Source: Ascaphus truei (taxonomy: Eukaryota; Chordata; Amphibia; Anura; Ascaphidae). From it: DNA of 64,000 nt. Of the stretch, positions 1-64,000 are shown one piece after another (positions within the stretch are counted from its first letter, which is position 1; each line of letters opens with the position of its first letter). Location of the stretch: positions 22,820 through 86,819 of the forward strand of contig WSYH01002442.1 in NCBI GenBank assembly GCA_036426205.1, written 5' to 3'. The translations under genes were made by a program, and so were the position numbers. The notes under the pieces are model-generated. The model was given only the letters and a program-made list of their open reading frames with translations. It had not been told where the DNA came from and made no database searches.

Positions 1-55
1 CCAATATTCAGATGGTCACCCACTCCCTCCCCATGTCCTTGCAGCTCCGGTGCTG

Positions 56-1323
56 GACAAAAAATGTGCACCAAGAGTGGCACACCAAAAAAGGATCCCC
101 TTTAAATAGGCGCACTGCAGACCTGAATATAAAGACGGTCAGGGGTGGATGTGTAGTATAAAAATAACTTTATTTAATTTTCTGTAGTATAAAAATAACT
201 TTATTTAATTTTTATGAAATGGTGTATATATAAAACTGTATATAGTGCTGTGCTATATACTTTATGATCAGACTACTGTTGGTCTATTCAAACTGCGTCT
301 GGCGTTACAATATGCTCCCACTAGTTCTGTCTCCCTTCCTAGTTATAGTAGATGCTTATGTTCATTGAAGTCTAAGTGGTTACATTAACCCTGCAGCATA
401 TTTGTAGATTAGGCTGTACCAAGACTTGCAATACATACATGGGGCATATCCATGTTGTGTGCATACTGCGCATGCGTCATGTAAGTTGAAGAATCACGTA
501 TCTGTATATGTACGCATTGCGCATGCGCCGGAACAGTGCGAGAAGCTGACTGTCTGGACGGCCCGATTAAGGTGAGTAACGGGCAGAGGGAGTACTAGGT
601 ATGTGTTAAAAGCGTTTGGCAGTGATTGTACACAGTGACACACAGTGCGCTATGCCTCTGGATCCCTGCAGATTTTAGTCAAAACCCATTGATTTGCGGG
701 ACATGTGTGCTTAATATATCAATGCGTGCATGCATCAGAAAAAGGTAATTACTCTATTGATATGTCCACTGGTGTAGGCGCAGGTACTCCCTCTGCCCGT
801 TACTCACCTTAATCGGGCCGTCCAGACAGTCAGCTTCTCGCACTGTTCCGGCGCATGCGCAATGCGTACATATACAGATACGTGATTCTTCAACTTACAT
901 GACGCATGCGCAGTATGCACACAACATGGATATGCCCCATGTATGTATTGCAAGTCTTGGTACAGCCTAATCTACAAATATGCTGCAGGGTTAATGTAAC
1001 CACTTAGACTTCAATGAACATAAGCATCTACTATAACTAGGAAGGGAGACAGAACTAGTGGGAGCATATTGTAACGCCAGACGCAGTTTGAATAGACCAA
1101 CAGTAGTCTGATCATAAAGTATATAGCACAGCACTATATACAGTTTTATATATACACCATTTCATGAAAATTAAATAAAGTTATTTTTATACTACAGAAA
1201 ATTAAATAAAGTTATTTTTATACTACACATCCACCCCTGACCGTCTTTATATTCAGGTCTGCAGTGCGCCTATTTAAAGGGGATCCTTTTTTGGTGTGCC
1301 ACTCTTGGTGCACATTTTTTGTC
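56..1323. repeat. Long near-perfect inverted repeat (palindrome)
   Basis: Bases 56-595 are the reverse complement of 784-1323. Both arms are 540 bp with no indel, and I see one mismatch (tttttatgaa at about 212 against ttttcatgaa). The loop is 188 bp (596-783). Each arm contains two tandem copies of a ~33-bp AT-rich unit beginning tgtagtataaaaataac. No ORF or terminal transposase motif is visible. The arm identity implies a very recent origin, gene conversion, or an artefact of palindromic reads. The family is not recognised. Confidence 0.92.
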
Positions 1324-3340
1324 TATCTAGCCTATCCCCAGGCTGCACGCCTCCACCAACTAGGGGTCTGAGCGAGGTCTCTCCCTATAGCTCCGGTGCT
1401 GTATTAACCTCCTGCACTCCGGATTGATTGGTGTCCACTGCAGCTGCAGCTAAGGGGCCATGCCCCTCCATTGGAGCCAGTCTGGCTTCATGACTTTCCA
1501 AGTCCTCCTCCAGTTGCACCTTTGACCAACCATCTGTCGGCAGTTCATAGACTGCACAGCGCTCCAAGACTTGAGTGCGGCCCTAGGATCGGAACCGCCC
1601 GGATTGGTGACTCATGATGAGACTTTTAGCACAGGAATATGGGCAATGGGAAAATGTGTTCTATGTTGTGCTCTTGCAAAGTGTGTGTAAGTTGCCACTT
1701 GTCTGGGTAGCTTGCAATCTCCGAGTTTCCCCATTATGTTACAGAATCCCGCAGAGACTATACCATAGGCTCAATCAGCGTCCCACTGCTGCCACCAGTA
1801 AATATGCCTGTCACGGTTGACCAGGTCTTACCAACACATTAATACCGGGTTTCTGGATTGAGCACAACAAGGAGGACAAAACAAATTGTAGTTTATTTCC
1901 TTTTAAGACAAACACACAAATCTTCACAATTGCACTAAATAAACACTTACTGGGATGGGGAAATGAAATCAAATGTCCACGGAACAAATGACTTGAAAAC
2001 AAAGTCTCTGGGCACCCCTGCACGCATGCAAGTCGGTCGTGATTTGAGCCGTGCGACAGTCCTCGACTAGGGGAACACGTTGCCACCCCTGTATCTCCGC
2101 CAGAGGAAATATGTTTGTTCAGTCCTTACAGGATTAGTTCGGGAATCCCTAGCTCAAACAAATTCTGGAAGAGGGGCGCAAATCTTCGTTAGATGTAGTT
2201 ATCCCCTCACACTCTGGAACCGCTGACGCTATAGCTTGGACGTACCTTGGAAAAGCTGAGATGAATCTGACTAGGACTGGGCTACAGGCATTTGTATAGG
2301 GTTCAGAGCCCTATCCCTAACATACACCGCCAATCTTCCCGTGGGAAAAACTTTTCCCACCTATCCCAGACTTGCCAGTAGCTCACAAAGAGGGCAGAAG
2401 TTGCTTCCCGGTTTGCTCAGAGCATGTGCCAACCTGTCACCTAAGCTGCTTAGCATATCGGGCCCAACCCCTTACCCAGGGACAGTAAGTCTGGGGTTTG
2501 GCTACCAAGTGTGAAGTGCCCACACTTCGCACCGGTATCTGATACTTACAAATATCCCGGCCACCCTAACACCTCGGGTCTCTGACACTGGGGCACCAAC
2601 TTAGCAGGGTGGCCTTTGAAGTACAGAGATGAAAAATCCCTTAGCTCATTCATCCATAACATACAGTATGGGCATGTTAAGGGTTTCATTGCCGGAACGG
2701 CAAGAAAGGGTTCCTGCCTTTGCATTGAAAACACCAATGGAATAGAGTTTATTTATAAATGTATGTTCTGCTTATGCAACAAATATAAAACACATATGTA
2801 TCTTCATGGTTTCTTTTGACCTAGTTGCACTCCACAAATTAGAGTGCTAGCTCTTTCCTAACGCAAGTTATCTACTTAATTGAAGGGGCTCTGTGATGTG
2901 GGTTGCGGTTTGACCTATAATCGGTCTGGGTTACAAGCCTGCTTACAATGTATCCGTGCTGGCTTTGATCGGTAACCGCAGACGTGCGCCACCAATTCAA
3001 CTCAAGTGGATATCGAGATGGCAGGATACCATGTATCAAGAAGGCACTTCAGCTAAACCGCAGACCACTTATTCAATTGACTTTGCGGTTTCGACGTCTG
3101 TGGTCTGGAAACTGATACCTATCTTGAAAGCAGCAACTTATCCACAGACACGCTTCTTCAATTAGCGCTTGGCACAGCGCTAGAAGCGCCCCCTTGTGTC
3201 GCAAATACAGTTAGCACATTTTTCATTATTTCATTTCACTGCAGCTTGCTTCTGCGCTGCAAAACAGGGACAATAAAGGTAGTGTAGGGGAAAACCTGGT
3301 ATTATGGTGTCAATACATTTTAACCCCTACTGTCCTAACA
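1324..3340. other. Unassigned non-coding sequence
   Basis: No credible coding region, RNA gene or intact mobile element is seen. The short ORFs here lack recognisable domains. A stretch of about 50 bp near 2420-2470 matches, in reverse complement, sequence near 6090-6140 (gatatgctaagc...gttggcacatg), so at least part of this is an interspersed repeat. The segment from about 1809 (tgtcacggttgacc) looks LTR-like, but I cannot place an end. Confidence 0.5.
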
Positions 3341-3349
3341 CGGTTTAGT

Positions 3350-4240
3350 GTTAACCAGCCGGGCATAATACCTTTATTATTGGCCTGGTTAACCCTTCCA
3401 CCGCCACAGGGCATATACCGGGGGACCTTGGAATGTGTTTTCCCCTTCCCGGTCTTACTGTTCTGGTCTGGCATGGAGATATGACGGTGAGCCGCTAACT
3501 GCTTCCAAGGGAGGATTTTGTCCGGTGGTCTGTATCTTCATGTCTCCAGGAATCTGGGATGATTCCTGGATACATGTTTTGGGGTAACCAGCAAGTTTGG
3601 CCCCTTTCTACCCACACACACCCTGACAACATTTTTGCGTAAAATCGTCCCTGAAACTCATGCCCTGTGAATCTCCGCTGGTTGGCACTTCTGAAACAGT
3701 AAAACACACACATATATCTTTATTAAAATACAGTGCACATGCCATAACCGGGTTGCAGAGCTGACACTTCAAACAACCCAATATGGCTCAAGGGCACCCA
3801 GCCGGGCATAATACCTTTATTATTTGCCTGGGTACCCCATCACCATCACAGAGTCGTAATAGTGTTTTCAGAGTCAGAGGTTGCCGGAGCAATGTGCTTG
3901 GCTGCATCCGAGGATCCCACTCGATTCCCGGACCCAACTCTTGGGTATCCCATAACGCTGGACCCCGATACATAGACACATAGACACATTCTGTAAAGAC
4001 TTTCTCTGGCAAACCGTCCCTGAAACTTAAAGCCTTGAAATCTCCCAGTCCGAGCACCCGAGGAAAGGCAAAACACACCTAAATATTTAATGTCGCATAA
4101 TTTGCACACAGTCACAGTAATGCATTTAGTACATCTAGTCCAAGATCTGACACTCTAGGACCAACACATGGATCAGGGTAACCAAGTGGGCTGAACCTTT
4201 ATTAGTGAGCTTGGTTAACCCCTTCACCGTCACAATATCA
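3350..4240. repeat. Diverged tandem repeat, ~380-440 bp period
   Basis: Three units begin with a similar sequence (cagccgggcataatacc, or a diverged form, followed by cctttattat) at about 3357, 3799 and 4183. Units one and two also share an inner block (cgtccctgaaact ... gtaaaacacaca). The third unit is cut off by the LINE remnant that starts near 4248. Units are strongly diverged, so this is an old array. No coding function is seen. Confidence 0.65.
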
Positions 4241-4247
4241 CAGAGAG

Positions 4248-5244
4248 TCATTCAGAAACTTTGGTCTGTTCAGCCGGTGTAAGGTCAGAGGTTGAAAAGT
4301 AAATTTGTGTGTCATCAGCATAGAGGTGATATTTGAATTCAAGAGACGTGATTAGATCACCTATAGAGAGTGTGGGCAGATAAAAGAGGAGGGGTTCCAG
4401 GACGGAGCCAAGGGGTACAGATGTGTTTGTCTGTTTTCTCCTGCTAGCCCAGGAAAAATCTAAGAACATTTCTTTCTCTCTCAGAAAAACTGCATCATTT
4501 CAGTGAGATTTGTCTGCTGTTTGAATACAAACAAATGGCCCATTGGATTAACATTGCAGGGGTCCTTGCTATTTGAATGGGACTGCAGGGACCCCTCTGT
4601 GTTGATCCGATGGGTCAATAGTCTGGCTGCAGAAATATCACAGAAATCTCTCAGAAATGTTTCAGCGTTTATTTGAGATAGCTACAGATTTCCAACGGCA
4701 GAGTGGTCAATACCAGGGGCCACATCTGTACCCCCCTAGAGAGATCGATAGAGGAGAAGGAGGTGTTATCAGAAGAAACACTTAAAGTACGCTGGAAGAG
4801 GTAAGATGAGATCCAGGATAGAGATTTGTTACGAATACCAAGAGTATAGAGAATGTGAAGGAGGAGAGGGTGGTCCACGGTATCAAATGCTGCAGAGAGG
4901 TCGAGTAATATGAGCAGAGTGTAATGCCCTCTGTATTTTTGCAGCATGGAGGTCATTAGTTATTTTAGTAAGGGCTGTTTCAGTGGAGTGATCAGTGGGG
5001 AAGCTAGATTGTAGAGGGTCTAGGATAGAATAGGTGGTGAGAAAATAGAGCAGGCTAAAGAATACAAGGTGTTCAAGGAGTTTAGAGGAAAAAGGCAGGA
5101 GGGGGACAGGTTGAGAGTTGGAAAGACAAGTAGAGTCAAGCTTGCTATTTTTGAGTAATGGTATGACTGTTGCATGTTTGAAGGAGGAGGGAAAGGTGTG
5201 GTGGGGAAAGGGTTAAGCAAGCTTATAATAAAGGTCAAGCCCAC
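4248..5244 (-). pseudogene. L2/CR1-like LINE reverse transcriptase remnant
   Basis: Three minus-strand fragments in correct order encode parts of a non-LTR retrotransposon reverse transcriptase. The first, at 5020-5244, is a finger region with a degraded 'PFPTTPF...' and 'KIASLT' segment. The second, at 4669-4956, carries the palm motif '[16 protein letters not shown]', typical of L2, CR1 and Rex1 elements. The third, at 4248-4469, carries 'HLYADDTQIYFS', the YADD catalytic box. Frames differ and stops intervene, so it is dead. A hairpin MITE splits it between 4470 and 4668. No endonuclease domain is present here, so the copy is 5'-truncated. The exact clade is not certain. Confidence 0.85.
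4470..4668. mobile_element. Hairpin MITE inside the LINE remnant
   Basis: An imperfect palindrome: 'atggcccattggattaac...gcaggggtcc' on the left is answered by 'ggacccct...gttgatccgatgggtc' on the right. It sits exactly between two adjacent pieces of LINE reverse transcriptase, so it inserted into the LINE. A related half-element occurs near 42548-42640 (atggcccatcggattaac). Confidence 0.65.
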
Positions 5245-5345
5245 TTGGTTAGCCCTGACCAGTGTTTTGTGGTCCTAGAGTGTCAGCTCTTGGGCCCGGG
5301 CATTGTGTATGCATTACTGTGACTGTGTGTAAAATATGAGAAAAC

Positions 5346-6130
5346 TGTAATACATTGTAGCTGCAGAATGTGTATATTTTACCACACGGAAGACAGGCCA
5401 CAATATATTATATTACATAGGTATAGTTTAATGTATATATGTTGATGCCCTGTGAATGAGCAGGGATTTCGAAGTCATGGCTACCAACCTCGGTGCCTAT
5501 GCGTCTCTGGACAGCCAGGACTTGAAAGCCTCAGTGATTCCAGAGGTATGAACAATCTTGTTAGAACGAAAAGCTAAACTAGAGTAACCATATCCTCTGT
5601 TCAAAGGATCCCTGTCACCTAGATCAAAGTCCCACATATTGGCATAGGTGTGAACTATAGCACAGTTATCTACACAGGGGGCCGAGCCTCAAAGCATTTA
5701 TTGACAAGGGGGGTAGAGAAGGTCAGCGGCGTGGCTAAAGAAGATATGAAGTGAGTGACATTATTATCATGAGACGTCCTCTGCGGAATATGATAAAAAA
5801 ATTACATGTGTGTACCGGTGGGACAAAGTCACACATGATGAATAAAGACATGGGGGGTCTAGCAGGTATTAAGAGACAGATATTAATATTTCTCTTAATT
5901 GTAGGATGACCCAGTTATGTTAAGTATCATTGGGACCGGCATGCGTGCCGGAATGTATTAATATGTCTCACATGTCAGGAAGTATTACAGAACTGGGGGT
6001 GGAGTTTTACTCTGGGGTAAGACTGTCAATCTCACGACTGATTTACGACAGGGAGGCATTATGTCTCCAGGGAAGTAGGCTTGGCTAGATATGCTAAGCG
6101 GCTGAAATGCAAAGTTGGCACATGGTCACA
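5346..6130. other. Unassigned non-coding sequence
   Basis: No supported gene. The only structure noted is the short similarity of about 6090-6140 to the reverse complement of about 2420-2470, which suggests decayed interspersed repeat material. Confidence 0.45.
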
Positions 6131-6210
6131 GCACATTTAGTAGAGAGAAATCCGCTGCTCTCTCTGCGCAAACATCGGCAAAATAAAAAATATTTGAAAT
6201 CAATTTTTAT

Positions 6211-6482
6211 TCATAGTGTACATGTGCAGGGGGTCTCCGGAGCTGAACCGGAATAGTTTCAGGTCCGGGGACCCCCTGCTTCCCGAGAAACAGGCCCCTT
6301 TATGAGGTGCCGGTATCCCTCTGCATTTAAATGTCCAGATCACGTGACCCGGAATGTAAACAAAGCAGAGGGATACCGGCACCCCATAAAGGGGCCTGTA
6401 TCTCGGGGAGCAGGGGGTCCCCAGACCTAAAACCAAAGCGGCTCTGCTCCAGAGACCCTCTGCACATCTACACTATGAGTAA
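6211..6482. repeat. Hairpin A of the foldback element
   Basis: Arms 'gtgcagggggtctccgg...ggcccctttatg' and 'cataaaggggcc...gaccctctgcac' are inverted around a centre near 6345 that contains 'gatcacgtgac'. Homologous hairpin at about 46407-46682. Open frames across it are products of the palindrome. Confidence 0.8.
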
Positions 6483-6559
6483 AACACCCATATCAATAAA
6501 TAATAATTCCTTACCTTTGCAGCTATCTGCTATGACAATGAAGCAGCATTAATGTATTT

Positions 6560-6850
6560 TTAATAATAGTGTACGGGAGCAAGGGGTCCCCTGAGCTGAA
6601 CCACATTGATTTATGGATCAGGGACCCCCTGCTTCCTGAGTTACAGACCCCGGTATGGGTCATCGGGTGCCAGTGTCGCCCCAATCTTTAGAGCATCCCA
6701 TACGCGACGTGCCCGCTCTAAAGATGGCGGTGACACTGGCACCGATGCCCCATACTGGGGCCTGTAACTCGGGAAGCAGGGGGTCCCCGAGCCAGAAATC
6801 AATGCGGTTCAGCTCAGGAGACCCCTGCTCCCGCACAATATTATTAAAAT
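6560..6850. repeat. Hairpin B of the foldback element
   Basis: Arms 'gggagcaaggggtcccctga...gacccc' and 'ggggcctgtaactcgggaag...acccctgctccc' are inverted around a centre near 6700 containing 'gagcatcccatacgcgac'. A truncated counterpart is at about 46765-46855. Confidence 0.8.
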
Positions 6851-6979
6851 ACATTAATGCTGCTTCATTACCATAGCGGATAGCGCTAAGGCAATGAAGG
6901 GTTTAAAGCATAATACCATGTTTATTGGGGACAATTGCCCCCAATAAATATTGCAATAAACAATATACACCCACTGTGC

Positions 6980-9520
6980 CCCCAACAACCCCTATACCCC
7001 ATTACATATTACATTTTTGGGATGCACAGCAATGATACTATAGGCCGGCGGTGGCCCTCGGGTGTTCCCCGCAGGCCTGCAGTACCAATTCTGTGCCCCC
7101 CCCAAAAAATTAAACAACACATAAATACTTTTCAATTAATACACCCCCCCAAACACATACAGTATAGTAATGTGCAAAATTACTATTATCCACATATGGA
7201 TAATACAGAAGTTCATTTGCCCATTTAAAATACATAAAGAACAATAAATACAATAAATATATATAGCAATCACCCATGTCCGGCTGGCACGATGAAGGCC
7301 ATCCTCATCATCACCGTCCATGCCCCCTCCGGTGCTGCAAAACATAAACAAGAATAAAAACAGCCAATGTAATGTCCCCTAACCCCTTATTCACCATAGC
7401 GGTTATTAACTGCTACATTCATTAAGGGGTTAACCCACCCTCACTCACCACTCGGGAGGCCTAAATACCCTCCCCCACTACCCACCCCGTGAGACCTAAC
7501 CACCCTCACCCACTACCCAGGCGGGAGGCCTACCCACATACCCTTGGGGCCAATACCCCCTTCCCCTACCCCCAGGACCCACAATAAAAACAATTCACAG
7601 CCCCACAATAAACATCATTATATTTATTAAATACATACCTCACCCCTTGTGCCCCCCCATAAATAAATGATTTATTATTTTACATACAGGGTTAATACCC
7701 CAGGCCCACGGGAGTCCCTGGTGGGTCTGACGGGTTTCTGTAGGCCTCACAGTAGCCAGAACCAGGTTTCAAACAGGGTCTGGAGGCCTACGTGTGGTCC
7801 CCGCCAGGCGCCATGGTACACCAGGTGGTCTCCACGGGTCACCGTGGGCCACAATGGAGTTTCCACAGGTAGGCCCGCAGCTGTCTCTGTCAGACCCACA
7901 GGTGTCTGAGGGGCCTCGGGTGGTTCCCACTGGGGTCTGGGTGCCCTCGGGTGGTCGTTACGGGTCCACGGTGCCCCCACAGATGTGGGGCCACCGGTTA
8001 TTCCCCCGCAGGTGTCCCCCGTGGACTCGGCAGCCATTTACCGTGAGAAGTCAGAGGAGGCCTTAGGTGGTCTCCAGAGGTCCCCGCAGACCTAAGGAAA
8101 CAACCCTGTATGTAAAAGAAATAAACCTGTCCTATACATTAAATACATCAATCCCCCCCCCAAACACATATAGTACAATAAGGTGCAAAATAACTATTAT
8201 CCAGATATCGATAATAGATTATTTGCCCATTATTAAACACATTAACTAGCATAATAAAATAAATAAAGTTCTACTAACCTCATCAATATGAAGCCCCTTC
8301 GCCAGCAAATTCCCTGTCCTCCGTTGCCAACAAAATATATAGCCAATACATAGCAATTACATTCTGATATCAATTAACCCCTTAATCACCTTATCGGATA
8401 ATAACCGCAAAGGTAATTAAGGGGTTAAGCCACCCTGGCCCGATACCCACCCTTCACCCATTCCTCGGACTTCTCACGGGTAAACGGCTGCCGGGTCCAT
8501 GGGGGAAACTTGTGGGGAAGAACCGGTGGCCCCACATCTGTGGGGGCACTGCAGACCCGAAGCACCTCAGATACCTGTGGGTCTGACCCAGGGCCCCCCA
8601 GACAGCCGTGGGCCTACCCGTGGAGACCCCATTGTGGCGCACCGTGACCCGCAGAGACCAACTCCACCTGGTGGACCACGGCACCTGGTGGGGACCACCT
8701 GTAGGCCTCCAGACCAGTTTGAAACCTGGTTCTGGGCTACTGTGAGGTCTACGGACACCCGTCAGGCCCACTGGGGACTCCCGTGGGCCTGGGGTATTAA
8801 CCCTGTATGTAAAATAATAAATCATTTATTTATGGTGGGGCACAGGGGGTGGGTTATGTATTTAATAAATATAATGATGTTTATTGTGCGGCTCTCTATT
8901 GTTTTTATTGTGGGTACTGGGGGTGAGGGAAGGGGATATTGGCCCAAAGGGTATGTGGGTAGGCCTCCGCCTGGGTAGTGGGTGAGGGTGGTGAGGCCTC
9001 ATGGGGTGGGTAGTGGGGGAGGGTATTTAGGCCTCCCGAGTGGTGAGTGAGGGTGGGTTAACCCCTTAATGACTGAAGCGGTTAATAACCTCTATGGTGA
9101 TTAAGGGGTTAGGGGACATTACATTGGCTGTTTTTATTCTTGTTTTGCAGCATCAGAGGGGGCATGGACAGTGATGAAGTTGAGGATGGCCTTCATCGTG
9201 CCAGCCGGACATGGGTGAGTGCAATATGTATTTAATCTTTTTATTGTTCTTTATGTATTTTAAATGGGCAAATGCACTATTATCCATTTGTGGATAATAG
9301 TAATTGACCCCATTACTATACTGTATGTGTTACAGGGGGGGGGGTGTATTTATTTATAAGTATGTATGTGTTTTTACATTATTTTTGGGGGGCACAGAAT
9401 TGGTACTGCAGGCCCGCGGGACACCTGCGGGTAACACCAGAGGGCCACCGCCAGCCTATAGTATTATTGCTGTGCATATATGTACTGTATATTAGGGGGG
9501 TATAGGGGTTGTTGGTGTAA
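6980..9520. repeat. Large inverted repeat, ~1.07-kb arms
   Basis: Left arm about 6980-8056 is the reverse complement of about 8466-9520, with about 410 bp of loop. Matching landmarks are 'ccaacaacccctatacccc' (near 6984) with 'ggggtataggggttgttgg' (near 9495), and 'cggcagccatttaccgtgag' (near 8028) with its complement near 8475. Arms are clearly diverged (many substitutions), unlike the palindrome at 56-1323. Long open frames inside the arms are GC-rich shadows without domain similarity. Confidence 0.88.
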
Positions 9521-9532
9521 TATATATATATA

Positions 9533-10463
9533 TGTAGCCCCCTGTAAACAGCACAGGCTATACCTATCTCCCTTCTACTGCGGTAAGTCCTGTTAAGATC
9601 AGGCACCAGTAATCATCATGGGTTTTCCCCCTTCATAGCCCTGCCCTGAGTGGTAGATGCAGGCCTGGACTCTGCTGCAGGCGTGAGCAAGAGGGGAGGT
9701 TCTGCTGACATCACGAGAGGTGGGCTAGCTCTATATTTAGCAGCCAACTCCTGTAAGTGACGAGTTTGCCGTGGGTCTATCTGAGAGAGTCCTGCGGATC
9801 GGTCCAAGGAGTTGGAGGAGACTGCAGTCTCACCTGCGCAGCCGTGCAGGAGCAGAGAGAGGAGTGGAGAGACTCAGCCACTTTGAGTAGAGCTGATAGC
9901 ATTATAGACCTGGTGGACTAATGCCCCTCACCCCCCTGCCTGGGGTGATGGGGAAAATCCAATCCCCACCGCGAGGATAACCTCGGAGGTGGGCCACGGG
10001 GTATTGAAGCCCCAGCCCAGACCATCCTGTCGGAGGAGAGACTTGGAGGGAAGGAGAGGAGGAAATATCTGTGTGGGAGGAGAGCGGAGTAATTAGCAAG
10101 GCTTTGCTGTTGTTTTGCGGCTGCTGGACACCACTATATTTGGGAGTCGCTGATCTGCCAATAAAGAGACTGTCCTTTGTACCAAAGACTGTGTGTGAGT
10201 TGGAAGCTATTACCCTGGGACCGAAGGGGTTCTTCCATACAGGTCCTGTCCCATATTCCTGGGAGTATAGAAGATGGAGGCGCTGCACCACTAAGAGATC
10301 ATGGAGGCTACCACCCCAGAAGCCCGGTCCTGGCTCCCCAATAACATCGCGGGAAGCTCAGGCCCTCCTATTCCTCACAGGTATGCACCACCACACCGCA
10401 TGTAATCTGCCCTCATGCACCCTAGACACCACCGTAGAGTCTGGGGGGGGAAGCATTGTTACA
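9533..10463 (+). repeat. 5' LTR (931 bp)
   Basis: Starts TGTAGCCCCC and ends ATTGTTACA, giving the TG...CA ends expected of LTRs. It has a TATA-like 'ctctatatttag' near 9729 and a polyadenylation signal AATAAA at 10160-10165. Immediately after the LTR comes 'tttggaggcgctgctgagcg', the likely primer-binding region. I cannot name the tRNA. Confidence 0.85.
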
Positions 10464-11445
10464 TTTGGAGGCGCTGCTGAGCGATAGATATGTCAGAACA
10501 GGACCTGCTTATAGCAAGGCGGAACGGGATGAGTGAGATGCACTCTCCGTGCAAGTGTTGGAGAAGGATGGGCGCAATTGCATATGCCGAGTGTAGTCAG
10601 GGGAGCGCAGACTCTCGCACAGTACGTCTTGGGCGCCCATAGGAGGTGGCGTAGGAAGGGTGAATAGTTAGAGCTGACCGAGTCCCTTGAGGCAGATAGC
10701 GTGAGGCAACTGGGGGGTCAGCCTGTTAACCAGTCCAGGGACCATGGCCCAGGGCCCGCGCTATGAGTGGCCAAAAGTAGGAGACACCCGTACCTAGAAG
10801 AGAGGTACCCTAGCTATCACCCACACACACACACCACGGAGCACTTGTATGGTAGACATCGAGTACAGTGCATGGAGGAGAGGAGTTCCGCTAAGCCTGG
10901 AGTAAAAGCCACGTCAATTTAGTGAGAAACAGAATGCAGAGCACACAGTTGGATGTCAGTCAGTGTTTAGGTACGAGATACCCGTTAGACACTGAGAATA
11001 GGGCACATGGACATTTGGAGGACTCATCCAAGATGGCGTCCGTCCCTACATGTGCTCCGCGGAGCAAGAAAAGTGATCTAAAATGGCGGTTCCCGCCAAG
11101 CCTGGAGCAAGCACGTGCGTCGTGCACAGAGACTATAAGGAGAATGTGGCTGGAAATGTGTAATAATCTGGCTCCAAACCCAGATTCTTTGTACGGGGAG
11201 CGGAGCAGCGCGAAAGCCCACCCACCTGTGCCGTGACTGGTCAGCAAGCCAGGCCACGTCACGCTGAAGAAGAAAAGATCCCGCATCTGGATTCCACCAG
11301 AGGGAGGGGGCACAAGGAGAGCCAATCAGGAGAGTCCTCCCCAGCGAAGGGAGGGACTGGAAGCCTGAGCGAAGAGCTTCACTTTTGTCTGGCATTCGAG
11401 GAGCAAGGAGCTGAAACACTAAGCTGTTCCAACCCTGAGCGAACC
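10464..11445 (+). other. Leader of the LTR retrotransposon
   Basis: About 980 bp between the 5' LTR and the first good ATG. It contains several short ORFs (for example 10922-11236) with no recognised domain. It probably corresponds to the untranslated and packaging leader of the retrotransposon RNA; that role is inference. Confidence 0.5.
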
Positions 11446-12360
11446 ATGTCCGAGATGAATACTTCCATTTACCAATTACAAGGAGGCCTACTGGTAGTGG
11501 AGGTAGCTGAGCACGAATACATCCGGTGCTTGTGCGTTCACTGCGGGATACCGGGCGCGGTACCAAGCACCAAGGCCCGATGCCCTCAATGTGGCACATT
11601 TTACCTTTGGCCGAACGAGCCGTGGCCTTTGTTCGGAACCCCGTGGGGTGCCTCTCCGGGAACATTGACGGAGGTGGCGGAAGGCAAAGACAAGACTGCC
11701 CTGGTTCCCCGTTACACCCAAGCGGGAGGAACCAAGGCTCAGCCCGCTATTGAACTGAGCGAGCTGGCAACAGAGAAGAGCGCAACCGCAGTGAAGGTAT
11801 CAGAGCGAGACTACTTTGTACCTATACCCACTGGTTGTATCGCCGAAGAACCAGGTGACTCCCTAGCGGAGGAACCGATCGTGATTTCCTCGGAGGAAGA
11901 GGTTGGCGTGACATCGGTGGCGATGCGCCTACCGGCGAACCACCCCAAAGGCATCAAGAGAGAGCAGACAAGTCTGGAAACCATCCGACGGCGAGTGCTG
12001 GTGCGGCCGGAGGCCCGTAAGAGTCCCACCGCAGTAGTGACTCCCAGTGCGGCAGAAACGGAGACGGAGACCGAGACGATCCTAGAGGAGCCCGATGTCA
12101 TCAAAAAGCAGCGGAGCGGTAAGGAGACTCCACCAGCCCCTTACTCCCGCCAGGCGCAGACCGCGAACAAGAAAGAGAGGCTTGAGGCCTACTTGTTCGA
12201 CCGTGTACCGGATGCTCCGCTACCGCCCCTGCAGGTCCTCGACGCACTTCCGGTGCATGACCACGGAGCGGGTGGCGATTCTGCGGGCGATCCTGATGAC
12301 ATCTTTCCTGGTTCCACCGGAAAGAGAAGGCCTGGAGGAGTGTTCTCCTCTCGAAGATAG
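11446..12360 (+). CDS. Unknown retrotransposon ORF with Cys-rich motif
   Basis: A 304-aa open frame. The frame is open from 11233, but that position is GTG; the first well-placed ATG is 11446 in 'gaaccatgtccg'. Residues about 25-50 contain 'CLCVHCG' and 'CPQCG', two C-x2-C pairs resembling a small zinc ribbon. The middle is acidic and low-complexity, with a run of alternating Glu and Thr. The C-terminal part is basic and proline-rich. No Gag matrix, capsid, CCHC knuckle or enzyme motif is visible. The frame closes at 12360, but sense-like reading continues in the other two frames up to the next ORF, so this copy may carry frameshifts that split one longer protein. Function unknown; a Gag-like or captured protein are both possible. 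Confidence 0.55.
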   Translation: MSEMNTSIYQLQGGLLVVEVAEHEYIRCLCVHCGIPGAVPSTKARCPQCGTFYLWPNEPWPLFGTPWGASPGTLTEVAEGKDKTALVPRYTQAGGTKAQPAIELSELATEKSATAVKVSERDYFVPIPTGCIAEEPGDSLAEEPIVISSEEEVGVTSVAMRLPANHPKGIKREQTSLETIRRRVLVRPEARKSPTAVVTPSAAETETETETILEEPDVIKKQRSGKETPPAPYSRQAQTANKKERLEAYLFDRVPDAPLPPLQVLDALPVHDHGAGGDSAGDPDDIFPGSTGKRRPGGVFSSRR

Positions 12361-12560
12361 ACTCAGCCATTGCCCTGGCTACCCTACAGAGTCGAGGCCC
12401 CTCCTGAGAAGCCAGAAATATGGCGGCGAGTGCCTCTAAGAAAATGTTCATTGGGCGTGGTATCACCCGCTTGTTGGACAATGCCATGGACGTTCCCCAG
12501 CCCCGGCCACTGCCCCTGCCCCGTCACGAGTGGTGCCACCGGGACCTACCAGGGATAACT

Positions 12561-13507
12561 TATGTATATACCCCAAATACTCCAAGGACTTGAGGGATTG
12601 GGAGTTGAGTGATGAAGGGTCTGATGGGGAGATACCGTATTCGTGTGTTATACCTGTGCCTAACCCTGTGCCGTTTTCTCCTGCAGCTAGAGGGAGGGCC
12701 CGTGGGTCTCACACTCCAGTACAGGCTAGGTCTACCAGCAAAGTGGTGCACAAAATCAACCCTACTACGTATTATAATGCCAAGGGGAGGAGAGATTGCT
12801 CACGATCTACTGATGTGGGTACGTCCGGTGTGTCATCACAGGTAGAGTCCGATGTAGAACGCACTAGTCATTCCGCAGAGTATGAACACCGCGACAAATG
12901 GTGGGCGCCTTTGTTCACCGGATACCACGAGGGGATGGACCGTACACGGTTCTTATTAATTAAGAATAGTGTAGTAGACCATTGGTGGGCGGCTGGTTCT
13001 TTCACTCCGCAGGAGGTGCAGGATGAGTTAGATCATCGGTTTCGGGAGATAGAACAGATACTGATTGTACCTCGAGGCCCCAGTATTTTGTACGATGAAG
13101 TAGCTCCAGAAGAGCCTGTGTTTTGGGTACTGCCGAGCAGGGCAGGGCACCGCAAACTCACCAAACTAAGTCGAGCTGACAGGGCCATAGTCGCTAGATA
13201 CCGGCAGTCCCATGGATATGAGTATCCCTATGTGCCTGAGCCCATCATGAGGGAAATTGAAGAGAACCGAGACAGTTGGCTCAGGGAGGCAGTCCAGGAA
13301 TACCTTCGGACCAAGTTCGGTCAGGGAGGGTATCACAATGAGGATAAGATTAGTGAATTAGTACGCATATGGAGCATAGGTAGATGTATCTACATGCACG
13401 GTGTTACATACAGGCCTGAGCATGGGCCGGTCCAATCGTTCTCTTTGACCGTCACGGATCATAATGGATGGCGGGTAAGAAAGCCTGATCCAAAGCATTA
13501 TCTGTAG
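12561..13507 (+). CDS. Unknown retrotransposon ORF, C-terminal part
   Basis: An open frame of about 315 codons ends at 13507. It is open from 12530 (a GTG), but the frame directly upstream reads sensibly in a different phase, so the 5' boundary is probably a frameshift near 12560-12600 and not a true start. The N-terminal third is Ser/Pro-rich. The rest is rich in Trp, Tyr, Arg and Glu, with predicted helices and motifs such as 'HRDKWWAPLF' and 'VVDHWWAAGSFTPQEV'. I recognise no catalytic residues of protease, reverse transcriptase, RNase H or integrase. It ends 165 bp before the 3' LTR, where pol would end in an autonomous element. Function unknown. Confidence 0.55.
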
Positions 13508-13672
13508 GGTTCTCCATGTTGGGAGTACCCGGTTGTACTTGTACTGAACTACCTCATTATGCCATGTATTATGACAATGTTTATGTGTGCTGTTTCCCAG
13601 GTGGTTCGCCGCAGGATGGGTCTGCTAAAACTAGGTTCAAGTGGGGACCATTGGATTCCACCATAGGTAGAG

Positions 13673-14650
13673 TGTAGCCCCCTGTAAACAGCACAGGCTA
13701 TACCTATCTCCCTTCTACTGCGGTAAGTCCTGTTAAGAACAGGCACCAGTAATCATCATGGGTTTTCCCCCTTCATAGCCCTGCCCTGAGTGGTAGATGC
13801 AGGCCTGGACTCTGCTGCAGGCGTGAGCAAGAGGGGAGGTTCTGCTGACATCACGAGAGGTGGGGCTAGCCAACTCCTGTAAGTGACGAGTCTGCCGTGG
13901 GTCTGTCTGAGAGAGAGTCCTGCGGATCGGTCCAAGGAGTTGGAGGAGACCGCGGTCTCACCTGCGCAGCCGTGCAGGAGCAGAGAGAGGAGTGGAGAGA
14001 TTCAGCCACTTTGAGTAGAGCTGATAGCATTATATACCTGGTGGACCAATGCCCCTCACCCCCCTGCCTGGGGTGATGGGGAGAATCCAATCCCCACCAC
14101 GAGGATAACCTCGGAGGTGGGCCACGGGGTATTGAAGCCCCAGCCCAGACCATCCTGTCGGAGGAGAGACTTGGAGAGAAGGAGAGGAGGAAATATCTGT
14201 GTGGGAGGAGAGCGGAGTAATTAGCAAAGCATCGCTGTTGTTTTGCGGCTGCTGGACGCCACTATATTTGGGAGTCGCTGATCTGCCAATAAAGAGACTG
14301 TCCTTAGAGATTCAGCCAACTTGAGTAGAGTGATAGCATTATAATACATAGGTGGACCAGATGCCCCCTNNNGTACAAAGACTGTGTGTGGTTGGAAGCT
14401 ATACCCTGGGACCGAAGGGATCTTCCAAACAGGTCCTGTCCCATATTCCTGGGAGTATAGAAGATGGAGGCGCTGCAACTATAGAGATGATGGAGGACAC
14501 CCCAGAAGCCCGGTCCTGGCTCCCCAATAACATCACGGGAAGCTCAGGCCCTCATGTTCTCACAGGTATGCACCACCACACCGCATGTAATCTGCCCTCA
14601 TGCACCCTAGACACCACCGTAGAGTCTGGGGGGGAGGGAAGCAGGGTTAC
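13673..14650 (+). repeat. 3' LTR, with an internal assembly scar
   Basis: Matches the 5' LTR along its length. Two differences stand out: a 15-bp loss that removes the TATA-like 'tctatatttagc' segment, and a 67-bp foreign insert with Ns at 14306-14372. The sequence upstream, 'caccataggtagag', is a weak candidate for the polypurine tract. AATAAA is retained near 14289. Confidence 0.8.
14306..14372. other. Assembly gap scar (short duplication plus NNN)
   Basis: After 'gactgtcctt' the sequence jumps back to a noisy copy of 13997-14052 (agagattcagcca ... ggtggaccagatgcccc), then NNN at 14370-14372, then resumes the LTR at 'gtacaaagactg'. The 5' LTR has none of this. This is the signature of a closed scaffold gap. 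Confidence 0.88.
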
Positions 14651-14671
14651 TATATATATATATTATAAATA

Positions 14672-15130
14672 TAGCAGAAAATAGCCATGTTAGTCCAGTT
14701 TGTGATGGCAGAATAAATGAGTTCTTCAGTATTAGGTGATACCTTTTTTATTGGACTAACAATTTATGTCATAGGACAAACTTTCAGGTGTACTCTCTCT
14801 TCTTCAGGTCAGCAATAACTGATATACACAGGAATCTATGGCTAAAACAGTGTGGAGAAAGAAAACAACAGATATGTACTGTAGATAAGGTAGGGTGTTT
14901 AAAGTGTTGAAGCCAGGGGAGGTGACAAGGAAAGGTGGGGTGGGGGGAGGGATGCTGGGGGGGAGGGAAGAGAAAGTGTGGATTAGAATAGAGTCCAAGA
15001 GGATAATTACAAACAATTTTGATAGGGTGTAGAAAAACCATGTCCGCATTAAGTCCTTTGGTTTTGGTGTCAAAGAGTCTAAAATTCTGAGTTCAAATGT
15101 TTTCCGTTCTTGGGTGCGTTTAAAAATTCC
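14672..15130 (-). pseudogene. Penelope-like element 3' part, unit A
   Basis: Minus-strand sequence encodes the C-terminal end of the GIY-YIG region ('RTQERKTFELRILDSL' within 14804-15157). It is followed by a C-rich 3' tail and the terminal 'ggtatcacctaatactgaag' segment. It is separated from the rest of the element (21189-22885) by the gypsy insertion. Counterpart in unit B: 26517-26978. Confidence 0.8.
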
Positions 15131-18100
15131 TGTTGTAGGGTACATGCAACCACACACAGGGTTCTCTGATAAGGCTTATTTATTGAGCTTAAAAACATAC
15201 CATACATTCCTCCCCTGGTAGTGTGTGGCTGGGGCACGCACGGCTGAAGCACGATCATCCACCCCTTCTCTAGAAAAGAAGTCAGCATTTGCATTTTCTT
15301 TTCCAGGCCTGTGCTGAATCTCAAATGAGAAGGGTTTGAGGGCCATACACCACTGGTCAATCTAGATTGGAGTCCTTCAACTATTTAACCACTTTCATGG
15401 AGCATGGTCCATCCACAGAGTAAAATAGACTCCTGCCAGGTAATGCCTCAAAGCCTCGATTTGCACTTTACTGCGAGGCACTCCTTTCAATCACTGAGTA
15501 GTTGTTTTTTCCCTCGGAAACAATTTCCTACTCAGAAAAAGTATCGGATGTTCCCCTCCTCACAACGGTGTGAACAACATGTTACGCCGGTGTGCCCGCA
15601 GACCAGACCCGTCCCCTGAGCTGAAGGGGGAAGTGGGAGTGGTAATACACGCACCCGCAGCAAAGGGAGCGTGTCCGGAGTGTGGTATGAAGCGTTGCCA
15701 GGCCAGGTGTAGTAAGGTAGAACAATACTTGCCGGTAAAGGTTGTAGAGATAGAGTGATGAATGCCTTGCCGAGGTCAGGGAGTGGAGAGTGGAGATAGG
15801 TGTAGTCCAAGCCGTCGTGTTCAAGGGGTTAACAGAGTGAGCGTTGTCCAAGGGTGCCGAGATCGAGAGCCAGAGGGGGTAGTGTAAAACCGGTCAGAAC
15901 CTGTGAAAACACTGAGAGAATCCAGAAGTACTTCCATACAGAGACTATGTCGAGCGACGAGAGTGATGGGAAGCACAGGCATAATAAAGCTGGGCAGGCC
16001 AATGGGAAAAGGGGGCAGGCCTGGAGGACTGCAAGGAGTCTTCTGATAGAAGGGAGGTGTTACAGCCCAGCTGAGTGTAATCCTTGATGCATGGAACTGT
16101 GTGAGGATTGGGGGCGACACCTCACTGCAGGAGCAGTGGTTAAAAGTGCACTGTTAGGCGTGTGCTTGTAAGCGGGAATGAGACATAAGTTGGGTGGGCT
16201 GGGTGTCGTAGGGTGGTGAGGAGGGCGTGGGGTTGTGCTGGGCTGAGAAGAGGAATCGCGAGGGGGGATAGTGTTCTGCAGAAGGTCGGCGCGCAGGGGC
16301 GATGGAGCCGGGGCTCGGCGGTTAAGGCAGGATTGTTTGTGTGTCCAGGGGTCCTGCGAGAGGGAGTTTGTGTGGGAAGAGGGGAGAAAACACCGATTCC
16401 TGACAAACACTGCCTAGCCCTATTCTTGATGCATCGGTTCGCACTACAAAAGACCTGTTGAAGGACGGGACCCTCTGACACCTTTTTATGTCCTCAAAGG
16501 GCACTCTGACACTCCCTTGACCATACCACTCGTAAGGGCACACTTTTTTGTGAGGTCCTTAATGGGTCTGCAACTTCGAGAAGTTGGGGATGAAACGCCA
16601 TGGGATGAACCGCCAATAGTACCCTGCAAAACCCAGCAGAGAGCGTACCTGCTGTTTTTGTTTGGGGGGGTCGAACTTCTTTCAGGGACTCTACCTGTGG
16701 CTAGTGGCTTACTTTTCCACCTCCCACTGCATACCCTAAGTATTTGGTGTTCCGCCTTACCTAAGGCCCATTTATTAGGGTTGGCTGTGAGCCCTGCCTC
16801 TCTTAGAGATTTGAGGACCACTTTCAGCCTATTTAGTGTGCCGCCCAGTCCAGTGTTACTATATGACAATGTCATCTAGGTAGGCTGCGGCATAAGCCCT
16901 ATGGGGTCTCAGCACTTTATCCATGAGTCTCTGAAATGTGGGGGGCTCTAGCAGTCCAAATGGCATTGTCACAAACTGGTATAAACCCATGGGGGTGGCC
17001 AAAGGCGTTTTGCACTTTGACTTTTCCTCTAAAGGTATTTGCCAGGTATCTTCTTGAGTAGTCCAGCGTGGATATATTTACGCCACACAAGGGCGTCAAT
17101 TAACCGTCCACCCTTGGCATCAGATGCATCAAACTTGGATACCGCATTGACCTTTGCGGAGGTCCACACAAAATCCTACCTTCCCACGGGTTAAGGACCA
17201 TAACTAGTGGACTACACACTCACTGCATGATTCCTCAATCACTCAATCACTCCTAAGTGTATCATTTCTTGTACCTCCTTCTCTACCAGGGCCCTAGACT
17301 TTCAGGCAATCTATAAGGACCGGAAAGTACTTTTACCCAGGTGCTGTCTCCACTATACAGTATGTGAAATTAAATAGTTTGCCCTGGCAAATCAGAAAAA
17401 AACATAATGGAATTGTGTAAATTTCTAACAAGTCCCTTTTTGTTCAGAGGACAACTGTCTACCCATTGGAGATTTTATCGTCACACGTATGTTCTCCCGT
17501 GGGGGCTGAGACCCAAGCTCGTTTCCTCCTCCACCGGGTGGATGAATATAGAGCACTCTTCCAGGGTTTCAGCAAGTTCACATGGTTAATTTGTTTAACC
17601 TTCCTGGCCCTAGTTGAGCGGATCTCGTAATCCACCCGTGCGGCAGAGTACTTCAAATGGGGCCTGCATTTGGCTAGGAGTTGCTCTCAAAACTGGGTAA
17701 CAACAACATCACCTGATCTCCTGGGTGAAACACTCTCATACGAGAATTTTGATTTTAATGTCTCCCTGACTGTCCTGGGGCTGATCTAAGATTCTCATAG
17801 CAAAATGCCCGACCAGTCGAGCGCTTCAGGTCAATACATATTGCAGGGTATTCTTAGAAGGGACCACTGTTACTCCCAGGACTCCTTCAGGAGGTTAGGA
17901 TACCGGGGTTGGCGGCCACATACAGCAGTTCAAATGGAGAGAATCCCGTGGAGGCCTGGGGAACTTCCCACTGAAAACAGCAGAAAGGGAGAAGTTCATC
18001 CCAGGCTTCTTCTCTGAATCTAAAAAAATTCTCAGCATCCCTTTCAAGAGTTCGTTAAATCTTTTCACCAATCACGTCAGTCTGTGGATGGTTGACCGAT

Positions 18101-21100
18101 GTCCAAACAGACTTGACCTCTAGTAATTTTAAGACAATCCTGCATCAGTTTAGCCATACAATTTGTACCTTGGTCTGTCAACTTAACCTGGGGAGGATCC
18201 AACCCATGAGAAACAGCTTCAACAACATGTGGTAGATGTCTGCGCGTTACTGTTCTCAGGGGGAACGCCTCAGGATATCTGATGCATAGTCCACTATTAC
18301 AAGAATAAACCTGTGTCCTTTCGCAGAAGGTTCTAGAGGTCTACAAAGTCTACCCCAATCCTCTCAAAGGGAAATGACACCAAGGGTAGGGAACAAAGAA
18401 AACAAGAGGGTTGTGGATGCTCTCAATTGTAACCAGTCCTGTATGTAAACACCAATATTGTTAAATCACAATTGGGTTAATCTTATAACGATAGAGTGCA
18501 AGTACACTTTAGACGAAACGCGTAGGTGCGTTTACCTGTCCGTTCCCGTGTGTGATTTCAGCATGCAAATAACCTGACAATATTTTTCATTTTGGAGTGG
18601 CCTGGTGTTTCTTGTTCCCATGATTTATACTCTCCAGGACTCTCTGGCAGTGCACTATCAACGCTCTCTACTAGTTAGAGGAACCAAAGGGCTGGTTTTT
18701 GTCCTTCGGACTAGTTAGCTGGCACTCGGACATGCCTGACAAAACTTCGCAATATCACTAGATGCATCCCAGCCAAGAGAATCGGGAAGAAATACGGTTC
18801 CAAGTTTTATCCCGCCGAGGTGACCACACTAGATTTAACAAACGCCTTGGGAACCAATATCTCTTGGTGACCTCCCTGTATATGTTCCTTCCCTATACAG
18901 GATAATTCGATAATTCAAAATGGGGGGGGACGCCCATATCACCCCTGTGATTCAATATTGTGCTCATCATTTTTACTACTTTATCATAATGCAAGAGAAG
19001 GACTGGTCTTCCCTTTGCCTCTGGCGAAAATAGGATGATATAGGTCAGGTAATCTCCAGTGGCCGCTATATCCCCCTTCCCTGGCAATCACCCAGTCATC
19101 AATGGTGTGACTTCTTGGATCTCAAACGTGACCTTCTAGTGACAGTTTCGGCAACCAGTACCTGTGCTGTCAGAGCGTCTTTGCTTCGAGAGTCTTTAGA
19201 CCCAGTGTTACTGGGGAAAAAAGGCCTGCATGCAGAAGGGGAAGAACAGTTTGCTCAGGGATTATCCCTGAGGCCCATGAGATATATAGGCTCGTCTTGC
19301 AGAGTCACTAGGAGCCATTAGTTCGAAAAGAAGGCCACGTCCGGACCGAGCACAACCGGGGGCGGAGCGCCTTCTACTTCGAGCCGTAAGGCACTTCCGA
19401 CCTTTTACTGTAGCGGATTTTGGCCGTCGGATACCATTTTATATCGTCGTGTATTACATCTTACTCCATGGGGAGTCAAAAGAACACCGTTAGGGTAATA
19501 GTTCCCGGAAGACCAGAGTTTTCCAGAGCCCGAATTTACAGGGCCTGGACGTTTTTCCCATCAACCTGGGTGGAAAGTAGCCAGGGCTTGTAATTTTCTC
19601 CAGTGAAGGCTGGGCGACGGTCCTGCTGAAGGAATAATCCATTCTGTGGACAGTCATATGACGGTGGCCTTGTCTCCGGGCAGCCACATGGAGAGGGTCA
19701 TCGCAGGAAGGTGCTGCGTATAGTCGCTTCAGTGTGACAGACACACTGGAGACCAGCATCTGGTGGGTCCTGTGGGCTCGAGTCTCGGACAGTTCATCTC
19801 ATTTGCGACAGACCGACATCAGAGAAGGGAGAGTGGTATCTCGGCGGTGCCAGGCGTTGTGACCTTCTTTGTTGGAAGGACTGTCCATTCGTGGCACTTG
19901 GGCGGTTAGCGTATGGAGCGGGTGTAGTTTCCCGTTGTCCAATTCCCACATTTGGGTATCCGCTAGTGCTGGTGAAGTTGGATCCGTCGCGGTCCAGTGC
20001 ACTGCCTGTCCTTTGCCAAAGAAGTCCACGAGTCAGGACCGCCACAAGCTAGTGTTTCAACAGCTGGCGTTTTACCACTGAGAGTGCGGTAAAGCGGAAG
20101 GGTATTATCTGTAGGAATTGTTCCAAAACCACTGCCACGAAGTGCTATTAGGACCCTCGGGTTGTATCCAGCGAGTACACAAGTCCAAACGCTGAGCGAG
20201 GAACCGGGGTTGATCTGTAGCGGTTGTAATTCAGGGTTCTGGAAATTGTGCCAGGAGAGGCTCTGGGCACGCTAAGTGGATCCAGGGGTATGGCAGCTTT
20301 TACTCGTGGTAATAGGCCATTGCGCCACTGATCTGCTGGGAGCCCTGATTTGAGCCTTCGCCCTCCTATCCTTTATGAGGAGTGGGGCCAACGCAGTTGC
20401 CCAGCTATCTGCAGCCCAGCCATGAAGCTACGCCAAACCCTTCAAATGTCAGTTATAAAAGCCAGTGATCTCATTCAGAGCATTTTCCTCAGGGGGAGGG
20501 GACAGGTTTTTCGCATAGTTCTGGACTGGCAGACACATGGAATGGGTCAAGCAGCTGGCCATCCCTCATCCTGTGCTGACTGCTGCTGGGTTAGGAGCTG
20601 GGTTTGCTGCTTACATAGTAGTATGGGCATGTCTGCATTACCAGTCCCTGCTGTCTGGTCTACTCGCACAGAAATCTTTTAAAAATCTTCATTTTCTCAT
20701 TTTGGTGTGTGGTGTGGCCCTTCAACGTGCAGGGGCCTCTCAAAATCCCGGCACTTCTGACACCATAGTTGCAGCGGTAATGAACCACCACAGGGGTCTC
20801 GTGATAAGGCTTATTTATTTGACCCTAAAACATACAGCAACACAAAAACAAAATAGCATTCTTCAGCATACAAAAACAAATTAGCTTCTCTTAGCATAGA
20901 AAACAGGCAGCTTCTCTTCAGAATGCAGGACACGACAGTCTCATCCATGTACTGTGAAACACATACACTGTAAATCTTCTTAAGTAGTTCATCCTGTCTC
21001 ACTTGGACCAGCCAGCCTGCATGTGTGGTACAGCCTGGGTTTTTTTAAAACACCTTGATTAATGCAGCGGGTCAGGTAACTTAGCCACGTTCTCAACTAA

Positions 21101-21188
21101 AATCGCCTAACCTCGTCACTGTTGCACTGCAAGCCTAAACATAGGTTTGCCAGGTAGATGGATGGGAACGTCATTTCACCCTGTCACA
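15131..21188 (-). mobile_element. Gmr1-like Ty3/gypsy element, unit A copy
   Basis: Same element as 26979-33084 but with more frame breaks. From its 5' end (high coordinate): LTR about 20768-21188, Gag/protease 19300-20690, integrase zinc finger about 18700-18860, integrase core and C-terminus about 17400-18386, reverse transcriptase 16406-17260, RNase H 15178-15579 and 16406-16500, then a 3' LTR stump at 15131. A nested LTR lies at 15580-16405 and a short insertion at about 18399-18675. No long ORF survives. Confidence 0.85.
15580..16405 (+). mobile_element. Nested solo LTR, unit A
   Basis: 826-bp counterpart of 27436-28262. It begins TGTTACGCCGG and ends ATTCCTGACA, and interrupts gypsy RNase H at the same point. 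The left target-site copy is blurred here (aacaaca), whereas the right copy reads aacac. Confidence 0.8.
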
Positions 21189-22885
21189 ATTCATTGAGAT
21201 TAGATTTTTCTAAATCATTATGGATGATCTGTGTGAAAATACCTTATGTCACCAGGTGAGACAGTATCTTCCTTCTTCGTGGGGTATGAGTAGTGTCTGT
21301 GCATATTCCATTCTGCCTTGTAGTTTTTGGTGGTTTTTCCCCAATGTCAACTTGGTCACATTTTTGCAGCTGAATCATATACACTATATCTATGGATGTG
21401 CCAAGGATGTAGGATCCTTTAACATTGAGTGGTTCCATGGTTGTGACTGGCTAGGGATATTGTCCACATATATGTTGCAGAGTTTGCAGCGTTTGTTTGT
21501 TGACACGGTTTTGTGCCATTATACAGTGTCTTTAAGTTCGTTGTAAAGTTTTCTGCTGACTATTTCTGTTTGAGGTTTGGTGGTTGACCGGAATGCAGAA
21601 TGGGAGGTTTGGAAAGATTTCTTTTAATGTCGCATCTCTGCCAGCATGGGTTGCAGATCTTTGATTATTTTCGTATAACCCTAGGGTAGGGGTTTGTGGT
21701 CTAGTGGTATGCCGTATGTGGTATTGTTGTAGGTTTTCTGTCTGTTCTGTAGAGATGTTATGTGGGCTTTTTATGCAGATGTAAAGTTTTGGCAATGGTC
21801 TTTGGTTTGTATCCCTTCTGTCTGAAGGGTTCGGTCAGGGTTGTGAGAGCATGTTTCTGTATTCAGTGTGTCAGAGCATATGCGGTGGTATCTTATAGCC
21901 GGCTTGTATGATACCTTGTTTTTTATGAGTGGGATGGAAGCGGAGTTGTGGAGGTTAACTGCATCTGTCGTTGGTTTCTTGTATACAGATGTGGGTAGTT
22001 TGCATCTTTCAGTGTTACTGTTGTATCTAGAAAGTTTTCTAGGTTTGCAGAATAATCAATTTGGTTTAATTGATGGATGGAATGAGTTCAGGGACTCGTG
22101 GAATTGTTTTAGTTTTCTTCACCCTCTGTCCATTATACACAGGTCATCAATGTATCTGTAGTATTGTAGGGTTTGTGGGGGCATAGTTAGGAATCTTTGT
22201 TCAAGATTTGCCATGAAAAGATTGGCATATTGCGGGGCCATCTTTGTGGATCATGCATTAGTCCCCATTAAGTGTAGGTTACATTTCCTTGTTGAAAGCT
22301 GAAGTAGTTGTGTGTGAGGATGTGATTCTATCAGTTTGGTAATTACATCAGCGATTTATTTCTTATCCAGGGGAGATGTTTGTAAGGAATGCAGGCAAGC
22401 CTCAATACCATCCTTATGGGGGAGTTGCTGTAAGGGATTCTACATTCATGGTAACGCAGTGTGTTGGATGGTAGTTGGTTGATGTTGTTAAATTATTGAG
22501 AAAATCTTTGGTATTTGTATGAAGCTGTTGGTGCTTCTGACTAAAAGGTTTGAGGATATTCTCCACTAAGCTATATTTGTTCTGTGAGTGTACCATACTG
22601 GTTATAATAGGCTGCCGGTGTTTTCCTGGTTTGTGGATTTTGGGAAATGTAGAAGATCAACTCCTGGTGTCAGGTATTAGTTGCTTCCATTGTGGGTTGC
22701 GTGAGTTCGTTGTAGTAGCATATCTACAGTACATATCTGTTGTTTTTTTTCTAAACACTCTTTTAGCCATAACTGTGTATTCAGTATGCTTGACCTGAGA
22801 CAGAGAGGAGAACTTGGAAAGCTTGTCCTATGACATAAATTGTTAGTCCAATAAAAAAGGTATCACCTAATGACTGAAGAAATCA
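21189..22885 (-). pseudogene. Penelope-like RT and GIY-YIG, unit A
   Basis: Degraded counterpart of 33085-34800. Reverse-transcriptase and endonuclease frames are broken into short ORFs by single-base indels, but nucleotide order matches unit B throughout. It ends in the inverted terminal segment 'ggtatcacctaatgactg'. Confidence 0.8.
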
Positions 22886-22985
22886 TTTATTCTGACTATT
22901 ATATATATAATATGATTATTATATATATATATATAGTATATATATTATTATTTATATATATAATATATATCTATATATATATTAT

Positions 22986-23762
22986 TGTGACAAACGCCCC
23001 TCTTTTGTAGCGCGTAACGTCGTCTGGGTTCTTCCCGACACAGTCTTCTATAGGGTATTATACAACAAACAGGAACAGTAAAGTATGCTTGTTGCTTAAC
23101 TCAGGCTTCTCCTGCTTATTTTCAATCCAAGTAAGGTACTTGCAGCTTTAACATGTGTAGGGCAGGAGGTACTCAGACATTTAACCTTCAGCGGTTTACT
23201 CATATCAGTGTATAGCATTTCACACAGTGTCACTTTTAAGAAATGAAAAAACAAATCAAATAAAGAAATCCTATCCTTTCAGGGATCTAACTACACATCA
23301 GAATCAGCCCCTAACTGCTGCTGGCCAACAAACCTGGTTCCCAGCTTAAACAATGCTCTCTCTCTTTAGGGTCACTAGATACAGCACAGTCTTTTAGCAA
23401 CAGCAAAAAACATTTTTTTTTGCTTATCTGTTGTGGTGGGAACTCGGTCCCAAGTGTCCAGCAAATCCTCTGCTACTGTGATACTTGGAGGGCCGTCCAC
23501 CCGAAACTGGATACAGGGGAGCAGCGATACCCAGCCTCCAGGCTAAAAAGAGAGAGTGAAATGGCAAACTTTGCTCTAAATACTGTTTTCTAGTGATTAG
23601 GAGAGCAGGTGACGGAGAACTAGGACATCATGTGTAAACTGTGGTCTGGATTTTTCATCATCAGCTCGAGTAAAGGTAAGCTGTGGAATGATCATAACTA
23701 TTTCTGCAATCTGCTGACCTAAAACGGGCAGAAAGCTGCTAACATCTTTGGACTAGTTTAAA
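22986..23762. repeat. LTR-like repeat, unit A
   Basis: Counterpart of 34902-35674. Begins tgtgacaaacgcccc and ends near 'tttggactagttta'. It is flanked on both sides by AT microsatellite. No associated internal region is present, so it looks like a solo LTR. Confidence 0.65.
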
Positions 23763-23867
23763 ATAATATATATATAGATATATATATTAATCTATATTGA
23801 TATATATATATATATCTATAGATATATATAAGTATATGATATAGATAATATATATATATAGTAAAAA

Positions 23868-24560
23868 TTACGTATGTTATTTTGCATGTTAGACAAGGTT
23901 GCCCAATCCTGTCTTTCCCCATTATCCGACCAGCATACAGCGCTTCCACTGCAGCATGGGATTTGGGAAATGACTGCAAATGAGCATCAGTGCCCACCTT
24001 TTGTCTCAAGCTCGTATACACAAGACAATCCTCAAGCCAATGCATGCTGTTTTAAACACAGCTTTTAGAACGAGGTACTGGTGGGATGAGATGAAAGCCA
24101 TTAAACCCACCACAGACATGTTTCCAACCTTGATGGGGATCATCAGTGTGAGGTTGGTTGTAGGTTGAATGGCTAAGTGCTGGTTTGAGACTATAGACAA
24201 GGTAACACCACATATATTAAGGTTATGGTGGGTAAGAAAAGTGACAAAAAAACCTCCTCACCAGTAAAGCATAAAGCAAATGTAAACTATTACTGTGTGT
24301 CATTTGCATGTCTTAGATAAGTCGCAACCATGTCTTTTCCCCAATCGCCCAGCATACAGCGCTTCACTGCCGTGTTCATATTGATGTCATTTTCCCAGAA
24401 TCCCTTGCTGCAGTGGAAGGCTGTATGATGGGCGATAATGGGAAATATACAGGGTTGCCAGACCTGTCTAGACATGCAAATGTGAACTACAGTAATATTA
24501 CAGTTGCTTTATGCTTTACTGGGAGGGTTTTTGTTACTTTTTTTACCCACCATAACCTTA
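23868..24560. repeat. Octamer-containing hairpin repeat, unit A
   Basis: Counterpart of 35772-36450, containing the palindrome 'cattatcgcccagcatacag...' with indels. Short ORFs here are shadows. Confidence 0.65.
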
Positions 24561-24609
24561 ATAATTATATATCATACTATATATATATAATATATATTAT
24601 ATATATATA

Positions 24610-25945
24610 TAATCAGAAAGAGACAAAGAAGTCTCAAAAATGAGCACTCAAAAAATCCCCCAAAAATGATGATTTAAATGATACTTTAATCCTCAAATGT
24701 AACAAACTAAACATAATACAAAACACAAAACAGAACCGAAATAGACAGAGTGGATGACACTAAAACATACGGTATGGCCAATATAAAAAGTCTAACCTAT
24801 ACAAATGTCAGGTAATGCAATTGAATAGAAGGTGTAAGGTGAGATCAGGAAACTAGTTCTGGATCAGCAGACGGCGGGCACAAAATATACCAAAAAAGAC
24901 CTAAGGGACAACACTAATGAATATTAACTGTTGCCAAACACATGTAAAACCACACAACACTGCAGATGGAAACCGTTAAGGTAAAAGCTTAACACCTGTA
25001 GTGGGAGGTGAGTGTGCAGAAATCTAGAGAACTCGTGTAGAGATGGATAAATTCGTTGAAAAAATTAACAAAAAAAAAAAAACAAATTCATTCTAAGTGT
25101 CAAAAAGAAAATCCTAACATACAAAAGAAACAAATGTCAGTTGTATCCAGGATGTATGAAAAATTCTTGAATAACACGAATAACATATAAAGTCATTCAA
25201 TTGTAGCATAGGTGGAATAAAGAAGAAAAAATATATACTCATCCCCCTTGAGTTACAGAGTGCAGTAGTAACTCAAAGATGCCAGGTAGAAGTTTCCACC
25301 AGATTATCAGAATCCATATTATTGTGGAGTCCCAAAGTCAACGAGGGAATATGGATCAGTATCCACAGATGAGTTCAGGGTCACTGCAGCAGCTCCCCCC
25401 ACTAGCTACACGTGTTTCACCTTGCGGCTTCTTTCACGGAATTATGGGACTGCAGGAAAAGACTCACATTAAAGAAAGTTAGGAATTGGAGACAGCTGTC
25501 CCCAGCATGAAACATATCGCTATAGCTGGTAAGAGTCAGAGGAGGGAAGAGGTTGTCGATCTCTGCCAAGCTGTCTGCTATTTATGGTGTGTGGCGAATG
25601 GACCGCGAGAAGATGTTATTATTCTTAAACAGAAGAAAGTTTATGGATGATATAAATTCCACGACCATTTCACCAACCGTTAGTCTGTCCCCCCTCATAT
25701 GACAAATGCGCCAGAGAGTCCTGCGTCCCCTTTATAAGATAACAAAATAATACCTAACCCAACAATTACCGTCTATGGACATCAATTTTTTCATTTTCTG
25801 ATTCAATTGTTCTGTAATCTTTTCTAAACATTTACAATGATATTAAATTATTTGCCACTTAATTGCGCTATCTAATTTACTATATCTGTAAGTACACTTG
25901 TATGTGTTAGATAAATATTAAAATCACATATCCCCCAACTGTATG
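24610..25945. other. Unassigned tail of duplication unit A
   Basis: About 1.3 kb of AT-rich sequence that matches 36507-37737 with frequent indels. No gene is seen. It includes 'ctacacgtgtttcacc' near 25405, a type of motif found in old interspersed repeats. Confidence 0.5.
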
Positions 25946-25952
25946 AACACCT

Positions 25953-26494
25953 CCCTCACCCCCCTGCCTGGGGTGATGGGGAGAATCCAATCCCCACCAC
26001 GAGGATAACCTCGGAGGTGGGCCACGGGGTATTGAAGCCCCAGCCCAGACCATCCTGTCGGAGGAGAGACTTGGAGAGAAGGAGAGGAGGAAATATCTGT
26101 GTGGGAGGAGAGCGGAGTAATTAGCAAAGCATCGCTGTTGTTTTGCGGCTGCTGGACGCCACTATATTTGGGAGTCGCTGATCTGCCAATAAAGAGACTG
26201 TCCTTTGTACCAAAGACTGTGTGTGAGTTGGAAGCTATTACCCTGGGACCGAAGGGGATCTTCCAAACAGGTCCTGTCCCATATTCCTGGGAGTATAGAA
26301 GATGGAGGCGCTGCACCACTAAGAGATGATGGAGGCTACCACCCCAGAAGCCCGGTCCTGGCTCCCCAATAACATCACGGGAAGCTCAGGCCCTCATGTT
26401 CCTCACAGGTATGCACCACCACACCGCATGTAATCTGCCCTCATGCACCCTAGACACCACCGTAGAGTCTGGGGGGGAGGGAAGCAGGGTTACA
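25953..26494 (+). repeat. 5'-truncated LTR of the non-autonomous retrotransposon
   Basis: Matches the last ~540 bp of the LTR at 9533-10463, including AATAAA and the end ...gggttaca. It lacks the first ~390 bp. The break coincides with the duplication junction, so it is the duplicated tail of the 13673-14650 LTR and not an independent insertion. Confidence 0.85.
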
Positions 26495-26516
26495 TATATA
26501 TATATATATATAAATA

Positions 26517-26978
26517 TAGCAGAAAATAGCCATGTTAGTCCAGTTGTGATAGTGCAGAATAAATGAGTTCTTCAGTATTAGGTGATACCTTTTTTATTGG
26601 ACTAACAATTTATGTCATAGGACAAACTTTCGAGTGTACTCCTCTCTTCTTCAGGTCAGCAATACTGATATACACAGGAATCTATGGCTAAAACAGTGTG
26701 GAGAAAGAAAACAACAGATATGTACTGTAGATAAGGTAGGGTGTTAAAAGTGTTTGAAGCCAGGGGAGGGTGACAAGGAAAGGTGGGGTGGGGGGAGGGA
26801 TGCTGGGGGGGGGAAGAGAAAGTGTGGATGAGAATAGAGTCAAGCAGGATAATTACAAACAATTTTGATAGGGTGTAAGAAAACCCATGTCCGCATTAAG
26901 TCCTTTGGTTTTGGTGTCAAAGAGTCTAAAAATTCTGAGTTCAAATGTTTTCCGTTCTTGGGTGCGTTTAAAAATTCC
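26517..26978 (-). pseudogene. Penelope-like element 3' part, unit B
   Basis: Continues the element at 33085-34800 across the gypsy insertion. The minus strand encodes the end of the GIY-YIG region ('RTQERKTFE', then a 'DSLTPK' segment). It is followed by a pyrimidine-rich untranslated tail and the terminal ~150 bp, which is also present, inverted, at 34610-34800. The flanking pentamer ATTCC at 26974-26978 pairs with ATTCC at 33085-33089. Confidence 0.82.
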
Positions 26979-27052
26979 TGTTGTAGGGTACATGCAACCA
27001 CACACACGGGTTCTCTTGATAAGGCTTATTTATTGAGCCTTAAAAACATACC
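26979..27052 (-). repeat. Truncated 3' LTR stump of the gypsy element
   Basis: About 72 bp (tgttgtagggtacatg ... cttaaaaacata) match the end of the LTR at 32653-32722, including AATAAA on the minus strand ('ctcaataaataagcc'). The remainder of the LTR is missing and RNase H-side sequence follows directly. Confidence 0.82.
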
Positions 27053-28400
27053 ATACATTCCTCCCCTGTTAGTGTGTGGCTGGGGCCACGCACGGCTGAA
27101 GCACGATCATCCACCCCTTCTCTAGAAAAGAAGTCAGCATTTGCATTTTCTTTTCCAGGCCTGTGCTGAATCTCAAATGAGAAGGGTTTGAGGGCCATAC
27201 ACCACCTGGTCAATCTAGCATTGGAGTCCTTCATACTATTTAACCACTTTCATGGAGCATGGTCCATCCACAGAGTAAAATAGACTCCTGCCAGGTAATG
27301 CCTCAAAGCCTCGATTGCCCACTTTACTGCGAGGCACTCCTTCTCAATCACTGAGTAGTTTTTTTCCCTCGGAAACAATTTCCTACTCAGAAAAAGTATC
27401 GGATGTTCCCCTCCCTCAAACTGTTGTGAAAACACTGTTACGCCGGTGCTGCCCGCAGACCAGACCCGTCCCCTGAGCTGAAGGGGGAAGTGGTAATACA
27501 CGCACCCGCAGCAAAGGGAGCGTGTCCGGAGTGTGGTATGAAGCGTTGCCAGGCCAGGTGTAGTAAGGTAGACAATACTTGCCGGTACCGGTTGTAGAGA
27601 TAGAGTGATGAATGCCTTGCCGAGGTCAGGGAGTGGAGAGTGGAGATAGGTCGTAGTCCAAGCCGTGTTCAAGGGGTTAACAGAGTGAGCGTTGTCCAAG
27701 GTGTGCCGAGATCGAGAGCCAGAGGGGGTAGTCGTAAAAGCCGCGTCAGAACCTGTGAAAACACTGAGAGAATCCAGAAGTACTTCCATACAGAGACTAT
27801 GTCGAGCGACGAGTGATGGGAAGCACAGGCATAATAAAGCTGGGCAGGCCAATGGGAAAAGGGGGCAGGCCTGGAGGACTGCAAGGAGTCTTCCCTGATA
27901 GAAGGGAGGTGTTACAGCCCAGCTGAGTGTAATCCTTGATTTGCATGGAACTGTGTGATGCTTGGGGGCGACACCTCACTGCAGGAGCAGTGGTTAAAAG
28001 TGCACTGTTAGGCGTGTGCTCTGTAAGCTGGGAATGCATGCACATAACGTCTGGGGCTGGCGTGCGTGTAGGTGTGCGTGCAGGAGGGCGTGGGTGTGCC
28101 TGGCGCTGAGCAGAGGAATCGCCGAGGGGAGTGTTCTCGCGACGGCGGCAGGGGCGAGGAGCCGTGGAGGCCGGTAAGGCAGGATTGTTTTGTGTGTCCA
28201 GGGGCTCCCTGCGGAGAGGGAGTGCTTTGTGTGGGAAGCGAGGAGAACACCGATTCCTGACAAACACTGCCCCTAGCCCTATCTCTGATGCATCGGTTTG
28301 CACTACAAAAGACCTGTTGAAGGACGGGACCCTCTGACACCTTTTTATGTCCTCAAAGGCACTCTGACACTCCCTTGACCATACCACTCGTGTAAGGGCA
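27053..28400 (-). pseudogene. pol: Gypsy RNase H, split by a solo LTR
   Basis: On the minus strand the N-terminal part reads 'VVQTDASEIGLGAV' (within 27797-28480), the first catalytic-Asp motif. After the 827-bp insertion the domain resumes with 'FEGGEHPILFLSRKLF', 'NYSVIEKECLAVKWAI' and 'LRHYLAGVYFTLWMDHAP'. The end reads 'FEIQHRPGKENANADFFSR' at 27100-27234. These are the canonical gypsy RNase H boxes, so the domain was complete before the insertion. A further frame break lies between 27250 and 27234. It lies downstream of reverse transcriptase, as expected. Confidence 0.87.
27436..28262 (+). mobile_element. Solo LTR nested in RNase H
   Basis: 827 bp, beginning TGTTACGCCGG and ending ATTCCTGACA, flanked by a perfect 5-bp direct repeat AACAC (27431-27435 and 28263-28267). 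TG...CA ends plus a 5-bp duplication define an LTR. With no internal region it is a solo LTR left by LTR-LTR recombination. An AATAAA on the plus strand ('cataataaagctgg' near 27830) suggests plus orientation. It does not match the other LTRs in the window. ORFs inside it, including most of the apparent 200-aa ORF at 27250-27852, are not genes. Confidence 0.85.
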
Positions 28401-28419
28401 CACTTTTTTGTGAGGTCCT

Positions 28420-29115
28420 TTAATGGGTCTGCAACTTCCGAGAAGTTGGGGATGAACCGCCATTGGGGATGAACCGCCAATAGTACCCTGCAAAACCCAG
28501 CAGAGAGCGTACCTGCGTTTTTGTTTGGGGGGTCGGAACTTCTTTCAGGGACTCTACCTTGTCGGCTAGTGGCCTTACTTTTCCACCTCCCACTGCATAC
28601 CCTAAGTATTTGGTTTCCGCCTTACCTAAGGCCCATTTATTAGGGTTGGCTGTGAGCCCTGCCTCTCTTAGAGATTTGAGGACCACTTTCAGCCTATTTA
28701 GATGTGCCCGCCAGTGTTTACTATAAATGACAATGTCATCTAGGTAGGCTGCGGCATAAGCCCTATGGGGTCTCAGCACTTTATCCATGAGTCTCTGAAA
28801 TGTGGCTGGGGCTCTATGCAGTCCAAATGGCATTGTCACAAACTGGTATAAACCCATGGGGGTGGCAAAGGCTGTTTTGCACTTTGACTTTTCCTCTAAA
28901 GGTATTTGCCAGTATCTTCTTGTTAAGTCCAGCGTGGATATATATTCCACGTTACCAAGGGCGTCAATTAACTCGTCCACCCTTGGCATCAGATATGCAT
29001 CAAACTTGGATACCGCATTGACCTTTCGGAGGTCCACACAAAATCCTACCTTCCCATCGGGTTTAAGGACCATAACTAGTGGACTACACCACTCACTGCA
29101 TGATTCCTCAATCAC
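28420..29115 (-). pseudogene. pol: Gypsy reverse transcriptase
   Basis: A 231-aa open minus-strand segment covering most of the reverse-transcriptase domain. Visible motifs in order are 'SEWCSPLVMVLKPDGKVGFC', 'DLRKVNAVSKFDAYLMP', 'YISTLDLTRRYWQIPL', 'TAFATPMGLYQFVTMPFGL', 'YLDDIVIYSKHW' (YxDD catalytic box) and 'LLGFAGYYWRFIPN'. These are diagnostic of Ty3/gypsy reverse transcriptases. The frame shifts at about 28440 into the connection and RNase H. The N-terminal side is closed by stops before about 29130. The copy is damaged but the catalytic residues are intact. Confidence 0.92.
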
Positions 29116-29301
29116 TCAATCACTCCTAAGTGTATCATTTCTTGTACCTCCTTCTCTACCAGGGCCCTACGACTTTCAGGCAATCTATAAGGACCGGAAA
29201 GTACTTTTACCCCAGGTGCTGTCTCACTCATACAGTATGTGAAATTAAATTAGTTTGCCCTGGCAAATCAGAAAAAACATAATGGAATTGTGTAATTATT
29301 T

Positions 29302-30276
29302 CTAACAAGTCCCCTTTTTGTTCAGAGGACAACTGTCTACCCATTGGGATTTTATCGTCACCCACGATGTTCTCCCGTGGGGGCTGAGGACCCAAGTCCG
29401 TTTCCTCCTCCACCGGGTGGATGAATAGAGCATCTTCCAGGGTTTCAGCAAGTTCACATGGTAAATTTGTTTAACCTTCCTGGACCCTAGTTGAGCGATC
29501 TCGTAATCCACCCGTGCGGCAGAGTACTTCAAATGGGCCCTGCCATTTGGCTAGGAGTTTGCTCTCACAACTGGGTAACAACAACATCACCTGATCTCCT
29601 GGGTGAAACACTCTCATACGAGCATTTTGATTGTAATGTCTCCCCTGACTGTCCTGGGCTGATCTAAGATTCTCCATAGCAAAATGCCCGACCACGTCTA
29701 GGCGCTTCCTCAGGTCCAATACATATTGCAGGGTATTCTTAGAAGGGGACCACTGTTACTCCCAGGACTCCTTCAGGAGGTCTAGGATACCCCGGGGTTG
29801 GCGGCCATACAGCAGTTCAAATGGAGAGAATCCCGTGGAGGCCTGGGGAACTTCCCATACTGCAAACAGCAGAAAGGGAGAAGTTCATCCCAGGCTTTCT
29901 TCTCTGAATCTACAAATTTTCTCAGCATCCCTTTCAGAGTTCGGTTAAATCTTTTCACCAATCCGTCAGTCTGTGGATGGTTGACCGATGTCCAAACAGA
30001 CTTGACCTCTAGTAATTTTAAGACATCCTGCATCAGTTTAGCCATACAATTTGTACCTTGGTCTGTCAACTTAACCTGGGGAAGTCCAACCCATGAGAAC
30101 AGCTTCAACAACATGTTGGCTACTTGCTTCGCCGTTACTGTTCTCAGGGGGAACGCCTCAGGATATCTTGATGCATAGTCCACTATTACAAGAATAAACC
30201 TGTGTCCTTTCGCAGAAGGTTCTAGAGGTCCTACCAAGTCTACCCCAATCCTCTCAAAGGGAACTGACACCAAGGG
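29302..30276 (-). pseudogene. pol: Gypsy integrase core and C-terminal domain
   Basis: The minus-strand core (29782-30276) carries 'PFERIGVDLVGPL' (first catalytic Asp), 'FILVIVDYASRYPEAFPL', 'LTDQGTNC' (second Asp region) and 'VNHPQTDGLVKRFNRTLK'. In most gypsy integrases the last motif is G(L/M)VERFNRTLK. Here Lys replaces the Glu expected in the DDE triad, so catalysis would be lost unless this is a sequence error. The C-terminal region follows at 29471-29719 ('HPGDQVMLLLP', 'KLLAKWQGPFEV') and 29302-29532 ('VKQIYHVNLLKPW'), after frame changes. It lies upstream of reverse transcriptase, the Gmr1 order. Confidence 0.88.
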
Positions 30277-30290
30277 TAGAGGAACCAAAG

Positions 30291-30567
30291 AAAACAAGAG
30301 GGTTGTGATGCTCTCAATTGTAACCAGTCCTGTATTGAACATCCAATATTGTTTAAATCCACAATGGGTTAATCTGTATAACGATAGAGTGCAAGTACAC
30401 TTAGTACGAAACGCGTAGGTGCGTTTACCTGTCCGTTCCCTGTGTGTATTTTCAGCATGCAATAAACCTGACAATATTTTTTCACTTTTGGAGTGGCCTG
30501 GCTGTTTCTTGTTCCTGATTTATACTCTCAGGACTCTCTGGCAGTGCACTATCAACGCTCTCTACTC
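30291..30567. mobile_element. Short insertion with 14-bp target duplication
   Basis: 277 bp flanked by perfect 14-bp direct repeats TAGAGGAACCAAAG (30277-30290 and 30568-30581), splitting integrase between its zinc finger and core. It contains 'cgaaacgcgtaggtgcg', typical of short repeats in frog genomes. A 14-bp duplication fits L1-type endonuclease-mediated insertion (SINE-like), though no tRNA promoter boxes or clear tail are recognised. Counterpart in unit A at about 18399-18675. Confidence 0.75.
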
Positions 30568-30581
30568 TAGAGGAACCAAAG

Positions 30582-31050
30582 GGCTGTTTTTTGTCCCTTC
30601 GGACTAGTTAGCTGGCACTCCGGACATGCCGCACATAACTTCGCAATATCACTATGCATCCCATGCCAATAGAATCGGGACGAAATACGGTCCAATGTTT
30701 TATCCCTGCCTAGGTGACCACACTAGATTTAACAAACGCCTTGGGAACCAATATCTCTCTGGTGACCTCCCCTGTATATGTCTGCCTATTCACCCTATAC
30801 AGGATATCATTCGATAATTCAAAATTGGGGAACACTATCACCCCCTGTGCATTCAATATCTGCTCATCAATTTTTACTACTTTATCATACTGTCAAGAAA
30901 GGACTGGGTCTTCCCTTTGCCTCTGGCGAAAATTAGGGAGATATAGGTCAGGTAAATCTCCAGGGCCGATATCCCCCTTCCTCTGGCAATCCCCAGTCAT
31001 CACTTGTGACTTCTGGATCTCAACGTGACCATTCTAGTAGCCAGATTTCT
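30582..31050 (-). pseudogene. pol: Gypsy integrase zinc-binding N-terminus
   Basis: Minus-strand reading near 30600-30725 contains 'GHLGRDKTLDRISSRFYWH', then a short spacer, then 'KLCAACPEC'. This is the H-x-H ... C-x2-C zinc-binding domain of retroviral-type integrases. It directly precedes the integrase core once the 277-bp insertion is discounted. Upstream sequence toward 31050 is a spacer between protease and integrase, broken by stops. Confidence 0.8.
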
Positions 31051-31106
31051 GCAACCAGTCCTGTTTGTCAGAGCGTCTTTGCTTCCGAGTCTTTTGAACC
31101 CAGTGT

Positions 31107-32590
31107 CTACTGGGGAAAAGGCCTGCTGAGAAGGGGAACAGTTTGCCAGGGATATCCTGAGCCATAGAATAAGGCTCCTCTTGAGAGACTAGAGCCATTA
31201 GTTCCGAAAAGAAAGGCCAGTCCCGGCCGAGCACAACGGGGGCAGGGAGCGACTCCTACTTCGAGGTAGGCCTCCTGACCTTTTACCTGTAGCCGGATTT
31301 TGGCCGTCGGATACCATTTTATATCGTCGTGTATACATTCTATACTCCATGGGGAGTCAAAAGAACACACGTTAGGTGGTAATAGTTCCAGGAAGACCAG
31401 AGTTTTCCCAGAGCCCGAATTTACAAGGGCCTGGACGTTTTTTCCCCTCAACCTGGGCTGGAAGTAGCCAGGGCTTGTAATTTTCTCCAGTGAAGGCTGA
31501 GGCGACGGTCCTGCTGAAGGAATAATCCATCTGTGGACAGTCCATATGCCGGTGGCCTTGTTCTCCGCAGGCGGAACATGGAGAGGGTTCCCTCGCAGGA
31601 AGGTGCTGCGTATAGCGCTCCGCTGGACCAGACACTGGAGACCAGGCATCTGGTGGGTCCTGTGGGCGACGTCCTCGGAAGTTCCTCTCATTTGCGACAA
31701 GCCGACATCAGGAAGGGGATGAGGGTCTCGGCGGTGCCAGGCGTTTTGACTTCTTTGTTGGAAGGACTGCTCCATTCGTGGCACTTGGCGGTTGCGTATG
31801 GAGGGGTTGTAGTTTCCCCGTTGTTCCAATCTCCCACTTTGGGTATCCGCAAGTGCTGGTGAAGTTGGATCCGTCGGGTCCAGGGCACTCGCCTGATCCT
31901 TTGCCCAAAGGAAGTTCTCAACGAGTCAGACCGCCAAAGCTAGTGTTTCAACAGCCTGGCGTTTTACCCATGAGCGTGCGGAAGGGGGTATTATCTGTAG
32001 GAATTGTTCCAAAACCACTTGCTCAAGAATTGCCTCCTTAGTGCACTCCTCGGGTTGTATCCAGCGAGTACACAAGTCCAATAACCGCTGAGCGAGGACC
32101 CGGGGTCTCATCTTAGCGGTGTACTTCAGGTTCTGGAACTGCTGCCGGTAGGTCTCTGGGGTCAGACCTAAGTGATCCAGTATGGCAGCTTTTACTTGTT
32201 GGTAGTCCATTGCCTGATCTGCTGGGAGGCCCTGATATGAGGCCTTGGCTTATCCTATGAGGAGTGGGGCCAAAGCAGTTGCCCAGCTATCTGCAGCCCA
32301 GCCCTGAGCTACGGCAACCCTTTCAAATGTCAGTATAAAAGCCTCGTGATCCTCATTCAGAGCCATTTTCCTCAGGAGGACAGGGATTTGTTCGCAAGTT
32401 CTGGACTGGCAGACCAATGGAATTGGGTCAGCAGCTTGGCCATCCACTCATCCTGTGCTGCCTGCTGCTGGGTTAGGAGCTGGGTTTGCTGCTACAATAG
32501 TAGTATGGCCTGCTCCTGCATTAACAGTCCCTGCTGTCTGGTCTACTCGCACAGAAACTCTTTTAAAAATTCTTCCATTTTTCTCATTTT
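31107..32590 (-). pseudogene. gag: Gypsy Gag and protease (SCAN-like Gag)
   Basis: A minus-strand open segment at 31926-32210 reads 'TYRQQFQNLKYTAKMRPRVL', 'LLDLCTRWIQPEECTKEAIL' and 'EQVVLEQFLQIIPPSARSWV'. This closely resembles the vertebrate SCAN domain, which is known to derive from Gmr1-like Gag. Upstream, 32250-32447 gives 'NEDHEAFILTFERVAVAQGW', a Gag N-terminal region. A CCHC knuckle 'CSACGEQGHRHMDC' lies near 31560. The protease then shows 'LVNSGSGKTLV' near 31420, where Asn occupies the catalytic Asp position. Several frame breaks separate the parts. Confidence 0.87.
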
Positions 32591-32652
32591 TGTGTGTGTG
32601 TGGCCCTTCAACTGCAGGGGCCTCTCAAAATCCCGGCACTTCTGACACCATA

Positions 32653-33084
32653 TGTTGCAGGGTACATGCAACCACACACGCGGGTTCTCTTGATAAGGCT
32701 TATTTATTGAGCCTTAAAAACATACAGCACACAAAAACAAAATAGCTTCTCTTCAGCATACAAAAACAAATTAGCTTCTGTTCAGCATAGAAAACAAGGC
32801 AGCTTCTCTTCAGCATGCAGGACACAGACAGTTCATCATACATGTACTTTGAAAACAGACATTACAGCTGTAATCTCTTCAGTAGTTCAGTCCTGTCTCC
32901 TGACCAGCCAGCCTGCATGTGTGTACAGCCTGGGTTTTTTTTAAAACACCTTGATTATGCAGCTGGGGTCAGATTAATTAAGCATCCGTTCTCAACTAAA
33001 ATGTAACCTCGTCACTGTTGCACTGCAAGCCTAAACATAGGTTTGCCAGGTATATGGCTGGTGACGTTCATTCACCCTGTCACA
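32653..33084 (-). repeat. Gypsy 5' LTR (432 bp)
   Basis: Read on the minus strand it begins TGTGACAGGGTG and ends CCCTGCAACA. It is followed immediately by 'tatggtgtcagaagtg', the primer-binding style seen in many gypsy elements. An AATAAA lies near 32709 on the minus strand. The insertion site ATTCC follows at 33085. Counterpart in unit A at about 20768-21188. Confidence 0.85.
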
Positions 33085-33650
33085 ATTCCATTGAGGATTT
33101 AGATTTTTAAATCATTTATGGAATGATCTGTTGTGAAAAATGATGTCCCACAGGTGAGCAGTATCTTCCTTCTTCGTGATGGAGTATGGAGTGTCTGTGC
33201 ATATTCATTCTGCCTTGTAGTTTTTGGCTGGTTTCCCCAATGTAGCAACCTTGGTCACATTTGTTGCACTGAATCATATACACTATATTCCTGGATGTGC
33301 AGCTGTATGATCCTTTAACATTGAGTGTTCCATGGTTGTGACTGGCTATGGGATCTTGGCATATATGTTTGCAGAGTTTGCAGCGTTTGTTGTTGCACGG
33401 TTTTGTGCCATTATCAGTGTCTTTAAGTTCGTTGTGAAGTTTTCTGCTGACTAATTTCTGTTTGAGGTTTGGTGGTTGCCGGAATGCAAGAATGGGAGGT
33501 TTGGGAAAGATTTCTTTTAATGTCGCATCCTCTGCCAGCATGGGTTGCAGATCTTTGATTATTTTTCGTATACCACTAGGGTAGGGTTGTATGTGGTCAC
33601 TAGTGGTATGCGTGTGGTAGGTTCTTTCTGTCTGTATTGTAGCAGATGTT
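33085..33650 (-). pseudogene. Penelope-like GIY-YIG endonuclease
   Basis: The minus-strand ORF 33116-33541 encodes 'CNNKRCKLCKHI', a cysteine cluster, then 'NIVYMIQCNKCDQGCYIGET' and 'GRMNMHRHSI'. This is the GIY-YIG nuclease of Penelope-like elements with its preceding Cys motif. The rest of the domain is displaced to 26880-26978 by the gypsy insertion. The frame differs from the upstream reverse-transcriptase ORF, so at least one indel lies between them. This nuclease makes the target cut for the element's reverse transcription. Confidence 0.9.
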
Positions 33651-33663
33651 ATCGTGGGGCTTT

Positions 33664-34557
33664 TTATGCAGATGTAATAGTTTTGGCAATGGTCTTTGGT
33701 TTGTATCCCTTCTGTCTGAAGGGTTCGGTCAGGGTTGTGAGATGCATGTTTCTGTATTCAGTGTCAGAGCATATGCGGTGGTATCTTATAGCCTGGCTGT
33801 GTATGATACCTTGTTTTTTATGAGTGGGATGGAAGCTGGAGTTGTGGAGGTAACTGCATCTGTCTGTTGGTTTCTTGTATACAGATGTGTGTAGTTTGCC
33901 ATCTTTCAGTGTTACTGTTGTATCTAGAAAGTTTTCTAGGTTTGCAGAATAATCAATTTTGAGTTTAATTGATGGATGGAATGAGTTCAGGGACTCGTGG
34001 AATTGTTTTAGGTTTTCTTCACCCTCTGTCCATATTATAAACAGGTCATCAATGTATCTGTAGTATTTGTAGGGTTTGTGGGGGCATGTAGTTAGGAATC
34101 TTTGTTCAAGATTTGCCATGAAAAGATTGGCATATTGCGGGGCCATCTTGGTACTCATTGCAGTCCCCATTAGTTGTAGGTACATTTCCTTGTTGAAGCT
34201 GAAGTAGTTGTGTGTGAGGATGTATTCTATCAGTTTGGTAATTACATCAGCGCTTTATTTCTTATCCAGGGGAGATGTTGTAAGGAAATGCAGGCAAGCC
34301 TCAATACCATCCTTATGGGGGATGTTGCTGTAAAGGGATTCTACATTCATGGTAACTAGCAGTGTGTTGGATGGTAGTTGGTTGATGTTGTTAAGATTAT
34401 TGAGAAAATCTTTGGTATTTTGTATGAAGCTGTTGGTGCTTCTGACTAAAGGTTTGAGGATATTCTCCACTAAGCCTGATATTTGTTCTGTGAGTGTACC
34501 CATACCTGTTATAATAGGTCTGCCGGTGTTTCCTGGTTTGTGGATTTTGGGAAGCAT
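33664..34557 (-). pseudogene. Penelope-like reverse transcriptase
   Basis: One minus-strand frame runs from 34557 to 33664 with a single in-frame TAA at 34255-34257. It has 'LPKIHKPGNTGRPIITGMG' and 'LTEQISGLVENILKPLV', the signature opening of Penelope-like reverse transcriptases. 'LLVTMNVESLYSNIPH' follows (palm Asp region; Asn-Val replaces the usual Asp-Val). Next come 'GTAMSTKMAPQYANLFMA' and 'YRYIDDLFIIW' (YxDD box). The 5' part is missing; the ORF runs into the inverted terminal segment at 34580. A single nonsense mutation plus the downstream frame break make it inactive. Confidence 0.9.
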
Positions 34558-34579
34558 GTAGAAGATCCAACTCCTGGGT

Positions 34580-34815
34580 TGTCAGGTATTAGTTGCTTCA
34601 ATTGTGGTTGCGTGAGTTTCTTGTAGTAGCATATCTACAGTACATATCTGTTGTTTTTTTTCTACACACTCTTTTAGCCATATATTCCTGTGTATATCAG
34701 TATTGCTTGACCTGAAGAAGAGAGGAGAACTCTGGAAAGCTTGTCCTATGACATAAATTGTTAGTCCAATAAAAAAGGTATCACCTAATACTGAAGAAAT
34801 CATTTATTCTGTATA
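34580..34815. repeat. Inverted terminal segment of the Penelope-like element
   Basis: The plus strand here reads 'tctacagtacatatctgttg ... ggtatcacctaatactgaag'. This is the reverse complement of the element's own 3' end at 26540-26740. Penelope-like elements often carry a partial, inverted copy of their terminal repeat at the 5' junction (established knowledge). Confidence 0.8.
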
Positions 34816-34901
34816 TAATATATAGATATCGATATTATATATATATAGATATATATGAAGATATAATATATTTTTAGATATATATATAAATATTATAATA
34901 A
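34816..34901. repeat. AT microsatellite
   Basis: Irregular (TA)n sequence between the Penelope-like element and the following LTR. Counterpart in unit A at 22905-22985. Confidence 0.85.
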
Positions 34902-35674
34902 TGTGACAAACGCCCCTCTTTGTAGCGCGTACGTCGTCTGGGTTCTTCCCGACACAGTCTTCTAGGGTATTTATACAAAAACAGGAACATGTAAAGTATG
35001 TTGCTTAACTCAGGCTTCTGCCTGCTTTATTTTCATCCAAGTAAGGTACTGCAGCTTTAACATGTGTAGGCAGGAGGTACTCAGACATTTAACCTTCAGC
35101 GGTTTACTCATATCAGTGTTATAGCATTTCACACAGTGTCACTTTTAAGAAATGAAAAAACAAATCAAATAAAGAAATCCTATCCCTTTCAGGGATCTAA
35201 CTACACATCAGAATCAGCCCCTAACTGCTGCTGGCCAACAAACCTGGTTCCCCAGCTTAAAACAATGCTCTCTCCTTTAGGGTCACTAGATACAGCACAG
35301 TCTTTTAGCAACAGCAAAAAACATTTGTTTTGTCTTATCTGTTCGTGGTGGGAACTCGGTCCCAAGTGTCCAGGCAAATCCTCTGCTACTGTGATACTTG
35401 GAGGGGCCGTCCACCCCGAAACTGGATACAGGGGAGCAGCGATACCCCAGCCTCCAGGCTCTAAGAAGAGAGAGTGAAATGCAAACCTCTCTGCTCTAAA
35501 TACCTGTTTAGTGATTAGGAGAGCAGGTGAGGGAGAACTAGCACATTGTAAACTGTGGTTGGATTTTTCATACATCAGCCTGAGTAAAGTGAAGCTGTGG
35601 AATGGATCATTAACTTTTCTGCACTTCTGACCTAAAACGGGCAGAAAGCTGCAACATCTTTGGACTATGTTACA
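34902..35674. repeat. LTR-like repeat (773 bp)
   Basis: Begins TGTGACAAACGCCC and ends ACTATGTTACA, giving TG...CA ends. It sits in AT-rich sequence with similar 5-bp flanks (aataa and aatat), so a target duplication is only suggestive. AATAAA-type signals exist on both strands (near 35166 plus, near 35012 minus), leaving orientation open. The open frame on the minus strand at 35201-35575 has no recognised domain. Confidence 0.65.
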
Positions 35675-35771
35675 AATATAATATATATTATTTATATAAA
35701 TAATATATATATATATTATAATATATATTTATAATATATTATATATATATATAATATATATATATATTCAG
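35675..35771. repeat. AT microsatellite
   Basis: Dense TA/TTA repeats. Counterpart in unit A at about 23763-23867. Confidence 0.85.
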
Positions 35772-36450
35772 TAAAACATTACGTATGTTCATTTGCATGT
35801 CTTAGACAGGTCTGCAATCCTGTCTTTCCCCATTATCGCCCAGCATACAGCGCTTCCACTGCAGCATGGGATTCTGGGAAATGACATGCAAATGAGCACT
35901 CAGTGCCACCTTTTGTCTCAAGCTCGTATTACACAAGCAAATCCTCAAGCCAATGCATGCTGTTTTAAACACAGCTTTTAGACAGAGGCTGGGATGAGAT
36001 GCAAAGCCATTAAACCCACTCACAGACATGTTTCAACCTTGATGGGTATCATCAGTGTGAGGTTGGTTGTAATGGCTAAGCTGGTTTGAGACTATAGACA
36101 AGGTAATCACCACAATTATTAAGGTTATGGTGGGTAAGAAAAGTGACAAAAACCCTCCACAGTAAAGCATAAAGCAAATGTAAATATTACTGTTTGTTCA
36201 TTTGCATGTCTTAGATAAGTCTGCAACCCTGTCTTTCCCCATTATCGCCCAGCATACAGCGCTTCCACTGCAGTGTTCATTTGCATGTCATTTCCCAGAA
36301 TCCCTTGCTGCAGTGGAAGTGCTGTATGATGGGCGATAATGGGGAAATACAGGGTTGCAGACCTGTCTAAGACATGCAAATGAACATACAGTAATATTTA
36401 CAGTTGCTTTATGCTTTACTGTGGAGGGTTTTTGTTACTTTTTTTACCCA
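35772..36450. repeat. Hairpin repeat with multiple octamer motifs
   Basis: 'ccattatcgcccagcatacag...cttccactgcag' (about 36239-36272) is answered by its complement (about 36308-36345), forming a foldback. A partial extra copy of the left arm lies at about 35800-35880. The octamer ATTTGCAT or its complement occurs at 35791, 35886, 36200, 36279 and 36374. No transposase is present. Confidence 0.7.
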
Positions 36451-36462
36451 CCATAACCTTAA

Positions 36463-36465
<3 letters not shown>

Positions 36466-36508
<43 letters not shown>
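36466..36508. repeat. (TA)n microsatellite
   Basis: About 20 uninterrupted TA units. The matching site in unit A (24565-24612) is shorter and interrupted. Confidence 0.95.
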
Positions 36509-36511
<3 letters not shown>

Positions 36512-37737
36512 CAGAAAAGACAAAAGAAGTCTCAAAAATGAGCACTCAAAAAATCCCCCAAAAAATGATACTTTAATGTCCTCAAATGTAACAAACTAAA
36601 ACATAATAAAAACACAAAACAGAACCCTGAAATAGACAGAGTGATTACATATAACATACTGTATGGCCAATATAAAAAGTCTAAACCTATACACAAATGT
36701 CAGGCTAATGCAAGAAGAGTGTAAGGTGAGATCCCAGGGAAACTAGTTCCCTGGATCAGCAAGACCGGCCGGTCACAAAATATACCAAAAAGACCTAAGG
36801 GACACACTAATGAATATACTGTTGCCAAACACATGTAAACCACACACACTGCAAGATGGAAACCGTTAAGGTAAAGCTAACCCACTGTAGTGGGGAGTGT
36901 GCAGAAATCTAGGAAAACTGTGTAGAGATGGATAAATTCGTTTGAAAAAATTACACAAAAAAAACCAAATTATTCTAAGTGTCAAAAAGAAAATCCTAAC
37001 ATAAAAAAGAACAAATGTCCAGTTGTATCCAGGATAGTATGAAATCTTGAATAAACGAATAACATATAAAGTCATTCAATTGTAGCATAGGGAATAAAGA
37101 AAAAATATACTCATCCCCCTTTGAGTTACAGAGTGCAGTAGTATAACTCAAAGATGCCAGGTAGAAGTTTCCACCAGATATCAGAATCCATATTATTGTG
37201 AGTCCCAAAGTCAACGAGGGAATATGTACAGTATCACAGATTAGAGTCTCAGGGTCACTGCAGCAGCTCCCACTCTACACGTGTTTCACCTTGCGGCTTC
37301 TTCACGGAATATGGAGACTGCAGGAAAAGACTCACTATTTAAAAGAAAGTTAGGAATTGGAGACAGCTGTCCCCAGCATGAAATCACTCGCTATTAGCTG
37401 GTAAAGTCAGAGGAGGAAAGAGGTGTGCATCTCTGCCAAGCTGTCTGCTATTTATGGTGGGGACTGGGATAAGATGTTATCTAAACAAGAAAGTTTATGG
37501 ATATATAAATTACAGACCTTGTCACCGTTAGGCATGAATGAAGAGATAGATGTCTGGTCCCTTTACTAGATACAAATAATACATAACCAACAATTATTAT
37601 GGACAATTCATTTTTTCTTAATACATTTTTTCTTAATACATAAATTGAATTAATTATTTGCCACTTATTGCTATCAATTTACTTTATTGTAAATACTGTA
37701 TGTTTAGATAAATATTAAATCAATATCCCAATTATGA
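36509..37737. other. Unassigned tail of duplication unit B
   Basis: Matches 24610-25945. No gene or RNA recognised. Confidence 0.5.
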
Positions 37738-38779
37738 ACCCATATAGGATTTTACTTTATACATTTTTTTATACTACCTTTATAATAATGTTTCTCTGTA
37801 TATAGATGTACTTTAGATTATCCTCACTTTATGGTCTCTGCATAAGCACCCAATGGGTTAAATATTGTACTATAAGCCACTATTCTTTCCCCAGATTCAT
37901 TTAAGGGTTAATCATCCTATCCATTCCCATTAGGGCTTTGTTTTTACTTCCATTGCTTTTTGAAATAATCAAGTTTACACTAACTGATCGTTTTTCTTCT
38001 CTCTTTTTTTACTCTCTAGAGATTTTTTAATAAAATTGTGATTGTTGTTTTTTCTAAAAAAAAAAAATTGTTTTATAAATACTGTGAAGAGCGACACTGT
38101 CAGTCTAAATTGTTTCACTAAGGATTTGTGACAGCTGATTTAGATTGTAGAAAGGAACCGTCCCACATTGTTTAGGAGCCAATAGAAAGCTATTGCAGAC
38201 TATATAGAACTGCTCCTAACACACCTCCATCTTTACCTGACGAAGTAATTCATTTACGAAACATGTTGGAATAGGACGTGTTCCAGTCTGTACTTTGTGG
38301 AGTTTGATATTTTGGATTTATTATACATTTTGACAGTCCATGGACATTTAATTGCTCAATTCTCATGCCACGGGACGCTTTGGAGTGACGTCACTAGTGC
38401 GCACCGGTTAGCCCGTTGTGGAGCACTGATGCGAAGCAGGCTACATCACACGTTGCCAGCGTATAGTTCTCTATCTTGGATGGGACTTCCTGAGCGACGA
38501 CGCCAATGCACGTTAAGCAACGGAGCCACACTTTAACAGCGTGCAGCGGATCCTGTGCAAGGACATTCCAGCCCTCCATCCGGTGAGACGACGCTCATCT
38601 GAGGAAAGAGGAAATCCAGGAGCCTCTGGGGAGAGACAGGATTTCATCCCATCCCTACCCCAGCAGAGTCTTGAGTGATTCCACGCAGTTTGCTGTTGTG
38701 GTAACATGTCCAAAACATGTCATGCCTGTTATATTCATTTTTAATGTACGTGTAATACTCACCCGCTGAATGAGATCAA
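37738..38779. other. Non-coding, with a short amphibian-type repeat
   Basis: Unique-looking AT-rich sequence to about 38080, then a repeat-like stretch (about 38090-38720). It contains 'cctgacgaagtaattcat' and 'acgaaacatgttgg', a pairing often seen in short dispersed repeats of frogs. No ORF is credible. Confidence 0.45.
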
Positions 38780-39250
38780 TACAATATTTCTTTATATACG
38801 GCTGGTTAACCCCTTCATTGCCTTAGTGGTTAGCCGCTAAGGTAATGAAGTGGGCTTTAAATGCATTTTTCCTGCCTCAGATGCATGCCGGGGGGCTCCG
38901 GTGCTGGTATTAATGGGTATCAGCTCTGGAGACCCCCGGCATCAATCCCAGGCAGGAAAAGGGCCTGATTTTTTCTAAGTGTCACCCTTGCCGATGCTTC
39001 TCCCCCACCAACTTGCCTACTTTAGTTGGCGGGCCGGATTGCCGTAAAATTCTCAATTCTAGAGTGCCGATCACCAGCGAAAAGCTAATCGGGGCTACTA
39101 GAATTGAGCACATTTCAAAAAGTGCCGATAAGTGGCAAAAGTGGCTTATCGGCAGCCGGCTGCCGAAAAGTTTTTTTTCGGCTATAAAAAATGCCGATTT
39201 TTGGAGCTTATCGGCGCTTACTGAATTGGAGAGGCAATATTGGTGAGAAA
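38780..39250. repeat. Cluster of short hairpins
   Basis: Contains 'ccttcattgccttagtgg/ccgctaaggtaatgaag' and 'tttcctgcctcagatgcatg...gcatcaatcccaggcaggaa', each an inverted pair. Then come several 'gccgataagtggc/gcttatcggc' inversions. The second hairpin recurs at 50641-50720. It is related to the arms of the foldback family (46306-50641). Confidence 0.6.
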
Positions 39251-39377
39251 ATGGTGAAAAACTGCTTTTCGGTGCTTACTGCATGAGGCCCTAAGTGTGT
39301 CTTTTTCCTGTAATTTGTGTAACATAGCTCGCTATGTGAATAAACGCAATTTATTTTTATCTCTCTGCTTTTCTCAA

Positions 39378-40640
39378 TCAATGATCCCAGGTAATTAAAA
39401 GTCTTAATAAGCTTGGTCTACCATAACAAAAGGTACCAGAGTAGAGGGAGGAGTTAAAAATATGTGTGAGCGTAGGGATTTTAGTAGGAGCAAGCGATTT
39501 TAGGAGATGGGAGGGAATGTGGTCAAGAGGGCAAGTGGTAGAGGGAGAAGAGGAGATTAACAGTGACACATCCTCCTCTGTGACAGTGGAAAAAGAGTCA
39601 AGGAAGGCAGGAGCAGAGTTAGGAAGATGTAGGCTGGGAGGAGGAAACAGAGGTGATGTTTTGATGTAAGGATTCAACCTTTTCCTTAAAATAGACAGCA
39701 AAGCCCTGAGGTGAGATGGAGGAAGAAGAAAAGGCAGCTGGGGGTAGTCTGAGTATGTAGTAAAAGACAGAGAAGAGTCGGCGTGGGTTAGACATGTGCT
39801 TGTTGATTAGCAAAGTAAAGAAGGTTTGTTTAGCCTGAGAGAGGGCAGAATTGAAACAGGATAGCATATATTTGTTGTGAAGGAAGTCTGCGAGAGTGTG
39901 AGATTTCCTCCAGAGGCGTTCAGAGTAACGAGTGCAGGAATGCCGCATGCACATGCAAGAATTTAGTCTGGGGTTAAAATGGCGAGAATGGCAGAGAAAG
40001 CGGGGCATGTAGATCAAAATAGGAGGAACAGGGCAGAGTTGTATTTCCTGACCAGGTTATCAGGGTCTGGAGCAGGGCTGAGAGAGAAGAGGGAGGAGCG
40101 TAAAGTGGAATCAAAAGCTGGTAGATTAATAAAGTGCAGGTCGCTGCAGAAATGAGGGGTAGATGGAGATGGAGAAGGGGAGAAGCGAGAGAGAGAAAAT
40201 GAGATGAGGTGATGGTCAGAGAGTTTGTTTTTAGTGAAAACCAGGTCTAGGTAATGGCCACCACTGTTGAAGGACAAATGAAGAGGTTAAAGAGAGAAAG
40301 CGGGAAGCCCAAGGGAGAGAGTGGTCATCAATGTGGCAGTTGAAGTCCCGAAGGAGAAGAACAGGGGAGTCTGAGGAGAGAAAGAAAGAGAGACAAGATT
40401 CAAAGGGAGAGATTAAGTAAGACGGGGATGAGTAGTGGTAGGTGGGCGATAGATGACCACCATGTGGACAGGGAGAGGAGAGAAGATCTGTACAGTTTGA
40501 GCCTCAAAAGAGGGAAACGATAGAGAGGGAGAAATATGAATGGTACGGTAACGGCAGAGAGGAGAGGAGGAGCCCCATGCCTCCACCACTGCCATCAGGG
40601 CGCAGAGTGTGGGAGAAAGAAAGGCTACCATTAAAGAGGG
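39378..40640 (-). pseudogene. L2/CR1-like LINE: endonuclease to RT start
   Basis: Minus-strand fragments in order: 40413-40631 'VVIYRPP' (endonuclease core) and 40014-40277 'GHYLDLVFTKNKLSDHHLIS' (the DxxxS-DH end of an AP-type endonuclease). Next, 39619-40017 holds a linker with 'FNSALSQAKQTFFTLLI' and 'FAVYFKEKVESLHQNI'. Last, 39378-39701 shows 'PSTTCPLDHIPSHLLKSL' and 'IPTLTHIFNSSLYSGTF', the start of reverse transcriptase. Frames change repeatedly, so the copy is dead. It ends about where the fragment at 4248-5244 begins in the protein, so the two are complementary parts of similar elements. Confidence 0.85.
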
Positions 40641-43600
40641 CAGCTTCCAGAGGAGAGTCAGACTGAGTGAGCCAAGTCTCAGTTATAGCAAAGAAGAGCA
40701 GTGACTGAGAGAAAAATCAGTCATGCACAGAGAGGATTTGTAGGGGCGTGTTTTAGTGCAGGGGGTATAGCTGTGTAGTGTCGGAGGGCACAGAAATTAA
40801 AGGAGTTAGTCATTGATTTGCCTAATGACACAGGTTCCTTAGGACACCAGCAGGTGTTTTAAGTAAGCCAGATGGGGTTCAGAGGCTCTCTGACTGCTAT
40901 AAGCACTTTCTATGTGACATGGAGCCCCATTACCTCCATAAATGTAAGTACTTGTGGTTGGATTCAGCACTGTCGGGTTGTATATAGATGTTACATGTTT
41001 GAATATAAACTGCAGGCATTGCACAGGCGCAGTAACAATATACATGTGTACACATGGTATTCCTGTCCCTATATAATGGTTATCTGTTGCACTGTTCACT
41101 AGAGCTTGAGAAAGGACCATGTGGGTCCCAATCATATGTTTCTCTATGGTTACGTTGGTGGCCCTATGTTTCTATAAATGTATGTCATTATCTGGAGAGT
41201 GCTGCGGGCCCGTTTTTGCTGCATATTTGCTGGACTGGTTTTGTGTTCCCTGTCCCTTTGCATGCATATTTATCTCTCTTAAGTATGCTTTCTCATATTT
41301 TTTATATATTTTGGTGTGTCTGAGTGCACCCAGCACTTTTTAGTTTTTTATATTACAGCATACATACATACATACATACATACATACATACATACATACA
41401 TCAAAAGCAAATAGACGATACTGTTCTTTAGCTATCGAAATGCTATTATTTGCGCAAACTTTCAGGATAAACTGATCTCTTCTTCCAGTGGTGTTACAAT
41501 GGATAAAGCAAGAAAGATTTTTACTTAAAAACAGTGCATCCTGGAATGTATCTGACTGAAGCCTATCCCTCCCCCTTGAAAAGTATGCGATTTATGACTT
41601 AAGGTGTTAAATAGTCCCTGAATGTTAGTGATGTAAGAGTATGTGTGTGTGTGTATGAGTGTGTATGTGTGTAAATATAAATTTATAACAATATACATGT
41701 GTACACATAGGGTGTTCCTGTCACTAGATAATCATTAAGAAACAAAAAAAAGAGACTAATAGGCGCTCACCCATACACCAAAAACCAGTGCAGCAATGCC
41801 ACCTAGTGGTGTTACTCAGATCAAGTATGTCCAATGATATTTTACAATATTATAAGACCATGCTTAAAACGAAGAATAAAACAGATGTAATATATAAATA
41901 CACATAAAACTAAAGTATATTCAAAAACACAAGATGATAATAAAAACCATATCAACTACTCAACCTCTAAAAGGAACAGCCAGATTCTTCCAAGAGTGCA
42001 GGTACAAGAAAGGTGAGGGAGTTGGTTGAAAACAGCAGAACAGTGTTGGTTAACAGCAGCCCATGTAGTCTATGGCTGCTGTAATAGTAGGTGAAAATAA
42101 TGCTAGTAGTTGTAGGTGCAATAGTGTCTTGATAGGGAAAGGAGAAACCTGCGTACTTCCTTGTTCTCACGACCAACGACTGGGCTGACCTTTGGTGTCA
42201 CGGACTAACCAAGTGGCTACTGGTGCTCACGGTCTGCAAGCGCCTCCATCTGTGGATCACAGCTTCCCTCCATTCATCGCACGCTAAGTACTGGCGTATT
42301 TGTGCTTGTGCTTATTGCATAACCTGCACACCACCACTTACAACAGTGGTGTTTACTTAAACAATGCCCATGATGGACTTATATTGCGGGACTGTGGCTC
42401 ACCATTAAATCAATCTACGGGCAGTCCATACTCCTTATGATTTGTTATTTATGGGTATTAGTTCCTAAAAACATTTTTGTCATATAGATGCAGCCACGAG
42501 TATTAGAACTCTTGTCTTTTAAAATCTGGGGTAGTCTCACAGTAAATGCCTCAACATTGCTGCAACATTGCCTCAACATTTCTGTGAGATTCTTAATGGC
42601 CCATCGGATTAACACAGCAGGGGTCCCTGCAGTCGCATTCAGTTTGAAAATGATAAGTTCCCATTGAAAGTAATGACCTGCATGTCCAATAAGCACACAT
42701 ATGCAAATAGAACATGAAGGTACACGATTGAACAGAACTGCAATGAAAACCAATCTTGTGGCATTGACAAGTAAAATAAATGCATACATTTGAGGGATAA
42801 TGAACATATCCCAAAAATAAATCAGATGTCCAAGAAGTCCCAGCAGAGAACACGGTATGTAATAAACATAATGCTTAATGGTCAAAGCAGATTCTGAAAC
42901 AGCTACTACTGTCTGAGAATGTTGATACTCCTTGGATGATATACCCACTTAGGAACATGAAAGTCACAAGTCACAAGAGAGGGTTAACACATATAAACAT
43001 ATAAACTCCCAGGTAGAAATGAGTTTCAGCAGCTGTGTATCAGCACAGTGGTAGTCGGTGTATGCAAATTTCCAGAGCACTATAAGCACCTGAATGAATG
43101 TCAGTGTACAAAGTCACAAACTAATCTTAAGAAGTAATGGGTAATGGCTAAATACACATCTTCCGTGCCACATAAATATGTGGTACTAAGACACAGTTGA
43201 GTTGTGGCATGAGGATAATATCGGATAGAAAACAGGCTATAAATCAGCCTGTATAGCAGAGGGTAGCCTTGCTTAGCCGGGGAATGAGAGTAATAATAAA
43301 GGGATCCATATCACCAAAATAAGCTCCATTCATCCATTCACCAGCCCTGCATTGTCCAGTCACTCATCGCTCATCAATGGAAGAAGATGGTATGAGATGA
43401 TTAGAGGCTCGGTCCCACGAACATCCGGTGGCCGTTTTGACACTGACTGCTTCTTCTGGGAGTGATGTCTCTCTAAGAGCGGTGCACTTTTCAAGTCTGC
43501 GCGCTCGATGACATCAGGAGTCATGTGTTGTATATGAACCAATCATAGTGCAGATCAGAAGAATGTGTTCTGTCTGCATTCAAATGCACTGCACATGTCT

Positions 43601-43780
43601 GAAATAAGTTTAAAGTGGATCAATATCACTGACATGAAAATTATGATACGTTGAACATGATACGTTCCATTACATTAAGTATTGCAAGAAATCCTATGTG
43701 AATATATTAAAAGGCAAAAAAAGAACAGGGCAGAACATGGATCTTAGAAAAAGCCACAAATTGCATCTAAAATAGTATAC
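40641..43780. other. Non-coding with scattered repeat fragments
   Basis: No gene recognised. Pieces seen: a (CATA)n run at 41358-41402; a fragment near 41450-41490 ('aactttcaggataaactgat') resembling the 3' region of a Penelope-type element; a half MITE at 42548-42640; and a stretch at 43400-43530 typical of short dispersed repeats. The minus-strand ORF at 42445-42948 (167 aa) has no known domain and overlaps the MITE half, so I do not call it a gene. Confidence 0.5.
41358..41402. repeat. (CATA)n microsatellite
   Basis: About eleven tandem CATA units. Confidence 0.95.
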
Positions 43781-46100
43781 AGTGGCGACAACCTTTAATC
43801 TAACTCGGCTAGCTCCGTGAATTTCAGATTATCCCGGTTATGTGCGGTTTTGTGTCGTTTTCGCCCGGAGTGAATTGCGTTATTTTCGCGCCCGTGATTT
43901 AAGCATTTTATTCTCGCTGTCTGCAATACTGCAATGCCATGTAAAAACTCATGGGGGCGTTTGCGAGCTGTTGTCTTTGAAGTCTAATACCTTCGCGGTT
44001 CAAGCTACGTCAGTACACAGTCTGTGCGTGCGCGCGCAGTAATAGTAAAATTGCATATTTAAAGTACATGCATTTGCAGTGCTGGGCTGCCGTACGGTAC
44101 TGTACTGTATGTCTCATTTGAAAATTGTTGAAATGCATAGGCATGTACAGTACTGTAGCAGTGTAATGGAAACCCTCGCTACTGACATTGTTTGAGTAGC
44201 CCTTTTGGCAATATTGTATCTCCTTTCACATGTCAGTGCTACACACCGTATCAAACATTTAGAAACATTTAGAAAACATACACTGTATCATTGCATATAC
44301 TTACCTGCCCTGTTAGAGGGTATAGAGCTACAGTAGCCTAGAATTTATTTGGGATACATACTCCTTTTTGGTCTACCCTTCCTCCACCTTATTTTTAAAT
44401 CGCTGCTAACATAAGATTTATGTATTGAGGATCGTATATTTTAATTGAGGATCTCTCCCAATAAATTTGTTTTTAACTTGATTTCATAACACACATTACA
44501 TCTCTCCCACACCATTCCTTTGAACGTGTGTCTGGTTTGAATCACATTCCTGCTTGACAGCAGTAATTTGCTGCGCATGCGCTTGTAACTTCGCCCACCA
44601 CTGCTTGCTTACTGTACCTGAGTGAGTGACCAAAAAGAAATTTAAAATAAAACATTTTTGGGTTCCAGGTTTCTGCTCATTCTGACTTAGCCGTTTCAAA
44701 GCAGCGTGGCTTACTCCGCCATTACGGTCAATGATAGGACCCTCCTTGCCGGCGTGACCCTTTCTCGCCACCATTACTGGTCGGACCCTGTTGGGGTCAA
44801 GTGAGGGGGTTCCTAACATCTATGGGCAAAATGAATTTTATTTCTAGGTGACCTAGAACAGAAGTTCCCACGCCAATTGGCCGTGAACTTGACCGAGACC
44901 CTAGTGCGCGATCATTGCTCTTTTTTGACAATGTTGCCGATCTTGCGGCTTTACGGTCTGGCAGTAAAAAAACACACAACAACATCTCCTTTATTTATGT
45001 ACAGTACAGCAGGTCAAAACATGCACAGTACAGTAGAGAACAATACAGTCCAGCACAACAGTATGGTCTTACCTGTGATTACCCAAAAAACTTTTATGGT
45101 AAATTTTTTTATTTTTCCTTTCTCCACAAGCCTGCAAAAACCATCTCACTGTAAAATGATATTCAATCTGTGGAATGTGAATAAATATTAATCAATAATA
45201 TATACTGTAATGTACATTATAATATATACTGTATATATACTGTATATAGAAATATTATTTTTCCGTCTATACAGTATCTTGTTCCTCATTCTGTGAACAG
45301 TACAGTACTTCATTGAGAGGTTTTGTGTAGAGTATACGTGGCGCTTTGCTCATTTTCTGCAGTTACTGTAGTCATTGTGTTTTTAATCCGTCCCTAGCCA
45401 AGCGTCAATCACCTGACTGCGCCTGCGTGTACTCTAATCCTTTTAGAGATGGGAGCTTGCTGCTTACTGCGCATGAGTCACCCAAACCCCTCTCTCCACA
45501 GAGTCGTTCATTTTCTGAATATTGCCATTGTGTTCTTAATCCGTCCATAGCCGAGCTTCAAAGCCTCAGTGCGCCTGCGTGTAATCACACCACCCCCCCC
45601 CCCAAACCCTTAGAGGCTTTGTTTACGGTAACGCTTTGGAAAATCCCTTCTCGATTTTGAAATGTAAATCCGATTTGCACAGCATTGTGAGAATTGAGAG
45701 TAAAAAAACCATTAACTGATTCATGTTGTTTTGTCATTCATTCTTATTCATTGGTGTACTGTAGGGGTAGGAGGGGGGGTTTGTGGTTGTTGTCAATGAT
45801 TATGATTAGCAGGAAAGTGAATAAATATTTATTTTATTTTATCAGAAACCAAAAAATACAAATATAAAAATAATCAGGAATAATCCATAACTCAGTCTTT
45901 ATTAAGTTCTTTTGGCAGATTGAAATAGGATAAACATTTAGAAAACATTTGTAAAACATGGGGAAACATGAATAATGCACATTTACAAGAATATTATTTA
46001 ATAATATATACTGTAATGTATAAGCATATATTATATATATATAGAGATATATATATATATAGATATATATTATAATTATATTATATATATATATATATAT
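43781..46100. mobile_element. Rearranged derivative of the BEN/HTH element
   Basis: Starts with CAGTGGCGACAAC after a TA, a Tc1/mariner-like terminus by form. 44665-44975 is the reverse complement of 54546-54874. 44970-45110 is the reverse complement of 54134-54228, which includes the few bases after the BEN stop codon. 45230-45330 matches 51000-51095 directly. It therefore carries flanks of the 51-57-kb element without its genes, like an internally deleted non-autonomous copy. A matching inverted terminus (gttgtcgccactg) was not found, so the boundaries are open. Confidence 0.6.
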
Positions 46101-46305
46101 ACAGTGGCGACAACTTTTATTCTAACTCGGCTAGCTCCGCGAATTTCAGATTATCCCGGTTATGTGCGCTTTTGTGTCGTTTTCGCCCCGGGGTGAATTG
46201 CGTTATTTTCGCGGCTGTGATTTAAGCCTTTTATTCCCGCTGTCTGCAATACTGCAATGCCATGTAAAAACTCATGGCGGTGTTTGCGAGCTGTTGTCTT
46301 TGAAG
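46101..46305 (+). repeat. Second copy of the CAGTGGCGACAAC terminus
   Basis: About 205 bp matching 43781-43985 in the same orientation, with ~95% visible identity (gctagctccg, ttatcccggttatgtgcg, ctgtctgcaatactgc). Preceded by (TA)n and followed directly by foldback element copy 2. It is probably the end of another truncated member. Confidence 0.75.
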
Positions 46306-48584
46306 TCGAGAAGCCGTCCCCTGGCGAGATGTGTTTGCAGCAGAGAGAGATCCGCTACTTTCTCTGCGCAAACATCAGCACATTAAAAATGATTTAAAAT
46401 ACATTTTTATTCATAGTGTAGATGTGCAGGGGGTCTCCGGAGCTGAACCGCATTGGTTTAAGGTCCGGGGACCCCCTGCTTACCGAGATACAGGCCCCTT
46501 TATGAGGTGCCTGTAACCCTCTGCATTTAAAGGTCCTGATCACGTGACCGCGGAATGTAAACAAAGCAGAGGGATAACGGCACCCCCTAAAGGGGCCTAT
46601 ATCTCGGGAAGCAGGTGTCCCTGGACCTAAAACCAAAGCGTTCCGCTCCGGAAACCCTCTGCACATCTACAGTATGAATAAAACATCCATATCAATAAAC
46701 AATCATTCCTTACCTTTGCGGCTATGTGCTATGGTAACGAAGCAGCATGAATGTATTTTTAATAATATTATACAGTGAGCAAGGGGTTCCCTGAGCCACA
46801 AATCAATGCAGTTCAGCTCAGGGGACCCCCTGCTCCTGCACAATATTATTAAAATACAGAAATGCTGCTTCATTACCATAGCTGATAGCCGCTAAGGCAA
46901 TGAAGTGTTAAGGCAGAATAGCATGTTTATTGGGGACATTTGCCCCCAATAAACATTGCAATAAACAACATACACCCCCTGTGTATTTAAAATACATAAA
47001 CAACAATAAATACATTAAATACATATTTTTAACATAACTGTTCCCTTTTGGTTATAACCCCACCTCCTTGACTGTAATCTGTGTAATGCCCCCTCCCCCT
47101 AATTTGTCTGTTAAATCTCCCTGCCTGTGTTCCTGTGAGTGCAGTTTATGTAAATGTGGGGAGGGGGAGGGGGATCCCGAAGTGCATATAATGCAGCGCC
47201 TCACTGCTAATGGCCCACCCCATGAGGCCTAACCACCCTCACCTACTACCCACAAGGGAGGCCTATCCACATACCATTGCCCCCCCCCATCCTGTTCATG
47301 CCCCCTCCGCTGCTGCAAAATAGACACAAAAATTAAAACATCCAAAGTAATGTCCCCTAACCCCTTAATCACAATAGCGGTTATTAACCGCTACAGTCAT
47401 TAAGGGGTTAACCCACCCTCACCCACCACTTGGGACGCCTACATACCCTCCCACATTAACCCCACACCCCGTGAGGCCAAACCACACTCACCCACTACCC
47501 ACAAGGGTGGCCTACCCACATACCGTTGGGGAACCCCCCCCACCCCCAGTACTCACAATAAAAACAATACAGTGACCCACAATAAACATCATTATATTTA
47601 TTAAATACATTACCCACCCCCTGTGCCCCCCATAAATACAAGATTTATTCTTTTACAAACAGGGTTCATAACGCAGCCCCACGTGAGTTCCCGGTGGGCT
47701 GGCGGGGCACATGACAGACCTACAGGGTACCAGCAGCCCTTTTCAAACAGGTTCTGGGGGCCTGCTGGTGGGTCCTGCCAAGTGCCATGGCCCCCAGGTG
47801 GTCTCCTTGGGTCACTATGGGCCACAATTGGGTCCCCACGGTAGGCCCAAGGATGTCTGGGAGCCCCGGGTCAGACCCACAGGTGTCTGCGGGGCCTCGG
47901 GTGGTTCCCATGGGGGTCTGGGGAACTCACGAGTGCTCATTATGGGTCCGTGGTGCCCCCACAGAAGTGGGACCACAGCTTCATCCCCGCACCTATGGGT
48001 TGGCGGTGCCCCCACGGAAGTGAGGCCACCGCTTCATCCCCTCAGACTATGGGTCCACGGTGCCCCCACAGATGTGAGGCCACCGCTTCATCCCCGCATG
48101 TGTCACCCGTGGAACCACCAGCCTGATACTCGTGAGATACCCGAGGAGACCCGCAGGTGGTCTCCAGAGGTTCTACGCAGAACCACGGAACAAACCCTGA
48201 ATGTAAAAAAAATAAACCTGGCCTATACATTCAATACATACACCCCCCCCCCCAACACCTACAGTACAATAATGTGCAAAATAACTATTATCCAGATATG
48301 GATAATAGATTAATTGCCCATTATTAAAAACATTAACTAGCATATTCAAATAAATAAAGTACTACTGACCTCATCAATAAGAAGTCTCCGTCGCCAGCAA
48401 CATCCTTGTCTTGCCCACAAAATACATAGCCAATACAAAGCCAATACATTGCAAGTACATTAAGATATCAATTAACCCCTTAAACACCTTATCGGATAAT
48501 AACCGCAAAGGTAATTAAGGGGTTAAACCACACTGGCCCGATACCCACCCTTCACCCATGAATTTGTACAGTGGCTTCATCATG

Positions 48585-48587
<3 letters not shown>

Positions 48588-48640
<53 letters not shown>

Positions 48641-48657
48641 GAGAGAGAGAGAGAGAT
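48588..48657. repeat. (TA)n / (GA)n compound microsatellite
   Basis: About 23 TA units followed by cacaca and about seven GA units. The mirror position in the right arm (50265-50372) is also a TA/TG-rich microsatellite. ORFs made of repeated Tyr-Ile are artefacts of this run. Confidence 0.95.
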
Positions 48658-48947
48658 ATTTATACTGTATATACACACACATGATGAACCAATATACAAA
48701 TAAATGTAGAAGCGTTATCAAAACCATACTGTACTACAAATAACACTTCTCCATACAGACACACTACATTAAAATGAATTTCCTTTAATAATCCTAACTG
48801 ATCTTACAATCTAAATCATCAAATGCAATGAAAAACCTCACATTCCAATCAATACATTGCATTTACATTGTATATATATGATGCATAAAATCTATGCACA
48901 TATACATTCTGCAAATGAATGTTAACAATATCATTGCAAGCAAAATA

Positions 48948-50057
48948 CAAATACCTCCAAACAAGTAAACTATTTTAACCAATCAAGTAAACAAAAATTA
49001 ATTAGCATTCATTATTTACATCCCTAAACAATTGACAGTCCATCTCGAACAATTAAACAATTAACTAATTCAAGCCTGGAACAGAACAATATAGCATGTG
49101 AAAAAATATAAGTACCAACCAGAATACAAAATTTAAAACCAAGGCTAACCATGACCACAAGCACACAATACAATACCAAGGATTACATCTATCTAATTGT
49201 AAAAAACATTATACACACATTGAAGCATAGCAGCATAGCCAAATTAATTTAAAACACATCAAATCAAGATTTTAAAATAACAACATTTCTTACCCTGTAT
49301 GTATATATCTCTCTAGACATATATACATACATACATACAGTGGCAAGAAATTATATACCACAAATAAATAAATACACATGTTAAAAAAACATTAAAAAAA
49401 TTTACAAGCACAATTAAATACATTTCTTTAGTTCACTTAGCATTACTTGGCCCCACCGACTCCTGTTGAACAGCTTACTCACGTACAAAACAACCAGGCA
49501 CAGGAACCCATAAAATAAAAAACCATAAAAAAATAAACATTAAACTAAAAATCCAAATCAATCCACGGGTCTTCTACTTGTAATCCATCTTCATCTGTAT
49601 TCTTCTTTCTTCTACCTTCTTCCAGGGTCTTCTTCCCATCTTCGGCCACGCCCTGGTCTTCTTTCTTCTGTAGGAGGTCCTTCCTCCTCGGCGGCTGGCT
49701 TCAAAATGAGACGACATAGGCTTTAAAAAGGCCTATGACGTCACATTTTCGTCATATGGTTCCCACTGCCCTCATTGGGCCGTGAAAACCATGTGTTTTG
49801 GCCGATAAAAATAAAAATGATGACGTCAATTAAAGGCAATGAAAGCACAGCCAATCAGAATGGCTTTGCTTCAATTGCCTTTAAGATCACGTCATGAAAA
49901 GAAACATGGCAGTCCTCACATGGTACGGTAGCCAATCAGAGCGTGGGAACTCCATCCCTACTCTGATTGGCTCTAGTACCATGTGACAGAGGCTTGGGGG
50001 AGAACGGATATGACGTAATTGAAAGCTTGTCACATGGTACTAGAGCCAATGATACTG
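48948..50057. other. Centre of the inverted repeat, non-coding
   Basis: No ORF of note. Contains (ATAC)n near 49320-49338 and a 'acagtggcaagaaa' motif at 49338, which resembles a Tc1/mariner terminus but lacks a partner. Confidence 0.5.
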
Positions 50058-50731
50058 CTTGCAATGATATTGTTAACATTCATTTGCAGAATGTATATGG
50101 TGCATAGATTTTATGCATCATATATACAATGTAAATGCAATGTATTGATTGGAATGTGAGGTTTTTCATTGGCATTTGATGATTTAGAAGTGTTATTTGT
50201 AGTACAGTATGGTTTTGATAACCCTTCTACATTTATTTGTATATTGGTTCATCATATGTGTGTGTATATATATATATATATATCGGGGTGCGGGGGGTGG
50301 TATATATATATATATATATATATTTCTGTGTATATGTGTATATGTGTATATGTATATATATATATATATAGTTGCATGATGAAGCCACTGTACAAATTCA
50401 TGGGTGAAGGTTGGGTATCGGGCCAGTGTGGCTTAACCCCTTAATTACCTTTGTGTTTATTATCCGATAAGGTGTTTAAGGGGTTAATTGATATCTGAAT
50501 GTACTTGCAATGTATTGGCTTTGTATTGGCTATGTATTTTGTGGGCAAGACAAGGATGTTGCTGGCGACGGAGACTTCTTATTGATGAGGTCAGTAGTAC
50601 TTTATTTATTTGAATATGCTAGTTAATGTTTTTAATAATGGGCCGGGGGCCTCCGGTGCTGATATTCCTGGGTATCAGCTCTGGAGCCCCCTGCATCAAT
50701 CCGAGCCAGGAAAAGGACTGATCTTCCTAAT

Positions 50732-51003
50732 TTTTTAACGAAACACCTGCAAGTCGACACATTACTGAAGCGCATGCGCATTACAATTCATGAATTTCTG
50801 CCATCTGGCGGACACGCGAAGCATTGCAGCCTATTAAATCCTGAACCATTATCAATAAACGCATCAACCGCGCGTCAGCCGGGCATGACCCGTGGCTGGG
50901 AACGCAAAAGGAACGCGGCATGCTCCGGGTGAACAGCGTCGCATTCCAGGAACAAGCCAGGGAAAAAACGGTAATTTGTTAGAATAAAAGCTGCCGCAGC
51001 AGT
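50732..51003. repeat. Direct repeat L of the BEN/HTH/forkhead element
   Basis: About 270 bp matching 57112-57387 in the same orientation, with roughly a dozen differences. Both run from 'acgaaacacctgcaagtcg' to 'gctgccgcagcagtatata'. At 57.4 kb this segment is the upstream region of the forkhead ORF, so this copy duplicates that promoter and leader. Beyond it, 51004-51095 matches 45235-45330. Confidence 0.9.
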
Positions 51004-51517
51004 ATATAGTAATATTATTTTTTCCGTCTTTATCTTGTTCCTCATTCTGTCTACAGTACAGTAGTTCATTGAGAGAGGAGAGGTTTTGTGTACATCATTA
51101 CTGCTGTTTATATACTGTACATTTTACTGTACAAACAGATTAGACTGGACACATAACCCCACCTCCCCCCAGGCCACCCTTTTTTCCTGAAACGACAAGA
51201 AAACAAAAAATGAGTGCAGTTATGTGCGTACTGTATTATGGCATTGTGTGATGTGTAGTACTACTGTAGATGGCTGGTGCTGCTTTCTCTGGAAAGAAAA
51301 TAATTGAGAGTTAGTAGGCAGTTACTGTAGTACTGTCAAACTAGTCTATACTGGAACTACTGTATACTCTGACTACTGTTAAATAATATGTACTGTAACC
51401 TGGTGCTGCTCTCTCTGTAAAGAAAAAACTGTAACTACTGTATACTCTCTCTGTAAAGAAAAAATCTGTGCCATACTTACATGTATCATACTGTACTTAC
51501 AATACTACAGCACAGTA
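51004..51517. other. Non-coding, TACTGTA-rich
   Basis: Rich in the palindromic word family tactgta/tacagta. Lies 3' of the HTH gene on the minus strand and may contain its 3' untranslated region. No ORF is supported. Confidence 0.45.
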
Positions 51518-52483
51518 CTACTTTCCTGATGCTTGCCCATTATGCGCGATGACAATAGGCAACACAGTGGCAATATGGTCTATATATTTATTGCAGCGTT
51601 CCACGGTGAGTACAATGTTCCAAAAACTCATTATGCCTTTCAACAACTTGTCCTTTTTGGAGGGTTTCGCCACTTTCTCCCTACAATGTAAAGAAAATAT
51701 ATTGTTTTATTAATATGCAGAAATATAAAATGTATATAAATATAATGTTGTAATATAAATACAGTATAAATATACCAAAAATATATACTGTTGTACGATA
51801 AATATAAATATACAAAAAATGTATACTGTTGTACTATAAATATAAATATACAAAATATATATACTGTTGTACTATAAATATAAATATAATATATACTGTT
51901 GTAATATAAATATAAATATACATCCTATATATACCGATGTACGATAAATATAAATATACAAAAAATGTATACTGTTGTACTATAAATATAAATATACAAA
52001 ATATATATACTGTTGTACTATAAATATAAATATACAAAATATATATACTGTTGTAATATAAATATATATATACATCCTATATACTGTATACCATTGTACG
52101 ATAAATATAAATATACAAAAAATGTATACTGTTGTACTATAAATATAAATATACAAACTATGTTGTAATATAAATCAACAGAAATAACAACAGTATCAGA
52201 TACAGAACTGTACTGTAGATGTACTGTACTGTATGAACAGTACAGTACGTACAGTTTTCTATATTTTTTTTGTTAAGTTTTATAAATATTCTTACGCGTT
52301 AGTTACCCTTGGTGCCCTTTTGCGGTCTCTGTTTTTTCCGTATGCATGATAGCACACGGTGGTTGCTTGCACAACGAGGTCAGAAGTAGCTAACCAGCGC
52401 TGGATAGCAGCAATTCGGTGTCCGCTCATGTACATCTCCTTAATTCGCATGCTGAGCTCCTTTGAAATCTTTTTAACAGGCAT
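51518..52483 (-). CDS. Two-exon helix-turn-helix protein (116 aa predicted)
   Basis: Exon 1 is 52483-52296 and exon 2 is 51680-51518. The ATG at 52483 opens 'MPVKKISKELSMRIKEMY', followed by 'SGHRIAAIQRWLA', which resembles the N-terminal helix-turn-helix of Tc1/IS630-type transposases. The exon-1 frame reaches a stop soon after a strong donor (gc|gtaaga). A pyrimidine-rich acceptor (tttacattgtag|g) opens exon 2 in matching phase, giving a Lys-rich segment 'EKVAKPSKKDKLLKGIMSFW' and a hydrophobic helix before TAG. The intron is 615 bp and holds a 38-bp minisatellite. A TATA box sits ~95 bp upstream. No DDE catalytic domain is seen, so it may be a DNA-binding accessory or repressor. The splice model is inference. 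Confidence 0.6.
51725..52160. repeat. 38-bp minisatellite in the HTH gene intron
   Basis: About eleven units of ~38 bp (tactgttgtactataaat, then aaatatacaaaatatata). Variant units (…acgataaat…, …catcctatata…) recur in the same order, indicating a higher-order repeat of about four to five units. Confidence 0.88.
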
Positions 52484-52578
52484 TGCTGCGAGTAGAAAGA
52501 AATACAAACACAAGAATGTGTATTCGATGTTTAGTCGATGTGTATTCTATGTGCAGTCAATACACAAAATGGATGGTG

Positions 52579-52586
52579 TATTTATA
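52579..52586 (-). promoter_or_regulatory. TATA box of the HTH gene
   Basis: TATAAATA on the minus strand, ~95 bp upstream of the predicted ATG at 52483. Confidence 0.6.
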
Positions 52587-52643
52587 CGGTAATGACTCAC
52601 ATTAGAGTACGCCCACTTTCAACACCTGTACCTGGTCGCCATG

Positions 52644-52650
52644 TATAAAA
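52644..52650 (+). promoter_or_regulatory. TATA box of the BEN gene
   Basis: TATAAAA followed by GG, ~93 bp upstream of the ATG at 52737. It overlaps the upstream in-frame ATG at 52641, which therefore should lie outside the transcript and is rejected as the start. Confidence 0.68.
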
Positions 52651-52736
52651 GGTTACACACTTTGCATAGCCCACCACTCAATGATCTTTATCTGAACTTT
52701 CCCTTGTCCAGATACTGCATTGTGCCACCTGCTTCC

Positions 52737-54134
52737 ATGGAGCAACCCCGATTCTATGGACGCAGGAACCCATTCGCCTCTGTCGTGCCTGTCAAGCTGA
52801 AAAAGCGAAAGGTGACAGCCGTTCCCACGCCAAGGCAAAAGCGACAGGCTAAGGCCAATAAAGAAAACATTCTGCTTACCCCAAAGGCTAAGGGTTTAAT
52901 TAGACGTAAGCCTCATTATGTCAAGAAGATATACGGTGATGTACTCTCGACGCAAAACGATTGGCAGCCAACCCATCGAAAACGCAGACCACTTCCTCAC
53001 ATACGCTTCGACGACTCTGCTGTAGCTGTCCCGGAAATCTTCAGCCCGTCTTCTCCACCCCCATCTTCTCCGGTTCCATCCGACGATGCCGCCGCCTCTG
53101 AAATCCACGTGTCACTTTCTCCTTTGCTCTTAGACGACTCTGCTTCTCGGCCGGAAATCCAAAGGTCACTTTCTCCATCCCTCTTCGATGACGCTGCAGC
53201 TTCTCCTCTACCGGGTATCCACAGGTCACCTCCTCCACTTTTCCTCGATGCCGCTTCTGTCCATGGAACCCCCGTCTCATCCTCCGTTGCACCCATCCCC
53301 CCAGATGTCCAGATGCCATGCACAAGAAGCAGGTCGTTAGACCGAATGCTGAATGAGATAAGTGTGGATCTCCTCGGGAATTCTACTGTGCTAGCAAAGA
53401 TAGATCTGCTTCTGGAGACAATGCTAAATGTGGAGCAACGGATGCTACAAATGGATCAACGGATGGATCGACGGATGGAGAAGATAGAGGCTGACATAGC
53501 GGGCATACATTATTTGCTCGGTGCTAATACCCCTGTTTCCCCGACGCCGGAGCAGGGGGGTGAAATGGATGTGATGAATGGGACCTTCGACCCCCTTCCA
53601 TCACCAAGCGCACCCCCTCCACCAGAAGATGTAGTGTACATGTATGCCGTTGAGGAGGATATGACAACCCCGTCAAGACCACGCCAGGAGACAACATGGC
53701 GACCACGACCGGAGGAAAGCTTCCTCCCAGACAACCTACCATTGCCCGTCGCCTCAAGCATACCCGCTCCCAAAAGACCTACACCCGCTCGCATCTATAC
53801 GGTGCCCGACATCACGCTGTGCGATCTGCCACCAAAGCTCAGGGAGAAGTATAGGGTGAAGAGTGCTGCATCACCCCATAAGTATGCCTTGTTCATATTT
53901 AAGCACCATGTTCCCTACTCTTTGTTCTGCGACTTGGCCTTCAAAGTGAACTACGATGGGAATCGCGTAAAAAAGGCGCTTCCTGTCAATTTAAGGAAAA
54001 ACATTCTGGATGAAATGCGGCGCTTTTATCCAATTACAGATCCTGTAATGAAAGGCGTTCGAGACTGCATTAATGGCGTTTTGCGCCATGCAAGGAATCG
54101 GCCATGGATGGACAATGTGGAGGACTTTCTGTAA
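52737..54134 (+). CDS. BEN-domain-like protein, 465 aa, intact
   Basis: The start is ATG 52737 in a good context (cttccatgg). The N-terminus is strongly basic ('KLKKRKVTAVP', 'RQKRQAKANKEN'), likely nuclear-localising. Residues about 85-180 contain an imperfect Ser/Pro repeat with 'PEIQRSLSPSLFDDAA'-type units. Residues about 195-260 look like a coiled coil ('RMLQMDQRMDRRMEKIEADI'). The C-terminal ~95 residues ('HKYALFIFKHHVPYSLFCDL', 'KKALPVNLRKNILDEMRRFY', 'CINGVLRHARNRP') have the spacing of a BEN domain, a DNA- and protein-binding fold in chromatin factors. The frame is fully open amid decayed repeats. The divergent HTH gene shares its upstream region. No catalytic residues are seen. Its role in mobility or regulation is unknown. 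Confidence 0.68.
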   Translation: MEQPRFYGRRNPFASVVPVKLKKRKVTAVPTPRQKRQAKANKENILLTPKAKGLIRRKPHYVKKIYGDVLSTQNDWQPTHRKRRPLPHIRFDDSAVAVPEIFSPSSPPPSSPVPSDDAAASEIHVSLSPLLLDDSASRPEIQRSLSPSLFDDAAASPLPGIHRSPPPLFLDAASVHGTPVSSSVAPIPPDVQMPCTRSRSLDRMLNEISVDLLGNSTVLAKIDLLLETMLNVEQRMLQMDQRMDRRMEKIEADIAGIHYLLGANTPVSPTPEQGGEMDVMNGTFDPLPSPSAPPPPEDVVYMYAVEEDMTTPSRPRQETTWRPRPEESFLPDNLPLPVASSIPAPKRPTPARIYTVPDITLCDLPPKLREKYRVKSAASPHKYALFIFKHHVPYSLFCDLAFKVNYDGNRVKKALPVNLRKNILDEMRRFYPITDPVMKGVRDCINGVLRHARNRPWMDNVEDFL

Positions 54135-55960
54135 GACCATACTGTTGCGCTGAACTGTATTGTACTGTACATGTTTTGACCTGCTGTACTTAAACAAAGG
54201 AGATGTTGTTGTGTGTTTTTTTACACAGGACATGCACAATTCCAGTCCCTGGGGGCCGCAAGCAGGCACGGTTTTCAAGGTTGTCCTGAAAACCTGCCCT
54301 GTTTGCTGCCCTCGAGGACTTTACTGGTGCAGGTCTGACTGACAGTGTTGCGCACCATCCCACTGTACTGTACTGTATACTGTGTTTCTTTAATAAAGGA
54401 GATGTTACTTAAAATGTTTCAACATTGTACAGTATTTGTAAATAAATAATTTTGTACTTACTCCACCAATAAAAGAACATGTTGATTTGTCTTATATTGT
54501 TTCCATTTGCTCCTTTGATAGTGTAACAAATGTCGAGACTTACTGCACTGTTTTTTTACTGCCAGACCGCAAAGCCGCAAGTTCGGCAACATTGTCAAAA
54601 AAGAGCAATGATCGCGCAATTGGCGTGGGAACTAGGGCCTCGGTCAAGTTCACGGCCAATTGGCATGGGAACTTCTGTTCTAGGGCACCAAGAAATAAGA
54701 TTAATTTTGCCCATAGATGTTAGGAAACCCCTCACTTGACCCCAACAGGGTCCGACCAGTAATGTCGGCGAGAAAGTGTCACGCCGGCGAGGAGGGTCCT
54801 ACCATTGACCGTAATGGCGGAGAAAGCCGCGCTGCTTTGAAACGGCTAAGTCAGAATGAGCAGAAACCTGGAACCCATAACTCTGATTCTGTTCAACCTA
54901 GAGGGCTCAGATTCGGTCACCATGTAGTACTAGTTCCGGCAGGATTGCATGGCAAATAGCGACCCTCTCGTGGAAACAGAACAGAGTCAGGGTAATGGCA
55001 AAGTTTATGTTTCTGCCATGGACTTGCAAGGCAGAAAAAAGCCACTTTTGTAATGTGTTTTTAAAATTTATTTTTGTTTCTCCGGTTCTGGGGGACGTGA
55101 AAGGCTGATATTTGGCCACTATGGCAAGGGTCCTTCCGCATGAGGACCAGGCATATTTCAACCCGCTCAGACCCACAGAACAGATTATTTTAAATTATAT
55201 TTATATATTTATATATTTATATTTTAAAGATATTAAAGAATGTATTGTATTTTGGGTCGAGGACTGTAGTGGTGCAAAATGTTTTGCACACCATCCCACT
55301 GTACAGTATACAGTATGTATTGACTTGTCGTTCTTTAATAAAGAAGATATTGCGTTTTTTTTTTTTTTGTGAATTAAGAATTTGTTTTTAAAACATGTGA
55401 CTGCAAACCATACTGACTGACAAATGTTTTCACACATGTAGCAGTAAACCATACACCTGTTGATGTTTTGAATTGCTGTGCACTTAAAATGTTTCAACAT
55501 TGTACAGTATTTGTAAATAAATGTTTTTGTACTTACTCCGTGAAACCCAGTGTTCAAGTGCAGAGAAACAATGTGAAACCCAGTATCTGGATCCTAACTG
55601 TTGTAAGGGAATCAGTAAATCTGGATCCTAATTTGTACTTACTCCACCAATAAAAGAACATGTTTATTTGTCTTACATTGTTTCCATTTGCTCCTTTGAT
55701 AGTGTAACGAAAAACAGTGTTTCTAGAATGTCGAGGCTTACTGCACTGTACTGTATACTGTAGACATGCTCAGTATACTGTAAGAGTACTAAAAAAAATA
55801 GAAGAATAGAAATACACAAACTGTACTGTACAGTATGTACTGGCACTGTATACTGTAGAAGACACATAATGTAAGTGATACTGTACATGTAGAATAAATG
55901 CATAGTTTTATTTTTTCGGGTTTATTACACAGTATACTGTACTGCCGGAAAACATCAGCA
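54135..55960. other. 3' flank of the BEN gene, with internal duplications
   Basis: Contains AATAAA near 54392 and 54443, suitable for BEN-gene polyadenylation. A block (ttaaaatgtttcaacattgt; ctccaccaataaaagaacat; ttgctcctttgatagtgtaa) occurs at 54410-54550 and again, with insertions, at 55485-55745. 54546-54874 is the inverted partner of 44665-44975. No coding region is supported. An AATAAA-containing run at 55340 precedes a 13-T tract. Confidence 0.6.
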
Positions 55961-56032
55961 TACAGTACTGTTTCAGGTACAGTATTCTATCCCAATCAAT
56001 AACAAGGGCAAAAAAACTATAGACGTGGGGTT

Positions 56033-56973
56033 TTAAATCCGATTCAGCAATGTGCAGGCAATGTCACACAACACGATATTATCCATCGAAATCCCCCCAT
56101 TAGCCGTTTTCTTTTCTGAGGAAAAACAAAAAGAAAAGTTTTAATGTACATTAATGGTCAGCCCCCTAAAGAAGCCTGCCCCACCCATAATTTTCTCCTG
56201 TTCACATGCGCATGCGCCTAGCGTTCCACCAATTGTTCAGTATCTGCAGTACAGTACTGTAGAAGCCGCTCAGCCAATGATATTGCTTACAGGAGAATCG
56301 CTTGACTTTGGTATCGCACCGATATTTATACAGTATTGTCAAAATAAAAAAAACACAGAAAATAATATGGCAACAATACTCACCATAGTATTTCCCATTC
56401 AGCTTGCGCCGGCGCCGGTCCACTGCTGGTCCAGATTTCTTGATCATCCACGTCGATAGTTTGCAGCGGGACTAGTCCACCTGTAGTCAGCTGGTGAGGC
56501 TGGAAATTGCTTAGGTACATGCTAGCTTCATCGAAACTGCACGCGAAATCCGGCTCAGCCTCAGGCTCAGGCTCAGGGTTGTCACTGACGGCGCGACCGT
56601 CATTGGAAGCCGGTGCTGGTGTATTGCTTGGCAGCGACTGTCGTTTCTTAGTTGGTTTTAACACGACCCTTCGCCTTTTGCCATCATCATGATCATAGAT
56701 ACAGGAAAAAGCCGGTGAAACACACCAATACCCTCCAACAAATTGTGGCTCAATACGATAAAAACAGGGATCGCTACATAACCTTTTACTTATTGCACGC
56801 TTCCACGTATGAGGAGTTGGTGAAAATTTGTAAAAGTCATAGTTTTCGACAATTTACTGATAAATTTGAACAACTGTTGCCATCTTATCCTCTGTTGCAT
56901 TAATCGCGGCCCATATTAAATACGCGTAACTTCTGTCGGGTTTTTGGAAACCGGGCTGCACTTGAACACTCAT
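56033..56973 (-). pseudogene. Forkhead-like domain gene with a nonsense mutation
   Basis: From an ATG in ideal context (cccgccatga) at 56973, one frame runs to 56380 with a single TAA at codon 40 (56854-56856). Around it, 'KPDRSYAYLIWAAI', 'DKMATVVQIYQ', then after the stop 'IVENYDFYKF', 'TWKRAISKRLCSDPCFYRI' and 'VGGYWCVSP' match the helices and wing of a forkhead domain in order (canonical KPPYSY, IYQWI, W-x3-I-x3-L-x4-CF, G-YW). The stop falls at the conserved Trp of IYQWI. Recognition-helix residues differ from canonical ones. The rest is basic ('GKRRRVVLKPTKKR'), then acidic and proline-rich. A donor (atg|gtgagt, exon end 56384) and acceptor (cctcag, exon start 56115) predict a 268-bp intron. 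The joined frame ends at once, so exon 2 may be untranslated. Confidence 0.72.
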
Positions 56974-57400
56974 GGCGGGCTGGTCTCTGGAGAATACTGT
57001 AACCAAAACTGGTCTTTGTCTTTCTTTAATATGAGAAGCCTTAATTGATACATTTTTGCAACCTCTTCCTTCAGTCTCAAGGCCAAGTTTACAATAGCAC
57101 ACTGTGGTATCTTTTTTAAACGAAACACCTGCAAGTCGACACATTACTGAAGCGCATGCACATTACAATTCATGAATATCTGCCATCTGGCGGACACGCG
57201 AAGCATTGCAGCCTATTAAATCCGAACCATTATCAATAAACACATCAACCGCGCGTCAGCCGGGCATGATCCGTGGCTGGGAACGCAAAATGAACGCGGC
57301 ATGCACCAGGTGAAGAGCGTCGCATTCCAGGAACAAGCAAGGGAAAAAACGGTGATTTGTTAGAATAAAAGCTGCCGCAGCAGTATATACACATAGTGTA
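56974..57400 (-). promoter_or_regulatory. Upstream region of the forkhead ORF
   Basis: The minus strand carries TATATAC at about 57380-57386, some 410 bp upstream of the ATG. The reading frame is also open from an ATG at 57144, but the 56973 ATG has the better context. The distal part (57112-57387) is duplicated at 50732-51003. Promoter assignment is inference. Confidence 0.45.
57112..57387. repeat. Direct repeat R of the BEN/HTH/forkhead element
   Basis: Partner of 50732-51003, same orientation. The pair brackets the HTH, BEN and forkhead genes with a ~6.4-kb spacing. It does not have TG...CA ends, so it is not an obvious LTR. Confidence 0.9.
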
Positions 57401-57639
57401 AAGGCAAATCACAATTTGGGTAAAGAAAAAGTTTAAACACAGAAAATGGGATGAATGCATATTTGATATTAAAAAAATGCCTAAAGAAACATTGCATATC
57501 CCATGTAATCATTTAAACCATAAGGAATAATGGATCCTAATTGAGTTATCCATCTACACTATTTTTAAGTAATGCCTTCCCAAGATCTCCAACCCTAATG
57601 CCTAATAAGACTTTGTCAATCGCAAAAGCTGTTAAAAGT
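57401..57639. other. Spacer before the LINE
   Basis: No gene seen. AT-rich to about 57600. Confidence 0.4.
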
Positions 57640-57804
57640 AGAGGATCTGGAGGAGGCGCATGCGCGGCGGGAACGGAGATGGCAGCCTGATTTGAGTGCT
57701 CCGATACCCGTCGGCAATAAATAAAGCACTACAACTGCAAAACCCAACAAAAATATCCCTGCACTGCGGGACCGGCTAAAGCCAAGATCACAGCAACCAC
57801 ACAC

Positions 57805-58770
57805 ATGGCGGCGACTCGCAAAAAAACTAAACAAAAGGTGGATGTACGCACCTATTTCGTGGGGGCAAAGAAGGCAAGAGAGACAGACAGCATGGCGGCC
57901 TCCGACTCAGATTCCGCACCGGAGTTGGAGTCGGCCCCGGACGAGCAGACGGGGGCTTTAAAGAGGGAAATTGCCCAACTCCTCTCTGACCTAAAAACGT
58001 TTTTCCGCGGAGAGGTGGACCAGCTAAGGAAGGACATACTGAACATCGGGACACGAACGCACGCCCTGGAGGAGAAAATGGAGGAGTCCTCCCGCTCTCA
58101 AAATGTAACAGACACCAGGGTCTCTGCGCTAGAGAGAAGGGTGGCAGAGCTGGAAGAACGCCACGAGGACAGCGAGAATCGGGATAGGCGCAATAACCTG
58201 AGGGTTAGGGGGATACCGGAGGAGATACTAGACCCCGAAGTGTTGCTGAATCGCTGGATGTCCTCCATTATGCCGGGGAAAACGGAAGCAGAGCTGGTCA
58301 TGGACCGGTGCCACCGTGCATTACGGGCCCGACCGCTTCCTAACAACCCACCCAGAGACATAATTCTGCGTCTGCATCATTTCACCACAAAGGCAGAAAT
58401 CAGTAAAATTACACGAGCCACCCCAACGGTGAAATTCGAGGGAATAGAAATGGCCATATTTCAAGACATTTCCCCGATTACATTGGCACGGCGCCAGGCC
58501 CTCCAGCCAGTTACCAAACTACTAAGGGACAGAAATATAAGGTATAGATGGGCCTTTCCCTTTGCCCTGATCGTGGTGCAAAACGGTCGGTCCCATGTAC
58601 TAAAACACCTTACAGACGGCGCAGAGTTCCTGAATAAGTTGAATATACCTCATGATCTCCCACTAGTAGAGGCCCAGGTGGGGCGCCCTCCCAGGCGGAC
58701 GGAATGGGAAAAGGTGGGCTCACCTAAAGGTCCGCGACAAGCTACCTCAAGATCGCCCAGACCGGCATGA
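57805..58770 (+). CDS. LINE ORF1 protein (L1 ORF1p-like, 321 aa)
   Basis: An intact 321-aa frame starting at an ATG in 'cacacatggcgg'. After a Lys-rich N-terminus, residues about 50-125 form a coiled coil rich in Glu, Leu and Arg ('LKREIAQLLSDLKTFF', 'VSALERRVAELEERHEDSEN'). 'RDRRNNLRVRGIPEE' then opens the RNA-recognition domain typical of L1 ORF1p. The C-terminal domain follows ('RDIILRLHHFTTKAEISKI', 'FQDISPITLARRQALQPVTK', 'YRWAFPFALIV'). The protein would form RNA-binding trimers that package the element RNA. Length matches the family (about 300-350 aa). The tail is basic and Ser/Pro-rich. Confidence 0.92.
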   Translation: MAATRKKTKQKVDVRTYFVGAKKARETDSMAASDSDSAPELESAPDEQTGALKREIAQLLSDLKTFFRGEVDQLRKDILNIGTRTHALEEKMEESSRSQNVTDTRVSALERRVAELEERHEDSENRDRRNNLRVRGIPEEILDPEVLLNRWMSSIMPGKTEAELVMDRCHRALRARPLPNNPPRDIILRLHHFTTKAEISKITRATPTVKFEGIEMAIFQDISPITLARRQALQPVTKLLRDRNIRYRWAFPFALIVVQNGRSHVLKHLTDGAEFLNKLNIPHDLPLVEAQVGRPPRRTEWEKVGSPKGPRQATSRSPRPA

Positions 58771-59964
58771 GGGCTTTTTAAGCAGCTCTCCAGCTATGCT
58801 GGACACATCAGTTCCTGTTATTAACCCGGTTAAAGTTATCTCCCAGCCAGTGAATACCACTGAGTAATACCCACAAAAGCGACTGACAGTGGGCGACCCC
58901 TCTGCCCCCTCTCGATGGGTCCCGACCCAGATAGCCAAACCCCGGCGGAGGATGCTAGAACAGCCAAAAAGAAAAAAAAGAAAACAAAAGTAAAGAGAAA
59001 CATAACACTCACCAAAATGGCGGCCGGAGACGATCCGCGGGAGAATCTGGAGGAGAGGCGCGGAAACAGAATGGCGGAGATCAATTGGGCGCGAAAAAGA
59101 GAAGCTCCTGCTAGCTCCGCCTTCGGGACACGCCTGCTCCCTCGGCTCACCACGGACTGGAATGCGCACGCAGCCCGGAAGACGACAGAGGGCGGTCCCC
59201 GGCGAGTCCGTGTCGATCCGGATCTGACGTCAGTGACAGCGCCTGCGGAGCAGGACAAAGATGGCCGCGCACCGGAGCAGCGGGGCAGAGGATCTGGGGG
59301 GAGTCACTGAGAGGGAGGGGGTGTTCTGAGGGGGTCCGCGCATTCCCCCGAGGGGACGAGGGAGAGGGGGGCTAAGCCCGATTAAGACACACAGTTAAGG
59401 GTTGTTAAAGAGCTGGACTGCTAACAGTAAACAACCACAGTCTATAGCACACAGCGGTCTGCAATAAGACACAGAAACAATACAGACCAGCAAATATGTT
59501 GTTGAACTTGCAAAACACGGCTATTATTTTAGTTGTTCTTTTAAAAAAAATGTTTATGTTGCCGACGGGGGGGCGGATGCCTGTCCTCTTCCCTACCTGT
59601 TGGCATGTGCCTCTGGGGCTGGACTGTGGCCTTAAGCCACAGGTCAGTCAAAGACCAGGGGATCCGCAGTCTGGAGTCTCCCCCTCAATCCCGGACGGGA
59701 AGGTGGGATCATCCGGAATATGTGCGGCATCCCCAGGCAGTAAACCACAGGTCAAATAAGACCAAGATGGTTTCCCTTGTATGTTCTACAAGGATTTATG
59801 TTCCCTGTCACTCCCCTATGTGTTTTCCTCCCCATCCCACAGGTATCCCAAGAGGAAGCAGCTCGGCAGACAGAGAGCAGCAGTACCGCTCCCGACACCG
59901 GCAGAAAAGACAAGGGTAGGAAACAAGCACAGCACACCCGCAAGGTCTCACTACATAAACACCT
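58771..59964 (+). other. Inter-ORF region of the LINE
   Basis: 1.2 kb between ORF1 and ORF2, longer than in mammalian L1. An open frame at 58915-59310 (131 aa) is Lys/Arg-rich and low in recognisable content. It contains repeated 'atggcgg' motifs like those of the 5' region. Whether it is translated is unknown. The stretch ends just before the ORF2 ATG in 'cacctatggcattg'. Confidence 0.5.
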
Positions 59965-62900
59965 ATGGCATTGACATTTATATCACAGAATGTTAAGGGA
60001 TTCAACTCCCCTCAAAAGCGTAGAATCGCCTTTGCTGAATTTAAACGCAGGAAGACAGATGTTTTATTCCTACAAGAGACGCACTACTGCTCGAGAAAAA
60101 ACCCGGGGTTCATAGATAAACATTTTAGGAAGTTCTATCTAGCCTCAGCCAAGGAAAAAAAAAAAAGGGGTAGCCATTCTACTACATAACAGAGTCCCAT
60201 TTGAGATGGAAAAAATAAAACGAGACCCAGGCGGTCGATACATTATATTGGTGGGCACATTGCAACAATGTAGAGTAACACTGGCGTGCATATATGCCCC
60301 ATGTGAAAAAGACCCTAAATTCTTCACAGAGTTCTTCCTTAAGCTGCAGCAATGGGCTTCCGGCAATATAATATTAGCGGGAGATTTCAATAAGGTCTTA
60401 GACCCTCGCATAGACAGGTCCCCTAGAAGGGAGAAAACGCGACAAGCAGGGACGACGGGGTTGATGGAGGGGCTGAGACGGCTGTGTCTGGTAGACATAT
60501 GGCGGGAACAGCACCCAGGTGACCGTTCATATACATTCTATTCACACCCCCATGACAGCTATAGCAGGCTAGACCACTTCTTTGTGTCGAGCAGAATGGT
60601 CCCACAAATCACCGGCACCTTAATTCATGACATTTCATGGTCGGACCATGCATCAATTGAGCTTAAATGCACGCAAATTAGATCGGTTAGCCCGGGAGCA
60701 AACTGGAAATTAAACGAGTCCCTAATAAAGATACCGGAATTGGCACAGATAGTCAAAGACGAGATTAGACAATTTTTTGTCATGAACGCAGGTACAGTGG
60801 AATCTCACACTATACTGTGGGAGGCTCACAAGGCCACAATGCGTGGAACGCTCATTAGTCTCGCAGCAAGGCGAAAAAGACAGAGGGAATCGAAATTGTC
60901 ACAACTATACAAGAGGTTACATGAGCTCTCCCCACTTCATAGCCGATCAGGTGGAGAAGACATTCTTAAGGAGTTGAAGGATGTAAGGATAGAACTTAAC
61001 CTCCTCCTCACATCCCAGGCCGAGAGGGACATTAGCTGGACCAAGAGGAAATTTTTTGAGAAAGCCAACAAACCGGATACTATGCTAGCCAACAGGATTC
61101 GCAATAGGCAACCAAACTATAACATACAGGCCATCAGAACCAAATCGGGGGAATTGACCTCCAACCCGAAACGTATAGTGGAAGAGTTTAGACTTTACTA
61201 TGAACAGCTTTATAATGGGGAGAAGGTGATACACAATTCCAAAACAAGCAAATTATTACAGACCTTCCTAAAAGAGGCAGCCTTACCTAGGCTGAGCAGA
61301 GTGGAGAGCGAGGCAATCCAGACTGATTTCACTCTGGAGGAACTGACCGCGGTTATCAAAAACCTCAAACCCTCTAAGGCCCCGGGCCCAGACGGGTTTT
61401 CTAATTTATACTACAAAAAATACATAGGGGTTCTAGCACCGCACATGCTCAAGTTATTTAACGGAGTCTTGGCGGGGGAACCCTTCTCGGACCAGATGCT
61501 CCAGGCGTCGATATCTATAATCCATAAACAGGACAAAGATCCTACAAACTGTCAAAGCTATAGGCCGATATCATTAATCAATTCGGACGTCAAGATATAT
61601 TCCAAATTGCTGGCCAACAGATTGAGCGCAATCATGCCAAGGCTTATCCACCCGGACCAAGTTGGCTTTATTAGCAATAGACAAGCGGCCGACAATACTA
61701 GAAGAATCATAGATATCATTAACTTTATCAATGCCAACGGGATCCGAGGTGTAGTATTAAGTTTAGACGCAGAGAAGGCCTTTGACAGGATTGACTGGCC
61801 ATTCATGGAGTCCACGCTTGAAGCATTCGGGTTTGGAGGTAAAATTCTAGGGGCAATAAACGCATTATATACAACCCCGACCGCCAAGGTGGTCCATCAA
61901 GGATTCCCGTCAGAGTTGTTTAAAATCAAAAGCGGGACCAGACAGGGCTGCCCACTCTCGCCCTTGTTGTTTGCCCTATGCATGGAACCGCTAGCGGCGC
62001 ACATACGTCGCAACCCGGATATTGCCGGCATTCAAATTCAATCCCAAGAGCACAAAATCGCTCTGTATGCAGATGACATTATCTTGTCGCTGACGAAACC
62101 GCTTACCTCGCTGCCCAATCTGTTTGCTCTACTGGAAACATTTGGCAGAATCTCCGGATTTAAGATAAATCAATCTAAGTCGGAGGCACTGAACCTAAAT
62201 ATTCCAAAGGAGACGGAGAAATTAATAGAGATCAACTTTCAGTTTAAATGGCAGCCCAAGGCGATAAAATATTTAGGAATATACCTAACTAAACATAACT
62301 CCAATCTTTATCAGGAGAATTATCCGAGACTCCTAAGAGCCCTCACAAAAGAACTAAAAGATTGGTCTGCATATGGGATATCCTGGATTGGCAGAATTTA
62401 CTGTGTGAAAATGAACCTCCTCCCCAGGATACTCTACCTGTTCCAAACACTTCCGATACCCGTGGTGAGATCAGACATTAAGGAACTGCAGAGCGCAGTT
62501 ACACAGTTCATCTGGAAGAATAAAAAGCCACGGGTAAAAATGTCAATTATGCAAAGACCTAAGGAAACTGGAGGCTTAGCAGTACCGAGTTTGATGGCCT
62601 ATTATAAAGCAGCACAACTATGCCAAATTACTCAATGGCATGGTGATCCGGAGCAGAGGCGATGGGTGGCACTGGAGAGGGAGGTCTGCGCCCCGCTCGA
62701 GCTTAAGGATATACTGTGGTATCCTAAACCCAGACTAAAAGATATGCAGAACCCGCTGCCCACGGTGCATAACTCCCTATCGGTCTGGGAAGCGGCCAAA
62801 AGTAATCACACATTAACCTCAAAACATTCTTTAATGACCCCCCTATACGGAAATCCAGACTTTGCTCCAGGGCTGATAGGTAGGAACTACACTCTCTGGC

Positions 62901-63769
62901 AAAACTTGGGGCTGAGAAGGCTTAAGGACCTGGAGGGACGAGACACGATCAAAACATTTGAACAATTGCAGTCAGATACGGACTTACCAAACACAGAGTT
63001 TCTTAGATACCTACAGGTCCGGGCATTTTATACCAAACACATCAATAGACCACCTCTAACTAATTTTGAAAAGCTCTGTGCTCGGGGAACCGACACACGG
63101 GGACTCATCTCTGCTCTATACAGGGAAGTGGTTAGGGCAGACACCGACGGATCGCGCAAAACCAGGTTTATGACACAGTGGGAGACTGACCTGACAGGAC
63201 CGTTAGAAGACGAAGAGTGGACGGCGATCTTTAAGGCTGCGGCCAGTAGCTCGATTTGTACGACATTGAAGGAAAACTCATATAAAGTGTTAATGAGGTG
63301 GTATCTCACCCCAGTTAGATTGGCTAAATTCGTCGCGGGCGCTTCCCCGCTCTGCCCCAGACGGTGCGGGGAACGGGGAGATCTGGTACATATGCTGTGG
63401 TCTTGTCCACGAATCATACCCGTTTGGACACAAATCAGGGATTGGCTACAGAGGGTCTTCCTGGGCCTCAAAATTACACTTGACCCGTGGGTTTTCCTAT
63501 TAGGTAAGCCCACAGATGAGGTATCGAGATCAGGAAATAAATTAATAGCACACTTTGCTACGGCGATGAGGTGCGAGACCGCAGCACTGTGGAATCAGAA
63601 TACAATTCCATCAATAGACAAAATTCGGAACAGAATCTGGTTTGCTTGCCAGATGGAAAAGTTGACGAGTCTGGTCAACGACACTGGCGTAAATTTCCAA
63701 AAAGTCTGGTCACTGTGGCTGGCACAGACCGACATCCCAGGGATGAGCAATGCCTCCGTCTGGCTTTGA
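59965..63769 (+). pseudogene. LINE ORF2 (endonuclease-RT), single frameshift
   Basis: The endonuclease starts in frame one ('LTFISQNVKGFNSPQKR', 'DVLFLQETHY'). After a 12-A run at 60155-60166 it continues in the next frame from 60206 onward, open to 63769. Endonuclease residues are all present: 'ACIYAP', 'LAGDFNKV', 'SRLDHFFV', 'SWSDHASIE'. Reverse transcriptase shows 'PSKAPGPDGF', 'YRPISLINSDVKIYSKLLAN', 'LSLDAEKAFDRIDW', 'GTRQGCPLSPLLFALC' and 'IALYADDIILSL'. A C-terminal 'CPRRCGERGDLVHMLWSC' is the C-C-H-C cluster of this group. Total length is about 1,268 codons, normal for the family. One extra A explains the break and could be a true mutation or a sequencing error. Confidence 0.9.
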
Positions 63770-64000
63770 TAAAATCAGATGGGTTTTCCTTCGATGCCGG
63801 ACTAAACACACGTGAGGAACTATAACACTCATGAATACAGGATCCACAGAGAGGAACCACACAACCTCCGGGCCCGTAGATTCGGTGCGGGGGCGGTGCG
63901 GATACATCTAAGTCTGCAGAAGCGAGCTAAGTCTACTGGAGCACACGGAAGAGGATACCTCAGTCCCTTGCCCTCTCCACACCCCTCCCCCTTCCCCCCC
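63770..64000 (+). other. Start of the LINE 3' region
   Basis: Follows the ORF2 stop; no ORF of note. It ends in C-rich sequence at the window edge, without a poly(A) or short-repeat tail yet. Confidence 0.6.

Follow-up and report, generated by a model that had tools for sequence, protein, structure and literature searches.

A probable Tc1/mariner-type transposon carrying a forkhead gene in the genome of Ascaphus truei

Results and Discussion

Layout of the Locus

The window, that is, the whole stretch of 64,000 nt of Ascaphus truei DNA analyzed here, contains a forkhead exon, a further gene of opposite orientation (referred to as the third gene) and two pieces of a transposase gene (Table 1). 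Forkhead proteins are DNA-binding proteins controlling gene expression, and as a rule they are owned by the host. The genes lie between two direct repeats of approximately 277 bp (50731–51008 and 57113–57389), which had been reported at about 270 bp by an earlier reading of the same sequence (hereafter, the first-pass annotation) and are indeed present, being 95.7% identical and situated 6.4 kb apart. The window copy of the element has two defects, a stop at codon 40 of the forkhead frame (56856–56854) and a missing transposase center.

Table 1. Coordinates of the element copy in the window, its genes and related sequences
Feature	Position in the window	Strand	Comment
Element copy in the window, decayed	51005..57385	-	Head at 57385, TA at 57384-57385
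Element head end (right "direct repeat")	57113..57385	-	Imperfect inverted terminus TACTGCTGCGGCAGCTTTTATTCTAAC
Forkhead exon, MSVQVQP... to likely splice donor GTGAGT (from 56383)	56384..56973	-	PF00250, relatives P0003-P0006
Third gene, 497-aa ORF, conserved C-terminal part	52641..54134	+	Two homologues, both from A. truei
Transposase exon, PAI-type helix-turn-helix	52298..52483	-	Sleeping Beauty PAI match
Tc1/mariner transposase C-terminal remnant	51521..51688	-	Match to the L014 exon join at residues 277-331
Second element copy, truncated, head at a TA (left "direct repeat")	50731..51004	-	
Element-related rearranged fragment	44656..45329	-	Matches 54131-54880 and 51002-51092 in opposite orientations

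Forkhead Gene

The translation of the minus-strand frame that starts at 56973 is MSVQVQPGFQKPDRSYAYLIWAAINATEDKMATVVQIYQ*IVENYDFYKFSPTPHTWKRAISKRLCSDPCFYRIEPQFVGGYWCVSP. Both the forkhead domain and its stop codon, claimed by the first-pass annotation, are confirmed, the domain by comparison with the Pfam profile PF00250, which matches the two halves of the window frame in profile order, each below the gathering cut-off of 27 bits (first half, profile positions 1–30, 21.2 bits, E 3.2e-4; second half, positions 32–83, 19.1 bits, E 1.5e-3), and by four A. truei relatives, P0003–P0006, all of which score above it (63.0, 58.0, 48.3, and 57.8 bits). The A. truei protein P0003 is 83% identical to the second window half over 38%, covers positions 1–85 of the 88 positions of the forkhead profile (63 bits, E 2.8e-17), and matches FOXL2 and FOXA structures in PDB, which score alike (E 7.6e-10 to 8e-10). 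In a protein search, a single candidate out of 20 was returned for the window half and four out of five, the query included, for P0003, all of them from A. truei; as this search demands common exact words and similar lengths, it cannot show absence of relatives outside A. truei.

Like vertebrate forkhead proteins of the FOXA/FOXL2 type, the element-borne protein has the domain over nearly the whole profile, but it differs from them in having two additional residues inserted ahead of helix 3 and a shortened wing, and family A, to which P0003 belongs, has WKRAVRKRLCSD where they have WQNSIRHNLSLN. The base-contacting residues of helix 3 in Fox proteins are Asn and His; in P0003 these are replaced by Arg and Lys.

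A purine is found at position –3 ahead of the forkhead ATG in 21 of 21 copies, and the splice donor pattern occurs in 16 of the 20 copies other than that of the window (it is not matched in L014, L017, L019, and L027).

Dispersed Copies and the Common Head

A six-frame search of the A. truei assembly with P0003 yielded 15350 first-look candidates. The best 150 were scored; they have E-values of at most 1.3e-60, are spread over many contigs, and in 145 cases have no stop inside the match, that is, comprise at least 145 open forkhead frames. Twenty copies (L009–L028) were fetched from among these 150, all from stop-free matches on large contigs. Since these matches were the ones with the highest protein scores and the fetched copies are stop-free, both the stop counts and the dN/dS values given below favor conserved copies.

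In all twenty copies the gene is situated just inside a common terminus, TACTGCTGCGGCAGC... or its close variant, outside of which the flanking DNA is different. The head of the window copy has the same terminus, again with different flanks. The suggestion of the first-pass annotation that the forkhead gene lies within a mobile element stands. The point where the match with the window begins precedes the forkhead start by approximately 0.4 kb (approximately 0.8 kb in L023, with a MITE in between). This combination of copy number (150 strong matches among the best-scored ones, on many contigs) and a terminus common to 20 of 20 fetched copies excludes an isolated host Fox pseudogene, to which the stop codon of the window copy could otherwise have pointed.

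The comparison of copies also explains the two repeats. As the matches of all twenty copies start at window position 57385, the right repeat represents the end of the element itself. The tail side of the window copy is cut off at 51004, where the head of a second copy follows: past 51005 other copies run on differently from the window, the other elements reading ...AATATTACTATACAG or close to it near this point, and at this TA the window sequence passes into a head. The left repeat is therefore the head of the second copy; the two heads differ by 11 mismatches and one gap. The view that the repeats bound one element as a pair is thus not sustained, the repeat being the head end in the twenty other copies. 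Of the dispersed stop-free copies with the same flanking repeats which the first-pass annotation expected of a mobile element, the stop-free copies (145 of the 150 scored) and the common head (20 of 20) are observed, and the flanking pair is not.

Direct repeats of such length, identity and spacing could also delimit an LTR-bounded element (an LTR retrotransposon or a provirus-like element) that has caught the forkhead and other genes. This explanation is rejected by the copy comparison and retains hardly any probability: the repeat is the head by the forkhead gene in 20 of 20 other copies, second heads being confined to the noisy duplicates L010, L021, and L028, the other end of the element is formed by an inverted terminus bearing TA, and the scanned element frames contain neither reverse transcriptase nor integrase, a DDE_3 transposase being present instead. 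Tandem or circular intermediates were considered for the second heads of these three loci and rejected; the second heads are taken as assembly duplicates, because the upstream flanks are common and the differences are largely indels.

Element Ends and Insertion Site

The far end could be paired with the head in seven copies, L009, L017, L018, L027, L023 (continued into L030), L024 (into L031), and L026 (into L032). Each begins with TACTGC and finishes with ACTGTA, and TA is present at both ends in seven of seven, the ends having been placed by a motif that includes this TA. Read inward, the termini are TACTGCTGCGGCAG-CTTTTATTCTAAC and TACAGTGGCGACCAACTTTATTCTAAC, forming an imperfect inverted repeat (aligned by eye). 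Tail-type ends are also present in L011 and L029 (in the latter at approximately 6823), where they are unpaired; the tail ends in the 10-kb extensions are at positions 22 in L030, 685 in L031, and 4243 in L032. In L017 the interval between the head and the tail is not shared with other loci, making the pairing less certain. The distance between the ends ranges from 2.2 kb (L018) to approximately 8.8 kb (L023 to L030). A related MITE of approximately 390–409 bp with similar ends occurs in L012, L015, L017, and L023.

If the flanks of L018 are joined with one TA retained, an unbroken frame of 195 aa runs across the junction. It has weak matches to aspartyl protease profiles, below the cut-off (the best E-value is 0.007, at residues 53–149, with the junction at approximately residue 75). 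This empty site is as expected for an insertion into a retroelement gene with duplication of TA, judging by the reconstructed sequence. Among the other six joins, a frame of at least 80 residues crosses the junction in L017 and L023, and in four there is none.

Shared sequence beyond the first tail boundary had prompted consideration of a large or virus-like element, which was rejected; of the four 10-kb extensions, three contain the paired tail and the fourth, L029, the unpaired tail-type end.

Transposase and Gene Order

The helix-turn-helix gene proposed by the first-pass annotation gains support from other copies: a profile of the PAI exon built on eight copies matches the PAI subdomain of Sleeping Beauty with E 5.4e-4, compared to 0.29 for the same subdomain with the L014 exon join and no Pfam match for the window exon. 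Tc1/mariner transposases have a paired PAI/RED helix-turn-helix; the putative second member of this pair was seen by eye alone.

The catalytic exons are missing from the window copy, and fuller ones are found in L014 and L020. Of nine frames from these two loci scanned against Pfam, three match DDE_3, all below the cut-off (E 4.9e-6, 7.3e-6, and 0.02), and six have no match to it; the scan gave one more weak match, to an unrelated family. A PDB search with two single L014 frames returned no transposase. When five L014 pieces are joined, the match to DDE_3 rises above the cut-off of 28.6 bits (39.3 bits, E 7.4e-10), and the join matches Sleeping Beauty SB100X (PDB 5cr4) with E 2.3e-11, including the segments QDNDPKHTA and SPDFNPIE. 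The join served as a search query, and its exon borders, including the junction ahead of SPDFNPIE, were guessed. The catalytic spacing of Tc1/mariner transposases is DD34–39E.

Within the 10 kb fetched for each of the twenty copies, eleven have transposase matches, ten have the third gene, and eight have forkhead alone; in L010 the transposase match within the element is limited to the first exon. The order head, forkhead, third gene (on the opposite strand), transposase is observed in L013, L014, L020, L023, L024, and L026, and in L023, L024, and L026 all three genes lie between the head and the tail. Four copies (L011, L012, L025, and L027) have the transposase in inverted orientation with respect to the head. 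Several copies have inverted subterminal duplications, suggesting flipping by recombination.

One may ask whether the forkhead and transposase units are in fact two elements, nested or adjacent. In that case the forkhead unit would be non-autonomous and would depend on a related transposase for its movement. The inverted transposase core in four copies, the inverted subterminal duplications, and the forkhead-only copies with both ends (L009 and L018) are in line with such an arrangement, but six copies are collinear from the head through the transposase, and three of these enclose all three genes between both ends; we consider two elements decidedly improbable, and a single element carrying all three genes remains the preferred reading.

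Third Gene

The third gene contains proline-rich stretches and a coiled-coil-like repeat. Its whole ORF has no Pfam match, its C-terminal part has none up to E 10, and no match was found in PDB and no relative among viral contigs; two structure models have low confidence (mean pLDDT 49.4 and 46.1). Its earlier description as a BEN-like gene is neither supported nor excluded by these searches. In the A. truei gene model P0002 the N-terminal part of the third gene is fused to a repeated unrelated array; P0002 is possibly a chimera or an annotation artefact.

Other Forkhead Families

A search of the assembly with PF00250 produced 12894 candidates, of which 150 were scored. A gap in the E-values sets off the top 21 of these 150, which we read as host Fox genes; the ten of them that were fetched (L033–L042) look canonical. 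The remaining 129 of the 150 have E-values from 1.5e-23 to 4.5e-17, approximately 44 of them with stops, and a few may be host exons. Four of the 129 (L043–L046, represented by the forkhead stretch alone) constitute two further families, B and C.

Families A, B, and C have in common the two-residue insertion before helix 3 and, where the sequences reach it, the shorter wing. In helix 3 family B retains NSIIHNLSLN, the corresponding segment of P0003 from family A being RAVRKRLCSD. In the phylogenetic tree, constructed without FoxN, FoxP, and FoxR relatives, a branch with support 100/99 divides ten host-type sequences (nine from A. truei and one FOXL2; L038 was omitted as having the same domain as L037) from the other eight. 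When the tree is drawn from its midpoint, family B falls on the host side; for this reason a single capture of the forkhead by families A, B, and C is compatible with the sequences, and we go no further than that.

Selective Constraint

In the forkhead domain (91 codons, 24 sequences) dN/dS equals 0.20 in frame, a value biased low by the choice of copies with the best protein score, versus 1.31 and 1.79 for the two alternative frames, and the sole in-frame stop among the 24 sequences is that of the window. An earlier alignment of the domain yielded 0.54; its 23 sequences included three noisy assembly duplicates. For the remainder of the forkhead exon dN/dS is 0.75 (0.87 and 0.74 in the other frames), for the third gene, 0.58 (0.85 and 1.08), with 0.59 in its C-terminal part and in-frame stops in 6 of 10 aligned rows, and for the transposase, 0.96 in the PAI exon, 1.42 in the second exon, 0.64 in the first DDE exon, and 0.69 in the last one. 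The noncoding control yields 0.58, 0.76, and 0.89, depending on the frame. As the control itself falls to 0.58 in one frame, the forkhead domain alone stands clear of it.

Between families, with one sequence representing each, synonymous differences amount to 22.5 of 35.8 sites for A and B, 32.2 of 37.3 for A and C, and 31.8 of 37.2 for B and C, and nonsynonymous ones, in the same order, to 56.5 of 150.2, 59.8 of 148.7, and 50.2 of 148.8. The within-family ratio is 0.24 in family B (L043 and L044) and 0.65 in family C (L045 and L046), from a single pair in each case.

These data bear on the possibility that the forkhead is a passenger, that is, a piece of a host gene that was caught once near a Tc1/mariner end and has been amplified without use. 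Eight of the twenty copies have forkhead with neither transposase nor the third gene in the stretch fetched, the copies were picked by protein score, and any function of the forkhead is putative; against this, the in-frame constraint is observed within family A and also when the three families are compared with one another (one sequence each), and the purine at –3 and the donor pattern are present in all 21 and in 16 of 20 copies, respectively. We regard a passenger as unlikely, if less so than two separate elements, and tentatively favor a forkhead gene that is used by the element.

Element Identity and Possible Role of the Forkhead Protein

Taken together, the common terminus, the inverted ends with TA, the relationship of the transposase, the forkhead domain, and the high copy number make it very probable that the window copy is a decayed A. 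truei transposon of the Tc1/mariner type, with a forkhead gene by one terminus, a third gene, and an exon-split DDE transposase. The likeness to Tc1/mariner elements such as Sleeping Beauty is in the TA at both ends, the inverted termini, the probable PAI-type helix-turn-helix, and DDE_3. Typically, though not strictly, Tc1/mariner elements have a single gene and a length of about 1–5 kb; the element considered here differs in its length (from 2.2 to approximately 8.8 kb, the latter in L023 to L030), the splitting of its transposase into exons, and the two additional genes, one of them encoding a forkhead, three genes in all.

The transposase would cut at the ends and move the element. The forkhead gene would have been taken from a host Fox gene, and its protein, the recognition helix of which is no longer canonical, may act for the element by binding its noncoding DNA, perhaps at the abundant TACTGTA/TACAGTA stretches. 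Such binding could drive transcription of the element genes in particular cells or help to assemble the ends. We propose this role, binding of the element DNA for transcription or end assembly, tentatively and by analogy, rating it at slightly below an even chance.

The motif ACTGTA/TACAGT occurs 48 times in the window element, with 4.8 occurrences expected; eleven copies contain 446 occurrences in 69.2 kb (6.45 per kb), compared to 16 in 17.0 kb of the upstream flanks (0.94 per kb), and the tail terminus opens with TACAGT. The TACTGTA/TACAGTA stretches are candidate sites for any DNA-binding protein of the element rather than specifically for the forkhead; they may also be no more than sequence of low complexity. 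The canonical motif GTAAACA/TGTTTAC is absent from the window element, for which its frequency in the remaining window sequence would predict approximately one occurrence.

DNA-binding helpers encoded by the elements themselves are exemplified by TnpA of plant En/Spm, which binds subterminal repeats, and by the Myb-like proteins of Harbinger; their folds differ from the forkhead, for which a helper role is putative. Kolobok lineages carry extra proteins, among those named being nucleases, a helicase, and KolX (PMC9587614). The resemblance to Kolobok is in the combination of a transposase with a lineage-specific extra protein, but Kolobok is a different superfamily, and the extra proteins named are not of the Fox type (PMC9587614). 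As accessory proteins in DNA transposons are already known (PMC9587614), the new component is the forkhead cargo. Titles and abstract openings in the literature covered, with most subscription journals outside this coverage, mention no forkhead-carrying transposon.

Hosts are known to have recruited DNA-binding domains of transposons. In the present case the transfer seems to have gone from host to element, with a transposon that carries a transcription factor domain of a developmental type and has been amplified to a high copy number. In the broader interpretation, for and against which we see equal chances, a vertebrate DNA transposon has captured a Fox transcription factor as a working part, the gene has since diverged into several mobile families with altered DNA-contact residues, and the resulting selfish lineage of forkhead proteins, with hundreds to thousands of loci, would read transposon DNA and may act on host genes; family A is known in the element, and families B and C are known from forkhead stretches alone. 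Possible control by a transposon over where it is expressed thereby becomes testable, in one genome where many element-borne forkhead frames and host Fox genes coexist.

Neighboring Sequence in the Window

Other repeated sequences are also present in the window. A near-intact LINE (57721–63769, plus strand) starts approximately 340 bp from the element head and has two frames, one of 349 aa and one of 1208 aa, the latter with matches to endonuclease (E 4.2e-9) and RVT_1 (E 3.7e-40). Pieces of a gypsy-like pol gene are located at 27797–30519 on the minus strand (RVT_1, E 1.9e-29; integrase core, E 9.6e-10). An inverted repeat of 540 bp with 99.8% identity is formed by positions 56–595 and 784–1323, and an element with inverted arms of 343 bp, 93% complementary, occupies 48316–50643. 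Finally, positions 14376–25934 and 26211–37729 constitute a direct duplication of 12 kb with 392 mismatches and 569 gap openings, which resembles a noisy false duplication introduced by the assembly, like those in L010, L021, and L028.
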